From NCBI GenBank assembly GCA_022447205.1, contig JAKVBQ010000029.1, positions 1 through 40,019 on the forward strand: 40,019 nt of DNA. Reading direction: 5' to 3'. Positions 1 to 40,019 of this stretch are shown here, piece after piece. The DNA is from Phycisphaerales bacterium (lineage in GTDB: Bacteria; Planctomycetota; Phycisphaerae; Phycisphaerales; SM1A02). Position 1 is the first letter of the stretch. Each line of letters starts with the position of its first letter. A program made the position numbers and the translations under genes. Under the pieces are notes generated by a model. The model was not told the origin of the DNA. It saw only the letters and a program-made list of their open reading frames with translations, and searched no databases.

Positions 1-698
1 ATGGTTCGAAGATCCATCGAGAGCAGGGTGCCCGCGAGGACGTCTCCGAAACCACCCAGGACCTTGATCGCTTCCATCGCACCAAGACAGCCCACCGTTC
101 CGGAAACGGCACCGAAGACGGGGAAGCGTCGTTTCCAGCGCGGGGGAATCTCCGGTACGAGGCATCTCAGGCAGGGCGTCCGACCCGGCAGGATCGTGGT
201 GATCGTCGCCTGCAATTCGTACATCGCACATTCGATCATCGGCTTGCCCTGACCAAGGCAGGCATCGTTCATCGCGAAGCGCTCCTCGAACATCGGTGCG
301 CAGTCGACGACGAGATCGGCCATGGACACCAGCTCATCGACATTTTCGGCAGACACGTTCTCGGGAATCGGGACGACCTCGATCCCGGGTGCGTACTCCT
401 TGAGTCTCGCTGCCGCGCAGTCGACCCTCGACGCACCGATTGATGATGTCTTCATCAGGAGCTGGCGATTCAGGTCGCTCGGTTTGAGTTCACCGGCGTG
501 AGCGAGCACGATCCTTCCCACACCCGCCGCAGCGAGTTCGTAGGCCACAGGACTGCCCAGTCCGCCACAGCGGGAGACGAGCACTGTGGACCCCTTCAGC
601 CGCTCCTGGCCGCTCTCCCCGAAACCCGTGACATCGAGCTGCCACTCGTATCGTGCGCGATCCGTCTCGTCGAGGGGCCTCGGTGTGGGTTCATGCAT
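1..698 (-). CDS. HesA/MoeB/ThiF-family E1-like protein (C-terminus cut by window edge)
   Basis: E1-like enzymes adenylate the C-terminal glycine of MoaD/ThiS-type sulfur carriers. The translation shows the nucleotide-loop variant CGGLGSP near residue 36, then DLNRQ, a CLRCL half of the usual Zn-binding Cys pair, and a GxxxAMEAIK helix. The start at 698 has an AAGGAG Shine-Dalgarno at 711-716; the MoaD-like gene ends at 723, only 24 bases upstream, so the two are almost certainly co-transcribed partners. Three usually conserved positions differ from E. coli MoeB: the aspartate after the second beta strand (LLDFD) is replaced (VLAHAG), the lysine in 'GxxK' is arginine (GASR), and the aspartate of DCTDN is absent (DCAPM). 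ATP use may therefore be altered or lost. About 232 residues are visible; the last part and second CxxC lie outside the window. Confidence 0.9.
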   Translation of the reverse strand, partial: MHEPTPRPLDETDRARYEWQLDVTGFGESGQERLKGSTVLVSRCGGLGSPVAYELAAAGVGRIVLAHAGELKPSDLNRQLLMKTSSIGASRVDCAAARLKEYAPGIEVVPIPENVSAENVDELVSMADLVVDCAPMFEERFAMNDACLGQGKPMIECAMYELQATITTILPGRTPCLRCLVPEIPPRWKRRFPVFGAVSGTVGCLGAMEAIKVLGGFGDVLAGTLLSMDLRT

Positions 699-722
699 GG
701 GTGCCAGTCGCTCCTTGTCGGC

Positions 723-989
723 TCAGCCACCACTGATCGGCGAGAGGAAGCGAACGCTGCAGGGTGCGTCAAACGCATGCGCTGCATCCCTGACCATGAC
801 GCCATCGACGTCGACCATCACCCAGGACACGAGCGTTCCCGTCTCGTCACAGATCTGTCCGACCGCCGCATCGCCATGTGCTTCATGGATCGACTTCACC
901 AGCGCGGCGAGATCCGTCGCTTCGAAGGACTCCGAATCGATGCCGAGCGCGGCTGCCGCCTGGGCGAAATAGGTCACGTTGATCAGCAT
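723..989 (-). CDS. MoaD/ThiS-like ubiquitin-fold sulfur carrier protein
   Basis: An 88-residue protein of MoaD size that ends exactly in Gly-Gly (…SPISGG) before a TGA stop. This terminus is adenylated and thiocarboxylated in MoaD/ThiS proteins so that sulfur can be handed to molybdopterin or thiazole. The N-terminus MLINVTYFAQ is the typical first beta strand of the fold. The ATG overlaps the end of the ABC ATPase gene by 7 bases, and the E1-like gene follows after 24 bases. Placement in a molybdate/tungstate-type transporter operon favours MoaD over ThiS. It is probably a pathway-dedicated paralogue rather than the housekeeping moaD, but that is inference. Confidence 0.88.
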   Translation of the reverse strand: MLINVTYFAQAAAALGIDSESFEATDLAALVKSIHEAHGDAAVGQICDETGTLVSWVMVDVDGVMVRDAAHAFDAPCSVRFLSPISGG

Positions 990-1642
990 CGTTCGACCCT
1001 TCCTTCCTCGAGACGATAGAGGATCGTCGAAAGGTCCGCGACATCCCTCGGATCATGCGTGACATGGAGCGTGGTCACGCCGGTATGCGCGTGAACGGCC
1101 CGCAACGCGGAGACGACCCGGGCTCTCATGGTCTCATCGAGCGCGCCGATCGGTTCGTCCATCAGGAGCAGGTCGGGCTTCCATGCGATCGCTCGTGCGA
1201 TGGCGACCCGCTGTCGCTCCCCGCCGGAGAAGCCTTCAGGCCGACGATCGAGGAGGTGGGTGATCTCGACCAGCTCGGCGAGTTCCGCCGCCCTCAGATC
1301 CGCCTCGGCACGCGAAGTTCCCCTCAGGACGAGTGGCAGTGCGATCTGTCTCCCCGCAGTCATGGTCGGGAAGAGAGCGCCATCCTGGGGCACGTAGCCG
1401 ATGTTCCGTCGTGCCGGAGGCAGTCCCTCGACCGCTCGTTCACCGATCCGGATCGAGCCGCCGGAGATCGATCGAAGACCACAGGTCGCCTCGAGGATCG
1501 TGGTCTTGCCACAACCGGTCGCGCCCTTGAGGATCGCATAGGCACCTTCTGGAACCGTGAAGTCGAGGTCGACGAGCCTGAAATCGCCGGCCTGGATCGA
1601 GACGGTGTCGAACCTCAGTCCTGATGGCATCTGTTCGGTCAT
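983..1642 (-). CDS. molybdate/tungstate-type ABC transporter ATPase (ModC/TupC/WtpC-like)
   Basis: Cytoplasmic ATPase of the oxyanion importer encoded with the two upstream genes. Visible motifs over 219 residues: Walker A GATGCGKT (40-47), Q-loop VPQD (Q86), signature FSGGERQ (138-144), Walker B LLLMDEP (158-164), and H-loop histidine 196. It lacks the C-terminal TOBE/MOP regulatory domain of classical ~350-aa ModC, so it resembles the short TupC/WtpC type and should not sense intracellular oxyanion by itself. The start overlaps the permease stop as ATGA, and its own stop overlaps the MoaD-like gene start. Family assignment is strong; molybdate versus tungstate cannot be decided from the sequence. 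Confidence 0.9.
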   Translation of the reverse strand: MTEQMPSGLRFDTVSIQAGDFRLVDLDFTVPEGAYAILKGATGCGKTTILEATCGLRSISGGSIRIGERAVEGLPPARRNIGYVPQDGALFPTMTAGRQIALPLVLRGTSRAEADLRAAELAELVEITHLLDRRPEGFSGGERQRVAIARAIAWKPDLLLMDEPIGALDETMRARVVSALRAVHAHTGVTTLHVTHDPRDVADLSTILYRLEEGRVERC

Positions 1643-2436
1643 CCGATCACCCCCTTGAAGCCAAGGAGTCGAGTGGTGATCAGGACGAGCAGGGCCAGGC
1701 CGACGAGGAGCAGACTCACCGCGACGGCAGCTCCGAGATCACCGATCGACCATTCAAGGAAGATCGTCGTGGGCAGGACCTCGGTCTTGCCTCTTGTTGC
1801 ACCGGCGAAGACGAGGATCGGACCGAATTCACCGAGGGCACGGGCCCAGGCCAGGGTGCCGGCGGCCACGATCCCCCGGGTGGACTGCGGCATCGTCACC
1901 AGCGTGAAGGACTGCCATCGCGTGCAGCCGAGCACCAACGCGACCTCCTCGGTCCGTCGGTCCATCTGCTCGTAGGTGATCCGCATGGCACGTACCGCGA
2001 AGGCGGTCGCGACGCAGAACTGTGCAAGGATCACGGCAGGGACTTCGTAGGTGATGCCGAAGAGGTTGTCCTGAATGAAGCGACCCACACCGGACTCGAA
2101 GAGGATCAGCAGAAAGAGCCCGACCACGAGCGGGGGGAGGACGATGGGTATGTCGAAGATCGCGTCGACCAGTGTCTTGCCGGGGAACTCCCAGCGAGCG
2201 AGGAGGTAGCCCGCCGGTATGGCGACCCACAGCGCGAGAATCGATGCCACCGTGCAGCTCACGATGCTGAGGACCGCGGACTGTCGGATCGGTTCCGACG
2301 ACAGCGCCTGCAGGATGTCGGCAGGTGTCGTGAAGGTGGCGCCCGCAAGGAGCAGCGCGAGGATGAGGATCACGTAGATCCCGGCCAGCATCGAGATGGT
2401 CAGGGAGAAGAGTCGATCGTGACGGAACGTGCTCAT
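1639..2436 (-). CDS. molybdate/tungstate-type ABC transporter permease (ModB/WtpB-like)
   Basis: Integral membrane subunit of the oxyanion importer, 265 residues with about six hydrophobic segments starting near residues 11, 55, 93, 132, 190 and 233. The EAA-type coupling loop that docks on the ATPase is at 163-184 (EEVALVLGCTRWQS…). The following block ALGEFGPILVFAG (200-212) is highly characteristic of ModB/CysT/WtpB permeases. Both ends overlap neighbouring genes by four bases (ATGA), so translational coupling with the binding protein and the ATPase is likely. The family is clear. Substrate specificity (molybdate, tungstate, less likely sulfate) is inferred from the MoaD and E1-like genes in the same operon. 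Confidence 0.92.
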   Translation of the reverse strand: MSTFRHDRLFSLTISMLAGIYVILILALLLAGATFTTPADILQALSSEPIRQSAVLSIVSCTVASILALWVAIPAGYLLARWEFPGKTLVDAIFDIPIVLPPLVVGLFLLILFESGVGRFIQDNLFGITYEVPAVILAQFCVATAFAVRAMRITYEQMDRRTEEVALVLGCTRWQSFTLVTMPQSTRGIVAAGTLAWARALGEFGPILVFAGATRGKTEVLPTTIFLEWSIGDLGAAVAVSLLLVGLALLVLITTRLLGFKGVIG

Positions 2437-3968
2437 CGGACGTCCTGCACGGTGTTCGGTTGTTCGGAGGGGAGCCAGTTGAAGCCGAGCGCCTTGAATC
2501 GCCCGGCCGATTCCTCGGCAAGCAGGGCGTCAAGGAGACGGCCGAGGGTGTTCTGGTGATCCGAGGTTCGCGAGACGGCCCATGGCTGTCGAGCCTGGAT
2601 CTCGCCGGTCTCGATGGGGATGACCTCGAGATGCTCCCTGTTGAGTGCGGCGTTGCTCGTATAGACGATCGCAGCGTCGAGAGCGCCTGTCCTCATCGCA
2701 TTGACGAGGAAGTCGCCCTGGGGAGCCTCCTGCACCCAGTTCCCGGATGACTTCATCGATTCGAGCAGTTCTTGTTCCTCGAGAAGACGCATGGTGAGCA
2801 GACCGAGGGCCGACTTCTCGGGATGTGCGAGCCCGACCCTGGTGCCGGGTCGGAGCAGGTCCTTGATCGTCTCCACCGAGCCCGGATTGTCCCTCGGGGT
2901 GATCAGGACCATGGGATTCTCGGAGATGTCGAGGGCAGGATGGAATCGTGAGCCGACCTCCTCGAGGAACCGGACATCACACGAGAGATAGGCATCGGGC
3001 TGGGCACCGGCCTTCATCTGACCGGTGAGGATCCCGCAGCCGTTGTAGACACGATCGACCTCGACACCTTCCCGTTCCGAGAAGGCGGCAACGGTCTCCT
3101 CGATCGCCTGGTTGAACATCGAGCCAGCGAACAGCACGACCTTCGGTCGTTCGTCCCAGACATCACCGACGGTGGGTTCGTATCCGAAACGTTCGAAGAG
3201 CAACTGCCCTTCGTCCCGTGCGGCAAGGTATCTCGCGAAACGAAGTGCCTCGGTCGGAACGGATGTCGCCTCGACGACGGCCACCTCGATCGTGCGTCGC
3301 CCCTGATCGAGCACCGGATCACGAAGTGCCTGGAGCTCCTCGTACTGGGCGGTCGTCGCATCCCAGACGATCGAGGCATCGAGCGAACCGATCACGACAT
3401 CGTTCGCGACGTCGACCACCGTCGGCTTCAGGACCGTCAACCGGTCCTCGAAGGTTTCCCATCGTCCGATGTCGATCAGCAGCGAGCGGGCCGCCTTGCC
3501 GACCGCGGCCGCATCGGGATTCGCGAGTCCGATGCGGAGGTCCTCCCTGTCGACCAGGTCCTCAAGACCGAGGACGGAGCGTGGATTCCCTTTCGCCACC
3601 GCGATCACCGGTGTGAGGGTGGCGATCGGAATCGATTCACGCAGCATGCCTCGCGCACGGCCGTCCTCGACATAGGAGCTGTCGGCGGCGATGTAGAGAT
3701 CGGCTGAATCCGGCTTGATCTCGATGCCACCGAGCAGAGTCGCGGATCCACCGTAGAGCAGCTCCACTTCGACCCCATAGGTCTCCTCGTAGTCACGTGC
3801 CGCCTGTTCGACAGGGCGCTTCACGCCGGCTGCACAGGCGACCCGGATACGGATCGTCTCGTCACCCGGACCACCAGGCCCGATCGTCGACACCCACGCA
3901 AGCAGGAGGGCCACCACGCACAAGGAGGCGATCATCAGGACCAGAGCTGTCGGGATCCGACGACTCAT
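2433..3968 (-). CDS. membrane-anchored binding protein with two tandem ModA-like domains
   Basis: The 511-residue product has an N-terminal membrane segment (about 6-26, no clear lipobox) followed by two periplasmic type II binding-protein domains, about 39-268 and 275-497. Both have the ModA layout: a first strand with an anion-binding loop (ACAAGV; LFAGSM), a second loop (YGGSAT; YNGCGI), and the Asp-containing ADLYIAAD / PDAYLSCD strand. Usual ModA is about 250 residues with one domain, so this is an internal duplication. The domains are not equivalent: the second loop keeps its serine in domain 1 (S75) but has cysteine in domain 2 (C311). The late tyrosine is present in domain 2 (AIVY, Y436) and is tryptophan in domain 1 (SIVW, W202). 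The gene overlaps the permease (ATGA) and starts one base into the preceding stop (TGATG). Confidence 0.88.
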   Translation of the reverse strand: MSRRIPTALVLMIASLCVVALLLAWVSTIGPGGPGDETIRIRVACAAGVKRPVEQAARDYEETYGVEVELLYGGSATLLGGIEIKPDSADLYIAADSSYVEDGRARGMLRESIPIATLTPVIAVAKGNPRSVLGLEDLVDREDLRIGLANPDAAAVGKAARSLLIDIGRWETFEDRLTVLKPTVVDVANDVVIGSLDASIVWDATTAQYEELQALRDPVLDQGRRTIEVAVVEATSVPTEALRFARYLAARDEGQLLFERFGYEPTVGDVWDERPKVVLFAGSMFNQAIEETVAAFSEREGVEVDRVYNGCGILTGQMKAGAQPDAYLSCDVRFLEEVGSRFHPALDISENPMVLITPRDNPGSVETIKDLLRPGTRVGLAHPEKSALGLLTMRLLEEQELLESMKSSGNWVQEAPQGDFLVNAMRTGALDAAIVYTSNAALNREHLEVIPIETGEIQARQPWAVSRTSDHQNTLGRLLDALLAEESAGRFKALGFNWLPSEQPNTVQDVR

Positions 3969-4600
3969 CAGGTCGCCACCTCCTGCTCGGTCAACGCGCC
4001 GGCGAGCAGTTCGAGTGAACGGGTCATGCCGAGTGCCTGGACCGAACCATGCGTCGCGACGAGGACGGCCCCGCCCTCTGATGCGTGGTGCGCGAGTGCC
4101 TCGTGCACGATGCGGGCATTCTCCTCATCGAGATTGCCCGTCGGTTCATCTGCGACGAGAAGGCCGGGTGAGCTTGCCAGTGCACGTGCCGTCGCGACAC
4201 GCTGGCATTCACCGGTGCTCAGTTGCCAGGGACGATGACGAGCCCGATCGGCGAGTCCAAGTCGTTCGAGCAGCTCTTCGACACGCTCCCGGGCACCATC
4301 GGCGGGAAGGCCCAGCCGGACGTTCTCCCTGATATCGAGGTAGGGGAGGAGCTCGAGGGTCTGGAAGATGAAGCCGACCGTTCCGTGGATCGAACGGGAT
4401 CCCGTCGAGGGCTGGAGCAATCCTCCGGCGATCAGCAGCAGTGTCGTCTTCCCTGAACCGGACGGGCCGCGAACGACGCAGCAGTCGCCGGCACGCACCT
4501 CGAGACCGGTCTTCGTCAGTGCCTCGACGGTACCGCCGCCCGGACGCGGCCAGGACATCGACACGTTCTCGAGGGTGAGGATGGGTCGTTCCTGAGTCAT
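3968..4600 (-). CDS. LolD/MacB-type ABC transporter ATPase
   Basis: A 210-residue ATPase that should power the FtsX-type permease encoded immediately upstream. Motifs: Walker A GPSGSGKT (45-52), Q-loop FIFQ (Q80), Walker B LLVADEP (147-153) and H-loop ATHG (H184). The ABC signature is LSTGECQ (127-133) instead of LSGGQQQ, so one glycine is replaced by threonine. The start at 4600 was chosen because it overlaps the permease stop by ATGA; a longer reading to 4714 would run 114 bases into the permease. LolD-type systems act on lipoproteins or other envelope substrates rather than on solute import. The substrate is unknown. Linkage to the secreted propeller protein suggests envelope assembly or secretion, which is inference. 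Confidence 0.9.
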   Translation of the reverse strand: MTQERPILTLENVSMSWPRPGGGTVEALTKTGLEVRAGDCCVVRGPSGSGKTTLLLIAGGLLQPSTGSRSIHGTVGFIFQTLELLPYLDIRENVRLGLPADGARERVEELLERLGLADRARHRPWQLSTGECQRVATARALASSPGLLVADEPTGNLDEENARIVHEALAHHASEGGAVLVATHGSVQALGMTRSLELLAGALTEQEVAT

Positions 4601-5742
4601 GGCATCCTCATCAATCTGGCTGGATCGACCATCGCCGCGATGATCGCCGGATAGAAGGACGCAAGCATGCAGAAGACGGGTGGGAAGAGCAGCGTCGCGA
4701 TCATGACTTCCCATGTCATGATCGCCGGTGGTGGAGCGCCCACGATGCCTTCGGTGATCGCGACACCAGCGAGGCTTGTGATGAGGAGGCCGCCGGCACC
4801 ACCTGCAAGTCCGATCAGGAACGTCCTGCCCATCACGATCACGGCGACGCTTGAGCGGCGACGTCCGAGGGCGATCAGGACGCCCATCTCCCGTCTGCGT
4901 TCACGAACATTGACCAGGGACAGCATGCCGACGATCACACCGCAGAGGACCAGCACCGGAACCAGTGAGCCCGAGACGATGCGTTCCGCCATCATGCGCT
5001 GGGAACGCCTCGCATCGGCCAGTGCATTCATCCGGACCACCCTGGCACCGGGCACGATCGGCTCCAACTGGGCGCGGATCACCTCGAGAGGATCCTCCAC
5101 GTCCTCGCTGCAATGGCATTCAAGTGCCCGGATCTCGTTCAGGCGACCTGGAAGCTCGAGGATCGCCTGGGCATCCCGAAGCGAGACCCAGCCCCGAACA
5201 TCCTCCTCGCTGCCGGTCGGCTCGAGGATGCGGCTCACGACGAGGGAACGTCCTCGGATCTCGAGTGGTTCGCCTTCCCTCGCATCGGCAGCGGAGGCCA
5301 CCGTCGCACCGAGCATGATCGAACCGTCCTCGATCGTTCGGCCGAAGACCGGCTTCATCGACTTCCCTCGCTTGAAGCGCTCTTCGGCGATGCCGGTCAG
5401 GAGACATTCCGATGCGCCGATCCTGACGCGGGACACCAGCATCGGTACCAGACGATTGGCCACGTCCTGGTCCTCGAGCCGGTCGATCCATTCCTCGGGC
5501 ATCGAGCCGCGAGGCATGCGGTCGATCCACCAGGCATCGAGCTCGGTCTGCGGCGGCAGGATGACGATGTTCAATCCGATGTCACGTTGGATGCGTCGCG
5601 TGGCGGCCTCGTTCGCCCCGGACACCTGTTCGGAGAGGAGCACCATGGTCACCGCGATCGCGACGATCGAGGCGGCCGCAAAGGCGGTGACCCACCGAAA
5701 GCAGAACTCGCGAAGGATGATGGTCCGCGAGGAGACGTTCAT
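4597..5742 (-). CDS. FtsX/MacB-like ABC transporter permease
   Basis: A 381-residue membrane protein with the MacB/LolC topology: one N-terminal membrane segment (about 16-36), a periplasmic domain (about 40-255), then three membrane segments (about 258-280, 303-330, 346-370). The FtsX signature lies at 277-299 (VNVRERRREMGVLIALG), the cytoplasmic coupling region that contacts the ATPase. The C-terminus YPAIIAAMVDPARLMR is the usual ending of this family. Both ends overlap neighbours by ATGA. With the downstream ATPase it forms a mechanotransmission-type ABC unit. The periplasmic domain most likely contacts one of the two exported proteins encoded just upstream (inference). Confidence 0.9.
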   Translation of the reverse strand: MNVSSRTIILREFCFRWVTAFAAASIVAIAVTMVLLSEQVSGANEAATRRIQRDIGLNIVILPPQTELDAWWIDRMPRGSMPEEWIDRLEDQDVANRLVPMLVSRVRIGASECLLTGIAEERFKRGKSMKPVFGRTIEDGSIMLGATVASAADAREGEPLEIRGRSLVVSRILEPTGSEEDVRGWVSLRDAQAILELPGRLNEIRALECHCSEDVEDPLEVIRAQLEPIVPGARVVRMNALADARRSQRMMAERIVSGSLVPVLVLCGVIVGMLSLVNVRERRREMGVLIALGRRRSSVAVIVMGRTFLIGLAGGAGGLLITSLAGVAITEGIVGAPPPAIMTWEVMIATLLFPPVFCMLASFYPAIIAAMVDPARLMRMP

Positions 5743-6989
5743 GATCGACCCTCCACGCGACGTACGACGAAGTATGCGATCGCAAAGGAGGCGAGCACGA
5801 GGAACACGATCATGTAGAGGCCGTTCGGCACACCGGTGTCCGCATCATCGGGCACGTCCGGCGGAGTACCGTCGGCTACCGGTGTCGACACGTCGTCCTT
5901 CTCGGGAGGATCCGACGGATCGTCGAACGACCAATCGTCATCCGTGCCACCCTCAAGAACGCGTACTGGAGCGCTCGGGGCGGCGGCGGTGTCACCGACC
6001 GATGCGGCGGGAACCGGTTCAGGATCGGGAGTCAGCGGCTCGAGGGTCGTCTCGCCGTATCCCAACAGCAACTCCTCGAGTGAATCGGGTGTCGCGCCCG
6101 GAGTGGTCGACTTCTCGCCTCCTCGGCCGAGAATGCGCGTCACCTCGGCCCTGACCATCGGACTCTCGGGATCGAACCCGAGCGCGCCACTCGCCGTGGC
6201 ATGGGTGTCCCGGGTCCACGGCACGAGACCGACCGGTTCCTCGGTCCAGGCACGCGAGGTGTCGCACTCGCAACTTTCACCCACGAGTGCAAGCTGTGCG
6301 ATCAGCTCACGAGCCGCCTCATCCCGCTTGAACGCATCGATCTCGACGGGAGCGCCCGCACGACGGGCACGGCCGTAGGTGATGACGGCGGTGGGGGTGC
6401 GCACCGGCACGTCGATGCCCAGACTCCAGAAGAGCACGGCCTCGCGTTCCTGCGCAGGTCCGTCAAGGGTCCTCACGTCAAGAGAATGCCCGAGCGGTCG
6501 GGGCAGGTGCTCCTCGATCGCCTCGAGTCTTCCCTGGAGCTGTTCGATCTCCGATCCGGCGACGGCATTGGCCGTCGGGTCATCGGACTCCAGGAGCAGA
6601 ACGAATGCGAAGGTCGAAGCCGCCAGTTCGGCAAGTTCTCTCGAGAGCGGCGAACGTCCGATCGAGATCGGATCCGCGACCGGCAGCATCCTTCCGTCAT
6701 CGGAGAGCAGCACGGAATCGACATCGGCGTTTCGGGCGAGGTCGACAGCGGGGTGTGTCGCTTGATGCTCGGGATCGAACTGGATGACCTCGAGAGGCAG
6801 GTCGCCGGTCATCGCGCGTACCTCTTCGACGTCATGCGAGGGACCGATCAACGCCAGCTGGACCACGGGACGGGAGAGACGGACGAATCCGATGTCCCTG
6901 ACCGTGTACCGGCAGGCCAGGGCTGCGGTCGCGACCAGCATGGTCAGGAGCAATGCGGTCACCTGCAGTCGTCCGAATCCGCCATTCAT
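5739..6989 (-). CDS. exported, C-terminally anchored protein of unknown function
   Basis: I do not recognise this 416-residue protein. It starts with a hydrophobic segment (about 8-25, signal peptide or anchor), has a folded region to about residue 310 containing a CEC motif, then an acidic, Pro/Thr/Asp-rich low-complexity stretch of about 75 residues. It ends with a membrane segment (about 390-410) and a basic tail. The layout (exported domain, flexible linker, C-terminal anchor) suggests a protein displayed on the periplasmic face of the inner membrane. The start at 6989 overlaps the preceding stop by ATGA; a start further upstream at 7175 would overlap the propeller gene heavily and is rejected. 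Its position between that gene and the FtsX permease suggests a role in the same complex. Confidence 0.8.
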   Translation of the reverse strand: MNGGFGRLQVTALLLTMLVATAALACRYTVRDIGFVRLSRPVVQLALIGPSHDVEEVRAMTGDLPLEVIQFDPEHQATHPAVDLARNADVDSVLLSDDGRMLPVADPISIGRSPLSRELAELAASTFAFVLLLESDDPTANAVAGSEIEQLQGRLEAIEEHLPRPLGHSLDVRTLDGPAQEREAVLFWSLGIDVPVRTPTAVITYGRARRAGAPVEIDAFKRDEAARELIAQLALVGESCECDTSRAWTEEPVGLVPWTRDTHATASGALGFDPESPMVRAEVTRILGRGGEKSTTPGATPDSLEELLLGYGETTLEPLTPDPEPVPAASVGDTAAAPSAPVRVLEGGTDDDWSFDDPSDPPEKDDVSTPVADGTPPDVPDDADTGVPNGLYMIVFLVLASFAIAYFVVRRVEGRS

Positions 6990-9900
6990 CGGGACGGCTC
7001 CTCCGCAGCACGCGGGCGAAGCGCTTCGCCGGGGCGACCTCGAAGTTCGGGGCGGAAGGCCATCGACGATTCGATCCACGAACCGCAACTGCAGCCGCCT
7101 CCTCCCTCGGGGCTGAGGACCATGCCGTTGGCGGGGACGGTGGAGATCCAGCAGTCCGGACGGACCCGCTGCCATCTGGAGACCGCATCCTCACGAGGAC
7201 TCCACATCGTGAGATCACCGGCCCTCAGGAAGATCGAATCACTGGTGCAGGCGTAGTTGCCGCATTGATGACCTTCCGGGAACGCGGTCCTCATCACTTC
7301 ACCGGTGCGTGCATCAAGCACGTACGGCCGCAGGTAGAGGACGCCTTCGGCGATCGCCAGGCGCGAGAGATGCTTCCCGTGGTGATCGACTTCCCAGTCG
7401 AACCGGCGTCGCCAGAGGCTGCGTCCGTCATTCAGGTCGAAGGCATACAACGCGAATGCGCCATCTGACGAGGTCTGGAGGTAGAGGATGCCGTCGGAGA
7501 CGGCGGTGTAGACCGCGATGTTCCCCGGCATCGGGCTGGCTTCACGTCGCCACAGCACCTCGCCGCTGACCTCGTCGAGGGCGACCAGTTCGAGATCCTT
7601 CCAGATTCGGTCATCCTCGATCTTCCGGCTCTCGGCCTCGACCAGTCCGGGATCACCGGCTTCGAGGAAGACCACGTTTCCGTCGGAGGTCGTGATGCTC
7701 GGATTGAGGATGACCCCATCAGGCTGGTACTCCCAACGAAGACTGCCCGAATCGGGTTCGGTCACGAACAGGGCGTCGGAACAGACCTTGAGGATCGAGA
7801 AGTTGTCCCGACCGTCGTACCAGTGTTCGGCACCCCACCAACCGGTATGACTGCTCCCCGTGCGCACCGCGCTTCCGACGAGTGCGTCATCGGTCCGAGC
7901 GACGTAGCCCCATTCATGGTCAGCACGACGGCTCGTGAGCTCCGGCACGGCCTGCTTCCGAACGATCTCACCGGTCGCGCCATCGATGACCAGGAGCCTC
8001 GGCCCGGCCACGAAGACACGAGTTGCATCCGCACACCAGTTGCTGGTGTCCCTCGGGATGTTGAAGCGCTGCATCTCCGGCAGTTCCTTCGACCAGAGGA
8101 TCGTTCCGTTGTGATCATCCACGCAGATGATGCGGTTCAGGCCCTGCATGTAGAGGCGACCGCCCGCAGCGAGTGGCGAGGGTTTCCGGTTGCCCCGATC
8201 GGACTGGTACCGGGGGCCCGGTCGACCGATCCACTGAAGCGCAAGTCGCTGGTTGTCGGTGATGCCGCCGAGGGTCTCGCCGCCGTACCCGCTGTTGTCC
8301 GGGGTCCCGTACATGTGGGTCCAGACACCGGTGCCGGGCATCGAGGGTGCCCTGACGAGCGTGCGGCCGTCGTAGGCGACACCATGTTCCGGTGTGAGCA
8401 GCGCATGGAGGACATCGGCCTCGACCCGCCTTCCATCTCCGACCACCACGAGATTGGCACACTGGGGGGGGAGCCGGGTCTCGGTGAGGTCCTCGACGAC
8501 GAGCGCACTGATGCGTTCACCATGGCAGCCCTCGTCAAGCAACCTCTTCCTCAAGCCTTCGACACGAGTTCGATTCTCGTCGATGACCAGGACGTTGCAA
8601 CGACTGTTCCGGGCGAGGGTCAGGGGAAGGTCGTGGTCCCCGGCCCCGATCACGATGGCAAGACCGCGATCGATGCCACTTCTCAAGAGTGCGCCCAGCG
8701 CGACATCGTGCTCCACGCCCGGTGCGACGGGGTGACGGGTGTAATCGAAACTCGTATCCAGCGGATACGGGCGACTGTATGCCTCAGGCTCGTCACCAAG
8801 ACCCACCCGAACCTCGTGAATGCGGTTTCGACGAAGACCGTCGACAAGGACCTCGTGTTCACGTGTCGGCGTGCCATCGACGAAACGACCGACCTCATCC
8901 TCACCGAGCGTCCAGACCGCTCTCGTCGCGGTCGGTGCCTCCGTACGCCAGGTCATTCGGACGACACCAGGAGTCTCGAAGGCGAGGATCGGTCCCGCGG
9001 TCGGCTCGCGCCCGGCTTCCTCTGAAGTGTCCGGCTCGATCGGAGGCAATGCCAGGAGCGGCGCCCATTGATCGGTGATCGTCCTGATCTCCGCGTCGGT
9101 GAGCGGCCGATCATGCACGCGCAGCTCGGCGAGCGAACCACTGGTCACGAAGTACTCGTCATCATCGTGGTAGGAACCGAGGCCGTACCAGAAACGATCC
9201 GGCATGATGACCGGTCCCTGTTCGACCGTGCTTCGTGCGACGACCTTGCCGTCGACGAGGACCGAGGCCTCGTTCCCGTCGTACCGGGCGGCGATGACAT
9301 GCCAGCTGCCGGGAACGACCGGCTCCGAATCGAGGATCCAGCTCATCGACTCGTCCGGTGCGGAACCACGGAGTCCGAGTCCGGGCCTCAACCCGCGGTA
9401 CCCGAGGATCCAACCGGTCTCATCGGTACCGTTGTCCTGAAGCGCACAGAGCAGGCCACCCCAGTTGCGTGCCTCATCGATCCTGACGACCGCCAGCAGG
9501 GTGAAGGCCTCGGTCGGCAGTGCGGGTTCCGATCCGGGCGCGGTGCATTCGAGATCGTTCGAACCGCCATCGATCTCGACGAATCGACCGAGGGGCGTGT
9601 CGACATATTCGTTGAAGGCGCGGAAGCGACCCGGAGGACGACCCTCGACCTCATTGCGAATGACCGGATAGAGGCGCGGATCGTCGTCGGAGATCGGAAC
9701 GCGATCGACAAGATCCTCGCGAAAGACCCAGCGGTCGACGAGTCCGTCCGCGACGACCTCGGGTACCGGAACCTGCTGCTCCGGACGGGCAAGGTTCGTC
9801 GATTCCGGTGTGATCGAGGCGGCGTTCCGTTCCGCCGGTGTGCCGACCCTGAAGACGTGGATCGCGCCCTCGTCCGTCGAGACGATCAACCTGTCGCCGG

Positions 9901-11122
9901 CAACGACCAGGCCGTAGGCATTGCCGTCGACCGGTGCGTCCCAGATCCTGTTTCCCGTCGTCGCTTCGTATGCCGCCACCTGGTCCTCGCCCCCGGCAAT
10001 GAGCACGGGACCGGACTTGATCAGCTCGAGCGGGGTGGTCGACGATGCCGACCAGAGCAACGTCCCACTCGGACGGTCGAGCGCGGAGAGCGTCCGGTCG
10101 GAGAGCATCCAGGCGGTCTCGCCCTCGACGATCATCGCATTGCCACGCTGGTACGAGGCGATCTTCTCCCTCGATCCGCCATCACTGTCGGTGATCCATC
10201 CGGCCTTGTTGCCGGGACCGTGCAGGATGTCCTCCTCATCGGTGAGCAGGACGAAGCTCCCGCCACCACCGGAGAGCGCCCCACGTGGCGCACCATTCGC
10301 TCGATCAAGCACCAGAGGCGGAACCCGGCCCTGCGGAACGATGATCGATTCCTCGGAGAGGAGCAGGGGCCCCTCCATCGTCCATCCGGTGCCGAGGTCT
10401 CGTATGTAGTGTCGCTCCCCGGTGGACGCACCGGTGCGTGCATCCACGGCACAGATCATCGTCGGTTCCCAGGGCAGGAAACTCGCCGCGAAGTACGCGA
10501 CATCGTCCATCACGTGTACGCCGGTGCGGACCGGCCACGGTGAGATGAAGCGCGTGTTGTTGAGGATCCGTCTCGCGTCCTCGACCGCAGCCCTCTTCCA
10601 GAGAAGGCGTCCGTTGATCGCGTCGATCGCGTAGGCGTGACCGTCATCGGAGCCGAAGTACAGTCTGCCCTTGTGCCAGGTCGGTGCGATTCGAACCGGA
10701 CCGTCCGCTGTGAAACGCCACAGCTCGCGACCATCCACCGCATCGAGGCGACGGACGGTGTCATCGGTTGGTCCGGAGAGGAAGATGCCCTCGCCCAGTC
10801 GATCATGCACCGTGGTGACGTGGATGACGGGATCGTAATTGCGCATCGATTTCATGCCGGAGAGTGCGGCGTAGGCATCCCAACGAGCAGGGGACGGCCA
10901 CGCGCTTCGAACCGGCGTGTCGGAGCGCCAGGTCCATGCCGGTACGAGGGCGGCAGGGTCGATCACCCGATCGCCGGTCCCGCTTCTCCTGAGATCACCT
11001 CGATGCGTCGGCCAGTCGGAATCCTGCTGGGCAGCCTGGACCGCTGCGCCAAGGCACATGCCGAGCAACAGGGCAGCTCCTGTCGTGACGAGACTCCTGG
11101 ATGTCGAGGCGTTGGCATGCAT
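6986..11122 (-). CDS. secreted mosaic protein: PQQ-type beta-propeller, LamG-like, methyltransferase-like fold, second propeller
   Basis: First gene of the operon, about 1,378 residues. Numbering from the alternative upstream start (11146): signal peptide about 9-40; first PQQ/BamB-type propeller about 45-435 with repeats such as AVDGRELWRF and INGRLLWKR; a LamG/concanavalin-like jelly roll about 470-695; a fibronectin/purple-acid-phosphatase-N-like sheet about 715-785; a Rossmann segment resembling class I methyltransferases about 815-910 (IVIGAGDHDL, VLVIDENRT); a second propeller about 935-1370. The C-terminus has several cysteines (GHQCGNYAC, RPDCW, GCSCGSW). Similar propeller-methyltransferase mosaics are known in Planctomycetes but I know of no assigned function. 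The start at 11122 was preferred because GGAG lies 10 bases upstream, whereas the ATG at 11146 has none. Quinone binding or catalysis is not proven by the repeats. Confidence 0.88.
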   Translation of the reverse strand: MHANASTSRSLVTTGAALLLGMCLGAAVQAAQQDSDWPTHRGDLRRSGTGDRVIDPAALVPAWTWRSDTPVRSAWPSPARWDAYAALSGMKSMRNYDPVIHVTTVHDRLGEGIFLSGPTDDTVRRLDAVDGRELWRFTADGPVRIAPTWHKGRLYFGSDDGHAYAIDAINGRLLWKRAAVEDARRILNNTRFISPWPVRTGVHVMDDVAYFAASFLPWEPTMICAVDARTGASTGERHYIRDLGTGWTMEGPLLLSEESIIVPQGRVPPLVLDRANGAPRGALSGGGGSFVLLTDEEDILHGPGNKAGWITDSDGGSREKIASYQRGNAMIVEGETAWMLSDRTLSALDRPSGTLLWSASSTTPLELIKSGPVLIAGGEDQVAAYEATTGNRIWDAPVDGNAYGLVVAGDRLIVSTDEGAIHVFRVGTPAERNAASITPESTNLARPEQQVPVPEVVADGLVDRWVFREDLVDRVPISDDDPRLYPVIRNEVEGRPPGRFRAFNEYVDTPLGRFVEIDGGSNDLECTAPGSEPALPTEAFTLLAVVRIDEARNWGGLLCALQDNGTDETGWILGYRGLRPGLGLRGSAPDESMSWILDSEPVVPGSWHVIAARYDGNEASVLVDGKVVARSTVEQGPVIMPDRFWYGLGSYHDDDEYFVTSGSLAELRVHDRPLTDAEIRTITDQWAPLLALPPIEPDTSEEAGREPTAGPILAFETPGVVRMTWRTEAPTATRAVWTLGEDEVGRFVDGTPTREHEVLVDGLRRNRIHEVRVGLGDEPEAYSRPYPLDTSFDYTRHPVAPGVEHDVALGALLRSGIDRGLAIVIGAGDHDLPLTLARNSRCNVLVIDENRTRVEGLRKRLLDEGCHGERISALVVEDLTETRLPPQCANLVVVGDGRRVEADVLHALLTPEHGVAYDGRTLVRAPSMPGTGVWTHMYGTPDNSGYGGETLGGITDNQRLALQWIGRPGPRYQSDRGNRKPSPLAAGGRLYMQGLNRIICVDDHNGTILWSKELPEMQRFNIPRDTSNWCADATRVFVAGPRLLVIDGATGEIVRKQAVPELTSRRADHEWGYVARTDDALVGSAVRTGSSHTGWWGAEHWYDGRDNFSILKVCSDALFVTEPDSGSLRWEYQPDGVILNPSITTSDGNVVFLEAGDPGLVEAESRKIEDDRIWKDLELVALDEVSGEVLWRREASPMPGNIAVYTAVSDGILYLQTSSDGAFALYAFDLNDGRSLWRRRFDWEVDHHGKHLSRLAIAEGVLYLRPYVLDARTGEVMRTAFPEGHQCGNYACTSDSIFLRAGDLTMWSPREDAVSRWQRVRPDCWISTVPANGMVLSPEGGGGCSCGSWIESSMAFRPELRGRPGEALRPRAAEEPSR

Positions 11123-11290
11123 CTGGGTCGTGCTCCATCGATCCATAGAATATCCGGTTCTGCACCTCGGGCGGTCGTCCGTTCCGGGAGGCGGTCACAT
11201 TCATCACGATCGGGATCCGGCGGATCCGACCGGGTCGTTCAAGGCGAATGCCCAGGTCGGCCACGACGTGGCTTCGTGTAGGATGGCCTC

Positions 11291-12079
11291 ATGAGCAATC
11301 GGCTTGCCACAGCATTCGAACGGGCGAAACAGGACGGACGGACGGCACTCATGCCGTACATCACCGCCGGTGACCCGCCCGAACCCGAGCTGTCCCGCCT
11401 GATCGTCGCGATCGCGGAAGCCGGTGCGGACGTCATCGAGATCGGTCTTCCGTTCTCAGACCCGATCGCCGACGGGCCCGTGATCGCCTCGGCCATGTAT
11501 CGCGCGCTGGGACATGGCATGACGCCCGCCACCGTCTTCGAAGAAGTCGCGCGCGCACGGTCATCGACCGATGTCGCGCTGGTCGGCATGGTCTCCGACT
11601 CGATCGTCGCGCACCGTGATCGAAGTGCCTTCGTCGCCGAAGCCGCCAGGGCCGGCTTCGACGGCCTCATCGTCCCGGATGCCGACACCTCCGACCTCGA
11701 GGATCTGGAAGCGGCATGCCGGGCCCACGGGCTCACGCTGACCCTCCTCATCGCCCCGACGAGCACCCCCGAACGCCAGGAGGAGATCGTCAGCCACGCC
11801 AGTGGCTTCGTCTACCTGCTGGCGCGTGCCGGTGTCACCGGTGAACGTTCCGATGCCCCGGAGATCGCGGCTCGCGTGGAGGCGCTCCGTGCCTGCACCG
11901 AACTCCCGATCTGCGCCGGTTTTGGGATCTCCTCCGCCGAACACGTGGCTTCGGTCGGTCGCTGCGCCGATGGGGCGATCGTCGGATCAGCCCTCGTCAG
12001 GCACCTGCATGACGTTCACGAGTCCGGTGGCGATGTCGAAGCGGCCGCCCGCACGTTCGTCGCCGGCCTGAGCGGCTGA
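11291..12079 (+). CDS. trpA: tryptophan synthase alpha subunit
   Basis: TrpA (262 residues, normal length) cleaves indole-3-glycerol phosphate to indole and glyceraldehyde-3-phosphate; indole is channelled to TrpB in the cytoplasmic alpha2-beta2 complex. The TIM-barrel signature is clear: E50 in ADVIEIGLPFSDP and D61 in IADGP match the catalytic pair (Glu49 and Asp60 in Salmonella). The later phosphate-binding segments GFGISS and GAIVGSA are intact. No trpB, trpC or trpF lies in this window, so trpA is apparently detached from the rest of the pathway genes. It converges on lexA, with only 12 bases between the stops. Confidence 0.96.
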   Translation: MSNRLATAFERAKQDGRTALMPYITAGDPPEPELSRLIVAIAEAGADVIEIGLPFSDPIADGPVIASAMYRALGHGMTPATVFEEVARARSSTDVALVGMVSDSIVAHRDRSAFVAEAARAGFDGLIVPDADTSDLEDLEAACRAHGLTLTLLIAPTSTPERQEEIVSHASGFVYLLARAGVTGERSDAPEIAARVEALRACTELPICAGFGISSAEHVASVGRCADGAIVGSALVRHLHDVHESGGDVEAAARTFVAGLSG

Positions 12080-12091
12080 TTCCAGCGCCGC

Positions 12092-12712
12092 TCAATACCG
12101 CCGCAGGACACCGATCACGACACCCTGGATCTGGCAGTCATCCACGATGATCGGATCGAATGATTCATTGGCGGGCTGAAGTCGTATCCGGCCGTCCGAT
12201 TCCTTGTAGAAGGTCTTCAGCGTGGTCTCGCCTTCGGGAAGCAGGGCGACGACTCGCTCACCGTTTCTCGCGGTCTGTCGCCGCTCGACGATGACGTAGT
12301 CACCACTGCAGATGCCCTCATCGACCATTGAATCCCCCTCGACCTGCAGCGCGAACGTCGCGCCCTGGCTGCCGGTTCGAGGACCGAAGAATTCCTCGAG
12401 ACTCAATGATTCGTCATCCTGAAGGCGTTCGATCGGATACCCGGCGGCAATGCGGCCCATCAACGGGAACGTGATCCCGTCATGCATGTCGGATGGCAGC
12501 GCGAAACCGTCAGGAATCGACAAAGAGCGTGCCTTGTGCTTGCTGCTGGTCAAGGCACCTTTCTTTTCGAGCGCCTTGATGTGTTCGTGCACCGTGACCC
12601 TGCTGACGCCGAGCTCTTGTGCGATTTCCTGCATGGTCGGCGAATAGCCGTCCCTCATGATCGCGTCTCGAATCAGTGTGAAGATCTCGGTCTGCTTGGG
12701 TGTGAGCGTCAC
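12092..12712 (-). CDS. lexA: SOS response repressor LexA
   Basis: LexA represses DNA-damage genes and inactivates itself by autocleavage when stimulated by RecA filaments. The 206-residue reading has the N-terminal winged helix (LTPKQTEIFTLI; GYSPTMQEIAQELGVSR), the Ala-Gly cleavage site (A90-G91 in GRIAAGYP), the catalytic serine (S128 in GDSM) and lysine (K166 in TTLK). I chose a GTG start at 12712 because GAGAGGA lies eight bases upstream and the protein then begins at the normal LexA position; an in-frame ATG at 12739 is the alternative. No canonical E. coli or Bacillus LexA operator is visible just upstream, but the planctomycete box may differ. Confidence 0.95.
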   Translation of the reverse strand: MTLTPKQTEIFTLIRDAIMRDGYSPTMQEIAQELGVSRVTVHEHIKALEKKGALTSSKHKARSLSIPDGFALPSDMHDGITFPLMGRIAAGYPIERLQDDESLSLEEFFGPRTGSQGATFALQVEGDSMVDEGICSGDYVIVERRQTARNGERVVALLPEGETTLKTFYKESDGRIRLQPANESFDPIIVDDCQIQGVVIGVLRRY

Positions 12713-13613
12713 GTGTGGTCCTCTCGGCAGGAGCGCCATGGGTGTGGAACAGGCCGACATCGGTGCTGGCGGCCAGTCGGCCTCCATGCATGCAGCCTGG
12801 TGCGTCGTTGATCGGGGCAAGCGAGTCGAGCAGAAGACGAAGGGATGTGCCCTGTGCGGCGAATCGCCGGACGGCTCCGGACAACGTCTCGAGGAAGGAT
12901 GAACGTTCTCGTGCCTCCTCCGATCGGGGCCTGCCGCCTGCCGCGAGCTGGAGCGAGCTCGCGGCGGCGGAAGCCGCCGATGGAAGTCGACCAGCACGAC
13001 GTGCCTTTTCGGCATCGCCTGGACATGCACTGGTCCGGGTCACCTGGTCGGGACGAGGTGACCCGTTGGAGAGCGGGGAGATCGGGAGTTCAAAGCGGGT
13101 GATGCCGAGCAATCGATCGAGGAATGTCGACGGCCGAGCGGTCAAGGTCGGTGAAGAAGGCGTCGCGTCTTCACTCCCAGTCGACTCAGCCATGTCGGTG
13201 GCGTTGCCGACACGATGAATGACCGTCAGGTCGGTTCCTGAGGCGAGGTATTCGGTCCGATGGGAGCCACCGGGACCGAGCGCGACGAGCGGATTGATCT
13301 CACTCGGCAATCTGCCATGGATGCGAGCCGTGGGATCGACGAGTCCTGGCGAATGCAGGGCGCGCAGGAACTCCTTCAGTCGGAATCGGCGGGGGAGGGC
13401 TGCACCTTCACCGGAGGATTCGGTACGTGCGGAGGCTGTCTTCTGGGTGCTGGCTGTCGTTCGCATCTTGGGAGCGTCTTCTTCCTGTTCGAACTCAGGT
13501 GGGCCTCCGCCGGCAGCCTGAACTCGATGGTGAACCGTGCTTCTTGTCTGCATGCTCCGCATGGCACTGATCAGACGGTCGCACCACGACCATCTGACCA
13601 TGATGTTCGGCAT
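12510..13613 (-). CDS. doubtful hypothetical ORF upstream of lexA
   Basis: The stretch 12713-13762 holds no recognised gene. The best candidate is this minus-strand frame, which starts at 13613 with GAGGA about 12 bases upstream and would encode an Ala/Ser/Pro-rich protein without recognisable domains. Two things speak against it. It stays open 200 bases into lexA in another frame. In a 40-codon sample (about 13081-13200) G+C is near 70% at third positions and near 60% at second positions, unlike the neighbouring genes. A blend of a real short gene with a lost stop, a decayed gene, or noncoding DNA with chance open frames all remain possible. The LexA neighbourhood would fit an SOS accessory gene, but nothing in the residues supports this. 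Confidence 0.3.
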   Translation of the reverse strand: MPNIMVRWSWCDRLISAMRSMQTRSTVHHRVQAAGGGPPEFEQEEDAPKMRTTASTQKTASARTESSGEGAALPRRFRLKEFLRALHSPGLVDPTARIHGRLPSEINPLVALGPGGSHRTEYLASGTDLTVIHRVGNATDMAESTGSEDATPSSPTLTARPSTFLDRLLGITRFELPISPLSNGSPRPDQVTRTSACPGDAEKARRAGRLPSAASAAASSLQLAAGGRPRSEEARERSSFLETLSGAVRRFAAQGTSLRLLLDSLAPINDAPGCMHGGRLAASTDVGLFHTHGAPAERTTRDAHTQADRDLHTDSRRDHEGRLFADHAGNRTRARRQQGHGARTHQGARKERCLDQQQAQGTLFVDS

Positions 13614-13762
13614 ATGTCAGGGCATTCCTCGACAATTTGTTAGGGACTTGTTCAGGTGTCACCCCGGAGTCACCTCTAATACCCTTATGAGAAGAGACTT
13701 AGAGTCCATCACCCTTTCTGGTACAGCCCATCCCTTGCCCGGCTTTCCTGTACGCTCCGCTC

Positions 13763-15007
13763 ATGACCCATCACGATTCGAGCACCGCCACACCACCAGC
13801 CCCCCTCATCGACGCGCCAGAGCGACTCTGGGGGCTTGATCCGGAGCTGACCTTCCTCAATCACGGGTCCTTCGGAGCGGTTCCGCTTGCCGTCCTCGAG
13901 GCTCAGAGTGAATGGCGACGCAAGCTCGAACGAGACCCGATCGAGATGATCGCACGACGCATGTCGGAACTCCTGGAACCTCCACGATGGTCCGCGGCCG
14001 AACTGATCGGCTGCGCACCTGAAGCGGTCGGTTTCACCGCCAATGCAACCGGTGCCATCAACGCCGTGGTCCGTTCCATGCAGTTCAAGCCGGGCGATCG
14101 ACTCGTCGCGCCGAACCACGTCTACAACGCGATCCGGCAGACCCTTCGCTGGGTCGCGGAACGTGATGGAGCGGAATACGTCGAGATCGAACTGCCACTT
14201 CCCGTTGCCAACGCCGATGAACTTGCGGACACGTTCGTCGATGCCCTCCCGGATCGTACGCGACTGTGTGTCATCGACGAGATCAGTTCCCCCACGGCGA
14301 TTCGATTCCCCATCCACCGGATCATCAAGGCATGTCGGGAACTTGGTGCGGAAGTCATCGTCGATGGCGCCCATGCCCCCGGCATGATCGACGTCGACGT
14401 CACGAGCCAGGAGGCGCTGGGCGCCCTGGCCTGGACGGGCAACTTCCACAAGTGGTGCTTCGTTCCCAAGGGCTGTGCCGTGCTCCACGTGCATCGTGAC
14501 CACCGGAACTCGATCCACCCATCGACGATCAGCCACTTCCTCGGGGAAGGATTCCAGCGGGAGTTCGAATGGCAGGGAACGATCGACTTCACGCCCTGGC
14601 TCACCGTTCCTTCCGCTCTTGCCTACATCGAGGAGACCTTCGGCTGGGACCGACTTCGGACACACAACCACGACCTTGCCACGTGGGCCCATGCCCACCT
14701 CTGCGAACGCTGGGGGGCAGCGCCCCTCACGCCACTCGATGGCTCCTTGCTCGGCTCGATGGCTTCGGTGGTCGCACCGCCCGATCTCAAGTCCAGGCTC
14801 GACTCGACCGAACACCTGCAACACGTGCTCTACGACCAGTTCAGGATCGAGACTCCGGTGCACGAGTGGGGCGACGACTGGCTGATCCGGGTCAGTGCAC
14901 AGGCCTACAACCGACCTGAGCAGTACGGGCAGCTCGCGGATGCGGTCCTCGAACTGGCCCGAAAGGGGCCTTCGATCCCGACGAGGCGACGAGTCAATCC
15001 GATCTAG
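13763..15007 (+). CDS. PLP-dependent aminotransferase class V (isopenicillin-N-epimerase/cysteine desulfurase-like)
   Basis: A 414-residue fold-type I PLP enzyme. The Schiff-base lysine is K230 in GNFHKWCFVPKG, and the pyridine-nitrogen aspartate is D201 in VIVDGAHAPG with H204 close by. The N-terminal FLNHGSFGAVP block is the hallmark of the subgroup annotated as isopenicillin N epimerase-like, whose members outside antibiotic clusters have mostly unknown amino-acid substrates. Nothing nearby suggests beta-lactam synthesis. The short AT-richer gap before it (about 13614-13762) should hold its promoter, but I see no strong Shine-Dalgarno before the ATG. Its end overlaps the converging downstream gene by 14 bases. 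Confidence 0.88.
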   Translation: MTHHDSSTATPPAPLIDAPERLWGLDPELTFLNHGSFGAVPLAVLEAQSEWRRKLERDPIEMIARRMSELLEPPRWSAAELIGCAPEAVGFTANATGAINAVVRSMQFKPGDRLVAPNHVYNAIRQTLRWVAERDGAEYVEIELPLPVANADELADTFVDALPDRTRLCVIDEISSPTAIRFPIHRIIKACRELGAEVIVDGAHAPGMIDVDVTSQEALGALAWTGNFHKWCFVPKGCAVLHVHRDHRNSIHPSTISHFLGEGFQREFEWQGTIDFTPWLTVPSALAYIEETFGWDRLRTHNHDLATWAHAHLCERWGAAPLTPLDGSLLGSMASVVAPPDLKSRLDSTEHLQHVLYDQFRIETPVHEWGDDWLIRVSAQAYNRPEQYGQLADAVLELARKGPSIPTRRRVNPI

Positions 15008-15997
15008 GCGCACCGGGTTCACGGAGCTCGCGAAGAAGCTCGTCGAGTCCGCTGGACTGCCGGTTCAGTCGGGACTGCTCCCGCTTGAAGGGGACGTAGT
15101 CGTCGTTGTACCACGACCACCAGCCACGCATGTCCCATCCGAGGAACCCGGTCGAACGACCCCAGTCCCTGGTCGAGAGGCTCACGAGCGACTCATGCAC
15201 GTCGTGCCGGTAGTTCGTCGCGATTCCGTCACCGATCTCGAGCACCGTGCCGGACCCGACCACGCCGACGACCGGCTTCTGGATGACGCCACCACGACCG
15301 ACGACGGGAACGATGTTCTGCACGTAGGAGATCTGGGTGCCGGAGGCGATGAACGACCGGTCCGTGCCTTCGACGTATGCGTCACCTGGTTGAAGATCAG
15401 CAGGGGAATCGCCTCGAAGACGTCCAGGGCGTTCGCCAGCATCGCGGCATTGGAAACCACGGCATGACGGGTGTCACGGAGCTCTTGATCGAGGATGACA
15501 AGCACCGAGTGGCATGCGGGCCTCGTCATGCGCAGGGTCGCCTCATAGCGAAGCGCACTCGACCCTCCGTGGATCGCGATCCATGCAAGGGCGGCCTGTC
15601 CTGCATCGCCCTGTGCCGCGAAATGATCCAGCATCGTGACCAGCACATCGTCATCCTCGCCCTGGAGCACCTCGAACATCGGCTGGAAGGCGGCATGGTC
15701 GGTGATGAGACGAATCTTCGCGAGGCCCTCGGCACGAAGTTGATTCCGCCCCCTGAGCCCGAAATGGCGACCCCTCAGTTCCTCGATCTCCCCACGCCAT
15801 CGATGTGAACGCTCTCGATCACCCGCAGCGCCCGAGGAAGGGACGCCTTGCTGCGATGCCATGTTCGGCACCGCGCCGGTCTCACCCAGGGGCTTCGGCA
15901 CATGGTTTCTCCTCGTTCCATCATCCTGGCTGAACGATGACGTGGAGACAACGAGTGCGAGGATCCCTGCCTGGATGATGTTGTGGAGGAGAGTCAT
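14994..15997 (-). pseudogene. secreted HEAT-repeat-like protein gene interrupted by a frameshift
   Basis: From the ATG at 15997 (AGGTGA just upstream; TATAGT -10-like element near 16017-16022) the frame encodes a signal peptide (MTLLHNIIQAGILALVV…) and helical repeat-like sequence up to …AIPLLIFNQVT. Near position 15385 coding quality switches to the -1 frame, which continues …GDAYVEGTDRSF, then TQISYV and VVGSGTVLEIGDG, to a stop at 14994. The original frame instead becomes an Arg/Ser-rich shadow ending at 15182. One missing base in the GG run at about 15385 would rejoin both halves into a ~333-residue protein. A sequencing or assembly error, a recent pseudogene, or recoding are all possible; I see no classical slippery heptamer. 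The second half resembles C-terminal regions of planctomycete HEAT-repeat exported proteins. Confidence 0.72.
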
Positions 15998-16093
15998 GTG
16001 ATCACCTGGATCCACTATAGGCGCCTCCGGCAACCGCCTTCCAGCAGGAGATGGAGATCACCGTGGGCGGATGGCGCAGCGTGAGGAGATGAC

Positions 16094-16900
16094 TCAGTCG
16101 GCGACCGCGATCGGCACCACCGTCAGCCCCTGGAAGGCACCCTCGAGCTTGCGCCGCTCGGCGGCGGCCCATGAGCGATCCGGATAGCTTCCGAGCTGGA
16201 CCAGGTGAAGACGGCGATCATCTCGCTGGACCGAGACGATCCGTGCCTGTGGCATACCGACCCGTGCCGCCACCTCGGACACCTTGCCCGCGTGTTCCAT
16301 GGCGTTGTCCCATTCGCGGAACGCACCCGCCTGGATCGCGAAACCGGTCACGTCGATCTCCTGCTTCGAACGTGCGCGCTGCGTCACGTTCGAGGTGTTG
16401 CCGGCCGCATCGAATCGCTTCCTGGCTTCGGTGAGCAGGCCGGCGTCCCTGTAGGCATGGCCGGCATCCAGTCTCGCCCTCGACACATCGTCACCGGTCA
16501 GGAGTTCACTCGCCCGATCGAAGCATCGTGCCGCCTCGAGAGGTTGTCCGACCGAAAGCAACACCGTGCCAAGGGTGGCGTTCGCATTGCCGGCAACGGC
16601 ACGGTCCGGCGAAGTCACGGCGCGCTCGAGCATGTCCCGCGCGGTGTCCCGGTCACCAAGACGTGCCGCCGAGAGTCCGGCGATGTAGGCGGCCTCGAGC
16701 CGATCCCGGGAGGACCCCGTGTAGCGCGAGGACATCGCCTGGTCCATCGCGACCTGATACCTGCCGAGGCGGTAGTTTCGACAGGCCTCGTCGAGCGTGG
16801 AACTCCGTTGCGAGCCGCACCCCTGGAGGCCGCTGGTGACGAGGGCCAGGATGACGAGCACGAAGTTGATCCCGATCCGGCATGTACACAGCTGTCTCAT
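16094..16900 (-). CDS. TPR- and SPOR-domain lipoprotein
   Basis: A 268-residue envelope protein. The N-terminal hydrophobic segment ends in LQGC (Cys28), a plausible lipobox. Residues about 34-165 form TPR-like helical pairs (YIAGLSAARLGDRDTARDML; ATLGTVLLSVGQPLEAARCF). Residues about 185-262 match a SPOR domain (FAIQAGAFREWDNAMEHAGK; HLVQLGSYPDRSWAAAER), which in other bacteria binds denuded peptidoglycan glycan at division sites. The likely role is septal or cell-wall maintenance, although peptidoglycan is atypical in planctomycetes. It is transcribed divergently from the acyl-CoA synthetase-like gene with a 44-base gap, so the promoters must be compact or overlapping. Confidence 0.85.
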   Translation of the reverse strand: MRQLCTCRIGINFVLVILALVTSGLQGCGSQRSSTLDEACRNYRLGRYQVAMDQAMSSRYTGSSRDRLEAAYIAGLSAARLGDRDTARDMLERAVTSPDRAVAGNANATLGTVLLSVGQPLEAARCFDRASELLTGDDVSRARLDAGHAYRDAGLLTEARKRFDAAGNTSNVTQRARSKQEIDVTGFAIQAGAFREWDNAMEHAGKVSEVAARVGMPQARIVSVQRDDRRLHLVQLGSYPDRSWAAAERRKLEGAFQGLTVVPIAVAD

Positions 16901-16944
16901 GGGTGAGTATTCTACCGGATGTCCTCGAACAACGGAGAGACCAG

Positions 16945-18420
16945 ATGCTCGACCTCGGCACCAGAATCCGCCGCAACCTCATCCGACATCCCTTTCGCAC
17001 CGTGGCGATCGACGACCAGCGGTCCTGGCGGGGCGGTGTCATGCTTCTGCTCATCCAGCACATCGCGCGAAAGATCCGGCAGACGACGGATGCCGAACGA
17101 ATCGGCGTGATGCTCCCGACCTCCGGGCTCTTCCCGGCCGCGGTCGTGGCGGGCTGGAGTGCGGGCAGGACCGTCGTGCCGATCAACTACCTCATGTCCC
17201 GGGATGACCTCGACCACGTCGCCCGCGATGCCGGTCTCGACACCATCATCACCGTCGACCCCATGCTCCAGTTCGTCGGAGGACTCCCGGAGGGCACCAA
17301 GGCACTTCGCCTCGAGGACGTCAAGCTCGGAGGCATGCCTCCACTCACCAGGGGACATCGATGGAACGCGGACGATCTCGCGGTCGTCCTCTACACGAGC
17401 GGCACCTCGGGTCGACCCAAGGGCGTGATGCTCACTGCCGGCAACCTGTCGGCGAACGTCGAACAGGTCAGGAACTGGGCGACCTTCACCCGTCGGGACG
17501 TCCTCTTCGGTGTGCTTCCGCAGTTTCACTCCTTCGGCCTGACCGTCCTGACTCTGATGCCGCTCTCGGTCGGATGTGGTGTCGTCTATTCGGCGAAATT
17601 CGTTCCCAAGCGCGTTCTCGATGCCATCAGGAAGCATCGTCCCACCGCCATGCTCGGCATCCCGGGCATGTACAACGCACTCCGCATGCAGAAGAGCATC
17701 GCCCCCGAGGACTTCGAGTCCCTTCGCTACATCGTCTCCGGCGGCGAACCGCTGAGCGACGACGTCTACGAAGGCTTCAAGGAACGTACCGGGCGGGAGA
17801 TCACGGAAGGCTACGGCCTGACCGAAACGGCGCCGGTCACCAACTGGTGCATGCCGGAGGACAACAGACGCGGCACCGTCGGCATGGCACTCCCCGAGAT
17901 CACCCAGCGGATCATCGGTGACAACGGCGAGGTCCTCCCGACCGGTCGGGACGGGGAAGTCAGGATCAAGGGACCGAACGTGATGAAGGGGTACCTCAAC
18001 CTGCCCGACGAGACCGCCGCCGTCTTCGACGAAGACGGTTTCTTCAGGACCGGCGACATGGGCAGGATCGACGAGGACGGTTTCCTGTCGATCACCGGGC
18101 GCATCAAGGAGATGCTGATCATCGGTGGCGAGAACGTCTTCCCCCGTGAGATCGAGGAAGTCCTCAACAAGCACGAATCGGTGAAGGATTCCGCGGTCAT
18201 CGGCATGCCTGATCCCAGCAGGGGCGAGGTCGCACTCGCCTTCGTCGAACTCAACGACGACGCGGAGTTCGATGCCGGTGCACTTCGCACCCATTGCCGC
18301 TCCGGCATGGCCCAGTTCAAGGTCCCACGCGACATCCGCCTGGTCTCCGAACTGCCACGCAACCCGACCGGCAAGATCGTCCGCCGCATGCTGTCTCCCG
18401 ACACGCCTTCCGAAGGCTGA
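16945..18420 (+). CDS. class I adenylate-forming enzyme (acyl-CoA synthetase/AMP-ligase family)
   Basis: A 491-residue ANL-superfamily enzyme that should adenylate a carboxylic acid and transfer it to CoA or an acyl-carrier thiol. Core motifs are intact: P-loop LYTSGTSGRPKG, the GYGLTETAP block, the TGDMGRIDEDGF motif, the hinge GRIKEMLIIGGENV, and a C-terminal lysine in NPTGKIVRR that normally catalyses adenylation. Sequence style is closest to long-chain or medium-chain fatty acyl-CoA ligases; the substrate cannot be read off. I chose the start at 16945 because GGAGAG lies five bases upstream; an earlier in-frame ATG at 16882 would overlap the divergent lipoprotein gene. Confidence 0.92.
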   Translation: MLDLGTRIRRNLIRHPFRTVAIDDQRSWRGGVMLLLIQHIARKIRQTTDAERIGVMLPTSGLFPAAVVAGWSAGRTVVPINYLMSRDDLDHVARDAGLDTIITVDPMLQFVGGLPEGTKALRLEDVKLGGMPPLTRGHRWNADDLAVVLYTSGTSGRPKGVMLTAGNLSANVEQVRNWATFTRRDVLFGVLPQFHSFGLTVLTLMPLSVGCGVVYSAKFVPKRVLDAIRKHRPTAMLGIPGMYNALRMQKSIAPEDFESLRYIVSGGEPLSDDVYEGFKERTGREITEGYGLTETAPVTNWCMPEDNRRGTVGMALPEITQRIIGDNGEVLPTGRDGEVRIKGPNVMKGYLNLPDETAAVFDEDGFFRTGDMGRIDEDGFLSITGRIKEMLIIGGENVFPREIEEVLNKHESVKDSAVIGMPDPSRGEVALAFVELNDDAEFDAGALRTHCRSGMAQFKVPRDIRLVSELPRNPTGKIVRRMLSPDTPSEG

Positions 18421-18451
18421 GCGGACGAACCGATGCGGATCCCCAATGAAA

Positions 18452-18477
18452 GACCCCCCGGCATGAGCCGGGGGGTC
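18452..18477 (-). terminator. intrinsic terminator of the modular dockerin-type gene
   Basis: Perfect 11-bp inverted repeat GACCCCCCGGC / GCCGGGGGGTC with a 4-base loop. On the minus strand the stem is followed by TTTCATT, so it is oriented to end transcription from the minus-strand gene that stops at 18512. Being symmetrical, it may also stop transcription arriving from the plus-strand ligase gene. Confidence 0.85.
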
Positions 18478-18511
18478 CTGTACTCGATGTTCGAATCCGG
18501 ATGAACCGGAA

Positions 18512-20737
18512 TCACTCGGGGCAGTCACCCCAGCCGCCGAGCAGGATCACGAGATCCTCGCCGTCGGTGGTGCCATTGCCGTCGAGGTCGCCACCAGCTC
18601 CGCCCCAGTCACCCAGGAGGATGATGAGGTCGGCACCGTCGACGATCTCGTCGCCATTGAAGTCACCCGGGCATTCCGCGGGCGGGGCGGTGTCACCGAT
18701 GACGGTGAGGGTGCCCGTTCCGGCGTTGCCGACGGCATATCCACCGACGCCGACGATGTAGGTGCCGGCAACAAGATCGACCTGCAGGTCGGATGTGTAG
18801 TTGCCGCAGTCCTCACCGTTGTCATCGGTGCCGTCGTCGTTGCAGGCGACGGTCGATGCGGGATCGCAGGTGGAGGCCACGAAGAGACGCGTGTCGTAGT
18901 CCGCCTGGTTGCAGGTCGTGAAGCGGTAGAGACCGTCGGACGCCGCGGTGAACTCGAAGAAGTAGGTGTTGTAGCAGGAGTCGTCACCGAACGGGCCCGG
19001 ATCGCAGACACCGGTCATGTCCCAGTTCCGATCGCCTGCAGCAAGCGCGCAGTTGGTGTCGAAGTCGTAGTCGCCCGCGCTGCTGATCACCTCGGGGTTG
19101 TCGCAGTCGTTGGTGTAGTCGTCGCAATCACCACCACCACCGCCGCCGCCGCCACCATCACCATCGGTGATGGTGAGGACTCCGGTGCCCGCATCGGTTG
19201 CCGAGTATCCGCCGACAGCGATGCTGTACTGGACGCCACCCTCGAGGGAGACCGTCAGCGTCTGGGTGAATCCGGCGCATTCATCGGAGTCATCGAGACA
19301 GCCGACCACGGTGCTTGGGTCGCAACCGTCTTCCAGGACGGCGATACGGGTGTCGTAGTCCGCCTGGTTGCAGGTGCTGAAGGTGTAGCTGTCCGTCTCT
19401 TCGGGAGTGAACGCGAAGTAGTAGTTGTTGTAGTCGACGTCGTCACCGAAAGTGCCGGGATCGCAGTAACCAGTCAGGTCGAGGTTCCGGTCGCCTGCAG
19501 CAAGCGCACAGGTGGTGTCGAAGTCGTAGTCACCGAGACCGGGAACGACCTCGGGGTTGTCGCAGTCGTTGGTGTAGTCATCACAGCCACCACCGCCGCC
19601 GCCGCCACCACCGCCGCCGCCGCCATCACCATCGGTGATGCTCACGACGCAGGTGCCGAAGGCGCCGCCGTAGCCGCCGACCGCGATGATGTAGTCGACG
19701 CCGGCCTCGAGGGAGGCGGAGATGGTCGTCGAGAAGCCTTCGCAGCCATCGGTGTCGTCAAGGCAGACCACCACGCTCGAGGGATCGCAGTCGCCGAGGA
19801 TGGCGAGTCGAGTGTCGAACTGGGCCTGGTTGCAGGTCGAGACGGTGTAGGACTGGGTCTTGTCGGGGGTGAAGGAGAAGAAGTAGTTGTTGTAGTGGAT
19901 ATCGTCACCGAAATCACCCGGATCGCAGTAGCCGGTGAAGTCGAGGTCACGGCCGCCCTCGAGGGCCGCACACGTGGTGTCGACGTCGTAGTCACCGAGC
20001 TCGGTGACCACTTCGGGGTTGTCGCAGTCGTTCGTGTACTTCTCACAACCGTTGGGCGGGGCGCCCTGGGTGATCGTCAAGGTGCCGAATCCGAGGTCCG
20101 CAGCGGAGTAGCCGCCGACGGAGATCGTGTACTCGACGCCTTCCTCGAGATCGACCATCAGGATCGTCGTGAAACCGGCGCAGTTGTCGGTGTCATCGAG
20201 ACAGTCGAGAACCGATGATTCCTCGCAGGCTTCGGCAAGCACGGCGATTCGAGTGTCGAAGTCGGCCTGGTTGCACGTCGAGAATGAATACTCGTCCGTC
20301 GCATCCGGCGTGAAGCTGAAGTAGATCGTGTTGTAGATGAGGTCGTCACCATAGGGACCGGGATCACACCAGCCGGTGAGGTCGAGGTTGTAGCCGGAGG
20401 AACTGGTGGTGTCGACGTCGTTGTCACCGAGGACCGCGGCGATCGGCTCGCAGGGGCCGGTGGTGCCGCCACCGCCGCCGCCACCGCCGCCGCAACCGTC
20501 GCAGAGGTCGGAAGCGATATCAACGCAGATCTCATCCCACTCTGCGTCGCAGCAGGCAGCATCGAACTCGCAGACCGCGTTGCAGCAGGTCTCGTTCTGG
20601 CAACCGGCGACACCCGGGGTCGCGATGCAGCAGTTTTCACCTTCGGGGTTCGGACAGGAATCGAACTGGGCATGTGCCAGTGAGCTCCCGATGCCGATCA
20701 GGGCCATCATGAGCGTGGTGGTGGTTGTCGAGCGCAT
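18512..20737 (-). CDS. secreted Cys-rich multi-module protein with GC-type dockerin-like C-terminus
   Basis: A 741-residue exported protein. Signal peptide about 1-24 (…SSLAHAQ). A Cys-rich domain about 28-80 carries the CCNAVCEFDAACC…WDEIC pattern. Four ~125-residue beta-sandwich modules resembling PPC (pre-peptidase C-terminal) domains follow, each with DCDNPEV, GDYD.DTTC, CDPG.FGDD, STCNQADYDTR and a closing VGGY. Uninterrupted glycine tracts of 9, 13 and 9 residues separate parts of the protein. The last ~50 residues form a paired EF-hand-like dockerin motif (DFNGDEIVDGADL; DLDGNGTTDGEDL) ending in WGDC, a tail common on Phycisphaerae surface proteins. The start at 20737 has AAGGAG seven bases upstream. 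Function is probably structural or adhesive at the cell surface; no catalytic residues are visible. It is a paralogue of the gene at 33127. Confidence 0.9.
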   Translation of the reverse strand: MRSTTTTTLMMALIGIGSSLAHAQFDSCPNPEGENCCIATPGVAGCQNETCCNAVCEFDAACCDAEWDEICVDIASDLCDGCGGGGGGGGGTTGPCEPIAAVLGDNDVDTTSSSGYNLDLTGWCDPGPYGDDLIYNTIYFSFTPDATDEYSFSTCNQADFDTRIAVLAEACEESSVLDCLDDTDNCAGFTTILMVDLEEGVEYTISVGGYSAADLGFGTLTITQGAPPNGCEKYTNDCDNPEVVTELGDYDVDTTCAALEGGRDLDFTGYCDPGDFGDDIHYNNYFFSFTPDKTQSYTVSTCNQAQFDTRLAILGDCDPSSVVVCLDDTDGCEGFSTTISASLEAGVDYIIAVGGYGGAFGTCVVSITDGDGGGGGGGGGGGGGCDDYTNDCDNPEVVPGLGDYDFDTTCALAAGDRNLDLTGYCDPGTFGDDVDYNNYYFAFTPEETDSYTFSTCNQADYDTRIAVLEDGCDPSTVVGCLDDSDECAGFTQTLTVSLEGGVQYSIAVGGYSATDAGTGVLTITDGDGGGGGGGGGDCDDYTNDCDNPEVISSAGDYDFDTNCALAAGDRNWDMTGVCDPGPFGDDSCYNTYFFEFTAASDGLYRFTTCNQADYDTRLFVASTCDPASTVACNDDGTDDNGEDCGNYTSDLQVDLVAGTYIVGVGGYAVGNAGTGTLTVIGDTAPPAECPGDFNGDEIVDGADLIILLGDWGGAGGDLDGNGTTDGEDLVILLGGWGDCPE
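19130..19156 (-). repeat. glycine-codon microsatellite (9 Gly)
   Basis: Nine consecutive GGT/GGC codons encode a poly-Gly linker before the last module of the dockerin-type protein. Trinucleotide iteration makes the tract prone to in-frame slippage. Confidence 0.85.
19586..19624 (-). repeat. glycine-codon microsatellite (13 Gly)
   Basis: Thirteen consecutive GGT/GGC codons form the longest poly-Gly linker of the protein, between the second and third module. Confidence 0.85.
20465..20491 (-). repeat. glycine-codon microsatellite (9 Gly)
   Basis: Nine consecutive GGT/GGC codons separate the N-terminal Cys-rich domain from the first PPC-like module. Confidence 0.85.
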
Positions 20738-20828
20738 CGACGTGCTCCTTGTATACGGTGTGCGTGTCATCATTCTTCTTCGTTCGTCAGTGTTCGCAGC
20801 CAACCGGACGGGTTCGTCTTCGCTCAAC

Positions 20829-20848
20829 CCCTGCACGTGCGTGCAGGG
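20829..20848. promoter_or_regulatory. 9-bp inverted repeat upstream of the dockerin-type gene (possible operator or leader hairpin)
   Basis: Arms CCCTGCACG and CGTGCAGGG with a 2-base centre, about 90 bases upstream of the start at 20737. The near-perfect symmetry with a tiny centre fits a dimeric regulator site better than an RNA hairpin. The rest of the 378-base gap 20738-21115 holds the promoter of the tRNA gene and nothing else I can assign. Confidence 0.45.
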
Positions 20849-21052
20849 TCGAATCGGTCCGGGTCGCCCTGCGTCGAGCATACAGTCATTTCATGGATCT
20901 CAGAGCCTCGAGCATTGTCTTCGACCCGTTTTGCCGCCCAAACCGGGCTGTTTGCCGAAATGGTGCCTTGGCAGCGACCCAGAAGGGCTCCATCCTCCGG
21001 GAGGCTCCGATTCTCGGACACCGTCCCGATGGATGCCTGACTTCTCCACGGA

Positions 21053-21081
21053 GTGACAACCGATCATCAGTCTGGTATTTT
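21053..21081 (+). promoter_or_regulatory. sigma70-type promoter of tRNA-Gly
   Basis: -35 GTGACA (21053-21058), 17-base spacer, -10 TATTTT (21076-21081). Predicted start of transcription is near 21088, about 28 bases before the tRNA. Confidence 0.6.
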
Positions 21082-21115
21082 GCCTGACCGTTCCGGTCCC
21101 CATGACCGGGAACAG

Positions 21116-21188
21116 GCGGGCGTAGCTCAGTTGGTAGAGCGTCAGCCTTCCAAGCTGAATGTCGAGGGTTCGAGCCCCTTCGCCCGCT
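21116..21188 (+). tRNA. tRNA-Gly(TCC)
   Basis: A 73-base cloverleaf: acceptor GCGGGCG/CGCCCGC, D-stem GCTC/GAGC, anticodon stem TCAGC/GCTGA with loop CTTCCAA (anticodon TCC at 21149-21151), T-arm GAGGG-TTCGAGC-CCCTT with one G-T pair, and discriminator T. The CCA end is not encoded directly after the discriminator. It reads GGA and, by wobble, other Gly codons. It stands alone with its own promoter and terminator. Confidence 0.96.
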
Positions 21189-21194
21189 TCCAGG

Positions 21195-21224
21195 CACGCG
21201 ACCCACCGGGTCGCGTGTTTCTTT
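21195..21224 (+). terminator. intrinsic terminator of tRNA-Gly
   Basis: Perfect 10-bp stem CACGCGACCC / GGGTCGCGTG with a 3-base loop, followed by TTTCTTT, six bases after the tRNA end. Confidence 0.9.
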
Positions 21225-21246
21225 GTCCGGCGTGGCTCCCGACAGG

Positions 21247-23256
21247 TCAGTCGATCCGCTTGAGAACCACCATCGTGACGTCATCCTTCGGACGGTCGCT
21301 GCCCCTGAAGGTGTTCAGGTCCTCGATGATCGCATCACCGATCTCCTGGGAGGTCCGCTCGCGGTGGAGCCGAATCAGGACTCTCAGGCGCTCCTTGCCG
21401 TAGAACTCCCCATCCGGGGACACCGTCTCCCAGATGCCGTCGGTTCCGGTCAGGATGATCGATCCTGGTGAATCGATCGTCGCCTCGTACTGGTCGTAGT
21501 CCTCTCCCGGCACGATGCCGAGCGGAACACTGCCGCCTTGCGGCTCGTGGAAGACATCGGATGCCCGGTCGTAGACGAGAGGGGGGTCGTGCCCGGCGCA
21601 GGCCCAGCTGAACGTCCGGGCATCCGGCGCGATGAGCACCGCCAGGAAGGTCATGAACCTGCCGTCAGGTGAATCGTTGACCAGGATCTCGTTGACGTCG
21701 GAGAGAACGGCCCCGATCGATCCCTGCTGCCGCAGGCGGGTACGGAGGGAGGCACGCGCCGTCGCCATGATCAGGGCTGCCGCGATGCCGTGACCGGTCA
21801 CGTCACCGATGGCGACAAGCAGCGAACCATCGTCGACCTTCTGCACGTTGCCCGCCTCGGGGAAGTCGTAGTAGTCACCACCGGTCTCGTCGCAGTAGGT
21901 GCTGAATGCGGCGATGTCGAGGTGCTCGGAGTCAGGGACCGATGCCGGCAGGAGATTCTGCTGCACCTCCATCGCGACCTCGAGCGAGGCACGGAGTTCC
22001 AGTCGTTCCCTGAGCCCGCTGCACATGGCATCGAGCTCGTGTGCCAGCTGGGTGAATTCGCGACCACCGCCGCCGGGGAATCGTGCGGTGAGATCGCCAC
22101 CGGTGATTCTCGCAGCGGTGCGCTGGAGTCCGACGATCGGGCGCACGATCGAGAGTGCGAGGATGATCCCGACCACGGCCGCGATCCCGAGCACCAGGAT
22201 TCCCCAGTAGAGCAACCGTTGCTGCACCTCACGGACCCGGACCAGGAGATCGTCCTCGGGAATGACGGTGACGATCATCCAGTCGGGTGCCCAGGAGACG
22301 TCGAGCCTGTTCGCATCGACGAGGTAGGAGTTCCCGTCATGCTCGGCGAACGAGCCATGCGTGAAGCCATCCTCATCCACACGGGTACGCTCGGGATCCG
22401 CCAGGACCTCCGCGGCATGCGCGACGATCGGGTTCGAGGAGTGCGACGCCTTGACCAGCCGGCCTTCGTAGGAGGAAGGGGCGTCAGGCGTGTCCGCAGC
22501 GACGAGGAACCCGTCACCAGTCATGATGAAGACGCGGCCGTTCTCCGAGACCTCGATGCTTGCGAGGTAGTTGGTGATCGATTCGACGTTGAACCCCACG
22601 TCGACGATGGCCTTCGTCCGGTCCCCGGCATCCCCCTCCCGGACATCGATCGAGTAACCGGCTCCGATCGGGACGGGCCCGGTGGATTCGCTGGTCGCCC
22701 ATGGATAGAGCGGAGACCACGTGCCTTCCGGGCCCGCGGCCTTCGCCGCGAGGTACCAGGGGCGCGTCTCGGGAGCGTAGTCGTAGGTCCCGATCGGCTC
22801 ACCGAGGAGAACGCCATGCTCGTCGAGGTTCCACTCGACGGTGGTCCCGGATGGCGTCAGTTGATCGTAGATCGCGACGATGTGCCGGTCGTCATCCCGC
22901 CTTTCCACCCAGACGGTGTCCAGATCCTCGTTCGTGACCAGGATGGCGCTGATCCCGGTGTAGGTGACCAGCTCCGCATGCAGCATGGGAATCAGGGCCC
23001 GCAGATCATCGGTCTGCATGGCACCTGAGGAGATCAGCTCCGCGTTGAGTGACGCGATCCTGTACGGCGCCTCGAGGTTCGACTTGATCGCGAGGCGCGT
23101 CCGCTCCGTCGCCTGGTCGGTCAGTCGATCGAGGAGATCTCGGCTGGTCCGTTCGGTCCCGGTGACTCCAAGGCCACCGAACAGCAGTCCGACCCCCACG
23201 ACAAGAGCGAGCAGCAGGAATGGATAGGTGATCGATACCGAGAATCTCGACAGCAT
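21247..23256 (-). CDS. membrane sensor phosphatase: Cache domain, HAMP, PP2C/SpoIIE
   Basis: A 669-residue signal transducer. Membrane segment about 11-31, a large periplasmic dCache-type sensor domain about 35-340 (with the RPWYLAAKAAGP motif typical of these folds), second membrane segment about 348-372, HAMP linker about 370-422, then a short helical connector. The cytoplasmic PP2C-type SpoIIE domain spans about 445-669. Metal-binding aspartates are in place: GGDYYD (D461), GDVTGHG (D485), TDGIWE (D606) and KDDVT (658-659). Such RsbU/SpoIIE proteins dephosphorylate anti-sigma-factor antagonists or similar partners after sensing an external ligand. No cognate anti-sigma or antagonist gene is next to it. 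GAGGG lies six bases before the start. Confidence 0.93.
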   Translation of the reverse strand: MLSRFSVSITYPFLLLALVVGVGLLFGGLGVTGTERTSRDLLDRLTDQATERTRLAIKSNLEAPYRIASLNAELISSGAMQTDDLRALIPMLHAELVTYTGISAILVTNEDLDTVWVERRDDDRHIVAIYDQLTPSGTTVEWNLDEHGVLLGEPIGTYDYAPETRPWYLAAKAAGPEGTWSPLYPWATSESTGPVPIGAGYSIDVREGDAGDRTKAIVDVGFNVESITNYLASIEVSENGRVFIMTGDGFLVAADTPDAPSSYEGRLVKASHSSNPIVAHAAEVLADPERTRVDEDGFTHGSFAEHDGNSYLVDANRLDVSWAPDWMIVTVIPEDDLLVRVREVQQRLLYWGILVLGIAAVVGIILALSIVRPIVGLQRTAARITGGDLTARFPGGGGREFTQLAHELDAMCSGLRERLELRASLEVAMEVQQNLLPASVPDSEHLDIAAFSTYCDETGGDYYDFPEAGNVQKVDDGSLLVAIGDVTGHGIAAALIMATARASLRTRLRQQGSIGAVLSDVNEILVNDSPDGRFMTFLAVLIAPDARTFSWACAGHDPPLVYDRASDVFHEPQGGSVPLGIVPGEDYDQYEATIDSPGSIILTGTDGIWETVSPDGEFYGKERLRVLIRLHRERTSQEIGDAIIEDLNTFRGSDRPKDDVTMVVLKRID

Positions 23257-23307
23257 GAGCGTCCCTCAACTCACCGCCATGCTACCCGGTCGGGTGCCAG
23301 GAGGGGC

Positions 23308-23526
23308 TCAACCGCCCTGGGGCCGATGCATCTGGTTGCCGGCCTGTCCGGACTGCTGGCTGGACATCGTCTTGCCGCCGAACTGGTTCCTGGCGCCGCC
23401 ACGATTCTTCTCCTGGTCTTCCGACGCAGGTGCGTTCCGAGCCTCGACAAGCTTGTTCTGGGCCTTCTTCTTCTTCTTGAGGTCCCGCATCTTCTTCTTC
23501 TGCTGCTGCTGCTTCTTGGTGGCCAT
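23308..23526 (-). CDS. small Lys/Gln-rich basic protein of unknown function
   Basis: A 72-residue product beginning MATKKQQQQKKKM, with a second lysine run (LKKKKKAQNKL) and a Gly/Asn/Gln-rich tail. The start at 23526 has an ideal AAGGAG six bases upstream, which is the main reason to believe the gene. Composition suggests a nucleic-acid- or ribosome-associated protein or a disordered tail; I do not recognise a family. The upstream extension to 23553 lacks a comparable ribosome site. It lies between the phosphatase and the MATE/ANKH-like gene on the same strand, 51 bases before the phosphatase start. Confidence 0.72.
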   Translation of the reverse strand: MATKKQQQQKKKMRDLKKKKKAQNKLVEARNAPASEDQEKNRGGARNQFGGKTMSSQQSGQAGNQMHRPQGG

Positions 23527-23680
23527 TGCCTGCTCCTTCACGAATCGAGTCATCTTGAACGGAAGGCGGGCGCACCGGCCACCGTCAGCGAGGATTCAAC
23601 TTATCGACGAGTCTGCCACGAACGCAACAGTCAAACTCGAGGACAGCCAGGGCTGGTCCCGGCGCCCGGGCAGAACCGCT

Positions 23681-25024
23681 TCAGGAGCCCGCAGAGGAGC
23701 CTGCCCGAGGAGCACTCGTGAAGAACGGTCGGCAGCGATGCCACAACCAGCCCGCCTGGACCAGATTCCCCGCAGTGTGCGCGACGAGGACGGCGGTCAC
23801 GCCGTACTCGGGTTCGATGTAGACACCGGCGATGATGCATCCGAGCGTGACGAAGAGGTACAGGACGACGGACTCCGTGATGTACCTCGTCCGGTGGACG
23901 GAAACCAGGATCCCCTGGTAGAGCGACTGGAGGAAGGTCAGCAGGGGAATGAGAGCGGCGATCCAGATCGTCGAGCTCGAGAGCGCGACCAGTTCGGGAT
24001 CAAGTCCCATCACGTGCTCGAACCACAACACCGACAACGGAGTGAACGACACGATCGCGAGCAACGCCGTGAAGATCCCGCCGAACAACCAGGCGAACCG
24101 GCGAAGCGATCGATGCGAACCCTCCTCCGCACAGTGGCCGATCACCACCTCGTTGTACGCGACACCCACGCTTCGGCACATGAACACCAGGCCGTTCAGG
24201 GGAGCCCAGACCGCGAGCGAGACCATGGCGTTCGGCATGCGGTCGATGCCCGCGGTACCGATCGGCTGCATCGTCAGGACGAGCAGGGGTGTCATCGCAA
24301 GCGGGATGTAGAACTTCAGGAGCCCCATGCCCGAGGTGACCTTGTCGTTCACGGGATGCTCACGAAGCGGCCCCCGCACGACCGATCGGGAGCGCAACCT
24401 GACGTACACGGTTTCCGAGAACGTCCCGATCACGAGGGAGCCCGCGGCGACGACCACGCCGGGCACGTCGAGCAGGAACCACCCCACCAGCAACATGCTG
24501 CACGTCGTCAGGAGTCGAACACCGGTGCCGATCGCGACCGCGCTGCGATGGTTGAACCGGATGAGCATGCCCTGGTGGAATCTCCGGTCGGCGATCGACC
24601 AGGTCCAGGGCGTGGTGATCATCAAGCCGATCCGCGCCGGTCCGACGACGTCCGCGGGAATGTCGAGGAGCGGCACCACCACCCAGTCGTAGACCGGCGT
24701 GAACGCGATCAGGACATGCAGCGACGTCATCGTCGCGGCCAGCCGGACCATGAATCGTCGAAGGACGGTGAACGCCGCGTGGTTGGTGCTCAACGCGGTT
24801 GAAGCGGCGAGCATCATGATGACCGGTGCCTCGATCATCAGCGACAGCGGGAACACCACGCCACCGAATGCCGCCAGCTGGATCTCCTGGTCGGGCAGGC
24901 GCGCGACGACCCCGGCGATCATGGGGAGCTCGATCCCCATGAGCAGCCAGCTCAGGGCGAGCGGCCACCACGACCGGAAGATGCCGGACATGTCCAGAGG
25001 GTGTGTTGGCGCGTTTGAGGACAT
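23681..25024 (-). CDS. MATE/ANKH-like multispanning membrane transporter
   Basis: A 447-residue polytopic protein with roughly 11-12 hydrophobic segments and no soluble domain. The N-terminal half (SWWPLALSWLLMGIELPM; FPLSLMIEAPVIMMLAAS) resembles bacterial relatives of the progressive ankylosis protein ANKH, a branch of the MATE/MVF flippase superfamily. Human ANKH exports pyrophosphate, citrate or ATP; the bacterial members have no assigned substrate as far as I know. No strong Shine-Dalgarno precedes either candidate start (25024 or the in-frame ATG 33 bases downstream). It is divergent from uup with about 106 bases between the starts. Confidence 0.78.
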   Translation of the reverse strand: MSSNAPTHPLDMSGIFRSWWPLALSWLLMGIELPMIAGVVARLPDQEIQLAAFGGVVFPLSLMIEAPVIMMLAASTALSTNHAAFTVLRRFMVRLAATMTSLHVLIAFTPVYDWVVVPLLDIPADVVGPARIGLMITTPWTWSIADRRFHQGMLIRFNHRSAVAIGTGVRLLTTCSMLLVGWFLLDVPGVVVAAGSLVIGTFSETVYVRLRSRSVVRGPLREHPVNDKVTSGMGLLKFYIPLAMTPLLVLTMQPIGTAGIDRMPNAMVSLAVWAPLNGLVFMCRSVGVAYNEVVIGHCAEEGSHRSLRRFAWLFGGIFTALLAIVSFTPLSVLWFEHVMGLDPELVALSSSTIWIAALIPLLTFLQSLYQGILVSVHRTRYITESVVLYLFVTLGCIIAGVYIEPEYGVTAVLVAHTAGNLVQAGWLWHRCRPFFTSAPRAGSSAGS

Positions 25025-25076
25025 GGTGGGGGGGGCGCCACTCTAGCCTGCTCGAAGATCATGAGTCGTTGGACCA

Positions 25077-25104
25077 TCGACAAATTTCCGGCCGGCTGTA
25101 TCGT
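25077..25104 (+). promoter_or_regulatory. candidate sigma70-type promoter of uup
   Basis: -35 TCGACA (25077-25082), 16-base spacer, -10 TATCGT (25099-25104). The predicted start would be near 25111, giving a leader of about 20 bases before the ATG at 25131. Confidence 0.45.
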
Positions 25105-25130
25105 GTGCCTCGGACTGCTCCGGAACCACC

Positions 25131-26948
25131 ATGCCGACCCTGCTCTCAGCACGCGAACTGACCAAGGCCTATCCATCGAACATCCTGTTCGAGAACGTCT
25201 CGATGCACGTCGAGAACGGGGATCGCGTGGGCCTCATCGGCCCGAACGGCGCCGGGAAGTCGACCCTCCTCAAGATCCTCGCCGGTCTCCAGACACCGGA
25301 CGAAGGCGAGGTCATCCGCAGGAAGGGACTCTCTCTCCGCTACGTGCCCCAGGACGATGACTTCCCTGACGATGCAACTCCGCTCTCCGCGGTGATGTCG
25401 GGACTCGAACCCGGTCCCGACGAACGTCTCGACCTCGAGACACGAGCCTCGATCGCCCTGGGCAAGCTCGGATTCACCAGGTTCGATCGTCCGGTCTCCT
25501 CCCTGTCCGGCGGCTGGCGCAAGCGCCTGTCGCTTGCCTGCGCACTGGCGGACGAACCCGACATCCTCCTCCTTGACGAGCCGACGAACCATCTCGATCT
25601 CGAGGGCGTGCTCTGGCTTGAAGGTCATGTCCGGCAATCCACGACCGCCATGATCTTCGTGACCCACGACAGGGTCTTCCTGGAAAACACCACGAATCGG
25701 ATCATCGAGCTCTCCAATGCCTACCCGGAGGGCACGTTCCAGGCGGACGGCAACTACTCGGAATTCCTGCGTCGCAAGGAGGCGTTCCTCGAAGCGCAGG
25801 CCGCGGCACAGTCCGCCCTGGCGAACAAGGTCCGTCGTGACACCGCCTGGCTTGAACAGGGCATCCAGGGCAGGCAGACCCGGAACAAGACGCAGGTTCG
25901 TGACGCGGCGGAACGACGTGCGGACCTGAAGGCCGCCAAGGGCCGGAACGAGGCGCCGACTCGAACCACCTCGATCGACTTCCAGGCGACGGAACGAAAG
26001 ACCAACCGACTCCTCGCCCTGACCTCGGTCGCGATGTCGATGGGCGGCAAGCAGCTCTTCGACGGTCTCGACCTTGTGCTGAGCCCGGCCCGACGCATCG
26101 GTCTTCTCGGCGTGAACGGGTCGGGCAAGACCACGCTCCTCAGATTGATGAACGGCGAGCTCCAGCCGGAGCGTGGGACGATCAAGCGAGCGGTCGATCT
26201 CCGGATCGTGACCTTCAGCCAGCATCGGGAGACCCTCGTCGCCACCCAGACCCTCCAGGAAGCCCTGTGTCCGGTGGGGGACACCGTCGACTACCGAGGG
26301 AAACAGGTCCATGTCACCGGCTGGGCACGTCGGTTCCTCTTCGAACCGGACCAGCTCGCCACGCACGTCGGGAATCTCTCCGGAGGGGAACAGGCCAGGG
26401 TGCTCATCGCGAATCTGATGCTCGAACCCGCTGACGTGCTCCTGCTCGACGAACCGACCAACGATCTCGACATCCCCTCGCTCGAGGTGCTCGAGGAGGC
26501 GCTCCTCGAATTCCCCGGGGCACTGGTCCTGGTCACCCACGACAGGTTCATGCTGCAGAGGATCTCGGATGAATACGTCGGCCTCGACGACGACGGCACC
26601 GCGAAGTCCTATGCCAGTTTCGAGCACTGGACACGGGACATGAATCGCTCGAAGAACGCTGCAGACACCTCGAAACCTGTTGCTGACAGGAAACCGAAGC
26701 CCAGACCGAAGAACTCCGCCGATCGCCTCACCTGGAAGGAACAGCGCGAACTCGAATCGATGGAGGAGCGCATCCTCGAGGCGGAGACGACGGTCGAGAC
26801 GCTGCAGGAGGCGGCAGGAGCCCCGGAACTCGCCGCCGACCACAAGCGTTCCACGGAGGTCTTCACCCAGCTGAGCGAAGCGCAGGCGAAAGTCGCCGAG
26901 CTCTATGCAAGATGGGCCGAGCTCGACGCACGCAACACGCGCAAGTGA
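25131..26948 (+). CDS. uup: ABC-F family ATPase Uup
   Basis: A 605-residue soluble protein with two ABC domains and no membrane domain. Domain 1: Walker A GPNGAGKS (37-44), signature LSGGW (125-129), Walker B LLLDEPTNHLD (146-156), H179. The interdomain linker (about 205-285) is charged and contains RQTRNK, as in Uup. Domain 2: Walker A GVNGSGKT (327-334), signature LSGGEQ (416-421), Walker B LLLDEPTNDLD (437-447). The C-terminal arm (about 530-600), starting LTWKEQRELESMEERI, is the coiled-coil DNA-binding domain that separates Uup from other ABC-F proteins. ABC-F proteins act on ribosomes; Uup also affects precise excision of transposons in E. coli. Its function here should be ribosome quality control or rescue. 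Confidence 0.92.
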   Translation: MPTLLSARELTKAYPSNILFENVSMHVENGDRVGLIGPNGAGKSTLLKILAGLQTPDEGEVIRRKGLSLRYVPQDDDFPDDATPLSAVMSGLEPGPDERLDLETRASIALGKLGFTRFDRPVSSLSGGWRKRLSLACALADEPDILLLDEPTNHLDLEGVLWLEGHVRQSTTAMIFVTHDRVFLENTTNRIIELSNAYPEGTFQADGNYSEFLRRKEAFLEAQAAAQSALANKVRRDTAWLEQGIQGRQTRNKTQVRDAAERRADLKAAKGRNEAPTRTTSIDFQATERKTNRLLALTSVAMSMGGKQLFDGLDLVLSPARRIGLLGVNGSGKTTLLRLMNGELQPERGTIKRAVDLRIVTFSQHRETLVATQTLQEALCPVGDTVDYRGKQVHVTGWARRFLFEPDQLATHVGNLSGGEQARVLIANLMLEPADVLLLDEPTNDLDIPSLEVLEEALLEFPGALVLVTHDRFMLQRISDEYVGLDDDGTAKSYASFEHWTRDMNRSKNAADTSKPVADRKPKPRPKNSADRLTWKEQRELESMEERILEAETTVETLQEAAGAPELAADHKRSTEVFTQLSEAQAKVAELYARWAELDARNTRK

Positions 26949-26969
26949 ACCGTCATGCCGGGGTCTCGT

Positions 26970-27326
26970 TCAGGCATCCCCGGGACGCAGGACGAACGAC
27001 CGAGCGGCGAACCGACCGTCCTCGACCTCTCCTTCGACCGTTGCGGACCGGATCGCATTGCACAGTCCATGGGCCGAATGCGCATCGCCATGGTCGTCGA
27101 TGTCGCTCCCATCGACGTAGTAGGCGATCCCGTCGATCCTGACCGCAAGGGTACATCCATCACCGGGCAGGTCGAACTGGCACTGGCCGCAGGAAGCCTC
27201 GACCACTCGTCCCGCATCGGTGACGAGTGTCGGGCCGTTCGCGGGTGTCCGGTCACATCCAGCAAGGTGCATGCCTACGAGGAACGTCGATGCCGTAAGC
27301 AGAACTCGGAATCTCTTTGCGCTCAT
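26970..27326 (-). CDS. DUF6370-like small lipoprotein
   Basis: A 118-residue exported protein with a lipoprotein signal ending LAGC (about residue 24). The mature part carries VEASCGQCQFDLPG…GC, AYYVDGSDIDDHGDAH and LCNAIRSA, a pattern I recognise as the DUF6370 family of Bacteroidetes and Planctomycetes. The CxxC and later conserved Cys and His residues could bind metal or form disulfides; no function is established. The start at 27326 gives the short lipoprotein signal, with GGAGA nearby; an upstream start (27389) would bury the signal. It converges on uup with a 21-base gap. Confidence 0.82.
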   Translation of the reverse strand: MSAKRFRVLLTASTFLVGMHLAGCDRTPANGPTLVTDAGRVVEASCGQCQFDLPGDGCTLAVRIDGIAYYVDGSDIDDHGDAHSAHGLCNAIRSATVEGEVEDGRFAARSFVLRPGDA

Positions 27327-27394
27327 GAACGAGGTCTCCGTTGAAGTCCCGGCAGTCCGTGATGGGTGTCTCTTCGAACCCCGCCGCAATGAAC

Positions 27395-27421
27395 GAGGCC
27401 TCCCGTCCGACGGGAGGCCTC
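27395..27421 (-). terminator. hairpin terminator downstream of the 27455-28339 gene
   Basis: Perfect 13-bp inverted repeat GAGGCCTCCCGTC / GACGGGAGGCCTC with a single central base. On the minus strand it is followed by GTTCATT, about 34 bases after the stop of the dockerin-type gene. The T-run is weak, but the tail resembles the CTTTCATT tails elsewhere in the window. Confidence 0.65.
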
Positions 27422-27454
27422 GAATGATATGCCATGAATCGATACGGTTGCGAC

Positions 27455-28339
27455 TCAGCAGTCGCCCCAGGCACCAAGGACGATGGAGAGATCCGCGCCA
27501 TCGACGTTGCCGCTGCCGTCGAGATCGGCATCCGCGTCATTGGTGTTCCAGGCACCGAGGATCAAGGAAAGGTCCGCACCGTCGACCGCTCCGTTGCCGT
27601 CAAGATCGCCGACGCAGTCGGGGGCGCAGTTGTCAGTGACCGGGAAGAACGTCGCGATGAAGCCCGCTCGGTTGATGTTCTTCGGATTGTCGGGGTTGTC
27701 CGGCTGGTCGGCGTAGAGGTCGTACCCCCAGGCGAACACGAAACCATTCGGGGTGAGGAACGGACCGGTGGTATCGCCGTACTCGCGGTTCTCGCTGCCG
27801 TCGAGGCGTGTGAACCAGTACTCGACATCGACGGAGACGATACCGGCATCGCTGCAGACATCGACACCGTCGACCGGGAAACCCGGAAGCTCGTAACCGT
27901 TCCCAAGGTCGATGACGAAGTCGGTCGCCGTCTGCGGTCCCTGGGCCGTCTGCACGATGATTGGCGTGTTGTCATTGACGAACGGTGCACCATCGCTGGT
28001 CTGCACCGTCAAGGAGACCGACCAGGAGCCGTTGTCGTTCTGGACAGCGGACGACACGATGAGCATGTTGGTCGGCACGACATTGCCGCCAGCAAGGGCA
28101 GCAGCATCGAACAGCGGAACCGGGGTGCCGTTGACGTAGGGAACGTATGGGTTGCCGGGGAACAGGAAGTTGACGCCCAACGGGTTTGCGCCACCGAGGA
28201 CGAATTCCTGAGGCAGCCATGCGACGGCGGCTCCGCCCGCATAGCTGTCATCCTGGGCCTGCGCCGACGAGGCGGCCGTGCCGAAGGCAATACCGGCGGC
28301 TACAAGGCCTGCTGCCGCGATCTTCCGGTCAAACTTCAT
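27455..28339 (-). CDS. secreted protein with GC-type dockerin-like C-terminus
   Basis: A 294-residue exported protein: signal peptide about 1-29 (AAAGLVAAGIAFGTAASSAQAQ), a ~210-residue domain that I do not recognise, then paired EF-hand-like repeats (GDLDGNGAVDGADLSLILG; DLDGSGNVDGADLSIVLG) ending WGDC. Ca2+ binding by the Asp/Asn-rich loops is probable by analogy with dockerins. The tail may serve surface sorting or anchoring in Phycisphaerae (inference). GGAGAT lies four bases before the start. The 200-base leader 28340-28540 is AT-richer than the genes and contains the hairpin GCCGCAGG/CCTGCGGC at 28386-28406. Confidence 0.88.
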   Translation of the reverse strand: MKFDRKIAAAGLVAAGIAFGTAASSAQAQDDSYAGGAAVAWLPQEFVLGGANPLGVNFLFPGNPYVPYVNGTPVPLFDAAALAGGNVVPTNMLIVSSAVQNDNGSWSVSLTVQTSDGAPFVNDNTPIIVQTAQGPQTATDFVIDLGNGYELPGFPVDGVDVCSDAGIVSVDVEYWFTRLDGSENREYGDTTGPFLTPNGFVFAWGYDLYADQPDNPDNPKNINRAGFIATFFPVTDNCAPDCVGDLDGNGAVDGADLSLILGAWNTNDADADLDGSGNVDGADLSIVLGAWGDC

Positions 28340-28540
28340 GCTGATCTCCGTGTCTCTTGATGTTCATGTCCGAGTGCGTACAGATGCCGCAGGCTCATCC
28401 TGCGGCCATCAGCGCCCAGAGCCAAAATAGTCCGAGGTGGGGGAGAATACATGCGGAACTCTCAAATCACGCCAAATTGTGGCACAACCGAGCCGAGATC
28501 GAACCGACCGGATTCGTCCGTAGTGCTCGATGAACGTGGC

Positions 28541-28894
28541 TTATCGGCGTGCACGGTCGGCGTCGTCACGCCGGAGGATGGCTGCCAGCTTGAGATCCAC
28601 GAGGAAGGGGCCGAAGGGCACGATCGCCCCGATGAAGCCGAGGAAGACAAGCCACCACGAGATGGGGACCACGAACCGGGCGATCAGGAACATCGCGACC
28701 AGGCCGACGAAGAGGACCCCGTGGATCATGCCGACGATCGAGACGACCTCCGGCATGCCCATCCAGTACTTCATCGGCATCGCGACGAAGAACAGGATCA
28801 GGGTCGAGGTGCCCTCGATCAACCCGGCGATGATCAACCAGATGAGGTAGATGCGATTGATCGGCCGAGGGTCATCCGTTCGCTGTTCGTCCAT
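28541..28894 (-). CDS. DUF3817 integral membrane protein
   Basis: A 117-residue protein with three hydrophobic segments. The signature of DUF3817 is visible: IAGLIEGTSTLILFFVAMP…KYW, then GMIHGVLFVG, then a third segment ending in a short basic tail. Family members are small inner-membrane proteins of unknown function, often beside transporters. I prefer the second of two adjacent ATG codons (28894) because AAGGAGG is only one base from the first (28897) but four from the second. It follows the thiol oxidoreductase gene on the same strand after about 50 bases, so the two may be co-transcribed. Confidence 0.85.
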   Translation of the reverse strand: MDEQRTDDPRPINRIYLIWLIIAGLIEGTSTLILFFVAMPMKYWMGMPEVVSIVGMIHGVLFVGLVAMFLIARFVVPISWWLVFLGFIGAIVPFGPFLVDLKLAAILRRDDADRARR

Positions 28895-28945
28895 CATGCC
28901 TCCTTCATGTCACCCACCGCCCCTGCGACGCCCGCCTGCCGGGAC

Positions 28946-30715
28946 TCACCTCGAGTCGATGATCATCCCCAGGACTTCCCGTGCCGGATGCAGGTCATGT
29001 TGCCACCTGGGCACGAACCGCCCGTCGATCAGGACGATCGGGGCATGCATGCGCCAGACGCGGCCTTTCTCGGCGATGTCTTCCTGCAGTCGTTTCCGGA
29101 TGACCGGATCCGTGCCTGCGAGCTCCATGATCGCACCGGCATCGAGGCCCAGTTCGCCGAGGAGTTCGACGCGATCGTCCGTCGCAGCGGAGACCATGAG
29201 ACGTTCGTGCAGTGCCCAGCGTGCCTCGGGACCCGCGCTGATCTCGACGGCCTCGACGATCCTGGCATCGAGGCACGCCCCGGGATTCGTGGTCGTGAAA
29301 CGCTCGGCCCGTTCACTGCATTCGGGATCGATCGGATCATGACGGAAGCGATAGCTGAGTTCGTCATTCGTCGCGACCAGCCCGCGAACGGCCTCGTCCA
29401 GCATCCTCGTCGGCTCGCTTCGATAGTCACCGAAGACAACGACTTCGATCGGACCGGAGCCGAGAGGCTGACGTCCGTCATCGCCGACCAGGGTCCTTTG
29501 CGGCTGGACGGCCCAATCCTCGACGAGCTTCTCGCGAATGGTGGGGGGAATCCGGGCCGGACGGCTGCGTCCTGCCGCGACCGCGGCGGCCAGTGATCCG
29601 GAACCGCCGTAGTACCACGTGTATTCGTGACCGTTGACGAAGATCATCGGGGTGAAGTAGACGCCGAGCCGGCTGGCATCGTCGGTATCCGACCGCACCC
29701 TGCCGAGGGTCTCCTCACTGGTCATGATCCCGATGAACGCCGCCGGATCGAAGCCGAGTGAACGCAGGTCGTCCGGGAAGGAGGCATCGGTGAAGCTGCC
29801 CTTGTTCTCGAAGAGCCAGGCATGCATGCGCTCGAATCCCGAAGGCCCTCCGAGGATCGCCGCCGTTTCCGCGGCCCGTGCCGCCCAGCAGGCATTGGGG
29901 TGGACGGTCCTGGTGGTGTGGTCGTTGCAGGCCGTGCAGAAGGGGAAGTGCTTGACCACGAGCGAGAGATCAGGATTCGACGCGAGGAGTTCCGAGGCCT
30001 GCCCCTCGAGTCGTCGACAGTCAGGACACTGGTAGTCGGTGAACATCACGAGCTCGACCGCGGCGTCCTCGGGACCGATCCGGTGCCGTCCTTCGAGGAG
30101 TCGGAGCGTCATGGGATCCGGGGCGGTGGTCGCGATCTCCTCGAGGTTCTCCGCAAGGAGGGTCGATTCCCTTGCCTCGCGCTCTTCGGCGACGACACCC
30201 CGGACGGCGACGAGTCCTGCAACGACGAGGGCCAGGACACCACAGACACCCGCCAGTCTCAGGCCACCGATGTTTTCGCTTCCTCGGGTACGTCGTTCGT
30301 GGGTGATCCAGAATCCGATGTTGGCACCCTGGGCCACGGCACACCACGGACAGAAACTGCCGAGGATGATCATGAGGATGATCGAACCGATCGAATAGAG
30401 CGCGGCAACACGGACCAGCCACCTGACGGCACGTCCCTGCCGACCGAGGAACCAGTTCAGCAGCATCGCGATGAACCAGCCGCAACCAAGGAAGGAAACC
30501 GGGATACCGAGCAGGGGCAACCGGCCCCATGGCCCCTTCGAAAGTTCGTCACAGGCACCGCCGGCCCCGCAACCGGGCATCGACTCGATCAGCCCCATGG
30601 CCTGAACCGCAAGTGCACCACTTGCGAAGAGCCCCGCCAACAAGGCAACCGAACCGATGGCGAGCACGACGCCTCGAGTGGGTTCCTCGGCAGGTACAGC
30701 TTGATCAGGTGACAT
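28946..30715 (-). CDS. VKOR-DsbA fusion with a second, Cys-less DsbA-like domain
   Basis: A 589-residue membrane-anchored disulfide-forming enzyme. The N-terminal vitamin K epoxide reductase domain (about 14-170, multiple membrane segments) has all four expected cysteines: C49 and C55 in the loop (PGCGAGGAC) and the quinone-side CPWC (C122, C125). A DsbA/thioredoxin domain follows (about 205-385) with active site CPDC (C230, C233) and cis-proline in YFTPMIFVNG. A second DsbA-like domain (about 415-589) has the same strand order and a cis-proline (HAPIVLIDG), but its active-site position reads DYRSEPTRM without cysteines. VKOR passes electrons from the thioredoxin domain to quinone. The start at 30715 has GAGGT five bases upstream. 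The many Cys-rich secreted proteins encoded nearby are plausible substrates (inference). Confidence 0.9.
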   Translation of the reverse strand: MSPDQAVPAEEPTRGVVLAIGSVALLAGLFASGALAVQAMGLIESMPGCGAGGACDELSKGPWGRLPLLGIPVSFLGCGWFIAMLLNWFLGRQGRAVRWLVRVAALYSIGSIILMIILGSFCPWCAVAQGANIGFWITHERRTRGSENIGGLRLAGVCGVLALVVAGLVAVRGVVAEEREARESTLLAENLEEIATTAPDPMTLRLLEGRHRIGPEDAAVELVMFTDYQCPDCRRLEGQASELLASNPDLSLVVKHFPFCTACNDHTTRTVHPNACWAARAAETAAILGGPSGFERMHAWLFENKGSFTDASFPDDLRSLGFDPAAFIGIMTSEETLGRVRSDTDDASRLGVYFTPMIFVNGHEYTWYYGGSGSLAAAVAAGRSRPARIPPTIREKLVEDWAVQPQRTLVGDDGRQPLGSGPIEVVVFGDYRSEPTRMLDEAVRGLVATNDELSYRFRHDPIDPECSERAERFTTTNPGACLDARIVEAVEISAGPEARWALHERLMVSAATDDRVELLGELGLDAGAIMELAGTDPVIRKRLQEDIAEKGRVWRMHAPIVLIDGRFVPRWQHDLHPAREVLGMIIDSR

Positions 30716-30817
30716 CGGCAACCTCGAACTCCGCTTCGATGGGCGTGCAGAGACATGATATCCCGTGCACCCTTCGCCGGCGCTCCACATCTGGCGCCTG
30801 GGTGAGGAGGCCCGGAC

Positions 30818-31726
30818 CTACTCCATCGAACTGGAGATCTCTTTCAGAAGCTCCTCGCGGATGCGGGGGTACTTCCTGGCCTCGAACACCTTCGCGTCAA
30901 CGAGGAATCGATACCAGTAGGCCTGCAGGAAGTGGTAGATGCGCCCCTGGGGGCCGTCGAGGAATCCCAGCTTCAGGTAGTAGCGATAGAGGTAGTAGAG
31001 CAGCGAGCGCCAGGCCAGTGGAACCCGGCCGTAGACGTTGGTCTTCAGCCAGCGCTTTCTCTGGACCGCGGTGCCAAGGAGTCGCGGCTTCACGTAGCCG
31101 GGTTTCGTCGCGGCCGCCTCCTTCTCGAAGATCTCGAAGAGCTCCCGATCGGAGTACCAGTTGTGCTTGGCGGTCCACCAGCGAAGTGACTTGGTGTTCT
31201 CGTCCTTGATGTCCGCCTTGACCTGCCGCACGTCACCCTCGACGACCATGTGCTCGTCCATGTAGGCCATCTCGCAACGGCCCCGACCGGTTCGGAAGAT
31301 CCGCATCACGAAATTGGGATACGCGCCGCCATGCCTGATCCAACGACCGAGGAAGTGGATGCGACGTCGGATCTCGATACCGTCGACGTCGGAGGGAATG
31401 CCGTCGAGTTCCCGCTCGATGAAGCGTGCGAGGTCCGGCAGGACCTCCTCGTCGGCATCCAGTCGGAACGTCCAGGCCGTCGAGATGTCCGCGTTGTCGA
31501 TGCCCCAGTTCACCTGCATCGCATGATTCACGAACGGGTTGACGTACACGTCGGCACCCGCCTCCCGGGCGATCTCGACGGTTCGATCGGTGCTGCCGCT
31601 GTCCACGACCACGACGCGACGCGCGAATCCGGCCACGCTCTCCAGTGCCTTGGGGAGGTTCTCCTCCTCGTTCATCGTCAGGATGAGGATCGTGATATCC
31701 GCGGACATGGGCTCAATATCGGCCAT
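30818..31726 (-). CDS. family 2 glycosyltransferase (WaaE/KdtX-like)
   Basis: A 302-residue GT-A fold enzyme. Nucleotide-sugar motifs are visible: ILTMNEEENL at the first strand, VVVDSGSTDRT (about 40-49), and the metal-binding RLDADEEV (D90/D92). The central region with GGAYPNFVMRIFR, MAYMDEHM and HNWYSDRE is typical of the LPS-core subgroup related to WaaE/KdtX beta-glucosyltransferases. The C-terminal part is aromatic and basic (WRSLLYYLYRYYLKLG), suggesting membrane association. It probably builds a lipopolysaccharide or surface glycan. The start at 31726 was selected because GAGGAG lies seven bases upstream; an ATG at 31747 overlaps that site. Confidence 0.9.
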   Translation of the reverse strand: MADIEPMSADITILILTMNEEENLPKALESVAGFARRVVVVDSGSTDRTVEIAREAGADVYVNPFVNHAMQVNWGIDNADISTAWTFRLDADEEVLPDLARFIERELDGIPSDVDGIEIRRRIHFLGRWIRHGGAYPNFVMRIFRTGRGRCEMAYMDEHMVVEGDVRQVKADIKDENTKSLRWWTAKHNWYSDRELFEIFEKEAAATKPGYVKPRLLGTAVQRKRWLKTNVYGRVPLAWRSLLYYLYRYYLKLGFLDGPQGRIYHFLQAYWYRFLVDAKVFEARKYPRIREELLKEISSSME

Positions 31727-31841
31727 GCAGGCACTCCTCGACATCATTTCCCGGCGACAAGTGCCAGGGAGACGGCAGGAATGGCCCTGACAGGGGGGTC
31801 AGCTCGGCGCAATGGCGTGCATGCGCCCATCGAGACCGGGA

Positions 31842-32642
31842 TCAACCGCCCTTGCCGGTGCCGAATCCGGTCAGCACACCGGTCTGACTGGTGTCGTCAT
31901 TGAAGAAGATGAAGGCGGAGATGTCGCGCATGTCGGTGAAGGCGACCGGCCCCAGGCCTCGTGCAAGGAAGAGGTAGCGCTTCGCGGAAACCGACGCGGG
32001 ACCGACACTGCCCTTGTACTCGATTCGGATCAGGTGGGTGTCGTACGTTCCTTTCGGGACCTTCACCTTGAAGAGGCCCAGATCCGACCAGGTGCAGCGA
32101 ACCTTGCCGGAATAAGCGACTTCCTTCGGGCTGCCCACGTCATAGATGTCCACGGTGATGTCCCGCACCAGGGACTGCCCCGGCTTGAGCCCCTCGTGGA
32201 CGATCGGCTCCGGCGGATCAAGTCGAATGATGAAACCGTTGCTTGTCGAGACGTCGGTCGGGGCGGAGATCCCGCGGTCCTCGAGCTGCGACAGATAGCG
32301 GACGGTGCCGTTCGGCAGCCGCATCATCCAGCCCCCATGATCGGAATCGGCCGCACTGCCGGGCACCCGATTCGAGGGTTTGACCGACATCTTCAGAGTC
32401 TTGTCGGTCTCGCCGGGACGAATGAACTCGAAGTCAGCGGCCTCAAGAGGCAGCCACTCGCCGGCCTTCTCCAGTGGAACGTGGGGCCGGACGTGCTCGA
32501 TGACGACACCAGGCAGGTGCTTCCGAAGAAAGGCCGCATCTTCCGTGGGCAGGTCCTCAAGCGCATCGCCTGAAACCATGCCGAAGGAGGGGCCGACCGG
32601 AAGGAGCACGGCCAGGACGATCTTCAAGTAGGGAATTCGCAT
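31842..32642 (-). CDS. exported protein of unknown function
   Basis: A 266-residue product with a signal peptide (MRIPYLKIVLAVLLPVG…) and an otherwise soluble, beta-rich sequence. I do not recognise a family. Near the C-terminus RYLFLARGLGPVAF and ISAFIFFNDDTSQTG look like core strands. The start codon is embedded in the repeat GCATGCATGCATGC (32639-32652) and has no visible Shine-Dalgarno, so translation may be leaderless or weak. It precedes the glycosyltransferase on the same strand with a 115-base gap; a functional link is possible but not shown. Confidence 0.75.
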   Translation of the reverse strand: MRIPYLKIVLAVLLPVGPSFGMVSGDALEDLPTEDAAFLRKHLPGVVIEHVRPHVPLEKAGEWLPLEAADFEFIRPGETDKTLKMSVKPSNRVPGSAADSDHGGWMMRLPNGTVRYLSQLEDRGISAPTDVSTSNGFIIRLDPPEPIVHEGLKPGQSLVRDITVDIYDVGSPKEVAYSGKVRCTWSDLGLFKVKVPKGTYDTHLIRIEYKGSVGPASVSAKRYLFLARGLGPVAFTDMRDISAFIFFNDDTSQTGVLTGFGTGKGG

Positions 32643-32729
32643 GCATGCATGCTAGCAAGCGGCGAAGTGGGGATTCCCGGGTCACAGGGGGGGCTGCCCG
32701 GCAGGGCCCTGAAGCCGTTTGCGATGCCT

Positions 32730-32741
32730 GACAACGTTGTC
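32730..32741. promoter_or_regulatory. 12-bp perfect palindrome (possible operator)
   Basis: GACAACGTTGTC lies in the 484-base gap between the divergent genes at 32642 and 33127. The gap (32643-33126) is clearly AT-richer than its surroundings in its second half. Besides this palindrome and the RNA-like element at 32984-33106 it contains a GATAAT box (32861-32866) that could be a -10 element, and no convincing ORF. Confidence 0.4.
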
Positions 32742-32983
32742 CGGAGCAAGACGCGGGCCTGCTTGAAGCATGATTGAAAGCAGGAGCCGCTGGAAAAACC
32801 GTTTATCGGGAGATCTCCACATGCCCCGCCAGACAGATCGACACCCGTTCAAGGCGCGATAATTGGAGTGGAAACGCTTGAATTCAACTCATTTCGCCAA
32901 ACCAGAAAGTGAACAACGGTTTCAGCCTTCCGATGATTTTGCACATCTTTCCCGATTTTGGACTCAATACTGGCGTTTAATGG

Positions 32984-33106
32984 GTGCCAGCAGTAGTTTT
33001 GGTTCACGTTTGAATGTGCATTCATGCACCCAAAACTGTCGTAAGAGACCTGGCGCTTCGAAGTATCGGACCGTCGGGCTTGTACTTGATGTTCTTTTAT
33101 TCGAAG
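32984..33106 (+). promoter_or_regulatory. candidate structured 5' leader RNA (three-way junction)
   Basis: Paired segments read directly from the sequence: P1 GTGCCAG (32984-32990) with CTGGCGC (33050-33056); P2 AGTTTTGG (32995-33002) with CCAAAACT (33030-33037), capped by GTGCAT-TC-ATGCAC (33016-33029); P3 GTC-GTAAGA-GAC (33038-33049). P2, P3 and the 3' strand of P1 abut without unpaired bases, giving a compact three-way junction. CTTCGAA (33056-33062) can also pair with TTCGAAG (33100-33106), which ends ten bases before the GGAGG ribosome site of the next gene. It does not match the c-di-GMP or other riboswitch consensus I know. Could be a regulatory leader or an mRNA-stabilising fold. Confidence 0.5.
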
Positions 33107-33126
33107 AGTTGACTCGGAGGACGTAC

Positions 33127-35766
33127 ATGAAGAATCGAACCCCCCTTGCCTTCGGAGGAATCGTGTTCACCACGCTTCTTACCGTCGGCGGCACTGCCTT
33201 TGGCCAGTGCGACACGACGCCGCCCACCGGCGCGATCGAACAGAACGACCCATCACACTGCGGGTCTGACGGCACGACTGACGACCCCAACGGCGGCTGC
33301 AACTACGGTGGCCTCTGGCAGGATCTTGGCGATGCTGACGGCGATGTCGTCGTCTACGGCACCGTCGGTGCCTGGACCACGCCCGACGGCGCTGCAACGC
33401 GTGACCTTGACTGGTACCGCTTCAACGTCCCGAATGGCGGCACGGTGACCATCACCTACAACGCCTCCAACGACACCACGGGCGCGGACCCCGTCGACTT
33501 CGTCGGCTTCTTCGCCACTGGCGTCGATGATTGTGGCGGGCTCGCCGTCGAAGGCTACCTCTTCGAATGTGGCGGCACCTACGAAGCAGTCGTCGAACCC
33601 GGTAGCTACGGCATCATCACGACCGTCAACGGCTACGGTGACGGTGGCGCAAGCGACTGCACGACCAACTACGTCGCGACGATCAGCGTTGAAGGCTCCG
33701 ACTATGAGTGCGGCGACCCCTCCCAGGGCAACTGCGACGAGCCACATGGCGGATTTGGTTGCAACGATTTCGCTTGCTGCAACTCCGTCTGCGAATTTGA
33801 CGCAGCCTGCTGCGAATCCGGCTGGGACGAAGTCTGCGCCGAGACCGCAATCGATCTCTGCGGCTACTTCGTCTACGAGTGCAACTCGACTGGTGCATCT
33901 CCCGCGAACGACTGCGCGACTGATCCGCAGGTCCTCGCCACGAGCGGCATCTACGACTTCGACACCACCAACGCCGAAACCGACGGTCCTGCGCAGCCCC
34001 AGTGCGGTTCGCCCGCCGGCGCCGAGCAGCTCGACAAGGATGTGTGGTTCACCTACACCATGTCTGGTGACGGATTCCTTCAGGCCGTGACTTGCGGTTA
34101 TCTCACCTGGGATACCAAGGTCGCTGCCTACGGTCCGTACGACGACTTCGATGCCGAGTTCGATCCCACGCTTCTCGAGTCCGATTTCGTCGCCTGCAAC
34201 GAAGATGGTTGCGCTGACGGAACCTACTCCTCGACGCTTTCCTTCGCCGCTGTCGGTGGCAAGACCTACCTCATCCGTGTTGGTGGCTACCTGGGCGAAA
34301 ACGGCCCCGGTCAGATCAACGTCGAAGAAGTTGGCGGCTGCGAACCGGGTACTGCCGTTGTTGGCGACAACGACGTCGACACCACCGGCGCCATCGGCAT
34401 CAACATCGATGTCGCTCCCTGCGACCCCGGCCCCTACGGCGACGATGTCCTCTACAACTGCCAGTTCTGGACCTTCACCCCGGACAACACCGACGACTTC
34501 ACGATCTCGACCTGCAACCAGGCCGACTTCGACACTCGTCTTGCAGTGCTGACCAGTGGCTGTGATCCCTCGACGGTCATCGCGTGTCTTGACGACACCG
34601 ACGGCTGCGCAGGATTCACCACGACCATCGAGATCAACCTCGAGGGTGGCACTGAGTACACCATCGTCTGTGGTGGCTACTCCGCTGGTGATGCAGGTAC
34701 CGGTATCCTCACGATCGGCGCTGGTCCTCCCCCGGACCCCTGCGAAGATTACGAGAACAGCTGTGACAACCCGCAGGTCGTCACCCTTGGTGACTATGAC
34801 ATCGTGACCGCTCCCTGTGGTGACGTTGACTACACCGGTTTCTGTGATCCGGGTGACTTCGGTGACGACACCCTCAAGAATGTCTACTTCATGGAGTTCA
34901 CTCCGGAAGATGACGACGATTACACGATCTCGACCTGCAACCAGGCCGCCTTCGACACCCGAATCGGTGTCCAGACGACCTGCGACGATTCCAGCGTTAT
35001 TGCCTGCCTTGACGATACCGATGGTTGCGAAGGGTTCACCACGACCCTGACCACCGCCCTCACCGGCGGCCAGACCTACCTCATCGTCATCGGCGGTTAC
35101 GGAATCGGCGATGCCGGCGATGCCACCGTCTCGATCACCGGCGGAACCCCGCCCGATCCCTGCGAAGGCTATGACAACAACTGCGACAACCCGCAGGTCC
35201 TGGCTGGCGATGGTGACTACGAGTTCGATACCACCTGCGCTTTCCTTGCAGGCGATCGCAACTGGGACATGACCGGTACCTGCGATCCCGGCACTTTCGG
35301 TGACGACGTCAACTACAACACGTACTACTTCGAGTACAACGCTGCAGCTGACGGCGACTACACCATCAGCACCTGCAACCAGGCCGCTTACGACACGCGT
35401 GTCTTCGTGGCATCCGCTTGTGATCCCACGTCGACCATCGCCTGTAATGACGATGGCACGGACGATGCAGGCGCTGATTGTGGTGGTTACACCTCGAACC
35501 TGCAGACGACCCTGTCCGCAGGCACGTACATCATCGGTGTCGGTGGCTACGGTGCCACCAGCTACGGTACGGGTCTCCTGACCGTCCTCGGCCCCGAGGT
35601 CGAGGAATGCCCGGGCGACTACAACGGTGATGGCACCGTTGACGGTGCTGACCTCACCATCCTCCTGGGTGACTGGGGCGGCAGCGCTGCCGACCTGAAC
35701 GGCGACGGCAACGTCGACGGTGCTGACCTCACCATCCTCCTGGGTGGCTGGGGCGACTGCGCCTGA
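33127..35766 (+). CDS. large secreted Cys-rich multi-module protein with GC-type dockerin-like C-terminus
   Basis: An 879-residue exported protein, paralogue of the gene at 18512. Signal peptide about 1-27 (…GGTAFGQ). An N-terminal beta domain (about 28-195) is absent from the paralogue. A Cys-rich domain (about 203-246) repeats the CCNSVCEFDAACC…WDEVC pattern. Four PPC-like modules follow with the same DCDNPQV, CDPG.FGDD, STCNQA..DTR and VGGY landmarks but linked by Pro/Asp rather than poly-Gly. The last ~50 residues are the paired EF-hand-like repeats (NGDGTVDGADL; NGDGNVDGADL) ending WGDC. GGAGG sits six bases before the start. Codons ending in T (GGT, GCT, CTT) are commoner than in neighbouring genes, possibly reflecting high expression. 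An abundant surface or matrix protein is likely (inference). Confidence 0.9.
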   Translation: MKNRTPLAFGGIVFTTLLTVGGTAFGQCDTTPPTGAIEQNDPSHCGSDGTTDDPNGGCNYGGLWQDLGDADGDVVVYGTVGAWTTPDGAATRDLDWYRFNVPNGGTVTITYNASNDTTGADPVDFVGFFATGVDDCGGLAVEGYLFECGGTYEAVVEPGSYGIITTVNGYGDGGASDCTTNYVATISVEGSDYECGDPSQGNCDEPHGGFGCNDFACCNSVCEFDAACCESGWDEVCAETAIDLCGYFVYECNSTGASPANDCATDPQVLATSGIYDFDTTNAETDGPAQPQCGSPAGAEQLDKDVWFTYTMSGDGFLQAVTCGYLTWDTKVAAYGPYDDFDAEFDPTLLESDFVACNEDGCADGTYSSTLSFAAVGGKTYLIRVGGYLGENGPGQINVEEVGGCEPGTAVVGDNDVDTTGAIGINIDVAPCDPGPYGDDVLYNCQFWTFTPDNTDDFTISTCNQADFDTRLAVLTSGCDPSTVIACLDDTDGCAGFTTTIEINLEGGTEYTIVCGGYSAGDAGTGILTIGAGPPPDPCEDYENSCDNPQVVTLGDYDIVTAPCGDVDYTGFCDPGDFGDDTLKNVYFMEFTPEDDDDYTISTCNQAAFDTRIGVQTTCDDSSVIACLDDTDGCEGFTTTLTTALTGGQTYLIVIGGYGIGDAGDATVSITGGTPPDPCEGYDNNCDNPQVLAGDGDYEFDTTCAFLAGDRNWDMTGTCDPGTFGDDVNYNTYYFEYNAAADGDYTISTCNQAAYDTRVFVASACDPTSTIACNDDGTDDAGADCGGYTSNLQTTLSAGTYIIGVGGYGATSYGTGLLTVLGPEVEECPGDYNGDGTVDGADLTILLGDWGGSAADLNGDGNVDGADLTILLGGWGDCA

Positions 35767-35814
35767 TTCGACATGACCGCCTCCCCTTGCGGGAGACGTT
35801 CTCCAGATTCTTCC

Positions 35815-35850
35815 GCCCCCCGGCCTCATGGCCGGGGGGCTTTCATTTCT
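35815..35850 (+). terminator. intrinsic terminator of the 33127-35766 gene
   Basis: Perfect 11-bp stem GCCCCCCGGCC / GGCCGGGGGGC with loop TCAT, followed by TTTCATTTCT, about 50 bases after the stop codon. Confidence 0.9.
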
Positions 35851-35878
35851 GCCGGTACGGCAAGACGGAATGAAAGAG

Positions 35879-35909
35879 ATGCGGGCCGGAACTGAGGTCC
35901 GGCCCGCAT
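35879..35909 (-). terminator. hairpin with minus-strand U-rich tail, downstream of a possible small gene
   Basis: Perfect 12-bp stem ATGCGGGCCGGA / TCCGGCCCGCAT with a 7-base loop. On the minus strand it is followed by CTCTTTCATT, so it is oriented to terminate leftward transcription, although no large minus-strand gene lies upstream. This orientation is the main hint for the small transcript at 35914-36027. Confidence 0.65.
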
Positions 35910-35913
35910 CTGG

Positions 35914-36027
35914 TCACGACTCCCGCTGATCGTCGCGACGGATTCGATTCGATGTCATTCGTGCATCAGCAAGGGGATGCAACATCAACTGCAAACACCT
36001 TAGCCGGCAGGGGAGGGAAACGACCAT
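35914..36027 (-). CDS. possible 37-residue small protein or small RNA gene
   Basis: In the 395-base gap 35767-36161 a minus-strand ATG at 36027 is preceded by GGAG with a six-base spacer. It opens a 37-codon frame ending with TGA at 35914, five bases before a strong terminator-like hairpin. The predicted peptide starts MVVSLPCRLRC and is Arg-rich at its end. Third-position GC is only about 60%, so coding support is weak; a regulatory small RNA antisense to the leader of the M28 peptidase gene is equally possible. No clear promoter is visible. Confidence 0.35.
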   Translation of the reverse strand: MVVSLPCRLRCLQLMLHPLADARMTSNRIRRDDQRES

Positions 36028-36161
36028 TTTGATCTCCGGGTCGATGCCCTTTTCACCTGATGGCAGGAACATCACCTTGTTTCAGGACGTTCGCCCCGAC
36101 AGCAAACGCATGCATGGGTATGCTTTCACGGACTTCGAACGAGTCGCAAGGAGTTCGACAC

Positions 36162-37505
36162 ATGACCAACCGCGTGCTTGTCCCACTCATCCTGACGGCC
36201 TCCCTTGGCGTACTGGCACAGGCTCAGGATGTCGAACAGCCGGATCCGATCGCATCGGCACTTCATGAATCAAGCCCCGAGGAACGTCGGTTCCACGAAC
36301 ACGTGACGTTCCTGGCACATCCGGCACTTGAGGGCAGGCTGCCAGGCAGCACGGGAAGCACCCTCGCGGAATCCATGATCATCAGCACCTTCGAACAGCT
36401 CGGCCTCCAGCCCGGTTTCCGTACGGAAGACGGTTCGGCCACGCACCGCCAACCGTTCACGTTCCAGCAAGGGGGTCGCTTCTCCGATCGCTCGGAGACC
36501 CGGATCGTGGAAGGCAACAACATCGGAGCAGTGCTCCCGGGAACCGGCTCGCTCTCCGATCGATGGATCATCATCGGTGCCCATCACGACCACATCGGAC
36601 GAGGCGACTTCGGATCACGACGTGGGCGCGGCGAGATCCACGAAGGGGCCGATGACAACGCCTCGGGAACCGCGAGCCTGCTCCTTGCCGCCGAGCTCCT
36701 CGCTCGATCACTCCCGGACAGGGAAGACGGCCAGGCCGACCGTCGCTCACTCCTCTTCGTCACGTTCAGCGGGGAGGAGAGCGGCCTCAACGGATCCGCC
36801 CATTGTGCGGAGAACCTGCCCATGCCCTTCGAGTCCGTCGACCTCATGATCAACATCGACATGATCGGCCGAATCAGCGAGGAAGCGGTGTCGATCAGCG
36901 GCGTCGACAGCGGAGAAGGCCTCGCCACACTGCTCGACGGGCTGGTGACGACGCAGGGCCTCGACATCCGACGCCCGCGCGGACTGTCCTCTCGCAGCGA
37001 CCATGCGGAGTTCTACAGACGGGGCATGCCGGTCCTCTTCATGACCGAATCGATCTTCCCCGACGAATACCACACACCAGACGATGAATCCTGGCTGATC
37101 AACAACCGAGACGGTGCGAAGGCCTCCAGACTGCTGGCATCGATCATCGACGCCGCATCAACACACCCCGACTCGTTCCCGCATCGGGAGATCGAGGGGT
37201 TCGAGAGCGGCGACGACGGACCATCCCTCTCGGACATCAAGATCAGGTTCGGCATCAAGCCCGGCAACTACGGCGACATCGAACCGGGCATCGCCGTCGC
37301 CGGTGTCTCGCCAGACACCAGTGCCGAGGATGCGGGGCTCATGGCGGGAGACATGCTCGTCTTCTGGAACAGGAAACCGATCGAGGGTGTTCGTGAGTGG
37401 ATGTTGATGATGGCCGAGCATGAACCCGGGGACATCGTGACCGTCGGGATCATTCGGGACGGCGAGGCCCTGGACCTGCCGGTCATGCTGAAACCTCGAA
37501 ACTGA
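36162..37505 (+). CDS. M28-family zinc aminopeptidase with C-terminal PDZ domain
   Basis: A 447-residue exported peptidase. Signal peptide about 1-22 (…LGVLAQAQD). The M28 catalytic domain shows the expected di-zinc ligands: H141 and D143 in GAHHDHIG, D164 in GADDNASG, catalytic E205 with E206 in SGEESG, D233 in NIDMIGR, and H304 in EYHTPDD. A PDZ domain spans about 357-445 (IEPGIAVAGVSPDTSAEDAG; GDMLVFWNRKPI). This M28-PDZ layout is common in Planctomycetes and Bacteroidetes for extracytoplasmic degradation of peptides. The start at 36162 has AAGGAG eight bases upstream. It converges on the metalloprotease gene, with a shared terminator between them. Confidence 0.93.
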   Translation: MTNRVLVPLILTASLGVLAQAQDVEQPDPIASALHESSPEERRFHEHVTFLAHPALEGRLPGSTGSTLAESMIISTFEQLGLQPGFRTEDGSATHRQPFTFQQGGRFSDRSETRIVEGNNIGAVLPGTGSLSDRWIIIGAHHDHIGRGDFGSRRGRGEIHEGADDNASGTASLLLAAELLARSLPDREDGQADRRSLLFVTFSGEESGLNGSAHCAENLPMPFESVDLMINIDMIGRISEEAVSISGVDSGEGLATLLDGLVTTQGLDIRRPRGLSSRSDHAEFYRRGMPVLFMTESIFPDEYHTPDDESWLINNRDGAKASRLLASIIDAASTHPDSFPHREIEGFESGDDGPSLSDIKIRFGIKPGNYGDIEPGIAVAGVSPDTSAEDAGLMAGDMLVFWNRKPIEGVREWMLMMAEHEPGDIVTVGIIRDGEALDLPVMLKPRN

Positions 37506-37573
37506 GGGACAACCATGACATGCGGGCGACCGACTCCCGAACAGGCCGCGCCAGGGGCGGACGTCGAATGAAA

Positions 37574-37601
37574 GACGGCCTCGCCATGAAGCGAGGCCGT
37601 C
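37574..37601 (-). terminator. bidirectional intrinsic terminator between convergent protease genes
   Basis: Perfect 11-bp stem GACGGCCTCGC / GCGAGGCCGTC with a 6-base loop. The minus-strand tail is TTTCATT; the plus-strand tail GGTTTCAGT is weaker. It should end the metalloprotease transcript and probably the M28 transcript too. Confidence 0.85.
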
Positions 37602-37631
37602 GGTTTCAGTCATGTGCTGTCGTGACTCGAG

Positions 37632-40019
37632 TCACTCGGTGTCGCCGAATCTCCCACCAAAGGTGACCTCGGGAACCTCGCCACCAAGCTCATGGGTGTT
37701 GTAGATGTGCTGGGGATCGAGTGCCCTCTTGATGACGTCATGCGCGTCCATGAGATGCGCGACGGTGTAGTCATCGAGACGGGAATCGCGCTCGAGAAGG
37801 GCTGCGATCTCGTCCCTGAGCTCTCCGAGCTGCTTGCGACTGAGGGTGGCGACCGGCATGGAGACGGCACCAAATTCGTTCTCGGGTCCCGCCATCTCAA
37901 GCAGTCGCTCGAGGTGGGCACGCTGCAGGTTCCGTCGAAGGCTCGAGATGTACGGTCGAGCAGCGTCGTAGTCGCCGTCGATCTCATCGCCGAGCTCCGT
38001 CCAGACATGGGCACGAACCACGTTCATGACCTCCGGCACGGTGAGGAGATCGGCGTCTCCGGAACCACGGAACTCGTTGTCATAGACTCGATTCATGACA
38101 CCGGGATTGAGGAGCATGGTCAGGACCGATCCCTGGACACCGGAGATCGTGTCGTGCACCGGCAGGGGCTGGTCGAGGAGCAGGCTGTTCATGCCGGCCT
38201 CGTCGAACCACTTGTCGACGGTCATCAGGTGGAGCAGCTCCGGAGTGAGTCCGAAACAGTCATCCTGCATGGTGTTCTCAAGGACGAAAAGAAGAGCATC
38301 CCTCTGCTGCTGTGCTGGGATCGACTCGATCGGCCGACGATCACCAGGGTCGCCGCGTCGATCACGGTTCAGGGTCGAACCACCGATCCAGTTCGCCGCG
38401 ATCGAGACCGCGCCGACATGGCGACCGAGGAGCATGGAATACCCGCTCCTGGCCTTGGACCATCCCTCACCTTCCTCGACCATCCGGTCGACGAGCTCGG
38501 CGCGCAGCGCCTTGACCAGCCGCATCTGACTGGCCGAATAGTCGAGTGAATTCTTGCCGTTGTCGAAACGACGCGCCATCGGATCCGGGCCGAAGGTGTC
38601 CTCATCGGTCGCAAAGGCGAGCATTGGATCCGCACACCTGCGTGCCACCTGCTCGGGATCACCGAATCCATAGCCGAATTCGATCGCCCAGTAGTCGTAC
38701 GGGCCGAGGGTCTCCATGCCGAACGGACCCTGCGCTTCGCCATCACCCATGTTGATGTTGACGGGGAGGTAGTCCATGACGCTGCCGGCGATCGGCAGAC
38801 CACCCATGTTCTCGGAATGCATGTCGGCAAGATCGTGGATGCCCGACGCCTTGAAGTTGTGCCGAAGGCCGAGCGTGTGGCCCACCTCGTGCATGATGAC
38901 GTCCTTGAGCATCGGACCGATGTACCACTCGGGAACCCCGTCCAGCTGCTGTCCCTCGCCGGGATCACGCCCGACAAGCTCGGCGACCAGGGTCGGATCG
39001 AGACGCATCAGGGCGATATCCATCGCCTTCATCGCACGATTCATGCAGAGCGGGGAGGCATCCGTGACCTCGTGGGTGACCTGGCCCTCGCCCGCCACCA
39101 GCCGCTGCCCCATGTCCAGGCTCGACGGCATTGGCACCCGACCTTCCGAGCGCCTGATCGCGGCCTCGCGCATCAGTCCACGAGCGGTGCCTTCACGAGT
39201 GCCGGGACTCGCCAGCAGGACTCGGGGATCGTTCTGCGGATTCCTCTCGAGCCAGGCCAGGGTGGATGGCTCGAAACCGTCCATCGCCTGTTCAGCGATG
39301 AGGTTCTCCCAGGACTTGACCCATGAGTTCACGAAGCCCTCGTCCATGACGACGTCGGCATCAAGGATCTGACCGGTGACCGGGTGCGTCCGGCTCGGGC
39401 CGATCGCATAGCCCATGCCACCGTTGGTCCAGAGGATGAAGTTGTACCGAGCATCCTCGGGGTCCTTCTTCATGTGTGCGCCGGTGACGGCGTCCTGCTG
39501 ATAGACCTCGATGGCGTTGACGATCCCGATCTTCTCGAACGCCTTGTTCCATTCAAGGACGCCCTCGCGAACCCACCTGCGGTAGCGGACCGGGGTGGTC
39601 GACTCGAGGTAGAAGACGATCGGCTCCTTGGGAGGGCTCATTTCAAGCGAGGAATCCGCCTTTTCGACGTGCCACCGGTTGATGACGCGATTCCATGGGG
39701 TGTCTTCCGAGGGGTCACCGATGTCCTGGTAACTGGTGGTGAAGTAGCCGACACGCTGGTCCGCCTTGCGCGGCTTGTAGCTGCTCGACTTGGGGATGTC
39801 CCGGAGCGAATAGGCGAGGGTCATGAAGCGGCCCGAGGAGTCGGGAACCTCGAATTCCAGCTCGGTGTTCGAGGGGAAGGCCTTGGCCTTCTTCACGACC
39901 GCGAGCTTGGTCCGGGCACCTGCCGTGATCCTGCCGAAGAAGTTCGAGGACCCCCTGAGGAAGAGGCTCGATGCGTCAATGACGGGACCGCCGTTCGGAC
40001 CCATGCACATGATCGGCAC
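37632..40019 (-). CDS. large zinc-dependent metalloprotease (DUF5117/DUF4953 type), N-terminus cut by window edge
   Basis: At least 795 residues are visible; the frame is open to the right edge, so the start, signal peptide and most of the N-terminal domain lie outside. The gluzincin/metzincin-like motif HEVGHTLGLRHN supplies two histidine ligands, the catalytic glutamate and a third histidine, followed by VMDY, which fits a Met-turn. The upstream block IGDPSEDTPWNRVINRWHVE and the motif PIVFYLESTTPVRYR are typical of a family of large secreted metalloproteases found in Bacteroidetes and Planctomycetes, with DUF5117 and DUF4953 domains around the catalytic centre. Substrate unknown. It is convergent with the M28 peptidase gene, so two extracytoplasmic proteases sit together. 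Confidence 0.9.
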   Translation of the reverse strand: MPIMCMGPNGGPVIDASSLFLRGSSNFFGRITAGARTKLAVVKKAKAFPSNTELEFEVPDSSGRFMTLAYSLRDIPKSSSYKPRKADQRVGYFTTSYQDIGDPSEDTPWNRVINRWHVEKADSSLEMSPPKEPIVFYLESTTPVRYRRWVREGVLEWNKAFEKIGIVNAIEVYQQDAVTGAHMKKDPEDARYNFILWTNGGMGYAIGPSRTHPVTGQILDADVVMDEGFVNSWVKSWENLIAEQAMDGFEPSTLAWLERNPQNDPRVLLASPGTREGTARGLMREAAIRRSEGRVPMPSSLDMGQRLVAGEGQVTHEVTDASPLCMNRAMKAMDIALMRLDPTLVAELVGRDPGEGQQLDGVPEWYIGPMLKDVIMHEVGHTLGLRHNFKASGIHDLADMHSENMGGLPIAGSVMDYLPVNINMGDGEAQGPFGMETLGPYDYWAIEFGYGFGDPEQVARRCADPMLAFATDEDTFGPDPMARRFDNGKNSLDYSASQMRLVKALRAELVDRMVEEGEGWSKARSGYSMLLGRHVGAVSIAANWIGGSTLNRDRRGDPGDRRPIESIPAQQQRDALLFVLENTMQDDCFGLTPELLHLMTVDKWFDEAGMNSLLLDQPLPVHDTISGVQGSVLTMLLNPGVMNRVYDNEFRGSGDADLLTVPEVMNVVRAHVWTELGDEIDGDYDAARPYISSLRRNLQRAHLERLLEMAGPENEFGAVSMPVATLSRKQLGELRDEIAALLERDSRLDDYTVAHLMDAHDVIKRALDPQHIYNTHELGGEVPEVTFGGRFGDTE

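Follow-up and report, generated by a model that had tools for sequence, protein, structure and literature searches.

A series of nine genes encoding a giant cysteine-bearing propeller (PROP), an exported protein (UNK), an FtsX/LolD-type unit, an importer with a tandem ModA-type binding protein (MODA2), a MoaD-like protein and an E1-like protein behaves as one conserved unit, and this conclusion is well supported. The consistent co-occurrence of the parts looks like an undescribed system equipping giant propellers. A literature search found no publication on this operon system, only background.

Layout of the operon

The window, i.e. the whole stretch of DNA analysed (40,019 nucleotides), is the entire contig G000:C22 of a Phycisphaerales genome assembly (86 contigs, 3.25 Mb). 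It can therefore not be read further to the left, and the E1-like gene is cut. All nine genes lie on the minus strand in one overlapping series according to the ORF coordinates (Table 1). The overlaps and the gap reported in the preliminary description were recomputed from the gene coordinates and hold: consecutive genes overlap by 4, 4, 4, 1, 4, 4 and 7 bases and a 24-base gap precedes the E1-like gene. The boundary given there, 11122, fits the second ATG of PROP (residue 9 in the 1386-aa frame); either the first or the second ATG may be the right start.

Pfam and NCBIfam scans confirmed the domain names of the operon proteins and gave no match for UNK. On alignment, two corrections to these names are needed: the E1 is without the known catalytic residues, and lobe 2 of the double ModA is without the standard ligand serines.

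Table 1 Coordinates of the operon genes and of selected residues within the window
Feature	Position	Strand	Remarks
PROP	6986..11146	-	1386 aa; beta-propeller, LamG-like domain, middle region, second propeller; PQQ_2 3.9e-37 in three stretches, Laminin_G_3 1.6e-17
Four conserved cysteines near PROP C-terminus (C1295, C1332, C1352, C1354)	7085..7264	-	from alignments
UNK	5739..6989	-	416 aa; exported; two thioredoxin-type domains in model, C-terminal membrane helix
CxC of UNK (residues 240-242)	6264..6272	-	C26, at 6912-6914, is the sole other cysteine
FtsX/MacB-superfamily permease	4597..5742	-	FtsX 1.1e-14; about four hydrophobic segments by hydropathy
LolD/FtsE-like ATPase, presumed FtsX partner	3968..4600	-	ABC_tran 1.7e-22; top NCBIfam models FtsE and LolD, neither reaching its cut-off
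MODA2, two-lobed binding protein of tandem ModA type	2433..3968	-	511 aa; SBP_bac_11 2e-71 in two stretches
C311 and C330 of MODA2 lobe 2	2979..3038	-	aligned with E. coli ModA Ser39 and Ala58
ModB-type permease	1639..2436	-	TIGR01581 1e-55, modB 1.3e-45, both below cut-off
ModC-type ATPase	983..1642	-	219 aa; covers positions 7-211 of the 353-position modC model; ABC_tran 1.2e-29
MoaD/ThiS-like protein, Gly-Gly end	723..989	-	ThiS 4.6e-4, moaD 1.4e-4
E1/MoeB-like pseudo-E1, altered ATP site	3..698	-	ThiF 5.4e-50; cut by contig end

Conservation and co-occurrence of the parts

In a member of the sister genus the gene order is identical down to ModB, where that contig stops inside the operon. 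The order UNK-FtsX-ATPase-ModA2-ModB-ATPase-MoaD-E1 is repeated elsewhere in the phylum, namely in seven windows (L145, L148, L150, L151, L153, L161 and L162) that come from two further families. This retention of gene order excludes a chance arrangement. Related operons were also found in other phyla, the carriers being Planctomycetes, Verrucomicrobia and related bacteria.

Among 101 relatives, the tandem ModA was found in seven (G000, G001, G005, G036, G072, G081 and G084, the gene of the last being truncated by the contig end), and 23 further relatives gave only weaker, one-lobe ModA matches. UNK was found in exactly the same seven genomes and in none of the 94 others, as was the cysteine-rich end of PROP at E ≤ 1e-10, a strict cut-off of our own choosing. 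The seven carriers represent three families and six genera; by our own arithmetic, which ignores relatedness, such a perfect three-way overlap would arise by chance with a probability of about 6e-11. The searches scored at most 18 candidates per genome for UNK in the 101 relatives, 33 for the propeller end and 6 for the UNK places, so a relative may have been missed. Among the same relatives, propellers away from the operon were found in the carriers alone: two (G000:C53 and G001:C37) each lie near an alanyl-tRNA synthetase gene, and others are present in G084 (strong matches), in G072 (weaker ones) and, at a distance of about 8 kb from the operon, in G081. The propeller genes of G005 and G036 are split.

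Neighbourhoods were counted at 37 MODA2 loci, which are the 39 found minus L076 and L078; L073 and L074 (one-lobe relative only) and L077 (a contig-end fragment) were retained. UNK was nearby at 28 of these, a propeller (score >240) at 21, E1 at 21, FtsX at 16 and MoaD at 15. Conversely, FtsX was without a match at 21 of the 37 loci, E1 at 16 and MoaD at 22, for which contig ends are partly responsible; the majority of the genomes are drafts or MAGs. The profiles for these and for the UNK-centred counts below were built from these loci and, as LolD and ModC cross-match, the ATPases were not distinguished in any of the counts. With UNK as the anchor, 27 of 28 short windows, newly fetched around the best-scoring loci, contained another component and 23 contained FtsX.

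The preliminary description had proposed that the FtsX/LolD unit and the propeller belong with the importer and the MoaD/E1 genes. Comparison of the neighbourhood of the tandem ModA gene bears this out, since importer, MoaD/E1, FtsX/LolD, UNK and propeller occur together across phyla and co-occur among relatives. The opposite outcome, in which the importer and propeller halves lie in unrelated places, was mostly not seen, but MODA2 was absent from 9 of 26 UNK-centred windows. These 26 came from 21 genomes, mostly picked for long contigs, out of 62 UNK places listed; MODA2 was missing in both windows read of G284 and of G398 and in the sole window of G391, G145, G290 and G329.

Conserved cysteines and altered active sites

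PROP has a hydrophobic leader segment by hydropathy (residues 18-36), and its middle region is methyltransferase-like in a homologue. C1295, C1332 and C1352 are present in all 24 aligned propeller regions and C1354 in 20, the CxC being displaced in the remaining four. These regions were selected by the pattern C..CxC from 35 propeller-like frames; seven of the 11 frames that do not have the pattern are N-terminal halves of split propellers. In the 19 rows of alignment A5 none of the four cysteines varies. They could alternatively form two disulfides. The twin-arginine pattern applied was matched by none of the 29 propeller frames listed, many of which start upstream of the true start, and a centre, if there is any, is therefore probably inserted outside the cytoplasm. 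PROP shares PQQ_2-type blades with BamB and the PQQ quinoproteins. Unlike these it has a four-cysteine end, LamG and a mosaic layout, and it scores far below the BamB cut-off (75.7 against 285.2 bits).

The cysteines of UNK (C26, C240 and C242) are kept in all 54 copies counted, the minimum for a frame being 250 aa and 80 bits. The window UNK has no others, and no CxxC. The second domain of the UNK model has a thioredoxin fold (VIA Z 9.2 to 5nyl over 103 residues, rmsd 2.3), from a VIA list that spans residues 113-239 only; according to VIA itself, Z values of 7 to 8 are common without true kinship. The best Foldseek match of the whole model was 9wzl, a two-domain PDI fragment (E 4e-4), with weak TM-scores of 0.19/0.28, and against PDB sequences the UNK profile matched nothing but an S-layer protein, without significance (E 0.072). 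UNK is predicted to have two thioredoxin-type domains, the first more tentatively than the second. In the model the CxC sits after a long helix (222-238) and does not open the first helix of the thioredoxin fold. The neighbouring FtsX-domain permease and LolD/FtsE-like ATPase are a combination also found in the FtsEX/LolCDE/MacB superfamily. Unlike its members, they have UNK as a neighbour and score far below the FtsE (133/265 bits), LolD (124/308), LolCE (15/362) and MacB cut-offs.

MODA2 exceeds the modA cut-off (85.9 against 62.5 bits) and has the ModA fold; its AlphaFold model has a pLDDT of 92.9 and its nearest solved structures are of the ModA type. PMC8895017 gives Ser12 and Ser39 of E. 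coli ModA as contacts of the molybdate ligand. Alignment to 1amf indicates that this pair is not kept in MODA2. In lobe 2, Met, Val or Ile at 284 takes the place of Ser12 and Cys311 that of Ser39 in 49 of 49 copies (minimum 430 aa and 450 bits per frame). In lobe 1, Gly48 replaces Ser12 in 45 of the 49 (Ser in 3), and Ser75 or Thr is found at the Ser39 position. C311 and C330 are present in all 49 copies and C45 in 45. The ModABC, TupABC and WtpABC importers have in common with the operon a ModA fold, here in each lobe, and ModB- and ModC-type partners. The double binding protein, the substitutions in both lobes and the short ModC set the operon apart from them. A link of the importer to Mo/W use is plausible in view of the MoaC and ModA counts from 38 genomes given below.

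The MoaD-like protein of the window ends in SGG, and of 15 operon-linked homologues 14 terminate in GG, whereas the one in L051 runs on; the score of the window protein against the moaD model (22.7 bits) is below the cut-off of 66.15. The E1-like protein has the ThiF/E1 fold by sequence (ThiF 5.4e-50; MoeB 1jw9 1e-27). Equivalents of MoeB Lys86 and Asp130 matter for activity in the related Tcd2 (PMC13139853). In the operon protein these positions are occupied by Arg91 and Pro135 in all 33 copies of at least 250 bits, a threshold that omits the second E1-like copy of L070 (140 bits). Arg43 for Gly38, His67 for Asp62 and Asp75 for Asn70 are found in all 33 as well, and Trp19 for MoeB Arg14 in 32; Arg78 (MoeB Arg73) and Arg140 are retained. 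An ordinary MoeB was rejected as the identity of this protein, as the lysine and aspartate of the ATP chemistry are gone in every copy.

The genome of the window has another MoaD-like gene, adjoining a MoeA-like gene, and another ThiF/MoeB-family protein was present in all ten genomes checked. The operon MoaD and E1 are therefore a second pair. The preliminary description had noted that MoaD with a MoeB-like E1 makes molybdopterin; in the operon pair the Gly-Gly end and the E1 fold are there, but the E1 is without the adenylation residues. MoaD/MoeB clusters linked to aldehyde:ferredoxin oxidoreductase (AOR), of the tungsten cofactor class, are known; as portrayed by Iyer et al. 2006 (PMC1779556), these likewise have a second MoaD with an E1-like gene at a site separate from the main cofactor genes. 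Compared with that portrayal, the operon has no AOR, its E1 active site is replaced, and importer, propeller, UNK and FtsX/LolD are added.

Possible roles of the operon

The same genomes carry tandem ModA, UNK and the cysteine-rich propeller end, usually close together, and each of these three has an export leader segment and conserved cysteines. Our leading but tentative reading is that the operon may be dedicated to the supply of secreted four-cysteine propellers and to their maturation in the periplasm, somewhat like the Nos system. MODA2-ModB-ModC would capture and import an oxyanion, molybdate or tungstate being the best candidates, or would pass it on in the periplasm. The three cysteines of UNK, which would be tied to the FtsX/LolD ATPase, would bear or install a metal or sulfur group bound through thiols, and FtsX/LolD would drive UNK in placing this group in the putative four-cysteine site of the propeller. 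In the cytoplasm MoaD, activated perhaps by a housekeeping MoeB, and the pseudo-E1 would supply or gate sulfur.

In the Nos system (NosZ, NosDFY, NosL) a metal-sulfur centre is assembled in the periplasm on a propeller. The proposed likeness would lie in this logic of ATPase-driven periplasmic assembly on a beta-propeller; the operon parts themselves would be unrelated. An FtsX-type permease and a thioredoxin-type UNK are found instead, with no evidence of copper, and no Nos protein is named among the Pfam and NCBIfam matches listed for the nine operon proteins.

The next most probable account, itself unlikely, is that MODA2-ModB-ModC is the cell's molybdate/tungstate importer for ordinary pterin cofactor synthesis, and that propeller, UNK and FtsX/LolD ride along or are co-regulated. 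MoaC was found in 34 of 38 genomes searched, in 36 of the 38 no additional ModA exceeds the family cut-off, and PF00384 was above its cut-off in 37, although this model also matches complex I subunits. (The 38 are the genome of the window and those of the 37 loci; G116 to G137 include likely incomplete MAGs.) Among the relatives MoaC is present in 7/7 carriers, but also in 59 of the 94 that have no tandem ModA, UNK or propeller end, so ordinary cofactor synthesis is independent of these parts. Nor does this account fit the extension of the co-occurrence to propellers at other loci, the replaced ligand serines of MODA2 or the second-copy status of MoaD and E1.

Ranking behind it, and improbable, is an account in which UNK is a membrane-anchored PDI-like thiol-disulfide isomerase and FtsX/LolD drives the folding or release of cysteine-bearing propellers, without any cofactor. 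The Foldseek match to a PDI fragment, albeit with low TM-scores, the invariant CxC and the proximity of FtsX to UNK favour this. Against it stand the absence of CxxC, the position of the CxC relative to the fold, the PDB profile search, and the importer, MoaD and pseudo-E1, which are left unexplained.

A more far-reaching form of the maturation reading is doubtful, and we give it less credence than either of these accounts. It would make the centre an extracytoplasmic cofactor of a new class, metal-sulfur or metal-thiolate in nature and perhaps derived from imported molybdate or tungstate, held by the four propeller cysteines and delivered through a MODA2 - UNK - propeller cysteine relay powered by FtsX/LolD, with aid from MoaD and a pseudo-E1 without ATP chemistry. 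That would be periplasmic use of Mo/W without pterin, across the PVC phyla and their neighbours.

The preliminary description had placed a dedicated Mo/W enzyme just left of the window. The contig does not extend there, and the search was made in the genomes and at related loci. AFOR_C was not found in the genome of the window and was present in 5 of the 38 searched; AOR was rejected as the operon client, there being none in the own genome. The Mo enzyme identified in that genome is an FdhF/YdeP-family protein on a different contig. Downstream of E1, no Mo/W enzyme is conserved among 32 loci read for up to 5 kb, or less where the locus ends (several <1.5 kb). The families recurring there are those of the operon itself, an MFS-type gene (three loci) and two further families, each at five loci. 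By eye, one of these two resembles a ceramidase; a member of the other gives a squalene-hopene-cyclase-type match. These results and the E1 substitutions largely refute the idea that a single dedicated Mo/W pterin enzyme, with its gene just past the contig end, is what the operon builds and feeds; this is now very improbable in spite of the AOR-linked precedent outlined in PMC1779556.

Giant PQQ-like propellers occur in these bacteria, and in the set of 101 relatives those of the four-cysteine class were found only where one fixed group of genes, for the importer and the thioredoxin-like protein, is also present. This tie is a direct genetic handle on the role of the propellers. Should a metal centre take part, the operon would represent a periplasmic cofactor assembly of a new kind; otherwise it would be a new machinery concerned with disulfides or secretion. 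In both cases two conserved features are clear-cut and open to testing: the E1 residues that have been lost, and the cysteine that replaces a serine in a ModA.

Layout and spread of the operon

The operon lies on the minus strand and comprises nine genes, all of them open frames, encoding a giant propeller protein, a second protein here called UNK, FtsX, a LolD-like ATPase, a tandem ModA, ModB, ModC, MoaD and an E1-like protein. Successive overlaps of 4, 4, 4, 1, 4, 4 and 7 bases were measured, with a gap of 24 bases before the last gene, in agreement with the preliminary description. As the window is the entire contig, the E1 gene is truncated and there is no sequence to the left of the operon. 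The family assignments were confirmed with Pfam and NCBIfam except for UNK, which gave no match in either at E 0.01. Among the three long unmatched frames in the table, some may be shadow frames.

Features in the window and at related loci
Location	Feature	Remarks
Window 11291-12079	Tryptophan synthase alpha gene	Strand opposite to the operon, immediately past its start
Window 18512-20881	Frame, 789 aa	No Pfam match at 1e-5
Window 21247-23256	SpoIIE-type phosphatase	HAMP and Cache-like domain
Window 23681-25024	Frame, 447 aa	No Pfam match at 1e-5
Window 32863-35766	Frame, 967 aa	No Pfam match at 1e-5
L038:4266-7868	Homologue of window 6986-11146	Methyltransf_25 match (1.2e-7) between propeller domains
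G000:C53:1249-5193 (L111)	Additional propeller in the same genome, outside the window	1314 aa; same four-cysteine end; adjoins alanyl-tRNA synthetase gene

When 101 relatives were searched with the tandem ModA, strong matches came from seven genomes, which belong to six genera in three families; a further 23 genomes gave weaker matches to one lobe. UNK was present in exactly these seven, as was the cysteine-rich propeller end at E 1e-10, a cut-off of our own choosing; a single relative could have been missed, since up to 18 candidates per genome were scored for UNK and up to 33 for the propeller end. In one carrier with a broken assembly (G084), tandem ModA, UNK and propellers lie on separate contigs. 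Tandem ModA, UNK and the cysteine-rich propeller end are one conserved unit.

A profile search for the tandem ModA found 39 loci in named genomes, of which 37 were kept after removal of two weak one-lobe matches (L076, L078); L073, L074 (a one-lobe relative) and L077 (a fragment) were retained. Their records are labelled Planctomycetota, Verrucomicrobiota, Lentisphaerae, Poribacteria, Hydrogenedentota and Omnitrophota. UNK was nearby in 28/37, a propeller and E1 each in 21/37, FtsX in 16/37 and MoaD in 15/37, many contigs stopping inside the stretch read. UNK forms two clearly related subfamilies (profile matches to 3.5e-19); when 294 genomes of the phylum were searched for it, 50 had it. FtsX was near 23 of 28 short UNK loci, and at least one operon component near 27. 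The 26 longer UNK windows (21 genomes) held tandem ModA in 17, FtsX in 18, the four-cysteine propeller in 15, MoaD in 12 and E1 in 11, and two had none of these. Conservation around the tandem ModA was proposed earlier as a check; the window's order UNK-FtsX-ATPase-tandem ModA-ModB-ATPase-MoaD-E1 recurs in seven of these 26. UNK occurred without tandem ModA in both windows read from G284 and G398 and in the only window from G391, G145, G290 and G329, so UNK-FtsX-LolD is able to stand alone. The G329 locus (L166, contig C184) carries UNK, a four-cysteine propeller, ModB, ATPase, MoaD and E1. At L163 (G407:C5) the ModA profile matches two separate, shorter frames flanking UNK-FtsX-ATPase, as though each lobe had a gene of its own.

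Conserved cysteines and additional propellers

UNK of the window has only three cysteines, C26 and a CxC at 240-242, all kept in 54/54 copies. Its model (pLDDT 80; 216 residues at 90 or above) predicts a pair of thioredoxin-type domains and, at the C-terminus, a membrane helix; among solved structures PDI fragments came nearest, at low TM-scores, and the second domain was closest to thioredoxins (Z up to 9.2). The tandem ModA is modelled as a double ModA (pLDDT 93) and conserves C311 and C330 (49/49) and C45 (45/49). In the alignment, C311 falls at the position of Ser39 in E. coli ModA, which contacts molybdate (PMC8895017), and C330 at that of Ala58; the Ser12 position is Met, Val or Ile. At the propeller end C1295, C1332 and C1352 are present in 24/24 aligned regions and C1354 in 20/24, the CxC being displaced in the other four; because regions were chosen by the pattern C..CxC, only the C1295 count is free of selection. 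The pattern is absent from 11 of 35 propeller-like frames, seven of which are N-terminal halves of split propellers. A disulfide machine is a serious alternative explanation of the operon.

Besides the additional propeller in the table, the sister genome has one on contig C37 (L112), also near an alanyl-tRNA synthetase gene; a gene of this kind lies near a propeller at L146 too. Among the other carriers, G084 has three further copies, G072 two weaker ones and G081 a single one, at a distance of about 8 kb from the operon. These extra copies suggest that propellers are clients and the remaining operon genes their service. The propeller with the methyltransferase-like match at L038 should be exported, to where SAM is not expected.

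MoaD, the E1-like protein and molybdenum

In the MoaD/E1 pair noted earlier, MoaD ends in Gly-Gly (window copy and 14/15 operon homologues) and the E1 is of the ThiF family. In an alignment of the E1 with MoeB (1jw9), several MoeB residues are replaced: Lys86 by Arg, Asp130 by Pro, Asp62 by His, Asn70 by Asp and Gly38 by Arg, each in 33/33, and Arg14 by Trp in 32/33, with Arg73 and Arg135 retained. For Tcd2, a related enzyme, PMC13139853 reports that product fell by 71% when the Lys86 equivalent was changed and was abolished when the Asp130 equivalent was. Judged from these replacements and mutants, the operon E1 is unlikely to activate MoaD by the usual mechanism. The genome has another MoaD-like gene beside a MoeA-like gene, and another ThiF/MoeB-family protein. 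The E1 CxxC pair is kept in 18/21 and lacking in three Phycisphaerales (L043, L048, L052).

MoaC occurs in 34 of 38 genomes searched and, among the relatives, in 7/7 carriers against 59/94 others. Of the 38, 36 have no additional ModA that scores above the family cut-off (exceptions G111, G113). The aldehyde:ferredoxin oxidoreductase suggested as a partner did not materialise: AFOR_C was not found in this genome and was in 5/38 overall. The molybdenum enzyme identified in this genome, by searches with AFOR_C and PF00384, is of the FdhF/YdeP family (contig C10). Plain molybdenum uptake is also a serious alternative.

A possible route to the propeller site

None of 29 listed propeller frames, many of which start upstream of the true start, fitted our own twin-arginine pattern, so any propeller centre is probably inserted outside the cytoplasm. 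In the maturation we propose, ingredients would come from the importer and, in the cytoplasm, from MoaD and the pseudo-E1, and UNK with FtsX/LolD would set the four-cysteine site of the propeller at the membrane. The observed part of this proposal consists solely of gene association and conserved residues; the metal, the sulfur and the direction of transfer we infer. As no compared system matched by content and nothing on the set was found in open-licence papers, the whole gene set appears to be new, each part alone, except UNK, being a member of a known superfamily.
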